Positions 1 to 64,000 of a stretch of DNA of 64,000 nt are shown here, in pieces. The DNA is from a virus, in IMG/VR virus record IMGVR_UViG_3300031857_020694, positions 1 through 64,000 of that record; one strand, 5' to 3'. The notes beneath the pieces were generated by a model that worked only from the letters and a program-made list of their open reading frames with translations, had not been told where the DNA came from and ran no database searches. Position numbers and translations under genes: made by a program. Position 1 is the first letter of the stretch, and every line of letters begins with the position of its first letter.

Positions 1-1
1 G

Positions 2-76
2 GAAAACCTAACAGAAGCTTGTCGCAATAACAAAGAAGTTTTTGATTTGATTAAAACTTCTATAGAAAATATATGA
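2..76 (+). CDS. C-terminal end of an unidentified protein (partial)
   Basis: The window opens inside a reading frame that stays open for 24 codons and stops with TGA at 74-76. Its final residues are KTSIENI. The stop overlaps the next start codon as ATGA, the same coupling used by many genes downstream, which supports a real gene. Too little is present to say anything about function. Confidence 0.6.
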   Translation, partial: ENLTEACRNNKEVFDLIKTSIENI

Positions 77-465
77 AATTAAATCTAATAACGTTAGATG
101 GACACAGCTTATCTCATAAAATTGAATCTAATATATTAACTACAAGGTCTGAGCTGCATTTAAAAGCCAGAGAATTACTTCAACAAGAATTCCCTTTTGT
201 TTCTATATTAGAAGAAGTTTATATGCCTGTGTTAAAAAAGAAAAAACTTCCTTTTGATTTTTTTATTCCTAAAAATAATTTAATTATAGAAGTTCATGGC
301 GAGCAACATTTTAAATACATTCCTTTTTATCATAAAACTAAATTCGACTATTTGCGAAGTAAAGTAAGAGATAATGATAAAAAAGAATGGTGCAATTTAA
401 ATAAGTTTAGGTTAGTTGAATTTTTATGGAATGAGAATATAGAAACATGGAAAATGAAGCTATAA
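73..465 (+). CDS. Vsr/DUF559-like PD-(D/E)XK endonuclease
   Basis: Small 130-residue protein with the core of a Vsr/DUF559-type nuclease fold. A hydrophobic strand carries an Asp in the context LPFDFFIP (about residue 62), followed by IIEVHGEQH (about 71-79). This matches the family's IEVDG-x-H element, although the usual Asp is His75 here. The tail ends with a strand like those seen after the catalytic core (FRLVEFLW). Such proteins act as nicking or homing-type DNA endonucleases in phages. The start overlaps the preceding stop (ATGA), and the following gene begins inside its 3' end. The fold assignment is fairly firm; the actual role (repair, homing or host DNA attack) is open. Confidence 0.6.
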   Translation: MKLNLITLDGHSLSHKIESNILTTRSELHLKARELLQQEFPFVSILEEVYMPVLKKKKLPFDFFIPKNNLIIEVHGEQHFKYIPFYHKTKFDYLRSKVRDNDKKEWCNLNKFRLVEFLWNENIETWKMKL

Positions 466-908
466 TAGAAAAAGTTACAAAACTACATAAAGATGTTGTT
501 GGTTTTGATAAAATAGATAAGTGCAAGCAAGAAGATATAGAAACATATCTACAATATAGTGGAGAAGATTTAAAAAATCTTTCAGAAAATGAATGCGAGC
601 TCATCTCAATCAAAATTTTACAACACTGCTTATTCATCCAACGAAAAGTTAATTGTATTAAAGCTGCATCTGATTGGATACAGTACGAACTCAAAAAAAT
701 CATATCAAGAGACATACAAAATATCAAAGGTGTTAGCTGGGAAAATGCGGAACAAATAGTTATTAATAATAATCCCACTGCATTAATGATGCAAGAAAAA
801 ATACAAAATTATAAAATAATGCTTAACACTTCATATAATATAGTTAACTTGTTAGATAATTTTTCTAAAAGAATAGATAGTATAAAATTTAGTAAAAAAG
901 GAAGATAG
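447..908 (+). CDS. Hypothetical helical protein
   Basis: 153 residues, rich in Lys, Glu and Ile, with a mostly helical look. No recognised motif or signal peptide is present. The ATG at 447 lies 19 nt inside the previous gene, and the gene ends one base before the next start. Its place directly upstream of helicase and primase genes suggests a replication-associated accessory role, but nothing in the sequence proves this. Confidence 0.6.
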   Translation: MENEAIIEKVTKLHKDVVGFDKIDKCKQEDIETYLQYSGEDLKNLSENECELISIKILQHCLFIQRKVNCIKAASDWIQYELKKIISRDIQNIKGVSWENAEQIVINNNPTALMMQEKIQNYKIMLNTSYNIVNLLDNFSKRIDSIKFSKKGR

Positions 909-909
909 C

Positions 910-1284
910 ATGATTAGAATGACAGAATCTATGCTTAATAAATTAAGTAAAAAAGAATTAATACAGTTAATTCTAGATGCTCAAGAAGTAAAGGAAAAGG
1001 TTTATCCTCCTAATAAGGTTATAATTAATGAGCCTACTCAAATAATTAAACCTACACAGACTAAGCATGGTTCACAAGTATTAGCTCAAATTGATTATGA
1101 TGATGTCCCTGTCGAAGTCGAGTGGAAAGAAGGCGCAAAACCTATTCCACGACGACCTTCTGATGAAACAACGTATATTTGTCGTAGATGTACGACGAAG
1201 TTTAAAGCTAAAGCCGGACTGTTTGCTAAAGATAGAAATGAACCCATATGTAATAGGTGTATGAATGGAAGTGCTGGCGGATAG
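910..1284 (+). CDS. Zinc-ribbon protein
   Basis: 124 residues. The C-terminus carries two CxxC pairs (CRRC near residue 91 and CNRC near residue 114), spaced as in a four-cysteine zinc ribbon. The N-terminal third is helical and lysine-rich, and the middle is Pro- and Thr-rich. A good ribosome binding site (GGAAG) precedes ATG 910. The last 20 nt overlap the helicase start, so the two are probably translationally coupled. It may be a nucleic-acid-binding or protein-interaction adaptor of the replication module; no specific family is recognised. Confidence 0.65.
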   Translation: MIRMTESMLNKLSKKELIQLILDAQEVKEKVYPPNKVIINEPTQIIKPTQTKHGSQVLAQIDYDDVPVEVEWKEGAKPIPRRPSDETTYICRRCTTKFKAKAGLFAKDRNEPICNRCMNGSAGG

Positions 1285-2629
1285 TAATAGTGAACATTCC
1301 ATAATTGGATGTTTAATTAAAAATGGTCCAGATGCATTTTTTGATTCTGCAGATATGCTGTCAATTAATACTTTTACAGACATCACAAATTCATCTCTGT
1401 TTAAAATTATAAAAACTAGTTATGAAACTGATGTTAAAGTATTAGATGCCCCATTAATTTTGTCTTTAGCTAAACAAGAGAAATTAGATACTTTTATTAA
1501 AATAAAAGATATTAAAGATAAGATTAATACAGCTTGTGAATTATCTAGTTTACAATCTCTAGTGGCAAAAATTAGAAAGCTAGAAATAGCTAGAATTTTA
1601 CATGATGAGCTTGAGAATAGAAGAAAAACAATAGAAGGTATTACTGGTGGCGAATCTATCAATAATATTTTAGCAAATATAGAATTTAATCTTGACTCAT
1701 TATTTAATAATGTTAAACAAACTAAAAAGATGGGAGATGGGTTAAAAGCTAGGCTTAAAGAATTAGCTGACAATCCAGTAACGCAAGTCGGTTTATCTAC
1801 TGGATATCCAATTTATGATGCAGCTATTGGCGGCGGATTAAGAGGAGGTTCAGTTAATGTTGTGGGCGCCAGAATAAAAGTAGGTAAAAGCCATTTCTTA
1901 AATAATATAGCATTAAATACTTCGAAGAATAATATTAAAGTTCTTTATTTAGATACAGAGATGAAAACTGAAGAACAGGAAAATAGATGTGTATCTAATT
2001 TAGCTGAAGTTGATATTAACTTAATTGAAACTGGTGTTTTTGGTGAAAAAGAGGCGACCGCTGCAAAAATATATGGGGCTGCTGATAAATTAACAGAATT
2101 GCCTTATGAGCATATTAATGTTTCTGGTATGCCTTTTGAAGAGCAAATATCTATAATGTCTAGATGGTTAAGAAAAAACCAAGTAGTAAAAGATGGTAAA
2201 GTAGCAGAATGTATCATTATTTATGATTATTTAAAATTAACTAGTTCAGACGGTATTAACTCCAATCTAGCAGAATATCAATTGCTGGGTTTTATGATTA
2301 CTACTCTGCATAATTTATCTGTCAGATATGATATTCCTATTATGACGGCAGTTCAATTAAATAGAGATGGTATAGATAAAGAAAGTACTGGTGTCGCAGC
2401 TGGTTCTGATAGGATTCTTTGGTTGTGCTCTAATTTTTCTATATTTAAATTTAAATCTCCAGAAGAATTAGCATTAGACCCAATAGAAAATGGGAATAGA
2501 AAATTAGTTATTATGGCTGCGCGACACGGACCTGGCCTAAGTGAATTTGATTATATCAATTTCTTATTAGATACATATAAATGCAAATTAATGGAAGGAA
2601 AGCTCAGGTCTCAGAATGTTAAAAAATAA
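1265..2629 (+). CDS. dnaB: Replicative DNA helicase (DnaB-like)
   Basis: 454 residues with the two-domain DnaB layout. The N-terminal helical domain (about residues 8-150) begins with the typical EHSIIGCLI pattern. The RecA-like ATPase core follows. The P-loop near residues 201-208 reads ARIKVGKS, the form seen in DnaB (AxxxxGK[ST]). The Walker B region is IIIYDYLKL, the motif QLNRDG follows, and an Arg-containing AARHGPG element near the C-terminus fits the arginine-finger region. It would unwind the phage replication fork as a hexamer. It overlaps the upstream zinc-ribbon gene by 20 nt and the downstream primase by 14 nt, forming a helicase-primase unit. Confidence 0.93.
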   Translation: MEVLADSNSEHSIIGCLIKNGPDAFFDSADMLSINTFTDITNSSLFKIIKTSYETDVKVLDAPLILSLAKQEKLDTFIKIKDIKDKINTACELSSLQSLVAKIRKLEIARILHDELENRRKTIEGITGGESINNILANIEFNLDSLFNNVKQTKKMGDGLKARLKELADNPVTQVGLSTGYPIYDAAIGGGLRGGSVNVVGARIKVGKSHFLNNIALNTSKNNIKVLYLDTEMKTEEQENRCVSNLAEVDINLIETGVFGEKEATAAKIYGAADKLTELPYEHINVSGMPFEEQISIMSRWLRKNQVVKDGKVAECIIIYDYLKLTSSDGINSNLAEYQLLGFMITTLHNLSVRYDIPIMTAVQLNRDGIDKESTGVAAGSDRILWLCSNFSIFKFKSPEELALDPIENGNRKLVIMAARHGPGLSEFDYINFLLDTYKCKLMEGKLRSQNVKK

Positions 2630-3635
2630 AGATTATATACCAAACATTATTGAGTTTTTTGGGCTAGATTTAAGATTATATGGAAATAAAATGATAGGGT
2701 GTTGTCCAGTCCATAAAGGTGACAATAAAACAGCTTTTAATTTATGGCCGCGTTCTGGATTTTGGGTTTGTAGATCTCATAATTGCCATGAAGTTTTTGA
2801 TAAAACTTTTGATGGCTTTTTAAAAGGGTTGTATGCAGCGAACTATAAAAATTGGGATGGAGGGGCAAGTATAGATATTTCTGATAAAGAAATAGATACT
2901 TTTTATAATCAAATTATTAAAGGAAATGCTCCAACACCAATATCTATACAACCAACTATTATCAAAAAAACAAAACAATTCAAACCATTAACAGTAGATT
3001 ATTTTTTACGCAATCTTATATATCCATGCCCTTTCTTTTCTAAAAAATTCTCTGAAAAAATTATAAGAGATTTTAAAATTGGATATTGTAATAATCCCAG
3101 ATACCCAATGTTTGGGAGGAGCGTGGTCCCGATTATTGAAATGAATAAAGTAATCGGATATCAGGGGCGTTCTGTATTTGAACAGTGTAAAAAATGTTCT
3201 GGCTATCATCACCCAAATTCGATGTGCGGAGAATTTTTTGAAGGAAAATGGAAATTTAATCCAGGTTTTCATTCAAATAATCATCTTTTTAACTATACTA
3301 ATGTAGCGGTCGTCCAACCTAAAACGATCTTTCTTACCGAAAGCGTTGGTAATGTTTTTAGATTAATAGAATTTGGCATACCAAATGCGCTTGCAACTTT
3401 TGGGGCAAGATTCTCTCCTTACCAAGAAGATAAGGTTAGAATATTACAACCAGAACGTATAGTTTATATAAAAGATAAAGGTCCTGCTGGTGATAAAATC
3501 AGCGATTTAATTAAAAAAATAACATGGGCAGAAGTAATTATCCCAGAATTAGAATATGAAGATGATGTAGCGGCAGTGACAAAAGAATATTTTCAGGATA
3601 AGTTGTTAAAAGATTTGATGGAATTAAATATATAA
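2616..3635 (+). CDS. DNA primase (DnaG-type, zinc finger plus Toprim)
   Basis: 339 residues. The N-terminus has a CHC2-like zinc site (CCPVH near 29-33, then CRSHNC near 52-57). A second Cys cluster, CKKCSGYHHPNSMC, lies in the middle. The C-terminal third has a Toprim-like domain with the acidic motif FLTES (about 239-243) and, further on, KDKGPAGDK where cellular primases have DxDxxG, so the second Toprim motif is altered. There is no C-terminal helicase-binding domain, and the protein is much shorter than cellular DnaG (about 580 residues). It is coupled to the helicase gene by overlap. It makes RNA primers for lagging-strand synthesis. Confidence 0.85.
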   Translation: MLKNKDYIPNIIEFFGLDLRLYGNKMIGCCPVHKGDNKTAFNLWPRSGFWVCRSHNCHEVFDKTFDGFLKGLYAANYKNWDGGASIDISDKEIDTFYNQIIKGNAPTPISIQPTIIKKTKQFKPLTVDYFLRNLIYPCPFFSKKFSEKIIRDFKIGYCNNPRYPMFGRSVVPIIEMNKVIGYQGRSVFEQCKKCSGYHHPNSMCGEFFEGKWKFNPGFHSNNHLFNYTNVAVVQPKTIFLTESVGNVFRLIEFGIPNALATFGARFSPYQEDKVRILQPERIVYIKDKGPAGDKISDLIKKITWAEVIIPELEYEDDVAAVTKEYFQDKLLKDLMELNI

Positions 3636-3636
3636 T

Positions 3637-4386
3637 ATGATTATAGCATTCTCTGGAAGAAAAACCGCAGGAAAAAATACATGCGGTAATTATGTTCTAG
3701 GCACTATTTTATGGATGTCTGGAGTAGTAAAAAATACTTATAAGATAAGTGATAAAGGTGATTTATTAATATCTGATATTTTTGGCGACACGTCAAAAAA
3801 TGGAGTATTTGATTTAAAATTAGAATCCCCGTCTTTCCAAGATTTTTTAAATAAGGAAGTCTATCCAATAGTTAAAGTATATAGCTTTGCTGATCCATTA
3901 AAGGAGATGTGTAGAGATATATTTGGATTAGACCCTCATTTATTGTGGGGCAGTAATGAACAAAAAAATACCTCAACTAATTTAAAATGGGAAGACGTGC
4001 CAACTAAAACTTCTAAAAAAGGCTATATGTCTGTTAGAGAAGTATTAGAATACGTTGGTACTGATTTATTTAGAACAATGTATCAAAACGTGTGGTGCGA
4101 TGCTTTAATAAGAAAAATTAAAAATGACAATAGTATGTTCGCAATTATTACTGATGCGCGTTTTGAAAATGAATTTGAGGCCATCCAAAATAATGGTGGA
4201 AAAGTAATAAAATTGACCAGAGGAATAGCTGGTGAGAAAAACGATGTAGATAAATATGAAAATTATGACTATATAATCGATAATAAAAATTTAACAATAC
4301 CACAACAAAATTTAGAAATAGATAAGATTCTTCAAGAAATTAGATTGCATAACTTATTTGGAATAAAGCAAAATGTATATAACTAG
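3637..4386 (+). CDS. Deoxynucleoside monophosphate kinase
   Basis: 249 residues. The N-terminus has a P-loop (GRKTAGKNT, residues 7-15). Downstream motifs SFADPLKEM, SVREVLEYVGTDLFR and IITDARFENE are typical of phage dNMP kinases related to T4 gp1. These phosphorylate dNMPs, including modified ones, to dNDPs for replication. The final Asp-Ala-Arg element fits the monophosphate-binding lid region. It overlaps the following nuclease gene by 14 nt. It works with ThyX further downstream to supply nucleotides. Confidence 0.82.
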   Translation: MIIAFSGRKTAGKNTCGNYVLGTILWMSGVVKNTYKISDKGDLLISDIFGDTSKNGVFDLKLESPSFQDFLNKEVYPIVKVYSFADPLKEMCRDIFGLDPHLLWGSNEQKNTSTNLKWEDVPTKTSKKGYMSVREVLEYVGTDLFRTMYQNVWCDALIRKIKNDNSMFAIITDARFENEFEAIQNNGGKVIKLTRGIAGEKNDVDKYENYDYIIDNKNLTIPQQNLEIDKILQEIRLHNLFGIKQNVYN

Positions 4387-6289
4387 TATGTCTCCCTCTT
4401 CTTATAATGTTGTTGATGAGTGCCAAATGAAGTATTTCATTGGTAATATTTTAAGAATTAGAGAGCCTGAAAAAATTGCTGCTGAAAAAGGCACCTTCAT
4501 CCATGAGTATTTAGAAATACTAGCGCTGTATAAGAAAGCTCATCAAGAAGGTTTACAGACAGTTAGTAACGGCTATCATGAAGTAGAAGTTGTCCCACCA
4601 GATGAAATCGATACTCAAGCTTTGTTTGATATGTTAAAAGCAAACTTTAAGTATAAAAATACTTTTTCTGATAAAGATTATAAAGAATGCAGGGCTTCAA
4701 TAGATACTGTTTTAGCTTCTTCAGAAGACCCTAGAAAATTAGAAATAGTAGAAACAGAGCATAAATTCTCTCTAGAAATAGATGAGCCTTGGGCTAACTA
4801 TTATCATGAAACAGATAAGGGTATAGAAAAAGGTAAATATAAAATTAATGGTATCATTGACTTAATTACTAAAGTTGATGATGATACATATAAATTTATA
4901 GACTGGAAGCACTTACCTATAAATACCAAGATTCCAACTATAGATGGTTGGACTACTATGGGAAAAGTAAAAGTTGGCGACACTTTATTTGATAAAGACG
5001 GCAATCCAACAAAAGTCTTAGGTAAATCAAAAACAAAAGTAAAACCATGTCTAAAGATTAAGTTCGATGATAAAACTGAAGTAATATGTTCTGAAGAACA
5101 TTTATGGACTCTTGCTGATGGTTCTGTAAAAATGGCTTGCGAATTAAATTATAGAGATGAGATTCCAGTAGCTAAACCTTTACAGTTAAAAGATATAGAA
5201 TTGCCTATAGACCCATATTTACTTGGTGCTTGGCTTGGAGATGGTAGAAACAGGTCTTGCGAACTCACCAGCGGGGATTTGCAAGTTTTTACTAAATTAA
5301 GACATAAAGAATTTAAATTAGGTAAAAATTTAGAAAAAAGAACTGATACTTATGAAACTAGAACCGTTTTAAATCAGACAGATAAGTTTAGAAAACTTGG
5401 GCTGCTAAATAATAAACACATTCCTAAAATTTATTTTCGCGCATCTGTTAAGCAAAGACTTGAGTTGCTTCAAGGTTTGATGGATACAGATGGTAATATA
5501 AATAGAGGTAGAAAACAAGCTGTTTTTACTAACTGTAGGAAAAGACTTTCTAGTGATGTAAAGGCATTATTATTAACTTTGGGCCAGCGCCCTAATATGT
5601 CTAAAATTCATAGAGATACTATCTTTAAAAAAGATATAACTGTATATCCTATAGCTTTTAGACCAATAGGTATTAATCCTTTTTCTCTTAAAAGGAAAAG
5701 TCCTGACCCTTCTTGGGGTTCTGGCAATTCTTCTGTGCGTAGAATAGTATCTATTACTAAACTTCGTAAGAATAGAGAAGTCTGTTGTATTTTAGTTGAT
5801 AGTCCAAGTAATACATTCTTATGCACTAAGAATATGATACCTACACACAATTCTGGCAGTAGAAAAGATTGGATTACTGGCGAGATTAAAGATTATGATA
5901 AATTATATAATGATATTCAGTTAAATATTTATCATTATTGTTTGCGTAGATTATATCCACAGACAAAGAATTTTATTGTTACAATTTTCTATACTAAAGA
6001 TGGTGGGCCGTTTGATTTAGTTTTTGAAGAGAAAAATGCTCAAGAAACTTTAGAGCGTTTGAAAAAGCAATTTAGAAAAATATCAGAAATAGAAATTCCA
6101 AAATTAAGTAGGACTTGGAAATGTAAAAATTTCTGTTATTATAGCAAACTCAAGTTAGATAATGCTCCAAACGAGTTTAGAAAAAATCAATTAGATGAAA
6201 TGGGCGCCCCTATGTGCGCGTGCAGTCATTTACATGAATTAGTTAAGTTAAATGGTACTTCACAAATTATAAAGGATTTTAAAAAGTAA
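4373..6289 (+). CDS. RecB/Cas4-like PD-(D/E)XK nuclease interrupted by an intein
   Basis: 638-residue precursor. Residues 1-179 and 494-638 are the host protein (324 residues after splicing); residues 180-493 are an intein. The nuclease shows KGTFIHEYLE (motif I region, His), NGIIDLI (motif II Asp) and FIDWK joined after splicing to SGSRKDW, rebuilding the D-x-K-[ST]-G motif III of RecB-family nucleases. Cysteines at both ends (DECQMKYF near residue 17; CKNFC and CACSH near the C-terminus) resemble the iron-sulfur staple of Cas4/AddB-type enzymes, though this is unproven. Such phage proteins are DNA exonucleases or endonucleases in replication or recombination. It overlaps the dNMP kinase and touches the SSB gene (TAATG). 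Confidence 0.85.
   Translation: MYITSMSPSSYNVVDECQMKYFIGNILRIREPEKIAAEKGTFIHEYLEILALYKKAHQEGLQTVSNGYHEVEVVPPDEIDTQALFDMLKANFKYKNTFSDKDYKECRASIDTVLASSEDPRKLEIVETEHKFSLEIDEPWANYYHETDKGIEKGKYKINGIIDLITKVDDDTYKFIDWKHLPINTKIPTIDGWTTMGKVKVGDTLFDKDGNPTKVLGKSKTKVKPCLKIKFDDKTEVICSEEHLWTLADGSVKMACELNYRDEIPVAKPLQLKDIELPIDPYLLGAWLGDGRNRSCELTSGDLQVFTKLRHKEFKLGKNLEKRTDTYETRTVLNQTDKFRKLGLLNNKHIPKIYFRASVKQRLELLQGLMDTDGNINRGRKQAVFTNCRKRLSSDVKALLLTLGQRPNMSKIHRDTIFKKDITVYPIAFRPIGINPFSLKRKSPDPSWGSGNSSVRRIVSITKLRKNREVCCILVDSPSNTFLCTKNMIPTHNSGSRKDWITGEIKDYDKLYNDIQLNIYHYCLRRLYPQTKNFIVTIFYTKDGGPFDLVFEEKNAQETLERLKKQFRKISEIEIPKLSRTWKCKNFCYYSKLKLDNAPNEFRKNQLDEMGAPMCACSHLHELVKLNGTSQIIKDFKK
4910..5851 (+). other. Class-3-like intein with LAGLIDADG endonuclease
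   Basis: In-frame 314-residue insertion, codons 180-493 of the nuclease. The N-terminal block LPINTKIPTIDGWTTMG and later KVGDTLFDKDG are classic intein blocks, but position 1 is His (CAC at 4910) rather than Cys or Ser. The C-terminus is PTHN followed by Ser at +1. The class 3 WCT triplet is present: Trp two residues after the block B His (EEHLW), Cys in block F (CCILVDSP) and Thr directly before the final HN. Between the splicing blocks sit two dodecapeptides, LLGAWLGDG and LLQGLMDTDG, of a LAGLIDADG homing endonuclease. Boundaries are set by restoring the DWK-SG nuclease motif. Confidence 0.93.
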
Positions 6290-6567
6290 TGGTTAGAATA
6301 ACAATATTAGGAGTAGTTAGTTCTGTAAATTTAAGAACGGTTGGAGCAAAGCAGTTAAAATTACTTGAGGGGGTAGTATCTTCGCAAGATAAGACTATGA
6401 TTGAATTTGCATTTCAAACATGGGGTAAACAAGCGGAAGCGATTTTTGAAAATATCAAAGACGGCGACCAAGTATTAATAGATGGTAAAATTGCTATCGA
6501 TACTTTTGGTAAGGACAACAAGATGTATATAGATGTTTCAGATTTAAGAAAGTGTACGTACAAATAA
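6289..6567 (+). CDS. Single-stranded DNA-binding protein-like OB-fold protein
   Basis: 92 residues. The pattern fits one OB-fold in the style of bacterial SSB: an initial strand (VRITILGVVSSV), a central IEFAFQTWGKQAEAIF element like the W-GK-AE core of SSBs, then DGDQVLIDGKIAIDTF and a final strand. It lacks the acidic C-terminal tail used by SSB to recruit partners, so it may be a minimal form. It starts on the nuclease stop codon (TAATG). It probably coats ssDNA during replication. Confidence 0.72.
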   Translation: MVRITILGVVSSVNLRTVGAKQLKLLEGVVSSQDKTMIEFAFQTWGKQAEAIFENIKDGDQVLIDGKIAIDTFGKDNKMYIDVSDLRKCTYK

Positions 6568-7235
6568 TGTTTAACACAATTAGTTATTACTATGGTTATT
6601 TAAAGTCTGTATTAGGTTTTAATAAGATTAATCCAGATAATGTAAAAGTATTTTTAGATGAGTCTCCTGATGATGAGCCGCCAACTTCTGAAAAAATGAA
6701 TTATAGTGAATATGAGGTTATGACAAATACTCAGCCTTATGCTGAAGATTTAGGAGTAGAGGCGCCTAATGAAACTTTTATGGCGGCCAAGAATTATACT
6801 TATATGTATTATTCTTACAAAAACTATAACAGTAGTTTTGCTGTGAGAGGTTTCTCAAGAGATAAGACAAATCTAATGATACAAAATGCATTAAATGAAA
6901 TGTCTAAAGTTAGTGGTTTAAAGATTGTGCCTTGGAAAAAAGGTAAGCCAGTGCATTTTAGTATTCAATTTTCATCTAAAGTATCGCAAAATGCTTTAGC
7001 TGTTATGGATAAAAATAATATGATTATTTCAACGGTGAGACCAATGACAGAAGCAGTTGTAAAAACTGTAATTCAACATGAGACTTTACATTATTTAAAG
7101 TATAAAGCTAATCCTCCAGCAGATAAGTGGTATCATTCGCAGGATAAAAAGTGTGTTTATAATATTAATGGCAATGCGCTTTCGTTATGTGCAGCAGAGC
7201 AGAATTGGTTGAGGAGTAAATATGGACAAGCGTAA
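6567..7235 (+). CDS. Zinc metalloprotease-like protein (HExxH)
   Basis: 222 residues from ATG 6567, which overlaps the SSB stop as TAATG; an upstream GTG at 6552 is possible but less likely. The motif IQHETLHYLKY (about 169-179) is an HExxH zincin site. It is followed after a gap by WYH and then KKCVYN, an arrangement reminiscent of matrixin-like metzincins, where a third His and a Met-turn follow. The strand FSIQFSS before the helix fits the edge strand of that fold. No signal peptide is visible, so it would act in the cytoplasm or be packaged. Its target is unknown. A metzincin-like enzyme inside a replication block is unusual. Confidence 0.55.
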   Translation: MFNTISYYYGYLKSVLGFNKINPDNVKVFLDESPDDEPPTSEKMNYSEYEVMTNTQPYAEDLGVEAPNETFMAAKNYTYMYYSYKNYNSSFAVRGFSRDKTNLMIQNALNEMSKVSGLKIVPWKKGKPVHFSIQFSSKVSQNALAVMDKNNMIISTVRPMTEAVVKTVIQHETLHYLKYKANPPADKWYHSQDKKCVYNINGNALSLCAAEQNWLRSKYGQA

Positions 7236-7467
7236 GAAAATGAGTATGGTAACAAGAAAAGAAGAATTTTGGACAAGAAAAGATAAGCAAAAAGTAACTG
7301 TAGAAAGCATGAATGAATATCATGCAAAGAACGCTCTCAGAAAAATGCTGCGCGAAAATCGAACGCTGCGGTCTAAACTAAAGCAAACACAAAAGAATAA
7401 TAAAGAAATAATTTCTTTTATCAGAGATATTGGAAAAGAATTTACTAGGATTATAAATAATGGATAA
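7222..7467 (+). CDS. Small basic coiled-coil protein
   Basis: 81 residues, strongly basic (many Lys and Arg), with a probable helix or coiled coil from about residue 30 to 70 (heptad-like LRKML, LRSKL). A strong ribosome binding site (GAGGAG) precedes ATG 7222, which lies 14 nt inside the previous gene. Function unknown; basic charge and location suggest nucleic-acid binding. Confidence 0.6.
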   Translation: MDKRKKMSMVTRKEEFWTRKDKQKVTVESMNEYHAKNALRKMLRENRTLRSKLKQTQKNNKEIISFIRDIGKEFTRIINNG

Positions 7468-7750
7468 TAATTTTATGATGCAAGTGCATTATTCTGTTGG
7501 TACAGGCGCAGGCCAAATAATAGATGAAAACGATATAGAAAAACCTATTGTAATGATGTATTTTGCAAAAAATAAAGAAATTCTAGAGCAGATTGAAAAT
7601 GAAACAGCTGAATACGATCCAACAGACACTAATAATTGGCTTGGTATAGCGCTAACTATTGATGGCGCTAGACATTTGATAGAAGATTTGCAAGAAATGA
7701 TAGATGAGGCTATACAAGGTCCTCCTTTAGATAACGAAAATGAATATTAA
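7460..7750 (+). CDS. Hypothetical acidic protein
   Basis: 96 residues, acidic, with an N-terminal beta-rich half and a helical C-terminal half (GARHLIEDLQEMIDEAI). It overlaps both neighbours by a few bases, consistent with an operon of small accessory proteins between 7.2 and 8.6 kb. No family recognised. Confidence 0.6.
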   Translation: MDNNFMMQVHYSVGTGAGQIIDENDIEKPIVMMYFAKNKEILEQIENETAEYDPTDTNNWLGIALTIDGARHLIEDLQEMIDEAIQGPPLDNENEY

Positions 7751-8120
7751 AAATTTAATTGGCGAAACTCTTGAGTATATTGATATAGACGAAGATAATA
7801 ATCAAATTTTACTAACTACTAAAAGTGGTAAAAGAATTATGATTTATCATGGTCAAGATTGTTGTGAAAACGTTCGTATTGTTGATACAATCGGTAATTG
7901 GAATAATCTTATAGGTAAAGTAATCATTGATACTGATGAAGAAATTATTAGCTCTTCTGATAAAGATGGTTATGATTATAGAACTGAAATTAATTTAACT
8001 TTTAAAGTAGATAGTGATACAGTTATTAGTAAATGGATAGGTGAGTCAAATGGCTACTACAGTGAAAACGTAGATATACAAGAGTTTTCAGTTTATGAAT
8101 TATTAAAATATTTTGGATAA
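7740..8120 (+). CDS. DUF7448-like phage protein
   Basis: 126 residues. The order of elements (LIGETLEYI at the start, a strand ending in TTKSGKRIMIYHGQDCCENVRI, LIGKVI, then WIGESNGYYSENVDI) matches a widespread phage protein family with a conserved H-x-QDCCE motif and a terminal G-x-SNGYYSE motif; I believe this is DUF7448. No biochemical function is known to me. The Cys pair and His could bind a metal. It overlaps the previous gene by 11 nt. Confidence 0.6.
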   Translation: MNIKNLIGETLEYIDIDEDNNQILLTTKSGKRIMIYHGQDCCENVRIVDTIGNWNNLIGKVIIDTDEEIISSSDKDGYDYRTEINLTFKVDSDTVISKWIGESNGYYSENVDIQEFSVYELLKYFG

Positions 8121-8127
8121 GGGAAAA

Positions 8128-8418
8128 ATGGTTAATTATTTTGTAGGACTGCTTATTTATATAAGCCAAGGTTTTTTAGTTATATTGACTGGTGAGCCAG
8201 ATATTATGTTCTGCGCCATGGCTTGGCAAAAAAGAAATGAAAGTAAATTTTGGTCTACATCAAGATATATTGTAGACAATTATGTGTGGCCATTAAGTGT
8301 TTGGCGTTATGAAGGTATGACGCATTGTGAAAGTTGTTTTTGGGCTGAGCAAAAAAGATTAACTGAGCGTATTGAAGAATATGCAAAGTATATAGCAGAA
8401 GGTAAACATAAGGACTAA
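8128..8418 (+). CDS. Hypothetical protein with hydrophobic N-terminus
   Basis: 96 residues from ATG 8128, chosen because an AAGGGA ribosome binding site lies just upstream; a TTG at 8113 would extend it by five residues. The first 20 residues are hydrophobic (FVGLLIYISQGFLVIL) and could be a membrane segment. A CxxC pair (CESC) lies in the middle and the C-terminus is a charged helix. It is Trp-rich. Function unknown. Confidence 0.55.
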   Translation: MVNYFVGLLIYISQGFLVILTGEPDIMFCAMAWQKRNESKFWSTSRYIVDNYVWPLSVWRYEGMTHCESCFWAEQKRLTERIEEYAKYIAEGKHKD

Positions 8419-8421
8419 AAC

Positions 8422-8613
8422 ATGAGAAAGTTAAAGAATTATATAGTTAATTTTACTTATTCAGATGGCCAAGTAAAAGAGGTCGCTATTAGCGCAATGA
8501 ATAAGCAGACAGCAGAAAAAAAACTGCGCAAGCTGCATAGTGTAGCTGCTGTTAATAATATTGTAGAATCTACAGAAGAAAAAATAAATAATAATGTTCC
8601 TTTTGATATATAA
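8422..8613 (+). CDS. Small hypothetical protein
   Basis: 63 residues, predicted beta-beta-alpha with a DGQVKEVAISA strand and a Lys-rich helix (NKQTAEKKLRKL). It is preceded by TAAAAC and starts at ATG three bases after the upstream stop. No family recognised, but position and spacing are consistent with a real gene. Confidence 0.5.
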   Translation: MRKLKNYIVNFTYSDGQVKEVAISAMNKQTAEKKLRKLHSVAAVNNIVESTEEKINNNVPFDI

Positions 8614-8628
8614 TATAAAGGCTTCAAA

Positions 8629-9306
8629 TTGAAAAATTCAGTTGAATTATTAGGCTATTATGGTTCAGATGAAGTAATAGCTTGTAGCGCTTGGACTTCT
8701 ACTAATCGTGAATTGACAGATGAAAAACGTGAGCGCATACCAAAGTTAATAAAAATGCTTTGGGAAAATGGCCATGAAACTCCTTTTGAAAAAGGCTCGG
8801 TCCATTTTCTAGTAAATTGTGATATAGCATCACATATTCATCTATTAAAACATAGAATTAGTAGCCTAAACGCTGAGTCTGCCCGATACAAAGAGTTAAA
8901 AGAAGATAAGTATTACTTGCCGGAAGATTGGAATAATATTAAAATATCACATTTAGATCTTGGCTCTCCATCAGACAGTTGGATAGATAGGTTAAAAGAA
9001 TATACCGAAGAAGGAAATAGATTATATCATAAATGTCTTGAAGACCTAACGCCAGTTCTTGGTCGCAAGCGAGCAAAAGAATCGGCCCGTTTCTTCAAAA
9101 CATACAACAGTCAGATTCAGGCCGATATAATGTTTAACATGCGCAGCTTTGCGAATTTCTTAAAATTAAGAAGATGCGAACACGCTCAGTTAGAGATTAA
9201 AATGATAGCCGATGAAATGTATAATATGGTTAAAAATATTGAAGGGCAGCCTTTTAAACATACTTTAGATGTTTGGGCTCAGACTGGGGTTATTAAAAAC
9301 ATATAA
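8629..9306 (+). CDS. thyX: Flavin-dependent thymidylate synthase ThyX
   Basis: 225 residues, the usual ThyX length. It carries the signature KHRISSLNAESARY (about residues 73-86), which matches the RHRxxSxNxxSxRY substrate- and FAD-binding motif with Lys replacing the first Arg. A second conserved region, RSFANFLKLRRCEHAQLEI, matches the C-terminal FAD/dUMP-binding part. It converts dUMP to dTMP using NADPH and methylene-tetrahydrofolate. The start is TTG at 8629 with AAGG eight bases upstream; no ATG lies nearby in frame. It sits directly before the polymerase and probably supplies thymidylate for the AT-rich genome. Confidence 0.93.
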   Translation: MKNSVELLGYYGSDEVIACSAWTSTNRELTDEKRERIPKLIKMLWENGHETPFEKGSVHFLVNCDIASHIHLLKHRISSLNAESARYKELKEDKYYLPEDWNNIKISHLDLGSPSDSWIDRLKEYTEEGNRLYHKCLEDLTPVLGRKRAKESARFFKTYNSQIQADIMFNMRSFANFLKLRRCEHAQLEIKMIADEMYNMVKNIEGQPFKHTLDVWAQTGVIKNI

Positions 9307-9308
9307 TA

Positions 9309-10913
9309 ATGAAATATATACCTTTAAATTGTAAAACACATTATTCTGTAAGACAAGCGATGTCTAAACCCACAGATATCAAAACTAGATTAAATAAAAT
9401 AGGTCTAGATTTGTGCGGTATTGCTGATTATAGTATTGTTAGCGGGGCGGTTAAATTTAAGGATTCAATCCCTAATGGTATTATAGGTACGGAAATTTGT
9501 GATTTAGCTGGAAATAAGACTTTAATATATGCTAAAAACTATGATGGTTGGAAGCAGTTGTTAAAAATTACTTCTGTAGCTAACAGTAAAAGCGATACTT
9601 GTCTTGACAGATATTTATTAGATGCGCTGATTACAAATGATTTACTAGTTATATATCTTTATGAGGAAAATAATCCTAAGCATAATTCTTATTATGGTGT
9701 TGATTTAAACGCTGATAATTATGTTGAAATTAGAAGAATGGCTGCGGCAAAAAATAAAAAAACTGTCGCAGTTCATTCTTCTTTTTTCTCTTCTCCTGAA
9801 GATATAGAAGATTTTACAATATTATTATCTATCGCTCATAATATCTCTTCTGAGTTAGTAAGATCTGAATTTGCTGAAATCTATAATAAAAAGTATCATA
9901 TCTTGTCTTATGAAGAAGCGTTAGAATATGGATACTTGGAACAGGAGTTGCAAAATACTCTAGAACTTGAGTTTGAAGAATATAAACTTAACCGCAATCC
10001 TATGCTCCCAAAATTTACTGATAAAGGCGATTCAAGCGCTTTATTAAAACAAATTTGTGAAGAGAATTTAGTTGGAAAAGATGAAAGATACAAAAAACAA
10101 CTAGATTATGAATTAGATGTTATAAATCAATACGGTTTAGCAGACTATTTCCTTATAGTTCAAGATGTTATTAAGTACACTAATACTAAACATGGTATGT
10201 GTGGCATTAGAGGTTCTGGTGCTGGTTCAGTCATTTCATTTTTGTCTGGTATTACAGAAGTAGACCCAATTAAATATGGGTTATATTTTGAAAGATTTAT
10301 TAATCCAGGTAGAATGTCTACTACCCATATTCAGCTTCCAGATATTGATATAGATGTCCCGGCTGAAGGGAGAGAGGACGTGATCGAATATATTAAAGAA
10401 AAATATGGTAGAGATCGCGTAGGTCAAATTTTGACATACCAAAGAATTAAAACTCACGCCGCGTTAAAGGCGGTGTTCAGGTCTAATAATAAATTAAGTT
10501 TTGATGAAGTCAATCAAATAACCAAGTTAATCCCAGACGAAGCTAAAGTAGCTGATAAATTAAAAGAGCATAACTATTCTTCACTTCTTTTGTATGCAAT
10601 AGAAAATTCTCCTGAAGAATTCAGACAATGGGTTTATATTAATGATAGAGATGAAATTGATGGAGAATTTAAAAATGAGTTTAATCAAGCCCTTAGACTT
10701 GAAGGATTAAATTCTGCAAGATCAAAACATGCTGCCGGTGTAATTATAGGACAGGTGCCATTAGATGAAGTTTGCCCAATGATTTGGGACAACTCAAGCA
10801 AATCTTTGATTTGCGGTATGGAAATGGGCGACCTTGAATCTTTAGGATGTATGAAATTAGACATTTTAGGTTTAAGACTGTTCGATAAATTAATTGAAAT
10901 CTTTGGAGAATAA
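9309..10913 (+). CDS. dnaE: DNA polymerase III alpha subunit, N-terminal half (split dnaE)
   Basis: 534 residues covering the PHP domain and palm of a DnaE-type replicase. Catalytic features are intact: GIRGSGAGS (near 299), the palm acidic motif PDIDID (near 344-349) and the third catalytic Asp in KLDILGL (near 518). The PHP domain starts IPLNCKTHYS, where active PHP domains have a His-rich motif such as HCHSHYS, so metal binding is probably lost. The protein ends at FGE with a TAA, just after the KLDILGL motif and before the FQLES motif, which is found in a separate downstream gene. Together the halves total about 1030 residues, close to a complete DnaE. Confidence 0.92.
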   Translation: MKYIPLNCKTHYSVRQAMSKPTDIKTRLNKIGLDLCGIADYSIVSGAVKFKDSIPNGIIGTEICDLAGNKTLIYAKNYDGWKQLLKITSVANSKSDTCLDRYLLDALITNDLLVIYLYEENNPKHNSYYGVDLNADNYVEIRRMAAAKNKKTVAVHSSFFSSPEDIEDFTILLSIAHNISSELVRSEFAEIYNKKYHILSYEEALEYGYLEQELQNTLELEFEEYKLNRNPMLPKFTDKGDSSALLKQICEENLVGKDERYKKQLDYELDVINQYGLADYFLIVQDVIKYTNTKHGMCGIRGSGAGSVISFLSGITEVDPIKYGLYFERFINPGRMSTTHIQLPDIDIDVPAEGREDVIEYIKEKYGRDRVGQILTYQRIKTHAALKAVFRSNNKLSFDEVNQITKLIPDEAKVADKLKEHNYSSLLLYAIENSPEEFRQWVYINDRDEIDGEFKNEFNQALRLEGLNSARSKHAAGVIIGQVPLDEVCPMIWDNSSKSLICGMEMGDLESLGCMKLDILGLRLFDKLIEIFGE

Positions 10914-10914
10914 T

Positions 10915-11103
10915 ATGGTCTTTAAAGAACTAGCAGTTGGTGATTTATTCACAACAAATAATAATCAAGATATAGTTTATAAAAAGATAGAGCCACAAAA
11001 AAGAAACCCAAGAGGGTGTGGTTGCGATAAGGTAAATGCTGAAAATACGGCCGATAATACAAGGTTGAAATTTTCAGATTTTATGACAGTGCAAAAGATA
11101 TAG
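10915..11103 (+). CDS. Small hypothetical protein lying between the polymerase halves
   Basis: 62 residues from ATG 10915, with a good ribosome binding site (GGAG) seven bases upstream. It begins FKELAVGDLFTT, a pattern common in small phage proteins, followed by a CGC cysteine motif and an NAENTADN segment. No function is assigned. It and the exonuclease gene together form the 0.85 kb segment that separates the two polymerase genes. Confidence 0.5.
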   Translation: MVFKELAVGDLFTTNNNQDIVYKKIEPQKRNPRGCGCDKVNAENTADNTRLKFSDFMTVQKI

Positions 11104-11110
11104 GATAATT

Positions 11111-11794
11111 ATGGATAGTACAATAATAGTATTTGATTTTGAAACAACTCATTTGGACGCTGGAACCGCCGCGTGTGATGCAATAGAGTTGGCGGCTTGC
11201 GCGATTCACTCTAAAACTTTAGAAATTGTGAAAGACAGCGAATTTTTTGTAAATATTAGGCCAGATAATATAGAAGACCCAGATTATTACAAGAATCATA
11301 AGTCTACTATAGACTGGCATGTTGGTTTACAAAAAGGTAATACTGTAGATAGACTGATTGAAAAGTGGAAGGCTGGTACTCCTGAGAAACAAGCGTGGAA
11401 AATGTTCCATGATTATGTTAACCAGTATAATCACACTAAAACTTGGCGAACAGCGCCAATCGCAGCTGGTACAAATATTTCTGATTTCGATTTAAAGATT
11501 TATGATTATTTAAATCAAAAACATAAGATGAAACCTTGTTTTCATAAGAGGGATAAGATAGATATTAAAGATTTATGTTTTTATTGGTTCGCGTTTAATC
11601 CAGACCCACCAAAATCTTTTAAAATGGATGATTTAAGACCTTATTTTGCTCTTGGTACAGAAAAAGCTCATAATGCATTGTTTGACGTACAACAAGAAGC
11701 AACTATTATATCTAATTTCTTAAAAGTGTTTAAGAAGTATGGTAAGCAAGTAACATTAAGAGGAATGTGCGGAAAAACTGCAAGCGCTTATTAA
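11111..11794 (+). CDS. DnaQ-like 3'-5' exonuclease (DEDDh)
   Basis: 227 residues with the three exonuclease motifs of the DEDDh family: VFDFETT (Exo I, residues 7-13), GTNISDFDLKIY (Exo II, near 120) and KAHNALFDVQQE (Exo III, His followed five residues later by Asp). These bind two metal ions and remove mispaired 3' nucleotides. In bacteria the epsilon subunit proofreads in trans for DnaE. Here the gene sits between the two halves of DnaE, whose own PHP domain looks inactive, so a proofreading role is a natural inference. Its 3' end overlaps a possible GTG start of the polymerase C-half. Confidence 0.88.
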   Translation: MDSTIIVFDFETTHLDAGTAACDAIELAACAIHSKTLEIVKDSEFFVNIRPDNIEDPDYYKNHKSTIDWHVGLQKGNTVDRLIEKWKAGTPEKQAWKMFHDYVNQYNHTKTWRTAPIAAGTNISDFDLKIYDYLNQKHKMKPCFHKRDKIDIKDLCFYWFAFNPDPPKSFKMDDLRPYFALGTEKAHNALFDVQQEATIISNFLKVFKKYGKQVTLRGMCGKTASAY

Positions 11795-11802
11795 TAAATA
11801 TT

Positions 11803-13290
11803 ATGGAAATTGATTATAATTACGGACCTGCTTGGGATTTGATATGTTCCGGCAATACTATTGGTATTTTCCAATTAGAAAGTAGTATTGGCCAACATTA
11901 TAGTAAACTTATTAAGCCAAGAAGTATAGAAGAATTGGCAGACGTTATCAGTCTAATTAGACCTGGTTGTCTTCAAGCATATATGGAAGATGGTAAAAAT
12001 CTTACAGAACATTATGCAATGCGCAAGCATGGTCATGAAGAAGCCTCGTATCTAATTCCTCAATTAGAATCTGTATTGAAAGATACTTATGGTATCTTAG
12101 TATATCAAGAACAAGCAATTTCTATCGGTACAAAACTGGCTGGTTTATCTCCTGGCGATGCTGATTATTATATTAGAAAAGTCATCGGTAAAAAGAAAAC
12201 TGATATGATAGAGCAAACTGTCAAGTTAATTCTAGATGGTTTTAAAAAGAATGGTATTAACGAGAAGAAAGGCTTAGAGTTAGTTAATTGGATTAAAGCA
12301 GGTCAACGCTATTCGTTTAATAAGTCTCACGCAGTCGCGTTCGCATATCATTCATATAAATCAGCTTACGCAAAAGCTTTAAAGATGGAAAAGTTTTTCC
12401 AAGTTTATTTAAAGCACGCGAAGCATAAAATTAAACCGAAGATAGAAATTAGAAAGATAGTGCAAAATGCACGCGCCTCTGAAATAGATATAGGCCAGCC
12501 AGACATCAGACTTAAAAATAAAGAGTTTGATATTATTAATGGTAAAATTCATGTTGGCATAACTGATATAAAAGGTGTAGGAGATAGAATCTATACTATC
12601 ATAGAGCAGTCTGAGATACCAGACACTTGGTTTGGGTTTTTGACAAACTTGGCACCTAAATTAAAAAGCTCAGCAATTCCATTAATTCAAGCCGGATGTT
12701 GTGATTTCTATCATTTAGATAGGAAAAGAATGGAGTATGAGGTCAAGATTTTTGAGCGATTTTCGGATTTAGAAAAAAAGAAAATTAAAGATTTAAGCAA
12801 GCCAGATTTACTTTCATCTGTATCTATGGCTGTTGATACTTTGAAATTAGCTAAAAATAGAAAAATTGTATTTGAGGCAGCTTTAAAGGATTTAGAACAA
12901 CCGGCCTATACTTTAGAATATAGTTGCGAACAACTAGAAAAAATGGAAATTGACCTGATTGGCGCTCCTTTGTCTTGTACTAGATTAGATGGTAATATTA
13001 AAACAGCAGTAACAAATGTATACTGTATTGATGTTATAAAAGGAAATATTCCTAAAAAGGCTATTTTGGCTGGTATAGTTAGGGAGCCACGATTTATCAA
13101 AACTAAAAAAGGTGATGATATGTGCTTCTTTAGTTTAGAAGATCATACAGGAACAGTATCAGATTTAGTTGCATTTAAAGAATGTGTGGAAGAATATAGA
13201 TATAATATAGTTGAAGATTTAACTGTATTAGTTGAGGGCGTTAAATCAAATAAAGGAACTCTAATTATAAACAGAGTAATAGAAATATAA
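11803..13290 (+). CDS. dnaE: DNA polymerase III alpha subunit, C-terminal half (split dnaE)
   Basis: 495 residues from ATG 11803; a GTG at 11767 could add 12. The start reads MEIDYNYGPAWDLICSG and runs straight into IGIFQLES, so the break falls in the short linker after the third catalytic Asp. It continues with LIRPG, the fingers motif YGILVYQEQ, GKKKTDMI and YSFNKSHAVAFAY (near 168-180). The C-terminus (about 420-495) is an OB-fold (ILAGIVREPRF, then SLEDHTGT). No beta-clamp-binding peptide is obvious. It must associate with the N-half to form an active enzyme. The ribosome binding site is weak at either start, so translation may depend on the upstream exonuclease gene. Confidence 0.9.
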   Translation: MEIDYNYGPAWDLICSGNTIGIFQLESSIGQHYSKLIKPRSIEELADVISLIRPGCLQAYMEDGKNLTEHYAMRKHGHEEASYLIPQLESVLKDTYGILVYQEQAISIGTKLAGLSPGDADYYIRKVIGKKKTDMIEQTVKLILDGFKKNGINEKKGLELVNWIKAGQRYSFNKSHAVAFAYHSYKSAYAKALKMEKFFQVYLKHAKHKIKPKIEIRKIVQNARASEIDIGQPDIRLKNKEFDIINGKIHVGITDIKGVGDRIYTIIEQSEIPDTWFGFLTNLAPKLKSSAIPLIQAGCCDFYHLDRKRMEYEVKIFERFSDLEKKKIKDLSKPDLLSSVSMAVDTLKLAKNRKIVFEAALKDLEQPAYTLEYSCEQLEKMEIDLIGAPLSCTRLDGNIKTAVTNVYCIDVIKGNIPKKAILAGIVREPRFIKTKKGDDMCFFSLEDHTGTVSDLVAFKECVEEYRYNIVEDLTVLVEGVKSNKGTLIINRVIEI

Positions 13291-14894
13291 TGGAAAAGAG
13301 AATATTATTATTAAATGAAGCCTCAATGTTTAATAGCGGGCTTGGTAAATATGGGAAGAATCTTTTATTTAAATTAAAAGAAAGAGGATATAAAGTCGCA
13401 GAGCTGGGTTTCGGCGCAGGTGTCAACCCTCCTAATGACCAAGATATTCCTTGGCGCACCTATTATAATGAGGTGCTAGATTCCGACCCAAGAAAGCAAG
13501 TTTATAATCAAGATCCAGATAATAGATTTGGTAAGTGGAGATTCGAAAAAACTCTACTTGATTTTAAACCACATTATGTTTTATCTATTTTAGACCCATG
13601 GAATACAATGTTTATTCCTAAGTCGCCTATGAGAAAGTATTTTAACTACATTTTTATGCCTACATTTGACTCCTTTCCAGTGAAAGAAGAGTGGATGTCT
13701 AGCATAGCCGATGCTGATAGAGTGCTTACTTATAGTGATTGGGCCGCTAAAAAGTGTCCGATACCTATATTTGGAACACCTAAATACGGCGTGAATGGAT
13801 TAGAATTTTTCCCTGTGCAGAATAAGAAAATGCACAAGTCAAGATTTGGAATAAATTCCAATAAAACTATAATTGGAAGCATTATGAAAAATCAACCTAG
13901 AAAAAAGATAGCTGATTTATTTAGAATGTATAAAATGATTCTAGATAAAAATCCTAATACTATGTTGTATTTACACGCGGAGTGGCCAGGTAAAAATCCT
14001 TGGAATATACCAAAGTTATTACTAGAGTATGAAATACAAAATCATGTATTATTAACATACTACTGTATTTCATGTGAAAAGTTTTATCCATCAGTATACC
14101 AAGGTGATTGCGCTCCATGCCAACATTGCTATAGAAATGCCGCTTATATAAAAAGCTCAGCATATTCTATATCTGACACTAGTTTTAATGATATATATAA
14201 TCTTTTTGATTTATATGTACAATATTCTAATTCAGAAGGCGCGGGCATGCCAGTCGCGGAAGCTGCTTATTGTGGTTTGCCAACATTTGTTGTAGACTAT
14301 ACTGCAATGGAAGATTATAAAAATACTATAAGTTCTATTCCTTTACCAATATTAGATGATAGTTGGGATATGCAGATAGATGCTTATAGAGCTTTAGTTG
14401 ATAATAAAAAATCTGCGGAAATTATTTTAGATTATATTGATAAAGGTAGCGATGTTCTTCAAGCTTGTGGAGATAGATCTAGAGCACAAGCTTTAGAAAT
14501 ATATAATTGGGATAGAGTTGCTGATGAATGGGAAAAGGCTATAGAGTCTATACCATTAAATGATAAATGGAATAATAAAATTGATTATATAACAACTAAA
14601 CTAGCAGATAATAGTTCTCCAACTGATATAGCTTTTTTTATAAAGAGAATTATGAAAATTAATGACCCAGTATCTTTATTAGGAATTCATGAGTCAGTTA
14701 TTAATAAAGAAGTTGTTAATAAATATATGGTTAAAAATGATCCACAAAGAGTTGTTAAAGATTTAAATAATTGGATCGATTATTATAACAAATGTGAAAA
14801 TATAAGAACTGGGCTAGAAACTCAAATTGAAGAAGATTTTATAGAATATGCGCACGTAAAGGAAAAAGTCCATGAAGATAACAATATCTCTTGA
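13290..14894 (+). CDS. GT4-family glycosyltransferase with zinc-ribbon insert
   Basis: 534 residues. The GT-B fold is indicated by the N-terminal start with GLGKYGKNLL, the central GSIMKNQPRKKI region (nucleotide-sugar domain) and the GT4 motif SEGAGMPVAEAAYCGLP near residue 313. A four- to five-cysteine zinc-ribbon-like insertion (CISC, then CAPCQHC) lies between these. The C-terminal 120 residues are helical and not part of the catalytic fold. It starts on the polymerase stop (TAATG) and opens the first sugar-related group. The acceptor is unknown. Confidence 0.85.
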   Translation: MEKRILLLNEASMFNSGLGKYGKNLLFKLKERGYKVAELGFGAGVNPPNDQDIPWRTYYNEVLDSDPRKQVYNQDPDNRFGKWRFEKTLLDFKPHYVLSILDPWNTMFIPKSPMRKYFNYIFMPTFDSFPVKEEWMSSIADADRVLTYSDWAAKKCPIPIFGTPKYGVNGLEFFPVQNKKMHKSRFGINSNKTIIGSIMKNQPRKKIADLFRMYKMILDKNPNTMLYLHAEWPGKNPWNIPKLLLEYEIQNHVLLTYYCISCEKFYPSVYQGDCAPCQHCYRNAAYIKSSAYSISDTSFNDIYNLFDLYVQYSNSEGAGMPVAEAAYCGLPTFVVDYTAMEDYKNTISSIPLPILDDSWDMQIDAYRALVDNKKSAEIILDYIDKGSDVLQACGDRSRAQALEIYNWDRVADEWEKAIESIPLNDKWNNKIDYITTKLADNSSPTDIAFFIKRIMKINDPVSLLGIHESVINKEVVNKYMVKNDPQRVVKDLNNWIDYYNKCENIRTGLETQIEEDFIEYAHVKEKVHEDNNIS

Positions 14895-15276
14895 AAATGA
14901 TTATAAGGGTGATCCTACTGAAATTTTTGAAAAGATAAAAAGGAAAGCGAAAAAAATTACAGAAGTTTATTTATTAGGTTTTAGCCAAAGTGATAAGCAA
15001 ATAGAGCGTTTTGCAAAAACAAAAAAGATAAATGTTACTACTAAACTCCCTAATTGGGACGATGTAGATATTAAGGGTGCTTCTGTCAAAACTAAAGTTG
15101 ATAAAGATGGAAAAGAAAAACAATACAACGCTAGAGCAGGCTTCCAGCGCAACGAGGAAGTTATTGCTAATACAGATATCCTCGTATGGCAAGGTGCTCC
15201 GAAAGATTATAGAGCAGATATATTGGAAAAAGCGCGGTTAGCTAATATAGAGATTATTTATTTAGATGAGGTGTAA
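14872..15276 (+). CDS. SLOG/DUF2493-like nucleotide-binding protein
   Basis: 134 residues with a small Rossmann-like pattern. The motif AGFQRNEEVI followed by ANTDILVWQG resembles the AG-x-x-RN element and the following strand of DUF2493/SLOG proteins, which bind nucleotides or nucleotide-derived ligands. The N-terminus (KITEVYLLGFS) would supply the first strand. It overlaps the preceding glycosyltransferase by 23 nt and is followed after one base by a Nudix gene. Role unknown; a nucleotide-metabolite function is an inference. Confidence 0.5.
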   Translation: MKITISLENDYKGDPTEIFEKIKRKAKKITEVYLLGFSQSDKQIERFAKTKKINVTTKLPNWDDVDIKGASVKTKVDKDGKEKQYNARAGFQRNEEVIANTDILVWQGAPKDYRADILEKARLANIEIIYLDEV

Positions 15277-15277
15277 G

Positions 15278-15901
15278 ATGCAAGAAGAAGTAATGGTTGT
15301 AAGTAGAGAAATATTTGATGATGCTGGCGCTTTTCAAGGCTTCTCGTCAGACCTAGAAAAAATAGGTCAGATTTTAGATTCTAAGAATATTTCTTTTATG
15401 CCTAGAGATGAAATGGAAAAAGACCCTTCTTATAAACAAATAATTCCTTATTGCGTGTTTGGAGTTTTTAAAGAAGGGATCCCATACTTATTCTCTTATA
15501 CTAGAGGCTCAAAAGGTGGAGAAAATAGGCTACATGCTAAAAAGAGTATAGGTGTAGGAGGTCATATTAATCCTATTGATTCTAACCATATAGGAGATAA
15601 GCCATCTGATATTTATGTTAATGGAATGATGCGCGAGCTTCAAGAAGAGGTTGGTTTATACTCAGGTTTTGCGCGCAAGACTATTGGGTTAGTAAATGAT
15701 GATGAGGATGACGTCGGAAAAGTCCATTTGGGCGTAGTAGAGATGTTTGAGTTGGAAAACCTATTTTTAGCCATAAAAGACGAAGCGCTAGAAAGTGGTA
15801 ATTTTATCCCATTAGAAGAAATTTTACAGGATAAAGATAGTTATGAAAATTGGTCAAAACTGGTTTTGGAGTATATAGATGGCTACATTAATAATAAGTG
15901 A
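15278..15901 (+). CDS. Nudix hydrolase
   Basis: 207 residues from ATG 15278, preferred over ATG 15266 because GAGG lies six bases upstream. The Nudix box begins at GVGGHIN (near 91) and ends RELQEEVGL (near 119), with a longer than usual spacing (a Pro/Asp-rich insert) between the Gly and the REUXEE core. Nudix enzymes cleave nucleoside diphosphates linked to another group (NDP-sugars, NAD-like compounds, oxidised dNTPs or capped RNA). A DEDDVGK loop follows. Pairing with the SLOG-like gene and closeness to sugar genes leave the substrate open. Confidence 0.82.
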   Translation: MQEEVMVVSREIFDDAGAFQGFSSDLEKIGQILDSKNISFMPRDEMEKDPSYKQIIPYCVFGVFKEGIPYLFSYTRGSKGGENRLHAKKSIGVGGHINPIDSNHIGDKPSDIYVNGMMRELQEEVGLYSGFARKTIGLVNDDEDDVGKVHLGVVEMFELENLFLAIKDEALESGNFIPLEEILQDKDSYENWSKLVLEYIDGYINNK

Positions 15902-16631
15902 GCAAGACAGTAGCCTTAATGCGTTAATAGAGGCCCTTAGCGCTTCATTAGACGCGACTTCGTGTACGATTTATACTGGAAGACCAGTAGATAAGAATTA
16001 TGTCGGCACAAGCCAAATATACGAAAATTATGACTCTACCATCCAAATCTTACCTCCAGAGGAAATGTATCAATTTCCTGGCAAAAAGAATATAGCTCTG
16101 GTAAAGTCAAAGCTCGCAAATGACGATAAGCACTTTCTTAAAAAGTTTGACTTGGTATTACCAATAGAAAGACCTTTAGATTCGGCCATTTATACAAAAA
16201 CTGAGCAGTTATTCAATCACAAAAATGAACGTCTAAGATTATATTATGAGGAAGATGATAATGCTTATGAAGTATTAAAAGCTTATTATTCTGAATTTGT
16301 TAGGGATGAAAGTGTAATATTGTATTATATTGGTGATAATTATGATGATCATGGTAAGTATGTAAAGAAAATCTTAGATAAAGATAATTATCCACATACT
16401 ATGGTATTTAATAATGCTTTGTATCATAATAAAGTATCAATCTTGCAAAATGCAAATGCTACGCTTACTGAAAACGAGGAAGCTATTTTTTATAGCAAGC
16501 CATATATTTGGTATAATCAAATGCGCAATGCATGGCTTTCATTAAAAGATTTTGAAAATAATAGAGAGTTTGTTAAAAACCCAGATTGTAATGAAATGAT
16601 TAAGAGGATTAAATGCGCATTAGAAACGTAG
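15879..16631 (+). CDS. Hypothetical protein of the glycosyltransferase group
   Basis: 250 residues. Strands and helices alternate (TLIISEQD, CTIYTGR, NIALVKSK, VILYYIGD), suggesting Rossmann-like or GT-B-like domains, but no catalytic motif is recognised. It begins 23 nt inside the Nudix gene and its last 19 nt overlap the next gene. Placement in a run of sugar-related genes suggests a carbohydrate role. Confidence 0.5.
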   Translation: MATLIISEQDSSLNALIEALSASLDATSCTIYTGRPVDKNYVGTSQIYENYDSTIQILPPEEMYQFPGKKNIALVKSKLANDDKHFLKKFDLVLPIERPLDSAIYTKTEQLFNHKNERLRLYYEEDDNAYEVLKAYYSEFVRDESVILYYIGDNYDDHGKYVKKILDKDNYPHTMVFNNALYHNKVSILQNANATLTENEEAIFYSKPYIWYNQMRNAWLSLKDFENNREFVKNPDCNEMIKRIKCALET

Positions 16632-17080
16632 CAAATAAGTTTCTCTATCCTCATAGGATGCCAGCAGTTATAGTTGATATCCATGAAGATAATGAGTTAA
16701 TGAAAACTTTTCTAGAAGTAGCTAAAAAGAGAGATTTTTTTATATATTCTTTAGAAGAAAGCAAGATTTTAAAAAAATATAACCCCGAAACTCCGTATGA
16801 TGGGTGTATAATTAATAATAGGTACAGGTACAGGAACGCAAATAAGATATCTGAATTTCTTAATATACCAATCTTTCTTCTCCAAAAAGACGAGCTGCCC
16901 GATAAAAAGGAACATGGGTATTTAATGAATAAGCAGCAGCATTTTGATGCTTCTTTCTTTTTATCTGAAAAGACCGCAAAGTCTTGGTATAGCGTTCCGA
17001 CTGAAATTGTAAATTTTTACGATTCTGATGAACTTAATAGGATTATAGACATTGTCAAACAACAAAAATATAGTAGGTGA
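16613..17080 (+). CDS. Hypothetical protein of the glycosyltransferase group
   Basis: 155 residues. The segments AVIVDIHED, DGCIINNRYRY and NIPIFLLQKDE are consistent with an alpha/beta fold like half of a GT-B domain. No signature motif is seen. It overlaps both neighbours (19 and 29 nt). Could be a partner subunit of the preceding protein. Confidence 0.5.
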   Translation: MRIRNVANKFLYPHRMPAVIVDIHEDNELMKTFLEVAKKRDFFIYSLEESKILKKYNPETPYDGCIINNRYRYRNANKISEFLNIPIFLLQKDELPDKKEHGYLMNKQQHFDASFFLSEKTAKSWYSVPTEIVNFYDSDELNRIIDIVKQQKYSR

Positions 17081-17786
17081 AAAATTCACTTCTTGTAAAG
17101 ATTGTAAATTTGCTACTTGGGATGGAAACACTCAAGTCGGTTGTGAACAAGGGGTAATGGATAAGTATAAAAATATTATTGCTGCCTATGATGAAGAAAA
17201 AGAATTTAATATTATTAATAATGATGTATGCTTATTAAAACGCGCGACTAATTCAAAATGCTCGTTAGAACAAGCCAGAAAAGAAATAAGTATAAGATAT
17301 AATTCTATTATTTTATACAAAGAAAAAACTACTAAGAAACAGTTAGAAAAAACTATAAAAGCTTTACAAGCACAGTCAATACAACCATCTTTAATATGTA
17401 TTATTATACCTTTTGGTCTTGAAGTAGATATAGAAAATATCGCTACTTTATTTAAAAAATTAGAAATTAAAAATTGGAAAGTTGAATATCAATTAAATGA
17501 AGATTCGACAGAAAATTATATTGATCGATTTATAGAAACTACAACTGAAAAGCAGCCTTGGTATTTATTAATCAACTCAGACTATCTTTTACCAAAAGAT
17601 TATTTAGAACAGATTAATAAAAGATATACTCTAGAATTAGAACAATTTGGTTTAATAAAACCAGTAGATGAAGAGCGTAATGGATTGTTAGTAAAGACTA
17701 TTTTCCATGCTTATCTTGGCGGCTCTAGACAAAAATTAATTGAAAATAAATTTAACAATACGTTTGCATATTATGAAAAAAAGTGA
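17052..17786 (+). CDS. Cys-cluster protein with glycosyltransferase-A-like domain
   Basis: 244 residues if translation starts at TTG 17052; no in-frame ATG precedes the conserved Cys region, which supports this start. The N-terminus has CKDCKFATW, then GCEQG, then CLLKR: four cysteines able to bind zinc or an iron-sulfur cluster. The second half (LICIIIPFG, then WYLLINSDYLLPKDYLEQI) resembles the strand and DxD-like region of GT-A enzymes. It overlaps the next gene. The assignment to glycosyl transfer is tentative. Confidence 0.5.
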   Translation: MSNNKNIVGEKFTSCKDCKFATWDGNTQVGCEQGVMDKYKNIIAAYDEEKEFNIINNDVCLLKRATNSKCSLEQARKEISIRYNSIILYKEKTTKKQLEKTIKALQAQSIQPSLICIIIPFGLEVDIENIATLFKKLEIKNWKVEYQLNEDSTENYIDRFIETTTEKQPWYLLINSDYLLPKDYLEQINKRYTLELEQFGLIKPVDEERNGLLVKTIFHAYLGGSRQKLIENKFNNTFAYYEKK

Positions 17787-18429
17787 TGTTATAATTTTGG
17801 CGGCTTCGCCATCAAGTTATAATATATACACTCCTCTTATGAAAGTTAAGAGGAAAACATTGATTCACAACTTAGTTAAAAAAATAAGTAACAATCCAAA
17901 TGTAAATAAGATAATAGTGGTTGGCGGTCATAATTTTGAGGAATTAAAAAGAGCTTTGTCAGACGTAGATGTACATTTTGTATATAATAAAAATTATAGC
18001 AATGGTATTTGTTCATCTATTAAAGCTGGAGTCGCGAGTGTCGAGTCAGATTCATTAATGGTTATGCATGGAGATTTGTGGTTCAAAAATTTACAAATTA
18101 GTAAGATTTTAAAGAATCAAAAATCCTTAATTGTAGCAACTGAATGTAGACATATGAAAGCGAAGGAAATAGGAATTAGAGATTATAATGGGCAGCTACT
18201 TTATTTTGGTTGGCGCCAAAAATTAAAATGGGGAAAAATTTTCTATATTCACCAAGATTTTCGTCAAATTTTTGAGAATGTTTTGTATAATAATAGTACA
18301 GGGAATTGGTTCTCGTTTGAAATTTTGGGCTATATGTTAAAAGCGGGCTGTAGCTTTGAAATTTTAAACCATAAGAATAGCTTGTTTGATATAGACTGCT
18401 ATCAAGACTTAAGGAAGATAATTTTATGA
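17773..18429 (+). CDS. MobA/IspD-like nucleotidyltransferase
   Basis: 218 residues from ATG 17773; a TTG at 17740 would add 11. The N-terminus DVIILAASPSSYN is the start of a nucleotidyltransferase fold, with the usual LAAG loop altered to LAAS. IIVVGGHNFEEL, NGICSSIKAGV and VMHGDLWF (the metal-binding Asp) follow in the order seen in sugar-phosphate or MobA-type nucleotidyltransferases. It probably activates a sugar or similar group as an NDP/CMP derivative for the neighbouring glycosyltransferases. It overlaps its upstream neighbour by 14 nt. Confidence 0.65.
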   Translation: MKKSDVIILAASPSSYNIYTPLMKVKRKTLIHNLVKKISNNPNVNKIIVVGGHNFEELKRALSDVDVHFVYNKNYSNGICSSIKAGVASVESDSLMVMHGDLWFKNLQISKILKNQKSLIVATECRHMKAKEIGIRDYNGQLLYFGWRQKLKWGKIFYIHQDFRQIFENVLYNNSTGNWFSFEILGYMLKAGCSFEILNHKNSLFDIDCYQDLRKIIL

Positions 18430-18659
18430 AATATTTTGGTTGTTATGAAGTTAACCCCGATGTGGTAGGTTTTTTATCTACAATTGAAGGCGATAAAACT
18501 TTATTTTGTTGCTTGAATAATCATCATGGAGTTAATTTGAAAAACGTGGCCATTTTTCCTATGAGAAATGGTTACTACCATGATATAACTTTTTTAGATA
18601 AATTGTCATATGAATTGACAGAAGGTTTTTTAGGTAAAAGACAATGTTTGAAGGTATAA
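18426..18659 (+). CDS. Small hypothetical protein
   Basis: 77 residues, starting on the previous stop as ATGA and overlapping the next gene by 16 nt. It has a CYEV strand, a CCLNNHHG element and a C-terminal helix. No family recognised. Confidence 0.5.
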   Translation: MKYFGCYEVNPDVVGFLSTIEGDKTLFCCLNNHHGVNLKNVAIFPMRNGYYHDITFLDKLSYELTEGFLGKRQCLKV

Positions 18660-19438
18660 ATTATAATAATATGAACTTGCAAGATCGAGGCAAGTTAATT
18701 AAAAAATACCATATAGATGGCGATTGGTCGATGAATAGATTGGCTACTGCGCTCGGTATTTATGTTAATAAAATTAAAAGAGATGCTGCTAAGCTTGGAT
18801 TAAAGACAAATTCTTTATCAGAAGCTCAAAAGAAAGCTCTATCTACAGGAATTTCTAAACATCCGACTGAGGGAACTAAACGTCCTGCTGAAACTGTCGC
18901 TAAAATGTCTAAAAATATTAGAGAGGCGTTTCTAAAATGGGATGATAAGAAGCGTGCGCAAGATAAGTTAAGAAAATCTGCTAAATTAAAAAAGCAAAAA
19001 AATAAGCCATACTTATCTGCAAAGAAAATTGAAGGTATTCAAAAAGCTGCCAGACAAGGTTCTAAATTAGAGAAGCATATCTTTAGCGAATTAGCTAAGA
19101 AATATAATGTTGAATTCCATAAGGAAGATACTTTAGGACAGACTGAATTCCATATCGACTTATTCTTACCTAAATTTAAAATAGCAATTGAAGTTGATGG
19201 TCCAGCTCATTATAAAAATATTTGGGGCGAAGATAAGTTAGAAAAAAATAAAGAAAAGGATAATAGAAAAACAGGCTATATTTTACAGAAAGGTTATTAC
19301 TTAATTCGTTTTATTAATGACAAGAAGTTTTCTATAGCTTATGGTAATAGTGTTGTAGAACTATTGACTAAATATATAGAAAATATCAAGAATAAGAATC
19401 AAAAAGAGAAGCAAATTATATGCCGCCTAGAAAGATGA
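18644..19438 (+). CDS. Vsr-like endonuclease with HTH/NUMOD-type N-terminus
   Basis: 264 residues. The N-terminal part has a helix-turn-helix-like segment (DWSMNRLATALGI) and a NUMOD3-like basic region (KRPAETVAKMSKNI), as in phage homing endonucleases. The C-terminal nuclease domain shows TEFHIDLFLP and IAIEVDGPAHY, matching the Asp and the E-x-D-G-x-x-H elements of the Vsr/EDxHD group to which the homing enzyme I-Bth0305I belongs. It may be a free-standing homing endonuclease, or a nuclease serving the recombination genes that follow. Overlaps both neighbours. Confidence 0.65.
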   Translation: MFEGINYNNMNLQDRGKLIKKYHIDGDWSMNRLATALGIYVNKIKRDAAKLGLKTNSLSEAQKKALSTGISKHPTEGTKRPAETVAKMSKNIREAFLKWDDKKRAQDKLRKSAKLKKQKNKPYLSAKKIEGIQKAARQGSKLEKHIFSELAKKYNVEFHKEDTLGQTEFHIDLFLPKFKIAIEVDGPAHYKNIWGEDKLEKNKEKDNRKTGYILQKGYYLIRFINDKKFSIAYGNSVVELLTKYIENIKNKNQKEKQIICRLER

Positions 19439-20118
19439 AACAAGAATTATCTATAGAGCCTATACTGCCAGACGCAAAAATAATTGAGGGCGAATTAGTT
19501 GAACCGCCATCTTACATGGACCCTGAATGGACTGATTATGTTATTAGCCAGTTAGATGAAAGCGAGTTTTGGGAAGGTATTCCTAAACTTGATGGTCTTA
19601 GACGATTGGTTGAAAAACTTATCAGCCCAATAGTAAGAGTTAATGTAGATATTAAACCAGTGATAGGAAATAGCGTAGCTATCATTGCTACTGCAACTGT
19701 TTTATTAAGAAATGGTGATGAATTTTCTGCTGCGTCAGACGCTACTCCTAGCTCTTCTCCAGAAGGGTTTAGGAATAGATTAACTGCGCTCGCAGATAGT
19801 CGCGCCAAATCAAAAGTTTATAGAGAAATTCTAAGACTTAGAAATATTAGTACAACTGAGGAAGTCAATCAATCTATTGACACAGATGAGCATGAGCCTA
19901 TAGTTGGAAGTCAAACAATATTAATTAACAACTTAATTAAAGATATTTCAAATACTCATAAAAAGAGAATATTTATTGGAAAATTAATTAAAGAGTTGTT
20001 CCCTAGCCAAAATGGAGATATAAATGTATTAAAATACTCTGAGGCAGGAAAGATTATTCAAAAGTTAAGTGATTTTAAAGCAAAAAGACAAGATATCCCA
20101 GATTCAGTATTGGAGTAA
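19420..20118 (+). CDS. Rad52/Sak-like ssDNA-annealing protein (candidate)
   Basis: 232 residues. The core (LDGLRRLVEKLISPIVRVNVDI, shortened here to its key part LRRLVEKL, then VAIIATATVLLRNGDEFSAASDA and ALADSRAKSKVYREILRL) follows the order seen in phage Rad52-like or Sak-type annealing proteins: an initial helix, a beta-sheet, a GD-AS-D turn and an Ala/Arg-rich helix. The C-terminal 70 residues form a separate helical region. It sits between a nuclease and a gp2.5-like ssDNA-binding gene, a typical recombination context. The family call is tentative. Confidence 0.42.
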   Translation: MPPRKMKQELSIEPILPDAKIIEGELVEPPSYMDPEWTDYVISQLDESEFWEGIPKLDGLRRLVEKLISPIVRVNVDIKPVIGNSVAIIATATVLLRNGDEFSAASDATPSSSPEGFRNRLTALADSRAKSKVYREILRLRNISTTEEVNQSIDTDEHEPIVGSQTILINNLIKDISNTHKKRIFIGKLIKELFPSQNGDINVLKYSEAGKIIQKLSDFKAKRQDIPDSVLE

Positions 20119-20121
20119 AGT

Positions 20122-20523
20122 ATGATTAAAGTTAATTGTTCAATTCATTGGTGCCATCACAGCAAGCCAGGTTCTATGAGTAATAAGTATGAAGTTACTC
20201 TTGGTGGCTTATCAGAAAGCGCTGTAGCAGCATTGAAGGAAGTAGGTATTGTAGCATTAGACAAGACAGATAAAGGTATGGGCTGGTGCATTGCTCCTAA
20301 AAGCAATATCCCATTGCCAGTTTTTGACGAAGCTGGCGAATCTTTGGAAGGAGCGATTGTTGGTAATGGCAGCCGTGGCGTTGCTATTGTTACCCCATAT
20401 GAATGGGAATATAAAAATAGGTCAGGAATTTCTCCTAATCTAGCGCGCCTAATTGTTACTGATTTAATTCAGTACTCAACAGCCGCTGACATCGCATCTA
20501 ATCCAGATGTTCCAGCTCTATAA
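20122..20523 (+). CDS. gp2.5-like single-stranded DNA-binding protein
   Basis: 133 residues. The sequence KYEVTLGGLSESAVAALKEVGI, a middle LPVFDEAGESL, and the signature IVGNGSRG followed by TPYEWEY and LIQYS match the layout of phage ssDNA-binding proteins with a single OB-fold (T7 gp2.5-like/DUF2815-type). Such proteins coat ssDNA and aid annealing. It has a ribosome binding site (GGAG) and is followed by a terminator, suggesting it is the last gene of its transcript. Codon use is richer in G and C than its neighbours, as expected for a well-expressed gene. Confidence 0.6.
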   Translation: MIKVNCSIHWCHHSKPGSMSNKYEVTLGGLSESAVAALKEVGIVALDKTDKGMGWCIAPKSNIPLPVFDEAGESLEGAIVGNGSRGVAIVTPYEWEYKNRSGISPNLARLIVTDLIQYSTAADIASNPDVPAL

Positions 20524-20536
20524 TTTAATCCTTGGG

Positions 20537-20564
20537 GGCGCGGGTAACCCCCGCGCCTTTTTTT
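20537..20564 (+). terminator. Rho-independent terminator
   Basis: An 8-bp GC stem (GGCGCGGG at 20537-20544 with CCCGCGCC at 20550-20557), five-base loop and seven T residues at 20558-20564. It follows the gp2.5-like gene stop by 13 bases. This is one of the strongest GC hairpins in an AT-rich window. The next start codon follows the last T directly. Confidence 0.95.
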
Positions 20565-21653
20565 ATGATACCGATTTATACTCCTTGGATTGCAACAAAT
20601 CAAAAGAAATATGTAAATGAATGTCTAGATACTAACTGGATATCTTCTAGAGGTGGGTTTGTTGAGCGATTTGAGGAAGAATTATCAAAATATTTAAATG
20701 TTAAACACGTATTGACTGTATCTAATGGTACAGTATCTTTACAGCTAATATTAGCTGCGCTTGGGATAGGACATGGTGATGAAGTTCTAGTTCCAGAATT
20801 AACTTATGCTGCCTGCTTTTCTGCCATTCATTGGTCTGGCGCAAAAATTGCAACATTGCCTGTCGATGATAATGGGCAATGCATATCTAATTTAGATATT
20901 ATAAAAAGATATATACAACCAAACACTAAAGCTTTATTATTACCACACCTCTATGGTAATTGTGCAGATGTTGAAGCTATTAGAAGTTTTTGTGAGTTAA
21001 AAAGAATCTATTTAATAGAAGATGCGGCCGAAGCTTTCGGTTGCGCAGTCAATGGACAAAAATTAGGAACTTTTGGTGTCGCTGGGTCTTTTTCTTTTTT
21101 CTCTAATAAAGTTATTACAACTGGAGAAGGCGGGGCGGTAGTCACTAATAATACTAACTTGTATGAAAAAATGAAATTAATGAGGTCTCAAAGCCATGTC
21201 AGCAATTTTTATCATCCAATGCCTGGTTTTAATTTTAGAATGACTAATATACAAGCCGCAATAGGCTGTGCTCAATTAGAAGATATAAATGAAATTGTAT
21301 TTAGGAAAAAAGCAATAGCTGATTTTTATAGACTGTCTTTGGCCGGCCATGTAAAGTATTTTCCTAATAACTGCGAATCGACTGAGTGGATGCCTTTATT
21401 TGTTCATGATAGATATTTTTATGATACTATAAAAGATAAATTAAACAGTAAAGGTATAGATACACGTCCATGTTTTATGCCTCTTAGATCTATGTGTTCT
21501 AGTGATAGTGATATAAAATGGAATTGTAATAAGCAATTTTATGAATCTTATTTTATTACTAGTGTATATCGCAAAGCTTTTAATTTACCATGTTATCCTA
21601 GTATGAGCAGTCAAGATTTATTAAAAGTAGTAGAAGAAGTAAGGAATATATAA
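20565..21653 (+). CDS. DegT/DnrJ/EryC1-type PLP-dependent sugar aminotransferase
   Basis: 362 residues from ATG 20565. Typical DegT family order: IPIYTPWI at the start, WISSRGGFVERFEEEL, TVSNGTVSLQLIL, the PLP-binding Asp in LIEDAAEAFGC and the Schiff-base Lys in FFSNKVITTGEGG. These enzymes transfer an amino group to a keto-sugar nucleotide. It is the first gene after the terminator and has no ribosome binding site, because the terminator T-tract runs into the ATG. With the two SDR enzymes near 28 kb it could make an amino-deoxy sugar. Confidence 0.9.
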   Translation: MIPIYTPWIATNQKKYVNECLDTNWISSRGGFVERFEEELSKYLNVKHVLTVSNGTVSLQLILAALGIGHGDEVLVPELTYAACFSAIHWSGAKIATLPVDDNGQCISNLDIIKRYIQPNTKALLLPHLYGNCADVEAIRSFCELKRIYLIEDAAEAFGCAVNGQKLGTFGVAGSFSFFSNKVITTGEGGAVVTNNTNLYEKMKLMRSQSHVSNFYHPMPGFNFRMTNIQAAIGCAQLEDINEIVFRKKAIADFYRLSLAGHVKYFPNNCESTEWMPLFVHDRYFYDTIKDKLNSKGIDTRPCFMPLRSMCSSDSDIKWNCNKQFYESYFITSVYRKAFNLPCYPSMSSQDLLKVVEEVRNI

Positions 21654-22174
21654 TGTTATTTAATTTAGATAAGTGGCGCCCAAAAATTCAAGAATATATA
21701 ACAAAACATTTAGTTAATCAAAAAGATAAAACTATTCTTGATGTTGGGTTTGGAGATTCGACTGGAGTTGCTTTAGGTTTAGGTTTAAATGTCCATGCGA
21801 TGGATAAAAATACTTTTGGCAAGGCGCTGCCAGAATGTGTTAAATATATAGAATCTATATTAGATCCAGATATAGATAAAAAAGTGCCTCAGTATGATAT
21901 TGTTATGGCTTGTGAAATGCTAGAGCATTGTGAAGATTTAAAACTTGCGTCTCAAAATATTATGAAATTAGTTAAACCAGGAGGTTTTGCTTTAATTACT
22001 ATGCCTTGTTATTTACCTTGGCATCCCGGCGGCGACTATTATGGAGATTATTATAGGGTAATGCCTACTGGTTTAGTCAAATTATTCACTCCTCATAGAG
22101 TTATAGAAACTATATACCATTCAGAGTTAAAAGATATGCCTTATGGTATCGGCGCTATAGTTTATAAGAAATAA
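21653..22174 (+). CDS. SAM-dependent methyltransferase (class I, type 11-like)
   Basis: 173 residues. The glycine-rich SAM motif is TILDVGFGDSTG, followed by IVMACEMLEHCED and LVKPGGFALITMPC, as in type 11/12 small-molecule methyltransferases. It starts on the aminotransferase stop (TAATG). It probably methylates a sugar or glycan intermediate. Short length suggests a minimal Rossmann domain only. Confidence 0.8.
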   Translation: MLFNLDKWRPKIQEYITKHLVNQKDKTILDVGFGDSTGVALGLGLNVHAMDKNTFGKALPECVKYIESILDPDIDKKVPQYDIVMACEMLEHCEDLKLASQNIMKLVKPGGFALITMPCYLPWHPGGDYYGDYYRVMPTGLVKLFTPHRVIETIYHSELKDMPYGIGAIVYKK

Positions 22175-22177
22175 GCC

Positions 22178-23044
22178 ATGAACATTTTATTATATATATT
22201 TGCTGGAAATGGTGATTTAATTAATACTACTGGAGTTATTAAACAACTTAAATCACAATATCCTAATCTAACAATAGATTTTCTTGTAAAAGGCAGTCAA
22301 GCTTATTTACTTAAAAATAATCTATATATCAGACAAGTTTTATCTTTAGAAGATTATGGTTTAGTTTTTACTGGCAAAGACCCACGATCTCTTGATATAA
22401 ACGTATTAAATAAATTTAAAGATTATAATAAATGTATTAATATGTGGAGCAAAAAACACCATGAGGATTTTCCAATATCTAAAACTATTATCTTAAAAGA
22501 ACACGGTTTTAATCTTAAATTTAATAGAGAAGATATTAATGGAATATTATATCCAGACGAAGAAGATCGGAATATTGTCTTTGATTTTATTAATGAAAAT
22601 TTGGGTTTTTGGCAAGAAAAAGAAGTTGTGCTGATAGAAGATGACTCTATTAATGGAAGAACATTTAATTTTAAAGATCAGCTGGCGCAAATTAATCATC
22701 AAAAAAATATAGCGGCGAAATTGATTGAAAAAGGATATGCCGTAATCAGCAACAGTATACCTAATACTATTCATTGTAATAATTTATCTCTAGTACAAAT
22801 AAAACTTTTATTTGAATTAGTAGGTGATATTTTTCTAGGATTAAGCTCTGGAATGACTACAGTCTTCTTCACAGAAGGTAATTATGACAATAAAATGTTT
22901 ATTATTGCTGGCAGAAAAGAATGGAATTATTGTAAACATATTAAAAGTATGAAAAAACATGCTTTTATTAAAAATTATACTTGGGAGACTTTAAATGCAG
23001 ACCTTGGGATCTTTAATAGACCAATTGAGCGTAGTAAATCTTAA
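22178..23044 (+). CDS. GT9-like heptosyltransferase-family glycosyltransferase
   Basis: 288 residues. The N-terminus LLYIFAGNGDLINTTGVIKQLKSQ matches the GxGDxI-x-TP-x-I-xxL opening of ADP-heptose:LPS heptosyltransferases (key element GNGDLINTTG). The C-terminal LGLSSGMTTVFF matches the family's G-x-x-SG-x-T region. It transfers a sugar from a nucleotide donor. Its 3' end overlaps the DUF4254-like gene by 50 nt, an unusually long overlap indicating tight coupling. Confidence 0.72.
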   Translation: MNILLYIFAGNGDLINTTGVIKQLKSQYPNLTIDFLVKGSQAYLLKNNLYIRQVLSLEDYGLVFTGKDPRSLDINVLNKFKDYNKCINMWSKKHHEDFPISKTIILKEHGFNLKFNREDINGILYPDEEDRNIVFDFINENLGFWQEKEVVLIEDDSINGRTFNFKDQLAQINHQKNIAAKLIEKGYAVISNSIPNTIHCNNLSLVQIKLLFELVGDIFLGLSSGMTTVFFTEGNYDNKMFIIAGRKEWNYCKHIKSMKKHAFIKNYTWETLNADLGIFNRPIERSKS

Positions 23045-23297
23045 AATGTGGAATGCGCAAGAGTCATTATATGAAGTGAGAAAAATGACTTATGAAGAGT
23101 TTGAAAAAGAATTCTTTAATAAAGAAAATTTTGAAAAGCTTTATAATTATTTTAAGAATGCGTGTGATTTAAATGTTCAGCGAAATGATCTAATTGACGA
23201 AATAGATGAGACGTTTGCTGAAATCGTTATAAAAGTTGTAGAAAATAAAAAAATAGATACTGATAAGTTAAAAAGAAAGAAACACAAAACATATTAA
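22995..23297 (+). CDS. DUF4254-like protein
   Basis: 100 residues. LGSLIDQLSVVNLKMW at the N-terminus and CDLNVQRNDLIDEID near residue 60 match the conserved parts of DUF4254, a helical family often encoded beside heptosyltransferase-type glycosyltransferases. The same pairing is seen here. The molecular role of the family is not known to me; partner or regulator of the glycosyltransferase is an inference. Confidence 0.6.
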   Translation: MQTLGSLIDQLSVVNLKMWNAQESLYEVRKMTYEEFEKEFFNKENFEKLYNYFKNACDLNVQRNDLIDEIDETFAEIVIKVVENKKIDTDKLKRKKHKTY

Positions 23298-23298
23298 T

Positions 23299-24375
23299 AT
23301 GAAACTTTTATTCATCCCTTCTGGTCATCCTTTAATGGAGGCAGATTTATGTTTGATGTGGGAAAAGTTAGGTATAGATTGGATATCTACTGGATACTAC
23401 TCTAAGTCAGAAAAGCCAGGCGATCTCCCATATATAAATTCAATGAAGCATAAAAATTTATTGAATCTATTAGATAAAGAAACTAAATGGACTTATGATT
23501 CTGATAGGCCAAATCATCATTGTGGACAAAAAAATTTTCAATGGACCGGTCAAGTAATTAATAACTGTTTTTCTTTTTCTAGAAAATTTATAGAGAATTT
23601 TGACTGTGTAGTGGCCACTCATTTTGTTGATACTATATATAATAATATTAATGTTTTACGAAATAAAAGATTATTTTTATATACTTATGGAATGCATTAT
23701 TTAGAAGATGAGAAAAAAATTATTGAATTAAAAGAAAAACATGGGCTAACTGTTATTAGAAATTCGCCAATGGAAAAGTTGCGACCAGGAGCAATCGCGG
23801 CAAACGATCCTGTTATACGTGGTTGTATAGTTAAAGACCATGAAGAATTATCTGGGTGGAACGGTGAGACAAATAATTTTTGTACTTTTTCTTCTTTTAT
23901 TAATTTGCCTGATAAATTATGCCAAACTCGTAGGAAATATTATACAGAGATTATTAAGAAAACTAAAAGAGAGTGCCATTTATTTGGCATCAATAGTGGC
24001 ACATTTTTAAAACACGAAGATAAACTTAATGTTCTTAGAAACTATAGGGCTAATCTAGTAATAGGCTCTCCTAATGCCAATAATACATACAGTTTTGTTG
24101 AAGCGTGGGTTATGGGGCAGCCAGTAGTATGCTTTGGGCCAGAAATGTGGCAAACTAAATATTCTGAGCCAGCTACATTAATTGAAAATGGAGTTAATGG
24201 TTTTATAGGAAATACTGTTGATGAATGTATTGAATACTTGAATTTATTAGGTGATGATTTTGAGTTGGCTAAGAAAATAGGCGCGGCAGGCAGAGCTTCT
24301 GCCTTACAATATTATAGTAGAGATATATTAGCTGATAAGTGGAAAACTTTATTTGTACAAAATGGATTAATTTAA
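23299..24375 (+). CDS. GT-B glycosyltransferase
   Basis: 358 residues. GT-B layout: N-terminal strand LLFIPSGHPLMEADLCL, a linker near residue 215, and a C-terminal donor-binding domain with YSFVEAWVMGQPVVCFGPE, which matches the E-x7-G-x-P-V-V element of retaining GT4-like enzymes. The C-terminal helix (AAGRASALQYYS, then WKTLF) is also typical. Acceptor and donor are unknown. Shares its last base with the next start (TAATG). Confidence 0.75.
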   Translation: MKLLFIPSGHPLMEADLCLMWEKLGIDWISTGYYSKSEKPGDLPYINSMKHKNLLNLLDKETKWTYDSDRPNHHCGQKNFQWTGQVINNCFSFSRKFIENFDCVVATHFVDTIYNNINVLRNKRLFLYTYGMHYLEDEKKIIELKEKHGLTVIRNSPMEKLRPGAIAANDPVIRGCIVKDHEELSGWNGETNNFCTFSSFINLPDKLCQTRRKYYTEIIKKTKRECHLFGINSGTFLKHEDKLNVLRNYRANLVIGSPNANNTYSFVEAWVMGQPVVCFGPEMWQTKYSEPATLIENGVNGFIGNTVDECIEYLNLLGDDFELAKKIGAAGRASALQYYSRDILADKWKTLFVQNGLI

Positions 24376-25220
24376 TGGATATTTTATTATTAGGCGCTGG
24401 AAGAAGAATATCTTTAATTGAGCGTTTTCAGAAAAAAGGGTTTAATGTTTCAGTATATGAAACTGAAGACAACGCCCCTTCAAATTTAATAGCTAAAAAT
24501 TGTAAACATCTTTATAATAATGATAAAGAGGTTTGCGCGGCCCATCCTTGGTATCTAGCTTGTATGGATAAATTAACTATATTAGATTATCCTAATTATA
24601 TAGGAAGCCCATTCACTGCATCTTATGCTTGTTATGATAAGGCTGGTTTTGAAGCTATTGTTGGTTTTTACTTTGCTAAATATTATCCTTTTTCCAGAAT
24701 GTGGGATTCCAAAATTATTAAACCGCGTTTTGGCAATAGTAGTAAAGGGTTTAGGCCAGCTAATTGGAATGAAGATTTTAATTATAAAACCGAAGTAATG
24801 CAAAAAAAACTTGATGGGGCCGAATACTCAGTAGATTGTTATTTCAATAGAAATTCAAAATTTATTGGTGGCGTATCTAGAATTAGACAAAGAGTCGCGG
24901 GCGGCGAGGTTATAGACTCACAAGTAGATATGAAATATGATATGCTTGAAGTCACTGCCACTATTGGTGAATTTTTTAATATGAGAGGTCCCGCATGCTT
25001 CCAATATATGCTTGCTGATGATGGGTCTTTCAAATTATTTGAGATAAACGCTAGGGCCGGTGGAGGAATTATTTTATCTATGGAAGCTGGATTAGATATC
25101 GCAGAATATATAAAACAGGAATATTATTTAGAAAAAGAAGTAAAGCCAATAGATTTAAATTCTATTAATAATGGCTTAATTATGAGAAGAGTTAATAAGG
25201 AGTTTTTCTTTAATGCCTAA
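24375..25220 (+). CDS. ATP-grasp ligase (CarB/DdlB-like)
   Basis: 281 residues from ATG 24375 (TAATG overlap). It opens with ILLLGAGRRISLI, a preATP-grasp Rossmann-like motif. ATP-grasp elements follow: KPRFGNSSKGF (nucleotide-binding Lys and loop), GAEYSVDCYFNR, and the metal-binding FEINARAGGG. These enzymes join a carboxylate to an amine through an acyl-phosphate. Here it may attach an amino acid or acyl group to a sugar or glycan. The protein is shorter than CarB-like proteins, without added domains. Confidence 0.82.
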   Translation: MDILLLGAGRRISLIERFQKKGFNVSVYETEDNAPSNLIAKNCKHLYNNDKEVCAAHPWYLACMDKLTILDYPNYIGSPFTASYACYDKAGFEAIVGFYFAKYYPFSRMWDSKIIKPRFGNSSKGFRPANWNEDFNYKTEVMQKKLDGAEYSVDCYFNRNSKFIGGVSRIRQRVAGGEVIDSQVDMKYDMLEVTATIGEFFNMRGPACFQYMLADDGSFKLFEINARAGGGIILSMEAGLDIAEYIKQEYYLEKEVKPIDLNSINNGLIMRRVNKEFFFNA

Positions 25221-25530
25221 AACTATAGTAATTGATATGGATGGAACTATATGTGAAGAGTGTAGCACTTTTGATAAGTATTGTGCGCAACCGAAGATTG
25301 GCGCGATTCAATCAATAAATCATTTATATGAAGAAGGTAATATAATTATTATTTATACGGCTCGCGCATGGCCTATGTTTAAAATGACTAAAGACTGGCT
25401 TGAAAAATATGGAGTAAACTACCATACTTTAATTTGTGGGAAGCCTCAAGCTGATTATTTTATAGATGATAGATCATTTACATCTATAAATCAATTTATG
25501 AATTATAAGAAGGATCATTTAAATGGCTAA
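25213..25530 (+). CDS. HAD-family phosphatase
   Basis: 105 residues. The catalytic nucleophile motif VIDMDGTIC (Asp9 and Asp11 region), IIIYTARAW (motif II Thr) and YFIDDRSF (motif IV acidic pair) make a minimal capless HAD phosphatase. Small proteins of this type occur in capsule and NDP-heptose pathways, where they dephosphorylate a sugar phosphate. Overlaps both neighbours by 8 nt. Confidence 0.8.
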   Translation: MPKTIVIDMDGTICEECSTFDKYCAQPKIGAIQSINHLYEEGNIIIIYTARAWPMFKMTKDWLEKYGVNYHTLICGKPQADYFIDDRSFTSINQFMNYKKDHLNG

Positions 25531-26248
25531 GCCAAAAATTGCAGTATGCTCAATGTTTAGAGATTCACAGGTTTGGTTTAATAAACAAACTAATCAAGTA
25601 TACAGATTGTTTTCATCTCTATTAGATCAAACATATGGATTTGAAAATTTACAATGTTATTTTTTAGAGGGTGACTCGTTAGATAACACTAATGAAGTTT
25701 TACAAAATCTTGTAGAAAAATATAGTAATGTAAAACTCTTTAATAAAGAGGCAACATTTAACAGCGTGGTCTCAACCACTAATAAAAATAGAATTAAATC
25801 AATGTCAAATTTAGGTTCGTATTTAATTAACCAAGTGGAAGAAGATTTAATATTTTGGGTAGAATCAGATCTTATTATAAAACCAGATATTATACAAAGA
25901 CTTTATGATAGAATGACTAAAATTCCTGAAAGTGTTAGTTCTGTTATTTCCGCTCCTTGTTATTATGGTAAAGATGGCCAATTTTATGATACTTGGGCCT
26001 ATAGGAATCTAGATGGTTCTAACTGGCGTCCAGATACTAATATGAGAAATTCTGGTATGGTAAAAATGCAGAGCGTTGGTTCTTGCGCGTTAATACGCCG
26101 AGCTAATAATCTCGCTGTTAATTTTGGTGACGGGGCTTTTGTTGAATTGTGTGAACGAGTTAATAATTCTGGTGGAGTTGTATACGCTGATTGCAATCAA
26201 TCGGTAGAGCATCCAAGAAACGAATTCATATCAGGGAGATGGATATGA
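25523..26248 (+). CDS. GT-A glycosyltransferase (GT2/GT62-like)
   Basis: 241 residues. IAVCSMFRDS at the start, SSLLDQTYG, LEGDSLDNTNEVL and a DxD-like acidic motif FWVESDLIIKPD follow the order of GT-A enzymes, with some likeness to the mannosyltransferase group GT62 (Anp1). The later GSCALIRR and DGAFVELCERV also fit. It ends in an ATGA overlap with the GT6 gene. Confidence 0.7.
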   Translation: MAKPKIAVCSMFRDSQVWFNKQTNQVYRLFSSLLDQTYGFENLQCYFLEGDSLDNTNEVLQNLVEKYSNVKLFNKEATFNSVVSTTNKNRIKSMSNLGSYLINQVEEDLIFWVESDLIIKPDIIQRLYDRMTKIPESVSSVISAPCYYGKDGQFYDTWAYRNLDGSNWRPDTNMRNSGMVKMQSVGSCALIRRANNLAVNFGDGAFVELCERVNNSGGVVYADCNQSVEHPRNEFISGRWI

Positions 26249-27000
26249 TAGGTATAATGATAACTGCAACAAATAATTATTTCCCTTTAGGGTTAAGATT
26301 TGTTCATAGATATCTTAGGTTTTCTAAACAGGCAGAAGAAACTTTATTCTTTTTCTTTTCTGAAAAGGATCCTAGTGAATACCTTAAACAGCATGAATCT
26401 ACTAAAGTGATATGGATAAAAACAGAACATAGTAATTGGTTAGAGGGCGTAAATAATAGATTCAAAAATACTATAGATTTTGTTTTTGGAAAAAATATAG
26501 ATTATATATATAATATAGATTCTGACACTAATTTTGATAAAAGTTTTGAATTGCCAAAAGTTAATGGTATTGTGGCTGGTGAACATTTTGGTAATAATAG
26601 CTGGATGAAAGATAGAAAAAATTACGATAGAAATCCTCAATCTATGTCATACGTTCCAGAAAATACTCAATTACCACAAATGTATTATTTGGGCGCGTTT
26701 TGGGGAGGTGAGGTATCAAAAGTAAAAGAGATGTGCGCAACCCTCTATTTTTGGCAAGTGCAAGATAAAACAATTAATTATGAGCCAGGAGTAAATGATG
26801 AAAGTTATTTAAATAAATATCTTCATTATAATCCTCCAAACTATACAATCTTATATAAAGATTTCCCAATGATGATATCTTGTAAAGGGGGAATACAGAA
26901 TATAAGATATAATAATCCTGCCCAAATAGAAAAACTTTTAAAAGATATTAAAATTGCTAATAATTGGAATATATTAAATGGAGTAGTACAACATGATTAA
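26245..27000 (+). CDS. GT6-family glycosyltransferase (ABO/alpha-Gal type)
   Basis: 251 residues from ATG 26245, chosen because AGGGAG lies six bases upstream and the start overlaps the previous stop (ATGA). The metal-binding motif is IDSDTNF (DSD near 92-94). YYLGAFWGGEV, then NYEPGVNDESYLNKYL and a TILYKDF element closely follow the vertebrate and bacterial GT6 layout (G-x-FFGG, W-x-DESHLNKY). GT6 enzymes add alpha-1,3-linked Gal or GalNAc. Bacterial GT6 enzymes usually have NxN at the metal site, while the DxD form here resembles vertebrate and cyanophage members (from memory of the family). Confidence 0.85.
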   Translation: MIGIMITATNNYFPLGLRFVHRYLRFSKQAEETLFFFFSEKDPSEYLKQHESTKVIWIKTEHSNWLEGVNNRFKNTIDFVFGKNIDYIYNIDSDTNFDKSFELPKVNGIVAGEHFGNNSWMKDRKNYDRNPQSMSYVPENTQLPQMYYLGAFWGGEVSKVKEMCATLYFWQVQDKTINYEPGVNDESYLNKYLHYNPPNYTILYKDFPMMISCKGGIQNIRYNNPAQIEKLLKDIKIANNWNILNGVVQHD

Positions 27001-27280
27001 AAAAATATTAAAGTTTTTATCTGAATATTGGCCATTAGCTCTTGGAAGTTTATGTGCTTTATTTTTTGTAGGAGTGTCTATTGCTTTTTATTGTTCTGTA
27101 ATAGCTTTTCAAGACTCTCGAAAAGCGCATAAAAACACACAAAAATTAGAACCTTTTATTGTTCTCGGTCAAGATTTGCGTGGTTATGAAATAAGGAAAG
27201 ATCAAAGCAAATATTGGATTTTTACTAATGGTTCTGGTGAACCTGTAGTTGTAGATGTAACTTACAAGCCGGGGTTTTAA
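26993..27280 (+). CDS. Small membrane protein
   Basis: 95 residues. A hydrophobic segment at about 16-40 (ALGSLCALFFVGVSIAFY) is a clear transmembrane helix, preceded by Lys-rich residues. The C-terminal part is soluble, with short strands. It overlaps the GT6 gene by 8 nt and shares a base with the next start. Function unknown. Confidence 0.6.
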   Translation: MIKKILKFLSEYWPLALGSLCALFFVGVSIAFYCSVIAFQDSRKAHKNTQKLEPFIVLGQDLRGYEIRKDQSKYWIFTNGSGEPVVVDVTYKPGF

Positions 27281-28221
27281 TGAGATTATTTATTACTGGT
27301 GGTAGTGGTTATTTAGGCAAGCACTTAATAAAACACTACTATAATAAAGCAGACATCACTATTTTTTCTAGAGATGAAGCTAAGCAGTTTTTAATTAAGC
27401 AGCAATATCCAGATGTCAAATGCGTACTTGGAGATGTAAGAAATTATGATAGTCTTTTAAGAGCAATGAGACAATATTGGCCTACGCACGCAGTGTTTGC
27501 TGCTTCTATGAAACATATAGATGCTTGTAGAGATAATTATCAAGAAGCTAATGATATTATAGTTAAGGGCGCTTTCAATAGTAGACAAGCTGCTGAAGAA
27601 TGCGGAGTAGATGCTGCATGTTTTATTTCTTCTGATAAAAGTAGAGCAGCGACAACTATTTATGGCTCAATGAAATACACGGCTGGTGAAGCTTTTATTA
27701 CAAATCCAACTGATATGAAAGTTAATACTTTAGTATATGGAAATGTAATGAATAGTACTGGATCTATAATTCCTAAAATTTGGGAGACTATTAGATCTAA
27801 CACCAATAGTTATGGTCGTTATCTATCTTTATATCATTCAGATATGACTAGATTTTTATATGATATTAAAGATGCTGTATCTTTAATTGATTATGCACTA
27901 TCTCCGGAAGCTCCTAATGGAACTACTATGGTGCCATATATCAAAAGTTTTAAAATTATAGATTTATTTAATTTATATACCCAGCAATTTGGCTTGACAT
28001 GGAATCTAAGCTCGCCAAGGCCTGGTGAAAAACTTCACGAAATTCTTATTTCTAAAGAAGAATGGGCTCGGACGACAGAAGATCCTTATAGATCATTATA
28101 TTTTATCCATAATGATTTCCAGAATAAATTAAATTTTGATACAGATTTCTCAAGTAGAGATTATTGTATAAGCAAAACAGAATTAAAAATGTATTTAGAA
28201 CAAAATGGATGGTTTAAATGA
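27280..28221 (+). CDS. NDP-sugar 4,6-dehydratase-like SDR (CapD/FlaA1/CapE type)
   Basis: 313 residues. Extended SDR: NAD(P)-binding TGGSGYLGKH at residues 6-15, the AASMKHIDAC region typical of UDP-GlcNAc 4,6-dehydratases (AAxKH), the SSDKS element and the catalytic YGSMK. The C-terminal RPGEKLHEILIS is also conserved in these enzymes. It would make a keto-deoxy sugar nucleotide. Followed by an RmlD-like reductase with ATGA overlap, the CapE/CapF-like order that leads to deoxy-amino sugars. Confidence 0.85.
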   Translation: MRLFITGGSGYLGKHLIKHYYNKADITIFSRDEAKQFLIKQQYPDVKCVLGDVRNYDSLLRAMRQYWPTHAVFAASMKHIDACRDNYQEANDIIVKGAFNSRQAAEECGVDAACFISSDKSRAATTIYGSMKYTAGEAFITNPTDMKVNTLVYGNVMNSTGSIIPKIWETIRSNTNSYGRYLSLYHSDMTRFLYDIKDAVSLIDYALSPEAPNGTTMVPYIKSFKIIDLFNLYTQQFGLTWNLSSPRPGEKLHEILISKEEWARTTEDPYRSLYFIHNDFQNKLNFDTDFSSRDYCISKTELKMYLEQNGWFK

Positions 28222-29063
28222 AGATATTTATATTCGGCGCGAATGGAATGCTGGGGTCATATTTAAGTAATTTTTTCTCTAACGCAAATGCCGTACCAAT
28301 CACAAGACAAGATATAGATATAACTAAAGTAAATGCAAGATCTATTTCTTCATTTCTTAGAAACCGAGGGCTTAAATATGGAGACGTTGTTATTAATGCT
28401 GCTGGCATAATCAAACAACGCAAGTCAACGCCCGAGGAAATGTTTTTAGTTAATACCGTATTTCCTAAATATTTATCTGACATCTGCACAAAACTTGGGT
28501 CCAAAAATATACATATCTCTACTGATTGTGTATTTAGTGGTTTAGACAATAGTGTATATATGGAATCAGATTACCCTACTCCTAATGATTATTATGGTTT
28601 TACAAAATATGCTGGTGAACAGCATAATGTAACTTTAATCAGAACCTCAATAATTGGTGAAGATAAGACTGGCTTAAGTTTATTAGGCTGGGCGCGCAAA
28701 AACGCAGGTAAAGAGATAGACGGTTATATTAATCATTATTGGAATGGTTTAACTTGTTTAGAGTTGTGTAAGTATATAGATTGTTTATTAATAAAAGATA
28801 GGTTATTTACTGGTTTACAGCATGTGGCTACTAGCATAAAAATAAGTAAATATGAATTATTAAATATATATAACGAAGTATTTGATTTAGGATTAACTAT
28901 CAAACCACTTCATGCTACCTATACTTGTGATAGATCATTATGGTCTATGAAAGAGAATACTTATGATAATATTGTTTATATTAAAAACGATTATCACCAG
29001 CAAATGAAAGAACTTAAAGATGCGAAAAATATTTATAGTGACTTCGGTCATAGAGGCATCTAA
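28218..29063 (+). CDS. RmlD-like NDP-keto-sugar reductase
   Basis: 281 residues. SDR with IFGANGMLGSYL at residues 5-16, VINAAGIIKQ, STDCVFSG and the catalytic YYGFTKYAGE. These match dTDP-4-dehydrorhamnose reductase and CapF-type reductases. It would reduce the product of the dehydratase encoded just upstream. The last 44 nt overlap the next gene. Confidence 0.82.
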   Translation: MKIFIFGANGMLGSYLSNFFSNANAVPITRQDIDITKVNARSISSFLRNRGLKYGDVVINAAGIIKQRKSTPEEMFLVNTVFPKYLSDICTKLGSKNIHISTDCVFSGLDNSVYMESDYPTPNDYYGFTKYAGEQHNVTLIRTSIIGEDKTGLSLLGWARKNAGKEIDGYINHYWNGLTCLELCKYIDCLLIKDRLFTGLQHVATSIKISKYELLNIYNEVFDLGLTIKPLHATYTCDRSLWSMKENTYDNIVYIKNDYHQQMKELKDAKNIYSDFGHRGI

Positions 29064-29751
29064 TTCAGTATTTTCAACTGAAATTAGATTAACCCAAACA
29101 ATAGATACTATTGAATCTATAAGTAGACAGCAGCCGTCAGCAGATATTATATTTGTTGACGGCTCGCCTAATTCTTATGCTAAAATTATCAAGCGGATCA
29201 ATCCAAAAATAAATTATATGCATATAGCGCGCGAGCGGCCTGATTTGCTTAATGATGTATTATATAGTGATAATAAAAGTATAGGCGAGGCTACTTTAAT
29301 TAAAGCAGTTATAGACCGTGATTTACTTAAATTATTAGATTATGATTTTATTATTAAGGCCACAGGTAGATATTATTATGAGAATTTAAATGATAAATAT
29401 TTTCAAGAATCCTCTGTTAATAAATTTCTTTTTATACAGAGCAAAGATGATGTTAGAGAATGGAATAATGGGCGTGTGGATTACTCCTTAATTAAGGACC
29501 TAAGATACCCTGATGGCAAGCGCCATATATTTAAAACTGGTTTGTACGCATTATCTACTAAAAAACTTTGGCGTTTTAGGGATAAGCTTGCAAACATTAT
29601 TACCAAACTAAAAAATCCTCTATACCAGAATTATGATATAGAGAATTTATTATATAATGAATTATTAGATGAGGTGGTGTCTAATAATATCATCAATGTT
29701 GATTGGAAAATTTTAGGTTGGTGCGCTAATGGTATTTTTGTTAATACTTAA
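29020..29751 (+). CDS. Putative GT-A-like glycosyltransferase
   Basis: 243 residues. It begins KIFIVTSVIEA, with IIFVDGSPN and, after a helical region, FIIKATGRYYY and a later GLYALSTKKLWRF, an arrangement like that of small GT-A transferases of bacterial polysaccharide clusters. No DxD motif is certain. It is the last gene of the rightward block. Its stop codon overlaps the stop of the convergent gene on the other strand. Confidence 0.5.
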   Translation: MRKIFIVTSVIEASNSVFSTEIRLTQTIDTIESISRQQPSADIIFVDGSPNSYAKIIKRINPKINYMHIARERPDLLNDVLYSDNKSIGEATLIKAVIDRDLLKLLDYDFIIKATGRYYYENLNDKYFQESSVNKFLFIQSKDDVREWNNGRVDYSLIKDLRYPDGKRHIFKTGLYALSTKKLWRFRDKLANIITKLKNPLYQNYDIENLLYNELLDEVVSNNIINVDWKILGWCANGIFVNT

Positions 29752-29978
29752 TCTTTGCGCCAAAAATAAGGAAATAATATATTTAATATATACTTTCTAG
29801 TTTCACAACTACAAGTGATATTATTTATATCTCTACCCCAATTCCATGGAAGATATTTTTTCTTCCATTTAATATAAGACGCGCTGGTTATCCCTACGCA
29901 ATGAAGCCAGTGCTCAACTGAGTCGCCCAAGCCACCTGGGCGGCTTTTTAATTCTTTATATTGTGGATATAGTTTCAT
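29748..29978 (-). CDS. Small phage protein with GLGD and CxC motifs
   Basis: 76 residues from ATG 29978, which overlaps the upstream stop (TAATG on the minus strand); a TTG at 29990 is less likely. The sequence has RPGGLGDSVEHWLHCVGIT and a C-terminal TCSCETRKYILNILFPY. It resembles a widespread small phage protein with a GLGD-x-x-x-x-x-T-x-x-TGI pattern and a CGC-x-x-RK-x-x-LN-x-x-FPY end. The function of that family is unknown. The gene contains a terminator hairpin for the opposite strand. Confidence 0.65.
   Translation of the reverse strand: MKLYPQYKELKSRPGGLGDSVEHWLHCVGITSASYIKWKKKYLPWNWGRDINNITCSCETRKYILNILFPYFWRKD
29922..29949 (+). terminator. Rho-independent terminator for the rightward block
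   Basis: An 8-bp stem with one G-T pair (GTCGCCCA at 29922-29929 with TGGGCGGC at 29937-29944), seven-base loop and five T residues at 29945-29949. On the plus strand it lies about 170 nt past the last rightward gene, inside the coding region of the convergent leftward gene. There is no T-tract in the leftward direction. Confidence 0.75.
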
Positions 29979-30316
29979 TAATAAAACCAATTATAAACTA
30001 GAAAAGTTAATAATATAGCTTGACATAGAGCTAGTGCATTAATTATTGTAAATGCATATTTTGGATTTAAATAAAGAATCCATCTCACGATTCCTAGTAC
30101 AAGTATCGTCATAAACACTTTTATTGCTACGAACCGTGAAACGTCCCATTCATCACAATGTAGAATTAAACGAGCTATTGGATTAAGCTCATATTCTGGT
30201 AAATTATCACAATATTTAATTGTTAAATATACGTCTACAGAACTAACAAAACCTATGAAAAGCCAGCATAGATAAAACCAAACACATTTAATTTTGTCTG
30301 AGTATTTTTTCAGCAT
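29978..30316 (-). CDS. Small integral membrane protein
   Basis: 112 residues with three likely transmembrane helices (about 11-30, 62-82 and 88-110) and a loop containing ELNPIARLIL. The 29 nt at its start overlap the end of the glycosyltransferase gene upstream. It belongs to the tail-end of the leftward operon. Function unknown; size and topology would allow a holin, but there is no lysozyme neighbour to support that. Confidence 0.6.
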   Translation of the reverse strand: MLKKYSDKIKCVWFYLCWLFIGFVSSVDVYLTIKYCDNLPEYELNPIARLILHCDEWDVSRFVAIKVFMTILVLGIVRWILYLNPKYAFTIINALALCQAILLTFLVYNWFY

Positions 30317-32015
30317 TTTTTATAGCTCTTTTAACTACTAGACGCGCTCCAGCCCTAATAAATGGCAGTTTGCGCCTATCTGCTTCGCTCTTTAACCAAT
30401 CTAAAATAGTTTCTATATTATTATTACACCATTCGCAGCCATTAATATTCATCATGGCGGCATATCTATTGCATGAGCAGTTAGGTGTAGCTTCTATTCC
30501 AAACATTTTAAGAACTTTTTTCAACTCAGTACCGGGCCCGATTTGAGGGTCCCATAAATAAATTGGTTTGGTTGGCCTATCTTCTTTCTGTTTAGAAAGC
30601 ATTAATTGGCCAGAACCTTCAGAGTTTATTTCTGCAATAAACCACTCTGGATTCGCATCTACCCATTTCTTCACGTAAGCAATAAACTCAACTCCACCAG
30701 AAGTGTAGTTATTGAATATAATTCTCTTTTGAGCCGAAGGTCCGGCCGCAGCTAAAAATGTATATAGATTAGTTTTATCCATTCCTAGTAATAATAGTAC
30801 ATCTACAGGTTCGATTTTCTGAGGGCGTTTAAAACCAAATCTTAAATCTATTAGATTATCTTTTGGTTTAATATTTTCAATACGCTCTATACTATTAGTA
30901 TAAATCCAGTAAGTATCTGGTTTAGCTACTACTACAGGGATAGAATAATCTACAGTATCTCCAAACTCGCATACTGTTTTCATACCATCTATCTTTGATT
31001 TTAACCAAGCAAGTTCTGGCCTGTTTTTAGATATTATATCATAGGCTTCTTCTAAAGTTAAAGGTGTTTTAGATTTGGTTTCCATTAATAATTTTTCCCA
31101 ATCCATTTCTTTAAATAAACCAGAACCAACAAAATGTTCTTTAACGGGTGTTAAATCTAACCCAAGCTCAGTGAAGCCAAGAATATAATTTCTTACTTTA
31201 TTTTCTCTAGTTAGAGGATATTTAACTCCGCCCGGACGACCAAATCTATGCAACCATCTTAAAAATGGTAAACATATAGCTTTATGGCCTGCTTTTCTGA
31301 ACTTCTCATGGATATAACCCTCTTCACCACCAAATCCGCGCATATCAGGATTAAACCCAAGCCACGCATGCTTCATACAAGTGAATAGACCTAATCCTTG
31401 TGCGGGAATTTCAAAAGGCTCTTCGTTGGGATCAGTAGCAAGTTCTTGATTAAACGTAAGTTTTTCTCCACAACTACATTTATTATCAACTATAGTTTGA
31501 GGGTTTAACTCCATAGTACAAGCTTGGCCTTCATTATTCTTACTATAAATAACGCCGCATTTGCATTTATACGCACTACCCCAAGTGCCCCACATTTCAC
31601 TTCGCCAATATAAATTAAAGTGAGTGGCATAATTTTTTAAATTATCATAAAGCATTGGTCCAGAATATAAATTTTTAGTTTCTGGATCAGCGGTGTAAAA
31701 TTCTATTAGTTTTTTAATAGCTTCTTTATCTAATAGAACATGACAGTCAATACATAGAACTGCATCGCCACTAGCTTCTTCAAACACCCTTTGTCTAGTT
31801 TGCGTAGTGCCGGTGCTTTCTTTCATTGCTATGTATTTAGCATTTGGCACCCAGCCCATAAATGATTTTACTGATTGGCCATGTGGCGAATCAGGAGAAT
31901 TGTCAACCACTATAATTTCTACATCATTCAATTCATGATGCATTCTAAGTGATTGAATTGTAAAATAAACGCCGTCAAAATCCTCAAAATGAGCCATTCC
32001 AATTGTTAGTTTCAT
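30288..32015 (-). CDS. GT2/GT27-like glycosyltransferase with zinc ribbon and Cys-rich tail
   Basis: 575 residues. The N-terminal 260 residues form a GT-A domain: IIVVDNSPDS, a DXH metal motif (DCH, residues 90-92), GLGLFTCMKHAW, then RGFGGEEGYIHEKF and a His in RWLHRFG. DXH with GG-E and a following C-terminal His is the layout of polypeptide GalNAc-transferases (GT27), although general GT2 remains possible. A CxC/CxC zinc ribbon (CKCG near 151, CSCG near 180) is inserted between them. The C-terminus holds CSCNRYAAMM and CEWCNNN, a module seen in other phage proteins. It is directly downstream of a mucin-like Thr-rich gene. Confidence 0.75.
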   Translation of the reverse strand: MKLTIGMAHFEDFDGVYFTIQSLRMHHELNDVEIIVVDNSPDSPHGQSVKSFMGWVPNAKYIAMKESTGTTQTRQRVFEEASGDAVLCIDCHVLLDKEAIKKLIEFYTADPETKNLYSGPMLYDNLKNYATHFNLYWRSEMWGTWGSAYKCKCGVIYSKNNEGQACTMELNPQTIVDNKCSCGEKLTFNQELATDPNEEPFEIPAQGLGLFTCMKHAWLGFNPDMRGFGGEEGYIHEKFRKAGHKAICLPFLRWLHRFGRPGGVKYPLTRENKVRNYILGFTELGLDLTPVKEHFVGSGLFKEMDWEKLLMETKSKTPLTLEEAYDIISKNRPELAWLKSKIDGMKTVCEFGDTVDYSIPVVVAKPDTYWIYTNSIERIENIKPKDNLIDLRFGFKRPQKIEPVDVLLLLGMDKTNLYTFLAAAGPSAQKRIIFNNYTSGGVEFIAYVKKWVDANPEWFIAEINSEGSGQLMLSKQKEDRPTKPIYLWDPQIGPGTELKKVLKMFGIEATPNCSCNRYAAMMNINGCEWCNNNIETILDWLKSEADRRKLPFIRAGARLVVKRAIKNAEKILRQN

Positions 32016-32052
32016 AATATCCTCTATCTTTTATCTTAAAACACTATCTTGT

Positions 32053-34908
32053 TTATGGAGGGGTTGTAGTGGTTGTAGTAGGAGTCGCGCATGGTAGGCT
32101 TGAAGGCCCTTCACAAGGCGATCCAATTACTCCGTATGGACACAGGCATTGAATTAATGTGCCAGCTACGCAATTACTGCTATCCAAATAATATTGATTA
32201 AATTCATTACATAAATAATTACATGATCCTGTACATGGTCCGTAACACACATCACAATCTGTTGCTGCTCCTTGCCATATACCTCCATTAGCTATACAGT
32301 TAGCTTCAGTAGTTTGTGTACAGCTATCTACTGGATAACCACAACAAGCGCCTTCTGGACCAGCTGTAGTGGTTGTAGTAGGAGCGGCTGTTGTAGTAGT
32401 GGTAGGTGCCGCAGTTGTTGTCGTGGTTGTAGTAGTTGTAGTTGTAGTTGCTGGAGGTTCTCCCGCGCATTCTGGATCTATAGCCCCAGAACAAGTTTCG
32501 CCTTCTGTCCAAGTACCAGATACTAAATTACAATGCGCCTCAGAGACATATTGACAATTATCTGTTGTCCAAGGAAGATTATAACAACATCTTCCACAAG
32601 GTGGTGGGCAACTTTCAACACAAGTTTCTCCTGGGTGCCATGCTCCACTAACAGCATTACATTGTGCTAATGTATAACCTTCAATACATTCTCCACATTC
32701 ACCAGCTAAAACAATGTTAAAACAACAAGCGCCAGTAGGTGCTGAGGTTGTTGTTGTGCTTGTTGTAGTACTATTAGTAGTATCGCATCTAAAATATAAG
32801 CTTTGTGCTGGAAAACACGGTCCTCTAGCGTCTGGACAAGGACATCCTACATCACAAGTATCAGAACTTTTAACCCAAACTCCAGCCCAGCAAAAATAGT
32901 AACAACCTCCATTACAAGGAGCTGAAGTAGTGCTAGTAGTAGTTGAATTACAGCATTCCCAACAAGGATCTGGAGTCGTAGTCGGTTCAAGAGTGGTTGT
33001 AGTATTTAACGGTATACATGGACTAAAAGTTTTTACACAATCTTGTAACTCAGTTGGTTGTGGACAATAACACCTGTCACCATTAGGCGCTGGCGATGCA
33101 CAATTTTGCACTGACAAGCAAATACCATAGCCAGGAATTTTTAACCACATGCAACCACCACCACAGCCTGGAGGCGCTATAGTTGTTGTAGTAGTAGCCG
33201 GTAATCTGTCACAGTCTGAAGTGTATGTATCACAAAAATCATTAGGTACACGATCAGGAGGTGTACATGTACATAGTTCAGTAGTTAAACCACCTATAGG
33301 ACAATCATTATGTACAACGGCCCATGTTCTACCAGTATACCAACAATCTATATAAACCCATTCGCAATTTCCCTCGCATGGAGCTTCTGTTGTTGTTGTA
33401 GTAGTACTACCAGGATGAATAGTGGTAGTTGTTGTTGTATAACTTCCACAGTCACATGGTGGACATGTAGTAGTAGTACAATTAGGAGGCTCGCCTGGAT
33501 TATATTCTGTACAAGATGTTGTAGTTTTTTGTCCAGTAAAAGTGGGACAGAATATTGGTTGAACACATTCACAATCACCAGGTGCTGGTGTAGTTGTAGT
33601 AGTGCTAGTTGTACTAGTAGTTGTTGTTTGTGATGGATTACAATCTATAGTAGTAGTTGTAGTACTAGTGGTTGTTGGCCCATCTGTTGTTGTAGTAGTA
33701 GTGCTAGTAGTTGTAGTACTTGTAGTAGTTGTAGTGGTGCCTTCACCACATGTATCACTTAATAATGTCCATGTTTTTCCATCATTAGATATCCATTCAC
33801 AAGAGCCTGTGCATTTAGTTGGATATACTGGTGATAGTGTTGTTGTTGTGGTAGTTGACTCTATAGTTTCATAGCCATTTAATACCCAATACTCACAAGC
33901 ATCAGTATCCCAATAGCAGATGACATGATCGCCGCCTTCATAAGCCTCATTTGTTTTGTTATTTACAACTATATTATTAGTACTATCTAAATAAATAGTG
34001 TTTCCATCACTGTCCCATAATGCAGAGCCTTTATCTTGATAAGCATTAGCTGAGCCGCCTACAGCCAAATCTTCTTTAAGAGTCGCGCTAATCATTTTAT
34101 AAGCAGGTCTAGCAGTCCAAACTCTTCTGCTTCTATCCCACACTAAATCTACCGGGCCTACTGGCCAAGTTTTTGATTTTTTAAGCCAATTATCTAAGAA
34201 CTGATCTTTTAAATTTTGTGTAGTAAATATACCGCTTTCGGCATCTTCTTCTGTATCAGAAGCATTTGGCACTGGTTTTCCATCTGTATCATAACCCCAT
34301 CCTTGAATAACCATTGGGCCTTTAAAAGCGAAAAATCTATAATCTTCAGAATACGGATCTCCACTATTTAATTCTGTTACTATAGATGAAATATGGCTGT
34401 TAATTCCTGTATCAGCGTCCCCATCTCTAGCTATAATATCAAAATCATGGCCGCTTTGATATCCATAAGTAAAATCTGCTGGATTGGTTAGCGGGTTTAA
34501 ATAATCAGCAGTGATTAGTATATCATAACTAGATAAACTTCCACTATCATAAGTAATAGGCGGTTGAGCGCCTCTAGGAGCGTGTTGCGAGCAATTTTCG
34601 CATTCAATTGGTTGAGCAAATCTAGGAAGCCCGCCACTACCGTGTAAAGATACTGGCCTAAAAATGCCATCTAATGACATTGCGGCTTTTTCATCCCAGT
34701 CTGAAGCCATTTCCTCTCTTAAAGTCGAGGCGTTTGCTATAACTACAGTAGCCGCGTCTTCTGTTTGGCCAGTATCTCTAGGGTTCCATATGCCTATAAT
34801 AACTTCACTATAGGCTAATGGCGAGCGTTGTGTGCTTTTATTTTCTCGATTTCTTCTATCGTGCGGTTTATTGCCGCCTTTTGTGAAATCATTAAACCCT
34901 TTACTCAC
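32053..34908 (-). CDS. Thr-rich, Cys-rich mucin-like virion protein
   Basis: 951 residues in a mosaic. About residues 1-350 form a folded N-terminal domain (IIGIWNPRD, LITADYLN, VIQGWGYD), probably the virion anchor. After this, poly-Thr/Ser tracts alternate with Cys-rich modules of two kinds: type A, C-x-G-x-C-x-W with a later C-x-CP; and type B, GACC with CN-x-x-x-G-x-W-x-x-G-x-x-C. Roughly eight modules are visible, and the protein ends in another Thr tract. Thr/Ser tracts between disulfide-rich modules resemble mucins. It lies at the end of the tail-tip genes and is likely a fibre or adhesin. Confidence 0.75.
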   Translation of the reverse strand: MSKGFNDFTKGGNKPHDRRNRENKSTQRSPLAYSEVIIGIWNPRDTGQTEDAATVVIANASTLREEMASDWDEKAAMSLDGIFRPVSLHGSGGLPRFAQPIECENCSQHAPRGAQPPITYDSGSLSSYDILITADYLNPLTNPADFTYGYQSGHDFDIIARDGDADTGINSHISSIVTELNSGDPYSEDYRFFAFKGPMVIQGWGYDTDGKPVPNASDTEEDAESGIFTTQNLKDQFLDNWLKKSKTWPVGPVDLVWDRSRRVWTARPAYKMISATLKEDLAVGGSANAYQDKGSALWDSDGNTIYLDSTNNIVVNNKTNEAYEGGDHVICYWDTDACEYWVLNGYETIESTTTTTTLSPVYPTKCTGSCEWISNDGKTWTLLSDTCGEGTTTTTTSTTTTSTTTTTTDGPTTTSTTTTTIDCNPSQTTTTSTTSTTTTTPAPGDCECVQPIFCPTFTGQKTTTSCTEYNPGEPPNCTTTTCPPCDCGSYTTTTTTIHPGSTTTTTTEAPCEGNCEWVYIDCWYTGRTWAVVHNDCPIGGLTTELCTCTPPDRVPNDFCDTYTSDCDRLPATTTTTIAPPGCGGGCMWLKIPGYGICLSVQNCASPAPNGDRCYCPQPTELQDCVKTFSPCIPLNTTTTLEPTTTPDPCWECCNSTTTSTTSAPCNGGCYYFCWAGVWVKSSDTCDVGCPCPDARGPCFPAQSLYFRCDTTNSTTTSTTTTSAPTGACCFNIVLAGECGECIEGYTLAQCNAVSGAWHPGETCVESCPPPCGRCCYNLPWTTDNCQYVSEAHCNLVSGTWTEGETCSGAIDPECAGEPPATTTTTTTTTTTTAAPTTTTTAAPTTTTTAGPEGACCGYPVDSCTQTTEANCIANGGIWQGAATDCDVCYGPCTGSCNYLCNEFNQYYLDSSNCVAGTLIQCLCPYGVIGSPCEGPSSLPCATPTTTTTTPP

Positions 34909-37679
34909 TATTTCTGCCCTGTACCAAATTTATTGAATAATTCTTGTCTTATATTTCCTATCTCTTTAACTCTATCTATTTTAGCTTTAGCGAAACGTCT
35001 AAAGCCTTTAGTATAAAGTTGGAAAACATAAGTGGTGGTAATGCCATCAGCACCGTAATTAATATTCATACTAGATATAATAGGTCCTAAAGTACCGGTC
35101 CATCCTACGGCCATTAAATCTACTGTACCCCAAGTTATTCCTGGAAAACTTAAAGAACTATTAGAAGTCATTGTCCTAGTGGCTATAATTCTCTGGCCCG
35201 CAATATAGCCAGAACCATTAAAAGCCATCATTTCCTCGCCTAATCTTCCTTTTGGTATCCCCGGAACTGTTATTGTTCCACTTTGACTCTTATACATTGT
35301 AGATACACCAAAAGTGACTTGGTCCAAGGCAGCAGCATTCAAAGCTGTCATACTCCCAAAATTCCATGGAGTTAAGCTATAATCGCTATTTACAGCTGTT
35401 GGGCCAGAGCCGTTGCCAAAATACCAAGGTCCATAAACTTCTTCATTATTAGTTAAAGCAACTGTCGCTGCGCTAGGAGTTCTTGGTCTACGAGCGCTCC
35501 ATAAACTAACTGTAGAACCGCCAACACTTCTAACGCTTGGGTCTGCTTCTTGCTGAGCTTGTCTTAATATTGGGTTTGTGCCATCTATAACTTTACCATT
35601 TCTATTCCATAAATCGAATTGACCTTTTTCATTTATGGATTGCGGCAATTCTATAACTACTCTTGGGTCTGTTAAATTAGCAGCATCTCCAAACACGAAC
35701 TGAGATTGTGTAGAGCATTTAGCCCATAAAATACCGTAATTGCCAGAATTAAAGTCTACATAACCATATTGGTCTTCATCTAAATTTTTAAAATCTATAG
35801 TTTGACCACTATCATATCTGACAAATGGCCTAATTCTACCATCGCCCAATCTAAAGAAATCCATAGCTACAGAAGTAGTGTCTATACCTAATAAATTAAA
35901 AAACTCAGTTCCACTATCTTCATTCCAACCGCCATCAGATACACTTCTACTAAAAGTAATTTCTCCAGTATCAGGGTCTCTTTTAGCACATAGCCAAGGT
36001 ATTCTTACTTGGAACTTTTTACCATAATAATTTGATGCTAAATCTAAAACCCAGTTATACAATAAGTCTTCATCATTTTCTATAAGATTTTGTAAATCTT
36101 GGGCTGTTTTTACTTTCTTTAAATTTAAATAATGAAAGGGTTTTAGTATTTGATTTGCTACCGCTGGGCTATTATTCATTACGGTCATCCAATGAGCCAT
36201 ATCCCATAAACCTAATTGTGAGGTAGCATTACCTACAGAATGAACTGCTCTCAATAACTGCGCGGTTGGCCTATTATGAGTAAAAACATAACTTTTCCAA
36301 GACTCTTCTCCATCTAAAGCAGCTATTAGTTCATATTCTTCTAACTCTATATAATCTGGCACGTTCAATACTACTGTTTGATATTTTAAGGCTGCAGTAT
36401 TAGCATCAAAATATACAGTAACAGGATCTGAAGTCATAGTTTTGGCGTCTAAATTCAAATCAACACCATTTGGTGTACACCAATCTATTCCACGACTCAT
36501 TAACACATTACCATTATTATCTAGACCCCAATAAGGTTGTATAAAATCATCACTTAAATCATAATTGTATATATCTACTTCTTCAAACTCTTGAGTTGTA
36601 GGATTCCAATACTCTCCAGTTGTTTCAGAATAACCATTTGTCCCGCGCACATTTTCAACATAATACATTTGCTCTTTTCTAGGACCAAGTGTAAAATTAT
36701 TAAAAGTGCCAATTCTTAATTCTTCCCCTACATTGGCAGATATTCTTCCGCACCCGCTATTATAAGAATCTAAAAATTGCGCAAGGGTATAGCTAGTGAT
36801 TGGGCCAGTTCTATCTATAGTTCTTATTTTTATAAATTTATAGACAGTATTATCTTCACATACAGGAATTAGTTCTACCATAAACTCCATACCAGCATCT
36901 TCAATCACTTGAGAAATCATATCCCCAAGTATTGCTGATTGCCCCTCAAATCTATAATAATCTGGAGCTATAGGCACCTCTGATATATCTAATATATATC
37001 CTACATCATCTTCTCTTATTAAACCAAAACCACCACTTAGCCCAGGGATGAATTTAATTCTATTATTTTGTAAAAAATTAGATGTTGGAATTGATCCAGT
37101 ATTAGCAACTAACCCACTAAGTAACACTACAGCGGTTCTAATCTTTACCCAAGGCATGCCTTTACCATAATTAGACGCGCCACCAAAAGACGCGCACGCC
37201 TGATATTCCCATAGCCCATAAGCATTAATAACATTAGGAACTGTAAAAGTGCCACCTTTATAATCATCTAAAATAACAGAGATGGAATTTAGTATATCTG
37301 TTGGGGCAGAAATATCTACAGTATAAATATTTAAACCGCCTGTACTATCATCTTTACTTACTTTTTGCACTATTCCTGAAAATTCAAAATCTCCATGTTT
37401 AAAGCAAACAGGGACGCCAATAAGATTCTGAGACTCGCCAATAAAACCTGGGTCAGCACCTGTCCACTCTTGTGTTTGAAAACATTCATCTAAATATAAT
37501 TTAGGTAAATTTTCTGGACATACCGCTTTTGGATCTTCAACTAATACTACTGTTACGTTACCGCCTCCACCGAGCGCTTGCATGTCACCAGAAAAGCTTT
37601 TAACACTCAATCCTAAAAACAACCACTGGCGCGGGCATGAATCCGCACACGGCGTACAATTTACATAAGGTCCAGGCAT
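34908..37679 (-). CDS. Tail-tip (hub or distal tail) structural protein
   Basis: 923 residues, mostly beta-rich, without signal peptide. Position after the tape measure and another tail protein, and just before the mucin-like protein, indicates a tail-tip component. The N-terminus is Cys-rich (CTPCADSC). It has a Tyr/Asn-rich central region and a C-terminal basic segment (FRRFAKAKIDRVKEI). The single-base overlap with the next start (34908) indicates coupling. No enzymatic motif was recognised. Confidence 0.6.
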   Translation of the reverse strand: MPGPYVNCTPCADSCPRQWLFLGLSVKSFSGDMQALGGGGNVTVVLVEDPKAVCPENLPKLYLDECFQTQEWTGADPGFIGESQNLIGVPVCFKHGDFEFSGIVQKVSKDDSTGGLNIYTVDISAPTDILNSISVILDDYKGGTFTVPNVINAYGLWEYQACASFGGASNYGKGMPWVKIRTAVVLLSGLVANTGSIPTSNFLQNNRIKFIPGLSGGFGLIREDDVGYILDISEVPIAPDYYRFEGQSAILGDMISQVIEDAGMEFMVELIPVCEDNTVYKFIKIRTIDRTGPITSYTLAQFLDSYNSGCGRISANVGEELRIGTFNNFTLGPRKEQMYYVENVRGTNGYSETTGEYWNPTTQEFEEVDIYNYDLSDDFIQPYWGLDNNGNVLMSRGIDWCTPNGVDLNLDAKTMTSDPVTVYFDANTAALKYQTVVLNVPDYIELEEYELIAALDGEESWKSYVFTHNRPTAQLLRAVHSVGNATSQLGLWDMAHWMTVMNNSPAVANQILKPFHYLNLKKVKTAQDLQNLIENDEDLLYNWVLDLASNYYGKKFQVRIPWLCAKRDPDTGEITFSRSVSDGGWNEDSGTEFFNLLGIDTTSVAMDFFRLGDGRIRPFVRYDSGQTIDFKNLDEDQYGYVDFNSGNYGILWAKCSTQSQFVFGDAANLTDPRVVIELPQSINEKGQFDLWNRNGKVIDGTNPILRQAQQEADPSVRSVGGSTVSLWSARRPRTPSAATVALTNNEEVYGPWYFGNGSGPTAVNSDYSLTPWNFGSMTALNAAALDQVTFGVSTMYKSQSGTITVPGIPKGRLGEEMMAFNGSGYIAGQRIIATRTMTSNSSLSFPGITWGTVDLMAVGWTGTLGPIISSMNINYGADGITTTYVFQLYTKGFRRFAKAKIDRVKEIGNIRQELFNKFGTGQK

Positions 37680-37680
37680 C

Positions 37681-39174
37681 TTATCCTACTCCAGTACAAC
37701 AATCTGAGAATGAAAAGGAGATACTTCTAGAGTAAGCTCCAGTTTTTGGGTTCCAACTTTCCTGATCTACATCTGTATACACCGAATCATACTGTCCAGT
37801 TAAATAATCATACCAATCATTAATTAAGTCATCTAATGTTGGTTTTGCTGGGCTAGTAATAAAACCACTATCTCCAGGGCAAAGCTTACCACAATCTAAT
37901 ACTAAAGTTGCATTTATAGTTTTACTACCTTTAGTTTTGATTCCTAAACATTGTAAAATAGGGCAAGGCCTGCCTAAAATTTGCAGCTCTGCATAAACAT
38001 CTGTTGGATATTGATCTGTAACATCAATACTTTCATTTAATATCGTACAACCTGAAGGTGCTTCTAAACAGAAATTATCTGTTTCATAACTTGCTGCATA
38101 GGTTATTTGGCCAGCTACAGGAGAATGGGTGTGTGAAAATGTTGTGTAAACTGGTGTTAAACTTTCACCAGATATTGTTTGGCATCTTGTATGTAAAATA
38201 CCGCTAGTATAACCCCAATATTCTAGCGCGCTTTCATATTTATTTTTAGTAATAGTATAGCAATTGCCGCTGTAATAACCACTCTCATAACCAACGATTG
38301 TACCTTGAACACTAATATTTCTAAGGCGACTATCTCTTGATGCTTGAATATCTACAGTAAAATCTTCTCTTGCGCTGTAAATATCTCCAGTATTTTGTGC
38401 TAATACCCAAGTTTCTGTGACTGAATACTCTCCAGCTGTAACACCAATTGAATTCGTTCTTATATGATTAAATAAATCATAAGAACCTATACAACCACCG
38501 CCTACATTAGTATTATACCATATTCCAGTATCCCATCCTAAAGCGCTTTCTACTTTATCTTTAGCTATCTTCCATCCTTCTACAAAAGAGATATCTCCAG
38601 TTGTACAAGTGTCTTTAGCTTGCGCTCTTACATTGTGTGTTATATTAAAAGTGCGTTTAGGACTTAGCTCCCCGGCAATATTAAAAAAGTTTTGCTCTAC
38701 ATCTAAAATTATATCCCAGCTTTCATCATAGCTAGTTATAGACGAGTCTACACAACATGTAATATCTGGAGAAGATATGCTATTAGTCTCTAGTTCTATT
38801 GTATATGGTAATGAAAAGACCATATTGTCTGGACTTTGCTGAAAAGATATATTTAATACTCTACAGCAAGCTTTAAATATCTCATCACCATCGCACTCTA
38901 TTAATAGATCGCCGTCGCAGTTAAAAGTATCTAATAAAGTTTTTTTGGCTTCCATTATATTAGATATGCCGGCAGCAGTATCTACATTTAATGGAGGAAA
39001 AGCTGTTGGGTCTGGTCTTAAAATTAAACCTTGCAAACTAATAGTATATCCACACCCAATCTGCATTCCAGCTTGTGTTCTAGATATTTGTTTTGCTATA
39101 GATGTAATTAATGGACTCGGTGTTACCGGGGTTCCATTATAATATAGTATAACTGCTTGATTTTCTATTGGCAT
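37681..39174 (-). CDS. Tail structural protein downstream of the tape measure
   Basis: 497 residues, beta-rich, with many Cys (CCVD, CDGDE, SDCCTGVG at the end). Two related segments (KIAKDKVESALGWDTGIWY and KNKYESALEYWGYTSGI) suggest an internal duplication of about 110 residues. Its position immediately after the tape measure is that of a distal tail or tail-tip protein in long-tailed phages. Start ATG follows a ribosome binding site and it is separated from the next gene by one base. Confidence 0.6.
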   Translation of the reverse strand: MPIENQAVILYYNGTPVTPSPLITSIAKQISRTQAGMQIGCGYTISLQGLILRPDPTAFPPLNVDTAAGISNIMEAKKTLLDTFNCDGDLLIECDGDEIFKACCRVLNISFQQSPDNMVFSLPYTIELETNSISSPDITCCVDSSITSYDESWDIILDVEQNFFNIAGELSPKRTFNITHNVRAQAKDTCTTGDISFVEGWKIAKDKVESALGWDTGIWYNTNVGGGCIGSYDLFNHIRTNSIGVTAGEYSVTETWVLAQNTGDIYSAREDFTVDIQASRDSRLRNISVQGTIVGYESGYYSGNCYTITKNKYESALEYWGYTSGILHTRCQTISGESLTPVYTTFSHTHSPVAGQITYAASYETDNFCLEAPSGCTILNESIDVTDQYPTDVYAELQILGRPCPILQCLGIKTKGSKTINATLVLDCGKLCPGDSGFITSPAKPTLDDLINDWYDYLTGQYDSVYTDVDQESWNPKTGAYSRSISFSFSDCCTGVG

Positions 39175-39183
39175 CTTAAATCC

Positions 39184-42100
39184 TTAACTTAGTTTTGAAT
39201 AATTCATATTATTTGCGGTGGCAAAATCACTCAAAGCTTTATCTACTACGCTTTGGACGCTAGCTAAGACTGCATCATTTGCCCCGCCTCCTCCGCCTCC
39301 AGTAACAGCTCCAGTAACAGTAACATTTCCTTCTATATTAACTTTAGCAGAAGCTAGTAAACTGGCCGCTTTTTCAAAAGTTTGAGCGGCTGCTATAGCT
39401 GGTTCAAAATTAATACTACCAAAATCAATTTTACCTAATTGTTGTACGCTTTCGTTGAGACTATTAAACGCGTTTGATATATCAGTGATTACTTGTTTAT
39501 CTTGGTCATTAAAGTATTGAGCCGCTTCTTCATTAGTTTTTAAAGCTTTTTCTAATTGATCTTTTTCTGGAGCGGTCGCGGCAACCTCATCTGTTCTTAA
39601 AGCAAGTTCGCTAATTTTTTTACCTTCGAACTCATAACCACTAGTATCTACACCTAATCTTTCGGTAGCCTTACCAAACTTATCTAAAGCTCTTCTAGCT
39701 TTTCTAGCCTGTCTAGAATCTCCACTTTGCTCTGCATTAGCTAGTTGTTCTTCTAAACGTTTCTTGATTTCACCTCTGTCAATATCAGATAAATTACTAA
39801 TATTTCCACCGGCTTGGAATTGTTGTAATGAAGCATCTCCACGAGCATCAGCAGTCCCTAAAAGAACTTGCTTTTCTAATTCTTCAGCTTTTTTAGGATC
39901 TTTCTGTCTTTCATTCTCAATTGCTGCAGATAAACTACCTCTTTCTTCTTCTGTTAATTGACTGTAGTTTATTTGTCCAGTTTCTAAAGCTTTAAGTGCC
40001 TGCTGTCTTTTTTGTATTTGCTCTCTTTGTTGGTCTGAACCTAAAGCAAATTCCAGAGCTCCCTTTCTATCAACCGCTCTTGCTCTTAGTCTCTCTTCAA
40101 ATTTAGTTAAAGCTAAAGCCGCATCTGCTGTATTAGTACTTAATACATTCATTGCCGCATCAACTGCTTTTATCTCAGTTGTAAGATTTGCCATCTCTTG
40201 CTGAGCATTTTTATTATTTATATCTAATTCATTTCTACGCTCTTCAAGTTTACTCTTTCTGTCTGTAAGTTCTTGAACAGAATAGTCTTGTCCAGTAGAT
40301 TTATTAACACCTACTAAGTTTCTAACTTCTTGATTTTTTAAATCTACTTGTCGAGCTGCTAAATCAGTTGCTGTTGCTCCACTTAATGAGGCGTACTGAT
40401 CTCTAAATTGAGCTGATTGTCTAACTGGATTAAATCTATTCTTTCTAGCTGTTAAACGAGCATCTGAATACTGATTCATTAATTGGACGCGCTGTCCAGT
40501 TAATTGATCTGCTGCTTGTGCTGCTTGTAATACTGTACCTTGATCTTCTGAAACTGTATCGTCAATAACTTTTTGAAAATCGCCAACTCTAAGTTTATCA
40601 GCGACTACATCTTCATTAGTACTTGTATTTCCAAGAATAGTTTGACTAAAACCTTCTCTTAATTTTTGGGCTTTTGTTGAATCATTTTCTAAATTTCTAG
40701 ATATAAAATTTTCTAAAACTTTTTTAGATGCGGATGTTACATCACGACCGCTTGTTCCAATTTCTTTTTGGACTAAATCATTAAAATTCTGGCCAAAATC
40801 TTGTACTGTCCCAACTTCATCTGCCAATTTAGCCACTCTACTACCTTTACCAAAAACACTTTTAAGTTGTTCTTGGGCTTTATCTTTTGTAGCTTGGTCA
40901 TAACCACCTCTATTACCTAATACTTGAGCTATGTTTGTAGCTCTACCAGCAGATGTTAAATCCCCAGTTCTTCTTGCTTGCGCCTGCTCTTGAAAATTAG
41001 CTATATTAAAACTTGAGGCGTCAGTAATAGCTTGAATTTTTGGAGCTATACTTTTTCTATTGTAAAATTCTTGTTCAGTTAAATCTTGTACTTTATCAGA
41101 AGATTGTTTTAATTGATTATCTATATCAAGTTGTTTTAGTCCAAGATTATTTCTATTTTCTAATTCTTTCTTTGTGGAATCAAATGTATCTGCATATTTA
41201 TTATATCTTTGTCTCTTAATTTTTTTAGTTTTACCAGTGCTAGGGTCAAAAAAATCAAATTCATCTTCTCTAGATGTAAATTTTTTAATTAATTCATCTG
41301 TAGACAATTCTTGATTTTCTGCTTGCGATCTAAACGCGTCAAAAGCTGCTACGCCTTCAGTGCCTATATTGCCAAAAAATTCACTTTGTAATTGCAATTT
41401 ATCTACAGAGCCTACTCGCTCTTCTGCTTTTTTTAATCTTTCTTGATCTCTTACACTAAAACTGGCGCTGCCTTGCGTAAATCTTTTCTTTCTAAGAAGA
41501 GCTATTTCATTTCTATCGACATCAGCTTGTCGTGTTAGTTCTGGCAACTGCTCATCTAATTTACCAATATAGTCTCCAGTGATTTGTTTCGCAATACCAA
41601 TATCTTCATCTCTGCTTTCATAATATCTTTCTAAAGCTCTATCTGAATAACTTTTCCCCCGTCCAACACCAGTTAAATTTGAAAAAGCGGTAGTATATGT
41701 ACTTCCAGAAAGAGGATTAACAAAATCTTTTACTTGTTGTATAGCTATCCCAGTATCATCTAAAACATCATTTTTAGTAGTAAAGGATAAATCCGCTCCT
41801 AGTTGTCCAGTATTTAATAGCGCTTGTTGTAATTGATTTTTATCATAGGAGGCTCCTGGAATACCTATATCAAAACCAAATGTTTCTTTATAATTATTAG
41901 CACTCCCACTTCTAGAAAAATTATCAAATTGTTTCTGTAAGCCGCCATAATTACGATCTTTAACACTAGTCGTAATTTGATCAGCAAGCTGTGTTTTTTG
42001 TAAATCTTGTTGTCTTTTAATAGCTTGATTTCTTAATTCAAAAATACTTATCCCAGCACCAGCTATTCCACCAGCTATTGCGCCGGGTATACCGGCGAAT

Positions 42101-45100
42101 TGTGAACCAGTAGCTATACCACCGCCAATATTAGCAATTACAGATCCTGCTCCAGATATATATTGGTTTTCTGATGATGCTAGCACTGAACCAAGTGTAG
42201 TTGCTGCTAAACCACCTATGCCAACTTTTTGTAATCTGGCTTGTCTACGCAATTCCATACCTTGTCTTTTTTTCGCAACCGCTTTGGCTTGGCTTCTAGC
42301 TTGTTTCCTAGTTTTTTTATCGCCTTCTCCACTAGATAAAAATTCTAATGCGGCCTGCTCTTCGGCTATATCGCTATCGCTAAGTTTTTCTGACATAACT
42401 CCAGACTTAATAGCCGCCCCAGCTCTTAATAAAGCGCCTCTAATCCTTCCAGGTTTTTTATTTTTTGAACTTCTTATATCATCTAGACTAGCCATACTAT
42501 TAAAGATTGGAGATGAACTAGCTCTAACATCCGCGTATGGATCGTCGGCTAATGCAGCTCTTTTTGCTGTTGTACCGCTTTGATCTTCTATTTTACTTAA
42601 TTGCTCTGCAGCTTTTGCAGCTTTTTCTTGCGAAATAGTTGTTGTTTTTGTTTGTTCAGATAGAACTTGGAAAAATTTTGTAGTATCCGCACTTACACCT
42701 TGTAATTTAGATAAAGATATAGTGCCTTTTTGTACAGCGCTGGCAAACTCTTTAATATTATTAATGCCTGCTTTATTTAGTTCAGACCTGTTTGCTTTAA
42801 AAATTTGAGCAATATTATTTCTTAAATCTTCATTCCCGCCACCAATAACATTATTATTAGCGTCTCTTTGTATAGGAGCTAATTGAGATCTTAGCATATT
42901 TAATTTGCCTTGATCCATATCACTAACTTGTTGAGCTGCTATACTTGCAGATCTTGCTTCGTCTTCAGCATTAGCTAATTGGCCAGCATCTAAATAAGAT
43001 TGAGCTCTTCCTGCGCTATAATCTCTGAAAGCTTCTGTTTTTTGCTTTCTTGTTAATGTATATGTATTTAGAAACTGTTGTCTGTTTAATAATTTTTGTT
43101 CTTTTGCTTCTACATCAGATAACTGTTTTAATAATGGGGCTTTTTGTTGTTGATTGCGAACTTGTTGAAATGTACTATTTTTACCTGACGGAGGATTGGC
43201 TGCGTCTATAGCATCTATTTGCTGCTGCAAAGATTCTTTTTGCTTTCCTGTTTTAGATAGAGCTTTTTCTACTCTTTTTTTCTCTTCATTATTAATAACA
43301 TCTCTATTCAATGCTCCCATAGCTTTGTTAGCATTTATTGATGTGGCTCTTCTTTCACCTTCTTCTTTTACTAATCTAATGCCAAGTTCTGTGATTCTTT
43401 CTCTATTGCCTCTTATATTTGGATCTAGTTTTTCAGCTAGCCGTAAAGTTTTTTCTTCTATTGTATCATAAAAATCTAGGAATTTTTGTTCTGCTTTCGC
43501 TACTTTTTCTTTAGAAGCTCCGCTTGCTTTTAATTGTTCCGCCTCTTTTAATAAATTATCAGCTGCGAATCTTAAAGCTTGATTATATTTACTTAAAGCT
43601 TTTGATTGACCTGTTGTAATACTAGTTGTTAAATTTTCTACTGCTTTACCAAACTCTTTATTAGTTTCTAGAAATGTAGCTATTCCTTCAATTCTTGGAA
43701 TTTGGCTAACATCTTCCATAGCTCTTTTAGCATACTTTTCTCTTTCTGGTTGAAAATAACTTCCATAGTCTTTCACTGTTGCTTTATCTATATTTAAAGC
43801 ATGCGCCATTTCATGAGGAATTGTGTTATTATCCTCATAATAAAATTTATTTTTTTTGTTAAGGCCTATAGCATTACCATTTCTTACTGCGTAACCGACT
43901 CTATTTTGTGGTTTTGTGGCTACTTCTGCTGCGGGGATTGCGGCTATGCCAGCGGCCATCATATTCATTTCATCAATATTTGGCACCTTCCTACCAGTAG
44001 TTAAGAGGCTCATCATATTTTTGAAAAGGCCGCCCTTAGCCATTCTTCTAACTCTACCACCCCTTAACATATTTGAGGCTCTCTTATTTAATACATAAGA
44101 GCCTTCTGCTAAGAATGTTGGAAAGCTATCTGTATTTCCAGAACCTGGAACTGTTTTTAATCCTTGTCTATTTAATCTCTCTAAATTAGGAAGTCCTATT
44201 TGCTTAACTTCTTCTGGACTAAATACAATTTCTCCAGGCATGAGCATTGCATTAACATAGCCGCCGCGAGCGTAGCCCATATAATCATCATCATCACCAT
44301 AATCAACCGTTCTTCTTTTCCTTTTAGTTTTATTATAAATTTCATCTACCATATCTGATGGCACAACAGGAGGTCTACCTAGAAATTTATCCATAAAAGG
44401 AATAGCGCTAACTACACCTGCCTGCCTGCGTGTAATTAAATCACTTGGGTTCTGCCCTCTCAAAATTGAAGCAGTTCCTTGAAGCACATTATATGCTTTT
44501 GGTGCTAAAATACTACCAACACCAGCAGCAAAACCAATTTGAAGTGTTGGGCTTAAAGTATCTATTAAAAATGTAACTGCTTGTGTTACACTTCTAATTT
44601 GATCAAGCATTATTTTAAAACCACTGCTCTCAGCAATTTTTGTACCGAAAGCTGCTAAATCCTGTCCTATTTTTGTTATTTTGACAGATAAGGATTCTGA
44701 TGCTAATTCTGCATCTTTAGCTAAAGAATTATCGCCTTTTCTTGCTTCAGCTAGCGCTTCATAAGCATCTGCTACACCAGTAATAAGAGGTATGGCAATT
44801 TTAGCTTGTCTTACGCCACCACCGATAGCATTAGCTACTTCAATATATGTCGCAGTATTAGAACCTACATCTTGTAATGCTTTATTTAATTTAAGGGCCG
44901 CTTCTAATGTTCCAATAAATTCTCCTCTAGTATCTCTAAGAGAGAGATTTGCCCCTAATATTTCTTGTACTTTTTTTTCAACTGATGGGTCTTGTAATCT
45001 ATTTATGACAGTTCTTAAACCAGTAGATATAACAGTATCTGGCAAACGTGTTGTGCTACGAATACTGGTGGTTATTGCAGCAAATTTTCTTAATGTGTCT

Positions 45101-46011
45101 AAATTTTTATTAGCGTTAGTTGATTTACCTAAACCTAAAGCATCTTCACTTAAAATACCTTCTGAAGCAGCAAAAACACCACCAGCGCTTTTAATACCTT
45201 CAATAATGTTACTGGCTTCAACAGCATATTTTTTAGATAGAGTATTTAATGTACTTAAAAATTTATCTACGTTTTTAGTAGAGCCATTTACATCTAATAA
45301 TCTAAATTGTGAAATAGCAGACACAACACCTTCAGTAGTTTTTTCTAAATTACCGAATGTAGGCACTAATTGGGTATTAGCTAAACTCTTCATTAATCCT
45401 TGAATAGTTTTTAATCCAAAACCTGCCTGTGCTAAAGTATCTGAAGCTTCAAGCAAATCAGTTGATGCGACACCAACATTACGACTTAATTGAATAATAC
45501 TAGATGAAAATCTATTAACTTCTGCTGCAGTATTACCAGTAATCTGTTGCAACTTAATTTGAGCACTATTAATTTTAATAATAGCATCAAAACCATAATC
45601 AATAGCCTGAACAATTTTCTGAACGCCTGCAGAAGCAATAGCGAATTTAGCAAATTGCGCAAATCTTGTGCTAATACCTCCGACAAACGAGTCAAATAAG
45701 TTAACTGTTTTATTTAACTTCTTTGTTTCTTTTTCTATTTCAGATGTAAAACTTCTATAACTAGAAATAGCTTTTTGAGTATTTCTTTCAATAGAAGATG
45801 ACATTCCTTTTCCAAGATTTTCAGTCTCTCTAACAGCCTCTCTAATTTTATTTTTAATAGGGTCAATAGACTGAGCATTAACCCCTCTAACTGCCAAATC
45901 AACAGGAATAGAGCCGCCCAACTCTTTACGAATTTGAGCGGCTATCGCTGAGACACCTTTGTTCGGACTGAAGTTTAATTCAACTTGCCCGCGCAGTTTA
46001 AAATCGGCCAT
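39184..46011 (-). CDS. Tail tape-measure protein (TP901-type) with zincin motif
   Basis: 2275 residues, the longest gene here. The N-terminal part (to about 500) has Ala/Ser/Lys-rich helices typical of TP901-type tape measures. Near 575-660 are the tape-measure repeats RGGYVNAMLMPGEIVF and FLAEGSYVLNK. At about 731-735, HEMAHA is an HExxH zincin motif in an otherwise ordered segment. A hydrophobic Gly/Ala segment (about 1275-1325) could interact with membrane. The rest is long alpha-helix. If each residue spans about 0.15 nm, the tail would be about 340 nm. Upstream are two chaperone-position genes and the major tail protein. Confidence 0.95.
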   Translation of the reverse strand: MADFKLRGQVELNFSPNKGVSAIAAQIRKELGGSIPVDLAVRGVNAQSIDPIKNKIREAVRETENLGKGMSSSIERNTQKAISSYRSFTSEIEKETKKLNKTVNLFDSFVGGISTRFAQFAKFAIASAGVQKIVQAIDYGFDAIIKINSAQIKLQQITGNTAAEVNRFSSSIIQLSRNVGVASTDLLEASDTLAQAGFGLKTIQGLMKSLANTQLVPTFGNLEKTTEGVVSAISQFRLLDVNGSTKNVDKFLSTLNTLSKKYAVEASNIIEGIKSAGGVFAASEGILSEDALGLGKSTNANKNLDTLRKFAAITTSIRSTTRLPDTVISTGLRTVINRLQDPSVEKKVQEILGANLSLRDTRGEFIGTLEAALKLNKALQDVGSNTATYIEVANAIGGGVRQAKIAIPLITGVADAYEALAEARKGDNSLAKDAELASESLSVKITKIGQDLAAFGTKIAESSGFKIMLDQIRSVTQAVTFLIDTLSPTLQIGFAAGVGSILAPKAYNVLQGTASILRGQNPSDLITRRQAGVVSAIPFMDKFLGRPPVVPSDMVDEIYNKTKRKRRTVDYGDDDDYMGYARGGYVNAMLMPGEIVFSPEEVKQIGLPNLERLNRQGLKTVPGSGNTDSFPTFLAEGSYVLNKRASNMLRGGRVRRMAKGGLFKNMMSLLTTGRKVPNIDEMNMMAAGIAAIPAAEVATKPQNRVGYAVRNGNAIGLNKKNKFYYEDNNTIPHEMAHALNIDKATVKDYGSYFQPEREKYAKRAMEDVSQIPRIEGIATFLETNKEFGKAVENLTTSITTGQSKALSKYNQALRFAADNLLKEAEQLKASGASKEKVAKAEQKFLDFYDTIEEKTLRLAEKLDPNIRGNRERITELGIRLVKEEGERRATSINANKAMGALNRDVINNEEKKRVEKALSKTGKQKESLQQQIDAIDAANPPSGKNSTFQQVRNQQQKAPLLKQLSDVEAKEQKLLNRQQFLNTYTLTRKQKTEAFRDYSAGRAQSYLDAGQLANAEDEARSASIAAQQVSDMDQGKLNMLRSQLAPIQRDANNNVIGGGNEDLRNNIAQIFKANRSELNKAGINNIKEFASAVQKGTISLSKLQGVSADTTKFFQVLSEQTKTTTISQEKAAKAAEQLSKIEDQSGTTAKRAALADDPYADVRASSSPIFNSMASLDDIRSSKNKKPGRIRGALLRAGAAIKSGVMSEKLSDSDIAEEQAALEFLSSGEGDKKTRKQARSQAKAVAKKRQGMELRRQARLQKVGIGGLAATTLGSVLASSENQYISGAGSVIANIGGGIATGSQFAGIPGAIAGGIAGAGISIFELRNQAIKRQQDLQKTQLADQITTSVKDRNYGGLQKQFDNFSRSGSANNYKETFGFDIGIPGASYDKNQLQQALLNTGQLGADLSFTTKNDVLDDTGIAIQQVKDFVNPLSGSTYTTAFSNLTGVGRGKSYSDRALERYYESRDEDIGIAKQITGDYIGKLDEQLPELTRQADVDRNEIALLRKKRFTQGSASFSVRDQERLKKAEERVGSVDKLQLQSEFFGNIGTEGVAAFDAFRSQAENQELSTDELIKKFTSREDEFDFFDPSTGKTKKIKRQRYNKYADTFDSTKKELENRNNLGLKQLDIDNQLKQSSDKVQDLTEQEFYNRKSIAPKIQAITDASSFNIANFQEQAQARRTGDLTSAGRATNIAQVLGNRGGYDQATKDKAQEQLKSVFGKGSRVAKLADEVGTVQDFGQNFNDLVQKEIGTSGRDVTSASKKVLENFISRNLENDSTKAQKLREGFSQTILGNTSTNEDVVADKLRVGDFQKVIDDTVSEDQGTVLQAAQAADQLTGQRVQLMNQYSDARLTARKNRFNPVRQSAQFRDQYASLSGATATDLAARQVDLKNQEVRNLVGVNKSTGQDYSVQELTDRKSKLEERRNELDINNKNAQQEMANLTTEIKAVDAAMNVLSTNTADAALALTKFEERLRARAVDRKGALEFALGSDQQREQIQKRQQALKALETGQINYSQLTEEERGSLSAAIENERQKDPKKAEELEKQVLLGTADARGDASLQQFQAGGNISNLSDIDRGEIKKRLEEQLANAEQSGDSRQARKARRALDKFGKATERLGVDTSGYEFEGKKISELALRTDEVAATAPEKDQLEKALKTNEEAAQYFNDQDKQVITDISNAFNSLNESVQQLGKIDFGSINFEPAIAAAQTFEKAASLLASAKVNIEGNVTVTGAVTGGGGGGANDAVLASVQSVVDKALSDFATANNMNYSKLS

Positions 46012-46031
46012 TATTTTTTACAACCTTATAA

Positions 46032-46724
46032 CTAAGTTGCGACAGTTTCTGCGGTAACTACTACAGGATTATCATTTTCATCAAGGAATGGTTTAAACTC
46101 TTCTGGTTTAGGAGCGTCTACAGGAGTTAAATCTTTATTATAAAACCCGTATTTAACTAAGAATTCATTCTCAGGTAAAGTAGAAAAGAAATTACCTCTA
46201 TCTGGATATAGTATTTCTACCATGGATGAAGCAGCCTTCTCTAATAACTCACTATCAGTGCAGTTCTCCCAATCTTGATATGTATTAAATACTTTCTTGC
46301 CTTCGGCATCAAATAAGCATGAATAAACTAAGAAATTAAACTTAGCATCTTCAGCCACGCTTTCTGCAGTCAAATCATCATATTTTGTTCTATAGCTAAT
46401 CAAGCCATAAAGTTGCAATCTTAAAAGCTGCGCCTTTTCTGCACGCTCCTTCATCTCTTTAAGTTTAATTCCGCCAGTCTTTAAAGGCCTGATAAGCTCA
46501 TCAATTTCATTACGCAGCTTATCCATCTTATCATAATCTTCTTGAGATAATAGTCCTAACTCTTTAAGCTTATCATCTAACCTATCTCTAGGCACGCTAT
46601 CATTCTTAAGAGCTTTGTTATACTCAGTCATATATATCTTTTTGGCCGCGCTCTCAATATTAATAGTCGGCTCTATGACTTTGTAAGACTTGCTATTCAA
46701 CTCAAAAGTTTTTGTAGTATTCAT
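46032..46724 (-). CDS. Tail assembly chaperone candidate
   Basis: 230 residues, charged and helical, with an acidic C-terminus (DENDNPVVV). No motif is recognised. The location between the tail tube gene and the tape measure is where phages encode chaperones that bind the tape measure. It starts ATG 46724, one base past the stop of the gene upstream. The family is unknown. Confidence 0.5.
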   Translation of the reverse strand: MNTTKTFELNSKSYKVIEPTINIESAAKKIYMTEYNKALKNDSVPRDRLDDKLKELGLLSQEDYDKMDKLRNEIDELIRPLKTGGIKLKEMKERAEKAQLLRLQLYGLISYRTKYDDLTAESVAEDAKFNFLVYSCLFDAEGKKVFNTYQDWENCTDSELLEKAASSMVEILYPDRGNFFSTLPENEFLVKYGFYNKDLTPVDAPKPEEFKPFLDENDNPVVVTAETVAT

Positions 46725-46725
46725 C

Positions 46726-47049
46726 CTATTGATCCTCTTTTCTTAAATTAAAATCATAACTAAAATTTGCATGTTCAATAATAAAATAGCTAAACTCTTT
46801 TTCTACTAAAGAAATCCTGCTATTGCCTAAATCTAATATTTTTGTTCTAGTGACTTGCCAAGCATCTCGCATCTTTTTTTGATTCTCGGTCAACTCATCA
46901 TAATCTTTGCCATGTCCCCATAAAAATCCAAAATTATCTTCTATGGCGGCTAGCGCTCCTATCATTATAGTTTGCGCTTGTTTTTCTGTATAATTAAAAA
47001 GACTCCGCTTAGCTTGCTGAGCGTATCTTTCATTTCTTTGTCTTTTCAT
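46726..47049 (-). CDS. Small protein at the tail-chaperone position
   Basis: 107 residues, basic N-terminus (KRQRNERYAQQAKR) and an otherwise helical, aromatic-rich body. It overlaps the upstream gene by 20 nt and ends one base before the next. In many long-tailed phages a second chaperone is made by ribosomal frameshift, but here this gene has its own ATG. Role inferred only from position. Confidence 0.45.
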   Translation of the reverse strand: MKRQRNERYAQQAKRSLFNYTEKQAQTIMIGALAAIEDNFGFLWGHGKDYDELTENQKKMRDAWQVTRTKILDLGNSRISLVEKEFSYFIIEHANFSYDFNLRKEDQ

Positions 47050-47986
47050 TTAATTTTCCTAAAAAGTTTTTGGCAACCATTTTATTTGCCTGATTATTCA
47101 TATTATTAATTCTCTTGGCGTCGTCCGAATCTTTAGCAACAACAAATATATTACCGCCCTTTACGCCAGATCTATCTAATTGTTTGTCTATATCTCTTTT
47201 AGCTATATCGCCGTCACGCTTTCTACTATTATTGATTAACCAACCATCTAATAAATCTGAATCGTCTAATACTTCTTTATCTGGACAATTTGGATTTTGT
47301 TGAATCGCATCAAACATTTTAGAAGTATTAATAATAGTTATTTGTTCTTCATTCAATGAATTGGCGGCACGATTAAACAAGTTATCTTTGCATCCCCAAT
47401 ATAAAGACCATTCTTGATGCCTTGCTATTTTTCTATAAAAATCACTAGGTATCTGGTCAAAATTATTATACACCTTATTAACAAAAACATATGAATCAGT
47501 ATTGATTTTTACCATGTTTTTATCATATAAACATTCAGATACAGTCCATAATTTAGTATTATAATCTGCCCATGCATCAGCAGTAATATTATAATAAGTA
47601 TTCTTTTTACTTAATAATTTAGATAACTTTTTCCGCATGGCGTCTATAGTCTTTTTTAAGACCTTCATACTAAATTCAGATTTTTGCTGATATGCGAAAA
47701 GATAATCAACCTTAATATCATCTATTTTTGCCGGCAATTGATCTATCTCGTCTAATTCATTATTTGTAACCATCTTTTTAGATAGAGCTAAATCATAAGA
47801 ATCTTCTAAAGTTATAAAACTATTAGCCAATCCTTCAAAATACTTCTCTTCATAAAAAAACTCCGCCTGGTGCAGTAAATCTACACAAGGCGGAGTATAT
47901 ATCACAAATTCATCGTTTAGTTTTAAATATGCTTTTCCTGAAAGCAAACGATAAATATATTTTTTTATCCTAGTATCATCAAACAT
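47030..47986 (-). CDS. Hypothetical tail-region protein
   Basis: 318 residues, Lys-rich, with a mixed fold. FAYQQKSEFSMKVLKKTIDAM is a long helix (key part KVLKKTIDAM), and the C-terminal 60 residues are basic with VKGGNIFVVAKD. It lies two bases after the major tail protein stop. No known motif. It could be part of the tail assembly machinery or a minor structural protein. Confidence 0.5.
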   Translation of the reverse strand: MFDDTRIKKYIYRLLSGKAYLKLNDEFVIYTPPCVDLLHQAEFFYEEKYFEGLANSFITLEDSYDLALSKKMVTNNELDEIDQLPAKIDDIKVDYLFAYQQKSEFSMKVLKKTIDAMRKKLSKLLSKKNTYYNITADAWADYNTKLWTVSECLYDKNMVKINTDSYVFVNKVYNNFDQIPSDFYRKIARHQEWSLYWGCKDNLFNRAANSLNEEQITIINTSKMFDAIQQNPNCPDKEVLDDSDLLDGWLINNSRKRDGDIAKRDIDKQLDRSGVKGGNIFVVAKDSDDAKRINNMNNQANKMVAKNFLGKLNEKTKK

Positions 47987-47988
47987 TA

Positions 47989-49137
47989 TTATAGCAAGAA
48001 GCTTGCTCGGTTAGTCCACCAAGTAGAACCTGAACTATGAGGATCAGCATCATGGATGACAGTAAAGTCATTGAAAGTTCTAAAAGTGTAACTTACATTG
48101 ACTGAACCACCACCAGCATCACCGCCTGAATAATTCAATGATTGAAGCTTATTCTTTTTACCAAGGTAAATTCTAGTACCTTCGCAAGAAGCTATACGGA
48201 TAGTATGATTCTTCAAATTCATATCGCCATTCCAGCAAGCGCTGTTACCAGTATTAAGAATACCATTTGCGGTAGCAGACACCAAACCGTGTGAGCGAGG
48301 TACAACCTGAATTTCAGTAGTGACTTCAACTGGGAACTGAATATAACGACAAACAGGTTCTAGAGTACCTAACTGGTCAGTTCGTTCACGAGTAACGTTA
48401 GCTGAAACAGTAATACTTTGAACATTAGATTCATAAGCATTGTCTACGAACTCATTAGTGCCTGAATTGCTAATACCATCAACTATACTTGGGAGAATAG
48501 TTGCATCTGGTTCAGCAACTTGTCCATTAGAATCCAAGCTAGCGGCATCATAAGCGAATATCAAATGTTGCTTACGATTAACACCATCAGGAGGATCTTG
48601 AACGCCAGTAAACTGACCATTAACAGTAATACCAGTAGAACGAGCTTGATCAGTGGCATTAAGAATATTAGCATCATTTGATACTAAAATATCATTACCA
48701 ATGAAACCAATACTTTCACGGAAAGCATCTCCAACACTAAAAGTATAAGAAATGTTCTGATAATACATACCAGTCATCTGAACGGTAAATTCAGGAACGC
48801 CGCTAGCAGCATCATTAGTTGAATCAAAAATAGATAAAGCCAATGAGCAACGAGCATTTGCGCGACCTGCTAAAGTTGGGGTGGTCGCGTCACGGGTGGC
48901 AAGATGATAAATCAAAGGATTGCCATCTAATACTTTGTCTACAGTAACATTAGTATCTGGCAAGTCTTCTAACTGCTGATAAACTTCTAGTTTACCTAAT
49001 TCGAATATTTCCTGCAATGGAACATCTAAACCTAGTGATAAGGTTTGGGCGCCTTTTACTGCAGTATATGTGCTGCTGCCTTCTCGTGCAATAGCTAATT
49101 GCTGGACAGCGAAATAAATACGATCACAACGAGCCAT
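47989..49137 (-). CDS. Major tail (tube) protein candidate
   Basis: 382 residues, beta-rich, no Cys cluster or membrane segment. It has an excellent ribosome binding site (GGAG) and a putative strong promoter just upstream, and its codon use is richer in G and C than the neighbouring genes, as expected for a protein made in many copies. The order tube, chaperone-position genes, tape measure is canonical. The N-terminus (YFAVQQLAIA) and C-terminus (SYTFRTFNDF) have alternating hydrophobic strands. The tube fold itself is not proven from sequence. Confidence 0.65.
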   Translation of the reverse strand: MARCDRIYFAVQQLAIAREGSSTYTAVKGAQTLSLGLDVPLQEIFELGKLEVYQQLEDLPDTNVTVDKVLDGNPLIYHLATRDATTPTLAGRANARCSLALSIFDSTNDAASGVPEFTVQMTGMYYQNISYTFSVGDAFRESIGFIGNDILVSNDANILNATDQARSTGITVNGQFTGVQDPPDGVNRKQHLIFAYDAASLDSNGQVAEPDATILPSIVDGISNSGTNEFVDNAYESNVQSITVSANVTRERTDQLGTLEPVCRYIQFPVEVTTEIQVVPRSHGLVSATANGILNTGNSACWNGDMNLKNHTIRIASCEGTRIYLGKKNKLQSLNYSGGDAGGGSVNVSYTFRTFNDFTVIHDADPHSSGSTWWTNRASFLL

Positions 49138-49161
49138 TATTATTTCTCCAAAAAAAAAGTA

Positions 49162-49177
49162 CTATGTATTATACACC
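49162..49177 (-). promoter_or_regulatory. Putative late promoter upstream of the major tail gene
   Basis: On the minus strand the sequence reads GGTGTATAATACATAG, containing TATAAT. It lies about 30 bases before the major tail protein start, in the 47-base gap that follows the upstream gene. A near copy, GGTGTATAATATATAG, precedes the gene at 56421, and related copies precede 60889 and 63127. No conventional -35 hexamer is evident. Confidence 0.6.
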
Positions 49178-49184
49178 GGTTTTG

Positions 49185-50084
49185 CTATTTTGATGGGTTA
49201 AATATCTCAAATCTTAACCTTACCCTACCAATGTATAAACCTGGGGTAGGACTTTCAAACGATGATGAACCAACATTAACTATTCTAGTGCATTTCCAAC
49301 CTGGTAAATCTGTGTATTGAGAGCCTGTCGGCACTCCATTGCAATTTAAGGGAAAAGCGCCGGAATCACTATTAAAAAGCGTAAAACTTTTATCATTTTG
49401 TAGTGTTAAAATAGATACAATTTTATCTCTTAAATGTGGATTTTCTGTAACTATATTAAATACTATGTCTTGGTAAACCCAATGGGCGCTACTGCCTAGC
49501 TGTGCCCCCTCTTGATATGAGGAAGATGTCTCTAAAACTATAGCTGGAGGTTGCACTCCATATTGTCTTAATAAATTATAAACTTCCTCATTAGATGGGG
49601 TGGTTTCTCCATTATACATACTATCTATTAATTTAAACCACCACTCTCCAGCCCCTTCCATATATACTTGCATTATTCTAAAAGAATATGAGGCTGTAAT
49701 ATTTCCAGATGTAATTGTACTACTTCTAACTTGTCCTAATGGATAATTGATCTCAAAATTATCTCCTGTATCTAGCACATTATTTACATAAATTTGTGGC
49801 TCTATTGGCTGTCCACTGTTGTATGTAACTTCTTCCCAAACCCAATCTTTTCTAGGAGCGGCCCAAATTTTATATCCAACTCCCACAGGAAGATCCACAG
49901 CAGTAAGATTGTAATAGTTTGTCCCACAGTCATTATTAACCCCAGTTTCCACGTCTTCCCACGCGCCTATTTTAAGAAACGCGTAGTCCAGCCATGCTTT
50001 AATGTTACGCTGCAACTCAGTAGCAAAATCTACTGAGGAAAAATCGGTTATATTATTAAAATCCCAATTATCGCAGCAACTCAT
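49185..50084 (-). CDS. Tail completion or neck protein candidate
   Basis: 299 residues. The N-terminus (CCDNWDF, then ELQRNIKAWLDYAF) is followed by a beta-rich body with WWFKLIDSM and EEVYNLLRQYGVQPP, and the C-terminus has IGRVRLRFEIF. Position directly before the major tail protein and after other small virion genes suggests a neck or tail-terminator protein. No family match is recognised. It overlaps the upstream gene by 4 nt. Confidence 0.5.
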   Translation of the reverse strand: MSCCDNWDFNNITDFSSVDFATELQRNIKAWLDYAFLKIGAWEDVETGVNNDCGTNYYNLTAVDLPVGVGYKIWAAPRKDWVWEEVTYNSGQPIEPQIYVNNVLDTGDNFEINYPLGQVRSSTITSGNITASYSFRIMQVYMEGAGEWWFKLIDSMYNGETTPSNEEVYNLLRQYGVQPPAIVLETSSSYQEGAQLGSSAHWVYQDIVFNIVTENPHLRDKIVSILTLQNDKSFTLFNSDSGAFPLNCNGVPTGSQYTDLPGWKCTRIVNVGSSSFESPTPGLYIGRVRLRFEIFNPSK

Positions 50085-50773
50085 AGTTTATTTACTTTTG
50101 TTTTATTGATAATAATATCTAAAACTCTATCTTGAAAAGCGGCGCTTTCTAAAATATTATCAACAAAATTAACTTTGCCAACCGCTGGCATAGTCCAACT
50201 TTTACTTTTAGATGGCCTCATTATTAAACCACCTACGCCAGATCTAGCATTTTTACGTCTTACGCCGTCAACATGCTCCACAGTCCAGTTACTAATAGTA
50301 ATTGAATTTGCCTCTAATAATAGCCATTCCAGCCAATTGATTTCAGTGGCAGTGCCAAATCTTTTGCTGCGCCTATCATTATTAACAGATATATATTTAG
50401 ACAGGGGTAAATTTAATACATCGCTATAATCTGAGCGTATAGCACCAATATTAATTACCATATCTAAATCTTTACCACTAGGACTTCTATCTTCTAGTGT
50501 TACTTTAATACCTTTTTGCCAAGTGTCTAATATATCATTTAAGCCTTGGTTTACTATATCATTACTTAAGCCTAAATGAGCCCTTAAATCATTTTTACCA
50601 CTAGTGGTTAATGATTGCCAAGTTTCTGTATTTCTAACAAAACTTGTAAATAGCTCGCCTACAGCTACAGTAACTGGATATATTATTTTAGACAAAATGC
50701 GCCATACTTTTATCTTTACAGCGCGTGTCATCTCTATTTCATTTACATCAAATATTACTCTTGCATTTATCAT
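50081..50773 (-). CDS. Head-tail junction protein candidate
   Basis: 230 residues. SGVGGLIMRPSKSKSWTMP and a following helix ending LDIIINKTK recall the C-terminal part of HK97 gp10-like head-tail or tail completion proteins, but similarity is weak. The N-terminus has a helix bundle (VKIKVWRILSKIIY). It is basic. Coupled by overlap to both neighbours. The placement two genes before the major tail protein supports the role. Confidence 0.5.
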   Translation of the reverse strand: MINARVIFDVNEIEMTRAVKIKVWRILSKIIYPVTVAVGELFTSFVRNTETWQSLTTSGKNDLRAHLGLSNDIVNQGLNDILDTWQKGIKVTLEDRSPSGKDLDMVINIGAIRSDYSDVLNLPLSKYISVNNDRRSKRFGTATEINWLEWLLLEANSITISNWTVEHVDGVRRKNARSGVGGLIMRPSKSKSWTMPAVGKVNFVDNILESAAFQDRVLDIIINKTKVNKL

Positions 50774-51213
50774 TGCTTAATCCAAATAATAGAGTAATAT
50801 TCATAACCGGGTCCAAAACCGCATGGCTCAGGCACGCTATCTCTTCTATAAGATACACCATCTATTTTGATTTTTCCGATTTTTATTAGCTTTTCTTTAT
50901 TTTCTAAATTAACTACAGTTCGTACAAAACTTTCATTAATTAAAGCTTGGTTCTTAAAAACATAAGCTTTTTCATTATAGAATACTGCTAAGTCCAGTGT
51001 TTCTTCTACTGTGGTAATATCACAAGCTGTTTGATTAATCTGCCCCGGTATACCATATTTATTAATCCCGGCAGTATTACAATTATTGTATACAGGAATT
51101 TCATAAATCAATGTAACTGGGCGCACGCACCCGCAAGAACCATCTAAAATAGATGATATCTGTTCAAGCCATTTCTCTTTTAATTTTTTTATAGCTCTAT
51201 CTAGTGGGCGCAT
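50770..51213 (-). CDS. Hypothetical neck-region protein
   Basis: 147 residues. The N-terminus is a Lys-rich helix (RAIKKLKEKWLEQI), followed by strands with several Cys (CGC, CNTAG, CDITT, EPCGFGPGYEY). Overlaps both neighbours (17 and 4 nt). Probably a structural adaptor, by position only. Confidence 0.45.
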   Translation of the reverse strand: MRPLDRAIKKLKEKWLEQISSILDGSCGCVRPVTLIYEIPVYNNCNTAGINKYGIPGQINQTACDITTVEETLDLAVFYNEKAYVFKNQALINESFVRTVVNLENKEKLIKIGKIKIDGVSYRRDSVPEPCGFGPGYEYYSIIWIKQ

Positions 51214-51751
51214 TGATCAACTCGTCTCTATAAGCTCTACCTAAATAATAAGTTTTATCATCTATTGTTTGAGCTATTTCTTTAATTACCATCATAGTTT
51301 CTTCGTTATTAGGAAATTTAATACCTCTTTTGACAGCTGTTTTTAAAGGGCTTAAGGCAGCTTCAGTATCTAACTCTTTTAAAGTTTTCCATACTTTTGG
51401 ATAACCAGCAAAGATTTCTTCATCACTTTTCCCCACTGCGTCTTCACGTCTTTTCCCCATTGGTAATAAAATACAAATTTCATAAGATGTCGAAACATAT
51501 TCATATATGCCACGACTATTTTTACGCCATTCTGGATGATTGCTATTGATAACAAGTAATTCTAATTGGCTTATTCGCTTTTCTTGCTCTTCTGCCATCT
51601 TTTTATACTTGTCTCTTTCCATAGCATCAAATTCACGACGGTCTTTTCTCTCAGAATCTTGTACTTCTTTACGATATTTAAGAAAAGTAATTAAACCACC
51701 ACCAAGAATAAAGGTGATGAATGGCATTATATAATCTTGAATATCGCCCAT
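51197..51751 (-). CDS. Membrane-anchored PAS-like protein
   Basis: 184 residues. A single N-terminal transmembrane segment (IMPFITFILGGGLITFL, about 8-24) is followed by a charged coiled coil (about 30-65) and then a segment that resembles a PAS domain: HPEWRKNSRGIYEYVSTSYEI, here key residues W-x-K-x-x-x-G-x-YEYV, then GKSDEEIFAGYPKVW and a final set of strands. PAS domains sense small molecules or redox state; none is expected in a virion gene operon. The anchor plus coiled coil also resembles holin- or spanin-like proteins, so an accessory lysis role is an alternative. Confidence 0.5.
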   Translation of the reverse strand: MGDIQDYIMPFITFILGGGLITFLKYRKEVQDSERKDRREFDAMERDKYKKMAEEQEKRISQLELLVINSNHPEWRKNSRGIYEYVSTSYEICILLPMGKRREDAVGKSDEEIFAGYPKVWKTLKELDTEAALSPLKTAVKRGIKFPNNEETMMVIKEIAQTIDDKTYYLGRAYRDELINAPTR

Positions 51752-51758
51752 ATTAACC

Positions 51759-52559
51759 TCAAGGTATCATAAATATAAATTTAATAGTTGATGCTATTTT
51801 ACTATAAAGCTCTGGGAAAAGTCTCGCAAATACCGCTCTAATTAACGCCAAACCTAACAGTATACCTATAATTACACCAAATATTTTAAGCGCAATATAG
51901 AAGATTCCATTTATAATTTTATGGATCCAATTAGCTAACGCCTCTAATGGGCGCAGTCTTAAATCGACAGAATTAAGCCTTTCTTCTATATTTTTTTGCC
52001 TTGCATCTATCCGTTCAACAATTATGTCTATTAAACGTCTACGCTCTCTTTCTTGATTTATTTGCTCTATTAAATTAGGTAATAAATTTAATCTATCATT
52101 TATATCTTTTAAAGAAGCAAGTCTATCATCAAAAAGCTGCCTAATTTTATCTAAAACACGTGCTCTCTCAAGCTCATTTTTATTAAATAATTCATCAACT
52201 TTATTAGATACTTCTTCAACTAAATTTCTAATAGGTTGAAAATCTGGCTTAAGCTCTAAATTACTTAATATCTTCTTTAACTCTTCAATTTGATTTCTTA
52301 AAGGTTGAAAGTTATCTCTTTCAGTTAAACCTTGAAGTCTTTCGTCTATCTCTATAATTCTAGAAGAGATTAAACCTAATAGGGCGCGTTGTGTTTTAGA
52401 CTCTTGCCTGATACTTTCTAATATCTTATCAAACAACCCATCTTGAATATTCTCATCTTGAGTAACTACTGGTGACGGAACTGGTAGTGGAGGAAATTCA
52501 TCTTGCACTAAAGCTGTAGAAACTAAAATTCCAAATGCTACAAAAAATTCGCTAATCAT
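51759..52559 (-). CDS. Coiled-coil protein with N- and C-terminal membrane segments
   Basis: 266 residues. A hydrophobic N-terminus (ISEFFVAFGILVSTALV) is either signal peptide or anchor. A short Pro-rich linker is followed by a long coiled coil (about 40-205) with repeats of LRNQIEEL and related heptads. A strong C-terminal transmembrane helix (FYIALKIFGVIIGILLGLALI, shortened core IFGVIIGILLGLAL) ends the protein. This would span or tether the periplasm, compatible with a spanin or membrane-scaffold role. Confidence 0.5.
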   Translation of the reverse strand: MISEFFVAFGILVSTALVQDEFPPLPVPSPVVTQDENIQDGLFDKILESIRQESKTQRALLGLISSRIIEIDERLQGLTERDNFQPLRNQIEELKKILSNLELKPDFQPIRNLVEEVSNKVDELFNKNELERARVLDKIRQLFDDRLASLKDINDRLNLLPNLIEQINQERERRRLIDIIVERIDARQKNIEERLNSVDLRLRPLEALANWIHKIINGIFYIALKIFGVIIGILLGLALIRAVFARLFPELYSKIASTIKFIFMIP

Positions 52560-52944
52560 TAAAAAAACCTTCTAAATCAGAATTGTTCCAAAACGTTCTG
52601 ACTCCTTTCCCATTCTTATCTACTTTATATTTAAATAATTTAGGTATAGATTTATCTGTACCTTCTAGTAGTTTTTTCCTTAATGCTTCTTCTTTATCGT
52701 AATCTACTAAGACGACGCTTTTTCCTTTAGGGAATATAGTCTTCTTTAACTGTTCTTTTAATCTTTGGCATGGAGGACACCAATCTGCACTAACTAATAT
52801 ATAGTATGTACCTTCTTTAAAACTATTTTTTGAGTATGATTCTTTTATAAAATCATTATAGTTTTTAAAGCCGCCAATTTTCTCTTGAGTAAAGCCTAGA
52901 CAAGGCAATAAACAAAATAAAAGAACAGTTAAATACCTTACCAT
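52552..52944 (-). CDS. Secreted thioredoxin-like protein
   Basis: 130 residues. A Sec signal peptide (about 1-19, with CLLPCLGFTQ at its end) precedes a thioredoxin fold with the active site WCPPC at residues 55-59 and a cis-Pro in SIPKLF. It would act in the host envelope, reducing or shuffling disulfides. The many Cys-rich virion proteins, such as the one at 32-35 kb, are plausible substrates but are not themselves exported, so this is speculation. It overlaps the downstream and upstream genes. Confidence 0.8.
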   Translation of the reverse strand: MVRYLTVLLFCLLPCLGFTQEKIGGFKNYNDFIKESYSKNSFKEGTYYILVSADWCPPCQRLKEQLKKTIFPKGKSVVLVDYDKEEALRKKLLEGTDKSIPKLFKYKVDKNGKGVRTFWNNSDLEGFFND

Positions 52945-53849
52945 AGATTATTATTAATCTCCTGAGCTGGATAGCCTTTAAAATTAGATAAAGCGTATGA
53001 ATCTTGCTGCTTAAGCATTCTATCTGCTGCATCAGCATCTACCCAGAACGAGCCTTCTGGTTGATTATGGCGTTTAGGGCCATCGATCCAATTTTCACCC
53101 CATGAATTAATACAAAGCAAACCTGGGCGTTTATACTCATCATCAACACTAGAGAATAACATACAATGGGCCCATCTACCTTGTGGTCTAGCAAAACCTT
53201 CTGAATCGCGCTTCATAGTGAAGCCTTGATTTGAGCAAACTACAACTGGATAACCATTAGCGATTGCATCACGCGCCTCTTCATACGAAGTAACAAGAGC
53301 GGTAGTTTGGATTGGATGCTCATCAGCTGTTGGCTCCAACTCATAAGGTAATTCATTAAAACCCCAAGCCTTAGCTACTTTACCAGAATAGTTAGTTAAA
53401 TCATATTTATCATATTTTTTTCTCAATAGAGTTCCGTTGTCTTTAACTGCTTTTTGAGCCCAAGAACCTAAAGAACCATCCATATTCCTTAATCTACCTT
53501 GACCTTGAATAACTCTACTAGTACCATAAATCCATTCTGTTGCAGTTAATACTCCTGGCCATTTTTCTGATTCTTTACGAAGTAAAATTTCAACAGCCAT
53601 TAATACTTCAATGCCTTTAGCATAACCATGGCTTACACAATCGCCAATAGTTTGAGTATTAATAGGAAAAGTTCCATTCCACAACTTTGTTAAAGCTTCA
53701 TGTAATAATACTATTTTCTTCTCGCCTGTGCCACTTAAATTCCAAGCCGTGCTGCCGAAAAGTTTTGAAAAACTTAAAATCTCATCATGAGCTTTCGCTA
53801 CACTATAATCTCTTTCTTCAGGAGCAATCCAACCAAATTCTTGACTCAT
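52938..53849 (-). CDS. Papain-like cysteine peptidase (C1A-type)
   Basis: 303 residues from ATG 53849, one base after the upstream stop; an ATG at 53861 in the same frame would add four residues. The catalytic order of papain is present: QTIGDCVSHG (Cys71), GRWAHCML (His228) and INSWGENW (Asn248). It lacks signal peptide and propeptide. Similar proteins occur in many phages and may process virion or host proteins. It lies between a thioredoxin and a lipid desaturase gene in an unusual block of envelope-related genes. Confidence 0.78.
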   Translation of the reverse strand: MSQEFGWIAPEERDYSVAKAHDEILSFSKLFGSTAWNLSGTGEKKIVLLHEALTKLWNGTFPINTQTIGDCVSHGYAKGIEVLMAVEILLRKESEKWPGVLTATEWIYGTSRVIQGQGRLRNMDGSLGSWAQKAVKDNGTLLRKKYDKYDLTNYSGKVAKAWGFNELPYELEPTADEHPIQTTALVTSYEEARDAIANGYPVVVCSNQGFTMKRDSEGFARPQGRWAHCMLFSSVDDEYKRPGLLCINSWGENWIDGPKRHNQPEGSFWVDADAADRMLKQQDSYALSNFKGYPAQEINNNLW

Positions 53850-53850
53850 T

Positions 53851-54384
53851 TCAATAACCATCTCTTTCTTCAGACATTCTCTTTACTTTTATTCCAAACT
53901 TATCTAATATACTTTCTAATTTCGCCCATGCATTAAAATAATCTAATATAGGATTTAATATATTACTTAATACACAATAACATTTATTATATGGAGGTTT
54001 GTGATGCTTAGCGTGTTGATATTTTGTTTGTACTATAGCTGCTTCTTGTAAATAAGTAATAAAAATATTGTTTTGACTTCTATGATTCCAAGCATGAACT
54101 TCGTTGCCCATAGAAGTAAAAAAACCAATTAATACCACCCAATATAAATCGATACCTAAAATTAATAAGAAAGGAGCTAAACAAACAGTTAAAAGAATAG
54201 GGACTAAATTCCTTGTTAGAAAAGTACCCATTCTACCCATTAAGCCAGGTTGTTTGTGATGTTCAATATTATGAACGCCTATACCAAACGGCCAATCTTT
54301 TGTAGCATAGGCATCTTCAATCCAATGAAAGAGCCCAGTAAAAAAATCAGCTATTAAAAAACACGCTAAGATTTCACCAATCAT
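53851..54384 (-). CDS. TMEM189/CarF/Kua-type lipid desaturase
   Basis: 177 residues with the full set of histidine motifs of plasmanylethanolamine desaturase (TMEM189, CarF): FHWIEDAY (His20), HNIEHHKQP (38-46, EHH at 41-43), NEVHAWNHR (His97, His101) and QHAKHHKPP (His124, His127-128), then CYCVLSNILNPILD and WAKLE in the conserved C-terminal part. Several transmembrane segments lie between them (about 3-18 and 58-92). These enzymes make the vinyl-ether bond of plasmalogens and, in myxobacteria, take part in singlet-oxygen signalling. Overlaps both neighbours, so it is part of the operon and not a lone insertion. Confidence 0.87.
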   Translation of the reverse strand: MIGEILACFLIADFFTGLFHWIEDAYATKDWPFGIGVHNIEHHKQPGLMGRMGTFLTRNLVPILLTVCLAPFLLILGIDLYWVVLIGFFTSMGNEVHAWNHRSQNNIFITYLQEAAIVQTKYQHAKHHKPPYNKCYCVLSNILNPILDYFNAWAKLESILDKFGIKVKRMSEERDGY

Positions 54385-55112
54385 TTAATTGCTTTTAAAC
54401 CTTTCGCCACTTCCAAATAGGCTGCTATATATTCGTCCTTGTCTGGAGAAACTGTTTTCATTAAATCAACATATTTAGCATTAAAATTTGACCATTTATT
54501 TCTAACTTCATCAGTCAATCTATCTTTTAATAAAGAAGATAATTCTGTGGCCATTTGTTGTGGAGACATATTTAAACCAGCGGCTCTAGAAGCAATAGTT
54601 TCAAAACATGTAGCTAACACTTTTGCTTCCGGGCCTTTATTATCTGATCTTACTTCTGTCGCAGCTTTATATATTTCTAAAGCCAGCCCGTCTAAATCTG
54701 GAGGATTTGGGTTTGGGTTAGGGTTAGGATTTGGGTCAGGTTCTGGACCAGGAGGCGTTGGATTAACAGTATCTCCAAGTATTTCTATATAAGAAAAAGT
54801 TTTATCAAGTTTTTCCCCATAGCTAGTAATTAATATCTTATACAAACCGGGGCGGCTTGTAAAAACATATTTACCATCTTGTAATGGGAGACATTCTACA
54901 GTTTCAGATTCTAAAACTTCAACATCGCGGCCAGATACTTTAATTTTATATACTCTATGTATACTGATATCTACAACTTTAGATGCTTCTACTGGCTTAT
55001 AATCAAAAACTATTAATTTATAGGCTTCGCTTTTTTCAGGCGAATCTATTTGAGCAAACACTAATGAACAACTTAAGAAAACAAATAATAAACTTAATAA
55101 TACCTTTTTCAT
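54381..55112 (-). CDS. Secreted proline-repeat protein
   Basis: 243 residues. Sec signal peptide (about 1-20, ending VFAQ), then a beta-rich domain to about residue 120, a Pro/Asn/Asp linker (GPEPDPNPNPNPNP), and a C-terminal helical domain of about 95 residues (LEIYKAATEV, then CFETIASRAAGL). Function unknown. The linker DNA reads as TTTGGG/TTAGGG-like repeats, which is only a result of the Pro-Asn coding. Follows the trypsin-like gene by two bases. Confidence 0.65.
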   Translation of the reverse strand: MKKVLLSLLFVFLSCSLVFAQIDSPEKSEAYKLIVFDYKPVEASKVVDISIHRVYKIKVSGRDVEVLESETVECLPLQDGKYVFTSRPGLYKILITSYGEKLDKTFSYIEILGDTVNPTPPGPEPDPNPNPNPNPNPPDLDGLALEIYKAATEVRSDNKGPEAKVLATCFETIASRAAGLNMSPQQMATELSSLLKDRLTDEVRNKWSNFNAKYVDLMKTVSPDKDEYIAAYLEVAKGLKAIK

Positions 55113-55113
55113 C

Positions 55114-55860
55114 TTATAACCCTGTCAATTCTTTAATAATCTTTAAACTTGGACCATTTGTAGGAGCGCCAATTAAAGCTCCATTTACTCTTTCATGCCT
55201 ATTACTATAAGTCACAGTAGCAACTACGCTTATAATTTCACCTTTATCATTCAATATTGGACCGCCGCTATCACCTTGCATAGCAAAACCTAATACGCAA
55301 GTACCTTTATCATCGCATATAGCTATTTTAGAACTAAAATGTCTAACTTTATCAGACCCGCCGCCAAAACCTAAAATCTGACAATCTCCATATAAATTTG
55401 GCAAATCTTTAGCTATCTTTAAAGGTTGTATATCATCAGGTATACATGCCTTAACTAATGCTGCGTCATTTTTATGTCCTGAAACTTCATACATCTCATC
55501 ATATAATTTGATCTTAACAGCATTCTCGCTTTTCTTACCATTATAAAAATTGATATCCATTAAATCGCAATCTGCTACATGGGCAGCAGTTAATATTCGA
55601 CCGTAATACCAGCCTTTTGGACAACCTTCTTGATTTTCTTCTTTAAAAATAACTGATCCAGAACCTAAACCTATAAAATCGCCTTTTGGATTAGCTTCTG
55701 TTTTTTTTCTACAAGTAATCTTTACAACTGATTTTTTAATTTCAGATTCTTCTATAAAACGCCATATTTCAGGCCTGTCGATACCTACTTGAGAAAAAAG
55801 AGAGGGTGTGTTAAAAAGAAAATAAACAGAAATGAAAATAGAAAATAATAATTTCTTCAT
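55114..55860 (-). CDS. Secreted trypsin-like serine protease
   Basis: 248 residues. Signal peptide (about 1-23) is followed by a chymotrypsin fold with the full triad: His94 in ILTAAHVADC, Asp132 in HKNDAALV and Ser198 in MQGDSGGPI. Extra Cys residues suggest disulfides in an oxidising compartment. It would be exported to the periplasm or outside the cell. It has a good ribosome binding site (AGAGG) and a 51-base gap upstream. A phage-encoded secreted trypsin-like protease is uncommon. Confidence 0.87.
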   Translation of the reverse strand: MKKLLFSIFISVYFLFNTPSLFSQVGIDRPEIWRFIEESEIKKSVVKITCRKKTEANPKGDFIGLGSGSVIFKEENQEGCPKGWYYGRILTAAHVADCDLMDINFYNGKKSENAVKIKLYDEMYEVSGHKNDAALVKACIPDDIQPLKIAKDLPNLYGDCQILGFGGGSDKVRHFSSKIAICDDKGTCVLGFAMQGDSGGPILNDKGEIISVVATVTYSNRHERVNGALIGAPTNGPSLKIIKELTGL

Positions 55861-55911
55861 GACACACCTCTTAGATGGTTATGGCGGAAGCGAAATTTTC
55901 ATAAAAACACT

Positions 55912-56421
55912 CTATTCTACAGGTCTTATAACAAATTTAACAGTCCTATCAGCGGTTTGATTTGAACTCGTGACGAGTTTTATAAACGAAGCTCCGCTAA
56001 AAACTTCAGGATCTACTGGAACATAACATCCTGTAGAAATAGTAATCGAATAATTCGAAGCGCCGCCTACGCTTTTTATTGTATTAAATGTGCCACTTGA
56101 TTCATCTGAGCTGGTAAAAGTGCCAGAATTAGATGAAAAAGTGTTTGGAAAATACAAACCTACTAACTGAGATTTGTCATCTTTCCAAAAGCCACAGTCA
56201 ATAACTGAACTTGTATTAGAGCCGCTATCAATAGAGCCTTCTACTATTTGATAGCTAGATAAATCAAACTCGGCGCGACTTGTCCCATCCACATCAAATT
56301 CAAAATTTGATTGTTTCACGCCATTTAAACTTGTTATATAATATATATCATTAACATCAGCATCTGGCTTTAATGTATAGATATACTTTTTATTTGGATC
56401 GCTAGGTTGTAATACGGCCAT
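55912..56421 (-). CDS. Small virion protein candidate
   Basis: 169 residues, Ser/Thr-rich and beta-rich, no signal peptide. The C-terminus ends TVKFVIRPVE. A probable late promoter and an AAAGAGGT ribosome binding site precede it, suggesting strong late expression. Likely a structural or decoration protein, by composition and promoter only. Confidence 0.5.
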   Translation of the reverse strand: MAVLQPSDPNKKYIYTLKPDADVNDIYYITSLNGVKQSNFEFDVDGTSRAEFDLSSYQIVEGSIDSGSNTSSVIDCGFWKDDKSQLVGLYFPNTFSSNSGTFTSSDESSGTFNTIKSVGGASNYSITISTGCYVPVDPEVFSGASFIKLVTSSNQTADRTVKFVIRPVE

Positions 56422-56448
56422 TTTTTACCTCTTTTTATATAAAAAAAT

Positions 56449-56464
56449 CTATATATTATACACC
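56449..56464 (-). promoter_or_regulatory. Putative late promoter, overlapping an upstream stop codon
   Basis: Minus strand reads GGTGTATAATATATAG. It differs at one base from the element before the major tail gene. The GGTGTATAA part also encodes the last residues and stop codon of the upstream glycosyltransferase gene. About 30 bases separate it from the start of the small virion protein. Confidence 0.58.
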
Positions 56465-58081
56465 GTTATTTACTATAGTAGATAAGTAATTCTTAATATC
56501 GCCATTTGGCATATGATATACATCAAATATTTCTGGTTTATCCTTATAAATACCCGCAAAAATAGCCTCTTCTGTACCTATATATCCCATACTTAAAGCT
56601 TTATCTAAAAAGTCATAAAAATAAGTATTTAATTCATTGATTGCATCTAACCCCCCTCCAAAAATACTAGCTCTTAATACTTTTAATGGAGTCGACTTGC
56701 AAAGTTTTTTGTACCCATCTTTTGAAAATCCATGAATTTCTGTGTATATGGGATAAGGATAAGATGCTATAAATAAATTATCTGTTTGTATTTTATTAAA
56801 GTCTACATCTTTTATAAAATTTATATTATAACTATTACATATACCAGAATCTATCCAAAAATATCTTTTTCCTTGAAAACAATACTTACTATTATATACC
56901 GCATATTTTAAAAATTCTATTTTATGCAAGGTTAAAGATATATAGTCTGGATTAGTTATAACGCTATCATACATCCAACTAGATTGAGTTTTCCATTCTT
57001 TTGTATTTGTTATCTCAACAATCTTATTATGATAATACATTCTTCTTATATCATTTAAAGACCTAAAATGTACTATTGCTTTTTTTCCGCCAGTCATTGC
57101 GCTTATTTTTTCATAATATTTTTCATCAGCAAAAATAACAAGCGGAACGTTTGCCTCTAATAATTTCTGTAAACCATTTATATAATGATCTTCAAAACTT
57201 CTATTGTCTATTTTATCTCTATTAATATCTATTAAAGCAGTAACTAAAACATTTTCATATTCTGTATGATCTTTATCAGTGTTTCTAACTTGTAAAGCTA
57301 ATTCATCATATTTATAATAATCTACCCAAGGTAAAGTTCTATTATTAGATAACTCTTTTGGAAAAAGTGTTTCTGGCGTAGTAATTTCATTTGGCCTTTT
57401 ATTAACCATTATACTTTCATTATCGCCAGTATGTATCACACATTTTTTATTTAAATAAACACCTTTAAAACCAAGCCCAAAAAACTTCCTATCTATATTC
57501 CATTCATTATAATATTTTTCTACACGCCCTAATAATATTAAATCTTCTCTTCTTTTAAGATTAGGACTCCCTTGCCAAATAAACCAATGAAAATGATTTT
57601 TAGTTATACGCCAAGGCTTCTTATAATAAAAACTATTATCTATTAATTGATCTTCATAAGAATCAATACATTCTTCTTGAAAAGTTCTCCAAGAAATATC
57701 TATAGATCCTATATCTCTATATTTTTCTAAAATATCTTTTGATAGAGATAAATATCCTGTATCTATAAAATGCCAATCTTCTTCTAGATAAAAAATGTAT
57801 TTGGTAGAGCAAAAAGATGTCATAAAATCTTGTGCCCACCAAAGACCGCGATTTTCTGGAAAGCAAATTATATCTGCTATTTCCCCGTATTTTTCGACTA
57901 ATTTTTCAAAAACACCATCTATAGCGCTATCATCTACTATAACTATTTTTGTTATAATATCTCTAGTCCTAAGAAAAGACTCCATCGTTTTTTCTAACAA
58001 ATGGAGTCTATTGCAACTTAAGACATATGTAGTGATTTCACTCTCTGGTTGATCAATAGTATGTATTTTAATTTTAGACAC
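56456..58081 (-). CDS. Bifunctional glycosyltransferase: GT2 plus HtrL/YibB domain
   Basis: 541 residues. Residues 1-250 form a GT2-type domain (ITTYVLSCNRLHLLEKT, KIVIVDDSA, YIFYLEEDWHF as DxD-like motif, and a later HTGDNES). The C-terminal half, from about residue 275, matches HtrL/YibB-family transferases: VTALIDINRDKI, VPLVIFADEKYY, a YFWIDSGI acidic motif and FGGGLDAI. Two glycosyl transfers in one chain suggest building a disaccharide. It lies in the virion operon, not the sugar block. Overlaps the next gene by 8 nt. Confidence 0.8.
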   Translation of the reverse strand: MSKIKIHTIDQPESEITTYVLSCNRLHLLEKTMESFLRTRDIITKIVIVDDSAIDGVFEKLVEKYGEIADIICFPENRGLWWAQDFMTSFCSTKYIFYLEEDWHFIDTGYLSLSKDILEKYRDIGSIDISWRTFQEECIDSYEDQLIDNSFYYKKPWRITKNHFHWFIWQGSPNLKRREDLILLGRVEKYYNEWNIDRKFFGLGFKGVYLNKKCVIHTGDNESIMVNKRPNEITTPETLFPKELSNNRTLPWVDYYKYDELALQVRNTDKDHTEYENVLVTALIDINRDKIDNRSFEDHYINGLQKLLEANVPLVIFADEKYYEKISAMTGGKKAIVHFRSLNDIRRMYYHNKIVEITNTKEWKTQSSWMYDSVITNPDYISLTLHKIEFLKYAVYNSKYCFQGKRYFWIDSGICNSYNINFIKDVDFNKIQTDNLFIASYPYPIYTEIHGFSKDGYKKLCKSTPLKVLRASIFGGGLDAINELNTYFYDFLDKALSMGYIGTEEAIFAGIYKDKPEIFDVYHMPNGDIKNYLSTIVNNGV

Positions 58082-59699
58082 GTTTTAACACCATTAAATT
58101 ATTAACAAACCAACCCATATAATATCCTTGAGTAACATGATTAATAATAGAATTTTCTATATCATAATCTCTCTCAAAACCTTCTTTTTTAAATTTCTCT
58201 TGCCAGTATTCTTTAGGTTGACAATTAATATGGCCTGTTCCACCTTGCCCAGGTTTTGCGGCAGTCCATATGACTACACCACCACTAGCAACATTTTTAC
58301 AAACTGTTTTAACAACATTATCAGATAATTTTTCATGTATATGTTCAGCAACTTCTAAGCACATAACAATATTTCCAAGATCATTAACTGAAAATAGATC
58401 TGCGTGTATTAAATTTGGCTTTCCTTTTACTTTAGGATCTATATCATAACCTATTGCGTTAAAATCTTGATCTCTTAAAGCGTTAACATAAGTCCCTAAA
58501 CCACAACCTAGATCAATAATTTTAGCATCTGGAATTGCGTGTTGTTTTATCCAAACAGCTAAATTTTCTGCAAAAGGTTTTTCTTCTTTATCTATTTGTT
58601 CTAAATCACAGTTTTCACTAATCTGATACCACCCATTTCCAGTGTAAACATTCATTATATCGTTAAAATATTTTTCATATTTTGGCGCTATGTTTTCTAA
58701 AGAAAATTTCTCCCCTTGTTTTCTGCAGTCGGCAGGATTAATTTTATCTATATTAAGTGCGGCATTTACAAAATCTTCAAATGTTCTACATCTATAGCCA
58801 GTAACTCCTTCTATATTATTCTCGCTGAAGGCTCCCCAGTCTGTTGTAATAGTTGGGGTTCCGCATAATAAATTCTCTATTTGGACTCCGCCAAATGGCT
58901 CTACATACATACTAGGTAAAAAACTACCTTTAGCATTTTTCATTAATTCTTTTCTTTTATTTATATCTGCATAACCAACATATTCACAATGAGGTGGTAA
59001 ATAATAACCCTCTTCTTTTTGTCCAGCTATAATAAGTTTTGCGCCTATTTTTTCTGTAACTTGAATAGCTATATTTACGCCTTTACCATCATAAACTCTT
59101 CCTAAATAAAGAAAATAATCTTGTTTTTTATCTGAATACTCAAATTCGTCTAAATCAAAATAATTAGGAATAACTACATCATACCAACTCTGTCTGCATT
59201 CTCCAACATTTTTAAGGCCGCAATAAGCATGATAGATCGCATAAGACTCAAAAACTTTCCAGTTGGCCCAATGGCCTGCTGCATAACCTATCCCAGGTTC
59301 TACACAAATTAAGTCCGAATGAGCATCGCATATTGGCTTAACACCTTGACCCCAAAAAGGTAAAATAAAATCTAGTGGTTGTTTTCTTTTTTCTATTTCT
59401 AAAATAGCGTTTTTATAGAAAGTTTGATAAGCATGATCCATGGTATCAAATTTAAAGAAATTTTTCCGCCAATCATAACTTCCATAAGCTATTTCTAAAT
59501 CTTTGTTAGTAGTTACAGTTACATGCTCATCACAAATCAGATTAGATTCCTCATGGCCATAATGTATTATATGATGACCACGGGCCTTCATCATTTTACC
59601 AAATTTTAAAACCTTCTGAGTGTATGCACAAGCGGAATATTCTGGATTTGTAACTGTGTGTGGCAAACCCAATATGTGAAAACGAAATTTTTTACTCAT
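58074..59699 (-). CDS. Bifunctional GT4 glycosyltransferase-methyltransferase
   Basis: 541 residues. Residues 1-355 are a GT-B enzyme with FLYLGRVYDGKG (donor-domain start) and YVEPFGGVQIENLLCGTPTI (GT4 motif, shortened core EPFGGVQIENLLCGTP near 270). Residues about 375-541 are a SAM-dependent methyltransferase with IIDLGCGLGTYVNAL near 391, VMCLEVAEHIHE and SGGVVIWTAA. A fused enzyme could transfer then methylate a terminal sugar, which caps a chain. No partner is overlapped upstream; the next gene starts 21 bases beyond. Confidence 0.85.
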   Translation of the reverse strand: MSKKFRFHILGLPHTVTNPEYSACAYTQKVLKFGKMMKARGHHIIHYGHEESNLICDEHVTVTTNKDLEIAYGSYDWRKNFFKFDTMDHAYQTFYKNAILEIEKRKQPLDFILPFWGQGVKPICDAHSDLICVEPGIGYAAGHWANWKVFESYAIYHAYCGLKNVGECRQSWYDVVIPNYFDLDEFEYSDKKQDYFLYLGRVYDGKGVNIAIQVTEKIGAKLIIAGQKEEGYYLPPHCEYVGYADINKRKELMKNAKGSFLPSMYVEPFGGVQIENLLCGTPTITTDWGAFSENNIEGVTGYRCRTFEDFVNAALNIDKINPADCRKQGEKFSLENIAPKYEKYFNDIMNVYTGNGWYQISENCDLEQIDKEEKPFAENLAVWIKQHAIPDAKIIDLGCGLGTYVNALRDQDFNAIGYDIDPKVKGKPNLIHADLFSVNDLGNIVMCLEVAEHIHEKLSDNVVKTVCKNVASGGVVIWTAAKPGQGGTGHINCQPKEYWQEKFKKEGFERDYDIENSIINHVTQGYYMGWFVNNLMVLKRV

Positions 59700-59720
59700 C
59701 GCGCGTCCTTAAAATTAGCA

Positions 59721-60074
59721 TTATTTAGGTGTAGCTGTCTCTAAACTTCCATCTTGATTCCAAGTAAAATCATATGGAGGAAGTAATCTATTTAAATCTA
59801 CTAAATTTTCTTTACCTACTGCTTGAGCAACTGAATATAACATTTGTACTCTAGCCCATGCTACAGCCATAACAGTATAAGCGCTAGGGCCTAAAGCTGT
59901 TAATATATCTAAACCGCTAGGTCCACCTTGAGCTTCTAGCCCCCAAAAAGAATTAAAATCATTATATGCTGTATTTAACATACGATCAAAAGTATTATTG
60001 GCAGAAAAAATAATTTTAGCAGCTACTTGCTGTGCTGTTGGGGCATTACTAACTGATGCATTATCAAATAACAT
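59721..60074 (-). CDS. Small hypothetical virion-type protein
   Basis: 117 residues, Ala/Asn-rich and helical (QQVAAKIIFSANNTFDRML, core AAKIIFSANN). No signal peptide. Two bases after the sulfotransferase gene stop. Composition and context suggest a structural or assembly protein; the family is unknown. Confidence 0.45.
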   Translation of the reverse strand: MLFDNASVSNAPTAQQVAAKIIFSANNTFDRMLNTAYNDFNSFWGLEAQGGPSGLDILTALGPSAYTVMAVAWARVQMLYSVAQAVGKENLVDLNRLLPPYDFTWNQDGSLETATPK

Positions 60075-60076
60075 TA

Positions 60077-60889
60077 TTATACCTCATAATTAAAAACGTC
60101 AAAATACCATCTATTGCTATTAACTATAAAACTTGAATCTTCATAAATATCTTCCCAGTCTCGCGGTTTTACTGATTTTAGTACTGGTTTTATTGAATGG
60201 TCCCCAAAAGGGCCAAAATATTTACTATCTTCATAAACTTGTTTCTTTATATTATTAAAATCATGCTGAAAATATTCTATTTGCAAATAACAATAAATCT
60301 TGTTCATTGTTTCGTCTGGCTTATTACATAAATCCTCATACTTAACAAATAATATATTTTTATCAATCTTCCTTTGAAAAGTATCAATAGTTCTTTGTAA
60401 AGCTAAACCGATAGGTTGTGTTGATAGCCAGTGCTCTACTCTTTGAACAACAGTCATATTTTTAATAGCTGCTGGATTATCGGGCCCTACTGGATTATGT
60501 CTATTTATACGATAAATTCTTTCAAAAGAAGCTAAAATACTTCTTAAATCTCTAACCATACATATCATTTTTGGCGCCATATTCCATTGATCAACCCATT
60601 CATAATAGTGAGTCCAGCCCCTATTTTTATCAATAATATAAGGCCTATTAGTGATTGCGCTATAATATGAGTGGGCCATCCCATGGCACATATTAATAAA
60701 AGCTGCAGCCATAGTATGCGGCTCTTGAGACATTACTTCTGGCAAGTTATAATTAGATCTTGCGCCGTATTGATACTCAAGTAATGGAGATGTAGAAGAT
60801 GCGTAAATTAGTGGATTTTGATGAAGAATAACTTGTAAAAGTTCGCTTCCGCTTCTAGGCATCGAAGAATTAAAAAACAATCTTTGCAT
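60077..60889 (-). CDS. Sulfotransferase (PAPS-dependent)
   Basis: 270 residues. The 5'-phosphosulfate-binding loop is SSMPRSGSELLQ (about 8-19), a P-x-SG-[ST]-x-L motif, and the 3'-phosphate motif is VRDLRSILASFERI (about 113-126). Both are needed to use PAPS. It would sulfate a sugar or Tyr. A probable late promoter lies just upstream. Beside a second sulfotransferase and fibre genes, a role in virion glycan sulfation is inferred. Confidence 0.83.
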   Translation of the reverse strand: MQRLFFNSSMPRSGSELLQVILHQNPLIYASSTSPLLEYQYGARSNYNLPEVMSQEPHTMAAAFINMCHGMAHSYYSAITNRPYIIDKNRGWTHYYEWVDQWNMAPKMICMVRDLRSILASFERIYRINRHNPVGPDNPAAIKNMTVVQRVEHWLSTQPIGLALQRTIDTFQRKIDKNILFVKYEDLCNKPDETMNKIYCYLQIEYFQHDFNNIKKQVYEDSKYFGPFGDHSIKPVLKSVKPRDWEDIYEDSSFIVNSNRWYFDVFNYEV

Positions 60890-60910
60890 AAAAAATCCTT
60901 ATAAAAGTCC

Positions 60911-60927
60911 TATTATAGATATACACC
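60911..60927 (-). promoter_or_regulatory. Putative late promoter upstream of a sulfotransferase gene
   Basis: Minus strand reads GGTGTATATCTATAATAG. It shares GGTGTATA and TATAAT with the elements at 49162 and 56449, though with a different spacing. It lies within the 41-base gap between the two sulfotransferase genes, about 20 bases before the start codon. Confidence 0.45.
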
Positions 60928-60930
60928 AAA

Positions 60931-61506
60931 CTAATATTTGTCATAAAGATGTTTAGAAACTTTTTTGTAAAGCTCAAAATCTTTATAATAATAATCTAAA
61001 ATAAAGTTTATATGTTCTTGTTTTAATTTTACTTTTTTGTTAGATTTATTAAGATTATCTATTTTAGAGATACCTATAAAATTGGCCATTGTTTCTATTT
61101 GTTCTGGAAACTTAAATAAATGCGCTTCATTAGTTATTAGTTTAAATTGTTCCCTAAAATGCCCGTCTTCTCTAAGTCTTTTAGGTTTACTATATATTGG
61201 AAAGTGATAATATTCATCATTTAATAAACACTTTACTGCTTCATCAATATTTATACCTGTTTCATTTATGGCTGAAGCAAATCTTTCTATTGGATCCCTG
61301 ACTAAACATACTACTGGTTTATTAGGAATTTGAATTTTAGGGCATAGTAATATATATTTTGGCCCATGGAATACTGTAGAAGTATCATTTATCTCTTTAT
61401 CTATATCTGGATAAAAAGTATTTATTATAGCTTTAGCAAATGAAGTGCAACCAACTTTAGGATTAATGGCTACACAATAATTTGGCGTTTTATAATAATA
61501 TATCAT
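60931..61506 (-). CDS. Carbohydrate sulfotransferase-like protein (Sulfotransfer_2 type)
   Basis: 191 residues. NPKVGCTSFAKAI (about 15-27) is the 5'-PSB loop in the form found in carbohydrate sulfotransferases (P-K-V-G-[CS]-[TS]), and LVRDPIERFASAI (about 68-80) is the 3'-phosphate motif with R-x-P-x-x-R-x-x-S. It is short but includes both PAPS motifs. The adjacent general sulfotransferase has a different subfamily pattern, so they probably modify different positions. Overlaps the next gene by 4 nt. Confidence 0.83.
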   Translation of the reverse strand: MIYYYKTPNYCVAINPKVGCTSFAKAIINTFYPDIDKEINDTSTVFHGPKYILLCPKIQIPNKPVVCLVRDPIERFASAINETGINIDEAVKCLLNDEYYHFPIYSKPKRLREDGHFREQFKLITNEAHLFKFPEQIETMANFIGISKIDNLNKSNKKVKLKQEHINFILDYYYKDFELYKKVSKHLYDKY

Positions 61507-62258
61507 CTTCTAAAAGGTATTATTCCTAAAGAACCTATTAAATCTTTTATAGTTGTTACTGCTCCTCCAACAACATCTTTAATTGCTAAATGAACAGCTG
61601 CTCTATCATCAGTTGGGCCAAAAAAGCCTACACTTCTAGCTCCAGTGCCAGCCGTTGTCTCTCTTACAACTCCACATACTCTAGTCCCAAAATCTATTCC
61701 ATGTATCCATGTGCTATTAGCACTATCTGGATATAAAGTATTAAACGCTGGAGATGATGGTAACGTAGTTCCAAAATCGTCTGCCCCACAATTTATTGCG
61801 GCAAATCTTACTGAATTACCAGTTCCAGAACTTCCGTCTGTAACAGATTGTGATGCTATAGCTCCGTCATTTTGTAATAAAACTATACCTGCTGTATGCA
61901 CATCTGAATTTTGACTAGATGTGACAGTTATTGCAACTGCATACATTTCATTAGCATTATTATTTCTATTAACTGTTACTGTTTGAGCTCCAGTTGGCAC
62001 GCTACTTCCTAAAAACCATGCTTTACAATCACCAGGCTCACCGCCTGTATCAACAGCTCTCCAACCACCAACTGTTGTTAAACTAGAGCTTCCATAACTA
62101 ACTGATGTCGCATCATCAGCATTTGCATTAACAAAAGTAAATACAAGAACTCCTTTTGGAGTTCCTACAGGCGTATGTGTCCAAGTAAAACTTGATTGAT
62201 TTGTTGAACCAGTTGTCCCAGTATGGGATTCACTTCCAGCGTCATATGCTATAGCCAT
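61503..62258 (-). CDS. Virion surface or fibre-associated protein
   Basis: 251 residues, Gly/Ser/Thr/Ala-rich, with repeated short strands (AYDAGSESHTGTTGST, core GSESHTGTTG; GVLVFTFVNAN; QTVTVNRNNN). No signal peptide. The C-terminus is short and hydrophobic with IKDLIGSLGIIPF. This composition is typical of phage surface or fibre proteins of the jelly-roll kind. Location between fibre proteins and sulfotransferases supports it. Confidence 0.6.
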   Translation of the reverse strand: MAIAYDAGSESHTGTTGSTNQSSFTWTHTPVGTPKGVLVFTFVNANADDATSVSYGSSSLTTVGGWRAVDTGGEPGDCKAWFLGSSVPTGAQTVTVNRNNNANEMYAVAITVTSSQNSDVHTAGIVLLQNDGAIASQSVTDGSSGTGNSVRFAAINCGADDFGTTLPSSPAFNTLYPDSANSTWIHGIDFGTRVCGVVRETTAGTGARSVGFFGPTDDRAAVHLAIKDVVGGAVTTIKDLIGSLGIIPFRR

Positions 62259-62260
62259 TT

Positions 62261-63127
62261 TTAACTCTCAATAGTATAATAATCTACCTGAACTATCAAA
62301 CTCCCAGTTGTTGGAACAGAACAAGTTATATATAATTCTTCTCCATCTCCTCCTATACCAACTATACCACTACCATTGCCTTTAACTACACCAGATCCTG
62401 CTGGTATATTTGGATGACTTAAAACTACTTTAGTAACAGCATCTGCTCCTGAAGTACCTTGGGCGGGTACTCCACCAGTTCCAAAACCAAGTCTAACTGA
62501 TGTATTAACTGTATTTGCTGCTGATGCAGTAACAGTAATGCTTGTAATTACATATTTTGTTCCTGGTGATATTAGTGGTAAAACATTATCATTTGTTTGG
62601 GCTCCTGTGGTAAAATATTCTGCAGATTGAATATTTGGATGACCCCCTATAGTCCATAATATTCCATGCCTATTAGCATATAAATCTGTTCTATCGGCAG
62701 CAGCTACGGCCGCAGGGTTTGAACTATGGGCAATTGCTTTTGCGCCTATTTTTTGCGGATTCCCAGAATCGACTCCATCATGAGCAACATCTCCAACAGC
62801 AGTCACTGTGCCATCTACAGTTATTGATGCTCCTGCATCAGCTATATTTAAAGCGCCTGTTGTTGTTAACCAAAATCTACTTAAATCACCATTAGTAACA
62901 GCTGTAGGTGTTACAGATGATCCAACTCCACCAACTAAAATGGGATTATTTCCAGATAATGGGGCATCATGGGCTTGAATGCCGCCAACAGCTATTGTTC
63001 CAGCCGTTCCTCCATTTACTACTGAGGTTCCACCCCACTGGCCAACCGCAACCTCTAATTGATTGCTTGTATTGACAGACGCAACTTCTGTTCCATCTGT
63101 AAGTTTTATTCTTTCAACGAATGACAT
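62261..63127 (-). CDS. Virion structural protein, fibre-region
   Basis: 288 residues, Gly/Val/Thr-rich. It begins with SFVERIKLTDGTEVASVN, core LTDGTEVASV, and ends with a beta-sandwich-like domain (IQVDYYTIES end, TVNTSVRLGF). A probable late promoter and AGGAAAA ribosome binding site precede the ATG. Likely a fibre or decoration protein. No family is recognised with certainty. Confidence 0.6.
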   Translation of the reverse strand: MSFVERIKLTDGTEVASVNTSNQLEVAVGQWGGTSVVNGGTAGTIAVGGIQAHDAPLSGNNPILVGGVGSSVTPTAVTNGDLSRFWLTTTGALNIADAGASITVDGTVTAVGDVAHDGVDSGNPQKIGAKAIAHSSNPAAVAAADRTDLYANRHGILWTIGGHPNIQSAEYFTTGAQTNDNVLPLISPGTKYVITSITVTASAANTVNTSVRLGFGTGGVPAQGTSGADAVTKVVLSHPNIPAGSGVVKGNGSGIVGIGGDGEELYITCSVPTTGSLIVQVDYYTIES

Positions 63128-63134
63128 ATTTTTT

Positions 63135-63157
63135 TCCTATTTATTATATTATAAACC
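63135..63157 (-). promoter_or_regulatory. Putative late promoter, fibre region
   Basis: Minus strand contains GGTTTATAATATAATAAATAG. It shares GGT-x-TATAAT with the element before the major tail gene. It overlaps the stop codon of the collagen-like fibre gene and lies 8-30 bases before the start at 63127. A second overlapping TATAAT is present. Confidence 0.5.
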
Positions 63158-64000
63158 AGTTTGCATTATTACTTACTAAAGTTACACTTGTATATTGAAA
63201 TTCTATAGTTTTTGTGGCACTATCATCTACAGTTTGTGTAGAGTTAGGATCTATTATAACTGTATTTGCAGATGAATCTGTTTTTTTAATAATTATTCTT
63301 GCAGTGTTTCCTACTGCAGTGGGTAGATTAACAGTTAAACTTCCAGATGTTGCATTTGCTAAAACTACAACCATTCCGCTTGTTTCACTGATACTTGTTG
63401 TTGCTGTTGGAGAGTATACTACTGGTGCTCCTAAAGGACCTGTGGCTCCAGTTAAACCAGTGGTGCCTTGCGATCCAGTAGCGCCTGTTAAACCAGTAGT
63501 ACCTTGTGGACCTGTCGAACCAGTCGCGCCAGCGGTTCCTGCAGTGCCAGTAGCACCTGTTAAACCTGTCGGACCAGTCGCTCCACTACCACCAGAACCG
63601 CCAATTTCTTTTGTATAAATAGTCCCTGCAACATTATAATCAAGAAGAATTCCGGTTGCGCCATTACGACGAATTGCAAACATATTTGGTGCGAGTGTAT
63701 TATCTGCTTCAAAACCACGCGAACCAGTTGCGCCAGTAGCGCCATTGGCTGCAGTATACGCGGTAGACCTATCTTGAATGGTTTGAGCGACCATTCCGGT
63801 GCTATGAATACGAACTGCAGCGTTACGATTGAATGCATTGCTCCAATAACCAATTTCCATAGTGCCATTAATACCAGTTTTAGCAAAAATACCAATGGCG
63901 GTTGAATTATTTGAAGTGACAGATACATTATATCCAAACGCTGTTGATGCATCTCCAGAAACCGTGCAATAATATCCTACCGCAGTACCATATATAGAGC
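63144..64000 (-). CDS. Collagen-like and YadA-like tail fibre (partial, N-terminus outside window)
   Basis: Open reading frame continues past the right edge with no stop, so the start lies outside. The part in view (285 codons) begins with [ST]-[AT]-x-G repeats like YadA-type head repeats (DASTAFGYNV, NNSTAIGIFA), then a domain, then G-x-T/G-x-Q collagen-like triplets (GPTGLTGATG, GPQGTTGLTGATG) over about 50 residues, and a C-terminal beta domain ending SNNANWFII. Collagen-like triplets and YadA heads both trimerise, so this should be a trimeric fibre. Confidence 0.75.
   Translation of the reverse strand, partial: SIYGTAVGYYCTVSGDASTAFGYNVSVTSNNSTAIGIFAKTGINGTMEIGYWSNAFNRNAAVRIHSTGMVAQTIQDRSTAYTAANGATGATGSRGFEADNTLAPNMFAIRRNGATGILLDYNVAGTIYTKEIGGSGGSGATGPTGLTGATGTAGTAGATGSTGPQGTTGLTGATGSQGTTGLTGATGPLGAPVVYSPTATTSISETSGMVVVLANATSGSLTVNLPTAVGNTARIIIKKTDSSANTVIIDPNSTQTVDDSATKTIEFQYTSVTLVSNNANWFII

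Follow-up and report, generated by a model that had tools for sequence, protein, structure and literature searches.

Two neighboring genes of a phage genome raise the question of whether a virus glycosylates a Thr-rich protein of its own with an enzyme encoded directly downstream. The window analyzed here comprises 64,000 nt of IMG/VR virus record IMGVR_UViG_3300031857_020694, and an initial annotation had paired within it a protein of Thr tracts and Cys modules with an adjoining DXH glycosyltransferase (GT).

A Thr-tract gene and a glycosyltransferase gene in the tail region

Both members of the pair were recovered as open reading frames (ORFs), with the following features in and around them:

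39184..46011, minus strand: tape-measure protein, 2275 aa (PF10145 PhageMin_Tail, 7.8e-14)
34908..37679, minus strand: tail-region protein directly upstream of the 951-aa gene, 923 aa (C-terminal part matched in a related phage, 28% over 184 residues, E 1e-12)
32053..34908, minus strand: Thr/Cys-rich tail-region protein, the proposed acceptor, 951 aa, GTG start (ORF, composition, shuffles, codon mix)
33874..34908, minus strand: N-terminal domain of the 951-aa protein, about residues 1 to 345, parts of which are matched in related phages
32053..33873, minus strand: Thr tracts alternating with Cys-bearing modules in the 951-aa protein (149 Thr and 67 Cys in 606 residues), ending in TTTTTTPP
32016..32052, minus strand: 37-bp gap between the 951-aa gene and the GT gene, in which an AGAGG ahead of the GT start resembles a ribosome-binding site and no terminator-like site is listed
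30288..32015, minus strand: GT, 575 aa, consisting of a GT-A domain, a middle domain, and a C-terminal Cys-bearing module (ORF; PF00535, 4.2e-12; AlphaFold model; PDB matches)

The 951-aa protein contains 172 Thr and 71 Cys residues and has 12 runs of at least five Thr, whereas 2,000 shuffles of its own residues averaged 0.15 such runs and never exceeded 3. Across the whole 65.6-kb record, a pattern of six Thr codons had 13 matches, all inside this gene. We considered a microsatellite, or slipped nucleotide repeat, as the source of the tracts and ruled it out because the codons are mixed: runs of at least four Thr use 42 ACT, 40 ACA, 10 ACC, and 1 ACG codons, and adjacent Thr codons in these runs are identical in 30 of 76 pairs, compared to 40% expected.

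Two related phages have open frames of 1727 and 1963 aa that contain matches to parts of the N-terminal domain (E 1.7e-36 and 5.3e-33, respectively), and identity was 52% over 101 residues at related-phage locus L403. In a related phage, one reading frame spans the C-terminal part of a 923-aa-type tail protein and part of this domain. Given this frame sharing, and given that the 951-aa gene is the third after the tape-measure gene, we infer from sequence that the 951-aa product is a virion protein; the initial annotation had called it one outright, and its claim stands as a prediction. Neither the 951-aa protein nor the GT matched PHROGs at 0.01. Pfam gave nothing useful for the 951-aa protein (Eclosion at 0.94 was taken as chance), and tblastn against 50,697 cultured phage records returned no match to its N terminus at E 1e-2, or to the 923-aa protein or the GT at E 1e-3.

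Architecture and predicted fold of the glycosyltransferase

We compared the GT, modeled with AlphaFold from a 64-row alignment, to the polypeptide GalNAc-transferases (family GT27), which in animals initiate mucin-type O-glycosylation by placing the first sugar on mucins. The parts relevant to this comparison are as follows:

31062..32015, minus strand: GT-A domain, residues 1 to 318, with a predicted fold nearest polypeptide GalNAc-transferases
31740..31748, minus strand: DXH motif D90-C91-H92, paired by phmmer with the DSH of human GALNT10
31320..31337, minus strand: GFGGEE motif, residues 227 to 232, paired by phmmer with the WGGE stretch of GALNT10
31248..31250, minus strand: H256, candidate third metal ligand, paired with the His of GALNT10's GHIYRK
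30291..30524, minus strand: C-terminal module, about residues 498 to 575, matching separate proteins in two related phages

When Foldseek's 1,000 best chains were re-examined with VIA-align 2, the first 29 PDB entries for the predicted GT-A domain were all GT27 (Z 20.5 to 25.1), and the next was 2z86 (Z 19.5). The best match was 6nqt_F, with Z 25.1 over 258 residues at 2.7 Å. The fold search thus placed GT27 first by a margin, and the DXH metal motif and GG-E/His layout recognized in the initial annotation are both present. D90, H92, and H256, which we take from GT27 precedent to be metal ligands, are invariant in the 64 aligned sequences, and the D and H of the DXH motif are also invariant, with the consensus DSH, in 71 bacterial members of the GT family. 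The GFGGEE motif stands where GT27 enzymes carry WGGE(N), the Gal/GalNAc-T motif, with GGE kept and Phe replacing Trp. It is invariant in all 64 rows, but its conservation is uninformative because 61 of the 63 other rows were selected by a pattern demanding it.

The likeness to GT27 thus lies in the predicted fold, the DXH motif, the GGE, and the later His, together with a Thr-rich partner, and it is less certain in sequence. Identity to GT27 entries was 12 to 19% in structural alignments, and a single-sequence phmmer comparison with GALNT10 gave E 2.1e-4, a total made up of two weak segments (i-E 0.38 and 5). At 1e-3, the GT family profile left GT27 chains in the PDB unmatched and had as its sole match a probable beta-1,3-GlcNAc-transferase. 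A C-terminal ricin-type lectin domain is common in GT27, whereas a Pfam search to E 1 detected no lectin domain in the phage GT, much of whose C-terminal part was modeled with low confidence. The C-terminal module matched separate proteins of 174 aa (43% over 77 residues) and 161 aa (47% over 73) in the two related phages. We rejected this module as a mark of Thr-linked GTs: a regular expression applied over the loci matched only the window's own copies, although by its form it would not match the separate 174- and 161-aa proteins.

Linkage of Thr-tract genes to glycosyltransferase genes

Among the matches listed, 13 of 59 viral clusters, which at 90% identity still share descent, had a same-strand Thr-tract gene directly upstream of the GT, compared to 1.64 expected, and none of 20,000 simulations reached 13. 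Copies of the window (L001, L029, and L121) were removed before counting, and 5 of 64 clusters were dropped for having no called upstream gene. Directly downstream of the GT, again among the matches listed, there was no Thr-tract gene in 61 clusters. In the linked clusters, the gap from the Thr-tract gene to the GT ranged from -70 to 44 bp. The linkage for which the initial annotation had proposed a survey is therefore recurrent and confined to the upstream side. On a FastTree tree restricted to the 63 viral rows whose upstream gene is known, 15 of them Thr-linked, linkage changed seven times, with at least six changes forced by starred branches; the changes are gains or losses. The upstream partners at 14 Thr-linked loci ranged from 134 to 1353 aa and had unlike ends. 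Viewed unaligned and by eye, these partners had Thr tracts as their common feature. In the two related phages, whose records may be incomplete, the tail domain is present without Thr tracts and a match to the GT is absent.

The viral relatives of the GT that were sampled mostly have a different neighbor. A PD-(D/E)XK nuclease motif was found in the upstream gene at 71 of 101 viral loci among the matches listed, leaving out 18 of 119 loci without a called upstream gene, and all four of the nuclease-motif genes tested matched PF12705. A run of eight Thr codons occurred in 13 of 36 GT-bearing viral records, which were chosen mainly for length. We did not use this count as support, since the pattern misses two linked loci (L044 and L072, whose longest run is seven) and the records had no matched control. 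Given the nuclease beside most relatives and the Thr-codon run in only these 13 records, the GT family has other acceptors or roles.

Seen from the Thr-tract genes, among the matches listed, 58 same-strand genes lay within 300 bp downstream, of which two belonged to this GT family and nine to a second. Together the two families made up 11 of these 58 genes and none of 68 upstream genes (p 1e-4). With Pfam matches to GTs also counted, there were 12 downstream versus 1 or 2 upstream (p 6e-4 or 3e-3), and 46 of the 58 were not recognized as GTs by the tests used. For the second family, whose relatives were picked by GT sequence, a Thr-tract gene was upstream in 48 of 58 clusters, compared to 8.7 expected, and downstream in 1 of 57 (best 80 of 573 relatives). 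A PDB search with its predicted fold gave GT8-like structures (glycogenin, Z 15.3; LgtC, Z 15.0). We had considered kinship of this family with plant hydroxyproline arabinosyltransferases and rejected it, as the PDB search gave GT8/GT24-type folds instead.

Another GT of the window served for comparison:

58074..59699, minus strand: comparison GT, Glycos_transf_1 fused to a methyltransferase (PF00534, 1.6e-15; PF13489, 5.4e-9; phrog_3408)

Considering the best 80 of its 149 relatives, a Thr-tract gene was upstream in 0 of 44 clusters (1 of 45 was dropped for having no called upstream gene) and downstream in 0 of 43. Thr-tract genes anywhere in these loci numbered 0 of 454, and the comparison therefore says no more than that a phage GT need not have such a gene nearby.

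Direct upstream linkage in bacteria is weak: 6 of 71 clusters had a Thr-tract gene there, compared to 1.73 expected, with 91 of 20,000 simulations as high, and 2 of 69 had one directly downstream; 5 of 76 clusters without a called upstream gene were dropped. A WxxP...PAHA protein lay within 3 kb of the GT relative at 27 of 80 bacterial loci (best 80 of 101 relatives), and in 25 of those 27 its tail contained TTT. An NCBIfam scan (E up to 1e-3) of 71 of the 80 bacterial ORFs, nine longer than 1,000 aa being left out, matched HprK-related kinase A in the same ORF as the GT in 25 and PqqD in 6. PqqD-like genes also lay near some bacterial members, as did PAHA proteins bearing Thr/Pro tails. The window's 575-aa GT differs from these clusters in having no HprK or PqqD match. 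The bacterial PAHA proteins were short.

Proposed function, alternatives, and relation to known systems

We consider it probable that the 951-aa protein and the GT form a cassette of a Thr-tract acceptor and a dedicated downstream enzyme that O-glycosylates the tracts. We base this reading on the predicted fold, the directional and recurrent linkage, the conserved motif residues, and the joint absence of GT and Thr tracts in two relatives; from these we infer the peptide acceptor, the O-linkage, the sugar, the placement in the virion, and the consequences there. Both proteins would be produced by the phage from the same strand. Within the cytoplasm, the GT would take a nucleotide sugar (by resemblance, UDP-HexNAc or UDP-hexose), hold a divalent metal with D90, H92, and H256, and, with its polypeptide GalNAc-transferase shape, put the first sugar on Thr hydroxyls of its neighbor's tracts. 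Once glycosylated, the tracts would be hydrated and stiff, withstand proteases, and link the Cys-rich modules to one another at the tail tip or close to it. The first sugar may be lengthened by other phage or host enzymes, and the window encodes several sugar-related proteins:

20532..21653, plus strand: DegT/DnrJ sugar aminotransferase (PF01041, 7.2e-90)
26239..27000, plus strand: GT6-family glycosyltransferase, possible extender (PF03414, 2.8e-16)
27280..28221, plus strand: CapD-like NAD-dependent nucleotide-sugar enzyme (PF02719, 3.3e-44)
28218..29063, plus strand: RmlD-like nucleotide-sugar reductase (PF04321, 3.4e-23)
60077..60889, minus strand: sulfotransferase (PF13469, 2.1e-14)
60931..61506, minus strand: weak sulfotransferase-like protein (PF03567, 9.3e-4, below the Pfam curated cut-off)

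The GT6 gene named in the initial annotation is thus borne out, whereas only the first of its two sulfotransferases is clear. Its proposal of phage-encoded, mucin-like glycosylation gains from the GT27-like fold and the recurrent linkage and is weakened by the many viral GT relatives without an adjoining Thr-tract gene; the adhesin role and the extension and sulfation of the glycan that it foresaw are conjectural. The cassette reading offers a concrete function for two recurrent, unexplained items of metagenomes, Thr-tract proteins and the GTs adjoining them. Should it hold, glycoproteins resembling mucins exist in uncultured phages, probably in the tail, and would affect adsorption, mucus or polysaccharide binding, protease resistance, and defense evasion. 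The GTs themselves would be compact candidate enzymes for O-glycosylating Thr-rich peptides, and the reading raises the question of whether prokaryotic or viral kin of the animal mucin-type initiation enzymes exist.

It seems unlikely to us that the GT acts instead on a non-protein acceptor, such as host surface polysaccharide, a lipid-linked sugar, or phage DNA, and merely occupies a site where tail operons end and insertions are tolerated. The nuclease beside most sampled viral relatives fits such a role, as do the window's further GT and nucleotide-sugar genes and the DNA or host-surface roles proposed for phage GTs in PMC12619734 and PMC10202952. However, an insertion-tolerant site leaves unexplained why Thr-tract genes lie upstream of two GT families of different predicted fold and in none of the 44 clusters of the comparison GT from the same phage, as well as the proximity of bacterial members to proteins whose tails bear Thr. 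Glycosylation of virion proteins at other sites, on the capsid for instance or in the Cys-rich modules, has a smaller chance still of being correct: phage GTs acting on capsid and tail tube are described (PMC12619734 and PMC12363180), but the partners at the Thr-linked loci differ in length and ends while sharing Thr tracts by eye. Very improbable is the view that the tracts serve as low-complexity linkers without modification or arose as a by-product of expanding repeats, with chance or shared ancestry accounting for the linkage to the GT. The many downstream neighbors of Thr-tract genes that are not recognized GTs speak for it; the mixed Thr codons, the direction-specific adjacency in two GT families, and the several label changes on the GT tree speak against it.

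Phage-encoded virion glycosylation is already known from mycobacteriophages Che8, Corndog, and Myrna (Freeman et al. 2023, as cited in PMC12619734 and PMC12363180), and the targets given there are the C termini of capsid and tail-tube proteins. The poly-Thr cassette would be a new form of it; the initial annotation had known of no described phage system of this kind. In both cases the phage supplies the GT that modifies its structural proteins, as described for the mycobacteriophages and as proposed here; they differ in that poly-Thr tracts are the proposed target here. In a search limited to three Che8 proteins, gp108 to gp110 left both GT family profiles unmatched (best E 0.031 and 0.12). 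Among the matches listed from open-licence PMC papers, we found none describing a GT encoded beside a poly-Thr phage protein, and open-licence PMC papers yielded none on bacterial HprK-related/PqqD-GT clusters.

Whether mucin-like cassettes, each with a poly-Thr surface or tail protein and a dedicated adjacent O-glycosyltransferase, form a widespread and unnamed class common to phages and bacteria is in our judgment evenly balanced. At least two enzyme folds, ppGalNAc-T-like and GT8/glycogenin-like, would have been recruited, and the first would in bacteria often be wired to HprK- or PqqD-like parts that may select the acceptor peptide; the class would be the prokaryotic and viral counterpart of mucin-type O-glycosylation. 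The second GT family shares its predicted fold with GT8/glycogenin-like GT-A enzymes and had no match in the window's record, which makes it a parallel case with a different enzyme.

Locus layout and the Thr-rich tail-region protein

The virus record is 65,561 bp long, nearly all of it covered by the window, and a 128-kb viral contig (L001) encodes a glycosyltransferase (GT) 100% identical to the window's GT. The tail block, which is on the minus strand, leads from the tape measure through proteins of 497 and 923 aa to the 951-aa Thr/Cys-rich protein (the Thr protein) and the 575-aa GT:

39184-46011 (-), tape measure (PF10145, 7.8e-14)
34908-37679 (-), 923-aa protein
32053-34908 (-), Thr protein
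30288-32015 (-), GT

The gap between the Thr protein and the GT is 37 bp long; it includes an AGAGG resembling a ribosome-binding site, and no terminator-like site is listed in it. Among the 951 residues of the Thr protein are 172 Thr and 71 Cys. Thr forms 12 runs of at least five, compared to a mean of 0.15 and a maximum of 3 in 2,000 shuffles. No six consecutive Thr codons occur in the virus record outside its gene. Codon usage within the runs is as mixed as chance predicts (30 of 76 neighbors alike vs. 40% expected), so protein-level selection is more likely than repeat slippage.

A pattern from the Thr protein's N-terminal domain retrieved two further viruses, L403 and L404, plus a copy of the window. 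A single 1,844-aa stretch of L403 aligns with the 923-aa protein's C-terminal part (E 1e-12) and, farther along, with residues 189 to 289 of the Thr protein (52%, E 6e-33); L404, judged by eye, resembles it. The open frames are 1,963 and 1,727 aa long, and the parts read contain no Thr runs longer than two. Across their full records (160 and 93 kb), six consecutive Thr codons do not occur and the GT profile finds no match. In these two viruses, the module that forms the C-terminus of the window's GT closes the same block as a separate protein, of 174 and 161 aa (L408:4306-4830 and L409:3557-4042; 43 to 47% identical to the module). The GT and the Thr tracts are jointly present in the window's lineage and jointly absent from the two relatives, a small sample in which the records may be incomplete.

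Predicted fold of the GT

Pfam places the GT in GT family 2 (4.2e-12). A one-sequence phmmer search of the PDB found human GALNT10 at 2.1e-4, the sum of two weak pieces in which D90-x-H92 is aligned to DSH, the GGEE stretch to GGE, and H256 to the later His. Using the pattern GFGGEEGYIHEKF, we retrieved at least 119 viral stretches. D90, H92, and H256 are invariant in a 64-row alignment (the window, 61 rows found by that pattern, and two found by Thr codons); GFGGEE is also invariant, but through the selection of rows by pattern.

The AlphaFold2 model built from this alignment has an overall mean confidence of 73.7 and a pTM of 0.58. Residues 1 to 310 are mostly confident (10-residue block means of 77 to 98, with 53 to 67 at residues 151 to 190), and confidence then drops to 67 and lower, partly recovering. 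All 50 Foldseek matches listed from the PDB (best 50 of 447, E up to 0.001) are GT27 chains. After realignment, GT27 fills the top 29 places (Z 20.5 to 25.1; best 6nqt_F, 258 residues, 2.7 A, 16% identity), followed by chondroitin polymerase (19.5), RmlT (19.3), and others. The predicted fold supports the GT27-type layout proposed in the initial annotation. Against it, the family profile at 1e-3 finds no GT27 chain in the PDB and matches only a probable beta-1,3-GlcNAc-transferase. That the GT works like a ppGalNAc-T is thus a fair guess; that it belongs to GT27 is a possibility.

Thr-tract genes beside GTs in viruses and bacteria

Gene calling around GT relatives followed a simple greedy rule, and a Thr-tract gene was defined, in the first counting script, by six or more consecutive Thr or by 11 or more Thr within 20 residues. 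We surveyed 119 viral loci (from at least 119 matches), including the window and excluding its copies. Among the matches listed, 101 of the 119 loci have a called upstream gene: 71 with a nuclease motif (an initial expression gave 70; four of four tested match PF12705), 14 Thr-tract, and 16 other. The 14 Thr-tract partners are 134 to 1,353 aa long, and seven end in a Thr/Pro-rich tail. With GTs clustered at 90%, a same-strand Thr-tract gene lies directly upstream in 13 of 59 clusters among the matches listed, compared to 1.64 expected from the 17 Thr-tract genes among 800 in those loci; none of 20,000 simulations reached 13. Directly downstream, the count is 0 of 61 clusters among the matches listed. 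The linkage suspected from this one genome recurs among these viral relatives.

Of the 145 GT family members in a FastTree tree (49 of 142 inner branches starred), 63 are viral rows whose upstream gene is known. Of these 63, 15 are Thr-linked, which requires seven label changes, gains or losses alike, at least six of them forced by starred branches. Including bacterial rows, 21 of 135 are Thr-linked and 13 changes are needed. L099, the window's closest relative, is Thr-linked too.

For comparison, we used the window's Glycos_transf_1-methyltransferase fusion (58074-59699), whose best 80 of 149 relatives, all at least 69% identical, represent one family and a narrower sample. Thr-tract genes lie upstream in 0 of 44 clusters, downstream in 0 of 43, and among 0 of 454 nearby genes in these 80. 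These loci show only that Thr-tract genes do not adjoin every phage GT; because they have no Thr-tract gene at all, they cannot test direction.

A reverse search with ten Thr codons in viral contigs retrieved at least 120 stretches, from which we used genes encoding eight or more consecutive Thr. Among the matches listed, 58 same-strand downstream neighbors lie within 300 bp; two are members of the window's GT family and nine of a second family of approximately 300 aa (L123, L142, L155, L163, L173, L188, L195, L209, and L217) with no GT match in Pfam. A further downstream neighbor, in L197, is GT4-like (PF13692, 2.4e-4, under Pfam's cut-off). Neither family occurs among 68 upstream neighbors in the matches listed, where Pfam finds one Glycos_transf_2 and one Glyco_tranf_2_3, possibly one protein (25 of 30 families shown). 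Fisher p values for downstream vs. upstream GTs are 1e-4 (11 vs. 0), 6e-4 (12 vs. 1), and 3e-3 (12 vs. 2). One Thr-tract gene, on a 113-kb viral contig, is followed by a BKACE-family enzyme (L192:3909-4775; PF05853, 2.9e-77).

The second family's model (mean pLDDT 93.3) has a predicted GT8-type fold (glycogenin, Z 15.3; LgtC, 15.0). In its best 80 of 573 relatives, picked by GT sequence alone, 48 of 58 clusters (8.7 expected) have a Thr-tract gene as their direct upstream neighbor, and 1 of 57 has one downstream. Part of this linkage is shared descent, because Thr tracts led to the discovery of the family and the 80 relatives are its nearest.

Bacterial relatives of the window's GT came from a genome scan (best 80 of 101 stretches); 77 of the 80 ORFs exceed 400 aa. 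In the 71 ORFs scanned, the DXH motif keeps its D and its H without exception (consensus DSH), and the same ORF matches HprK-related kinase A in 25 cases (best E 5e-29), PqqD in 6 (2.9e-9), and GalE, UDP-glucose 4-epimerase, in 2 (7.4e-95); matches were taken to E 1e-3, and many are likely under NCBIfam's own cut-offs. Because GalE is fused to the GT, those two ORFs hint at a UDP-Gal or UDP-GalNAc donor. A short W..P...PAHA protein lies within 3 kb in 27 of the 80 loci (best 80 of 101), and within the flanks scanned none of the 80 has one solely beyond 3 kb. Its tail contains TTT in 25 of the 27, some with more than 15 consecutive Thr, and is of Thr/Pro type in most. The W..P...PAHA motif is absent from two viral locus sets (n = 122 and n = 120). 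By the general rule, direct upstream adjacency in bacteria is modest (6 of 71 vs. 1.73 expected; 91 of 20,000 simulations as high), with 2 of 69 downstream.

Proposed glycosylation and other genes of the window

Predicted fold, motifs, gene order, and linkage point to glycosylation of the Thr protein by the GT as the most likely mechanism. We infer which acceptor and sugar are used, the linkage chemistry, the location in the virion, and the effect: the GT would put the first sugar on Thr hydroxyls of its neighbor, and the resulting stiff, glycosylated segments would link the Cys-rich modules at or near the tail tip. The initial annotation knew of no described phage system of this kind. Phage-encoded virion glycosylation is described for mycobacteriophages, on the capsid and tail tube (PMC12619734, PMC12363180), whereas that of the window is proposed on Thr tracts; Che8 gp108-110 are matched by neither GT family profile. 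We found no report of a poly-Thr phage protein with an adjacent GT in the open-licence literature, and we regard the pairing as a variant new within known phage-encoded virion glycosylation. It possibly belongs to a general class common to phages and bacteria.

Of the wider sugar-enzyme repertoire noted earlier, GT6 (2.8e-16), other GTs, and one clear sulfotransferase hold up, but the second sulfotransferase is weak. The window also encodes a DegT aminotransferase (7.2e-90) and CapD-like (3.3e-44) and RmlD-like (3.4e-23) enzymes. By family assignment, these enzymes could make or decorate a glycan. The sulfotransferase genes lie approximately 25 kb from the Thr protein, close to a collagen-like Gly-X-Thr repeat protein (63144-64000, continuing to the record end, L410, and open there; at least 805 aa). 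This protein is encoded two genes away from the weak sulfotransferase-like one, and its Thr residues offer a possible second O-glycan acceptor.

Three further loci stand out:

53851-54384 (-), lipid desaturase domain gene (PF10520, 1.4e-31), unexpected in a phage; we take the domain to be that of plasmanylethanolamine desaturases
4373-6289 (+), PD-(D/E)XK nuclease gene (PF12705, 4.9e-17)
9309-13290 (+), DNA polymerase III alpha in two ORFs, 9309-10913 (PF07733, 5.6e-66) and 11767-13290 (PF17657, 7.5e-37)

The nuclease gene, of the type that is the GT's usual upstream neighbor in other viruses, seems to be interrupted by an intein, with matches to LAGLIDADG_3 (6.6e-6) and, under cut-off, to Intein_splicing (1.6e-5). 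Between the two polymerase ORFs lies an exonuclease-like ORF (PF00929, 8.2e-7).
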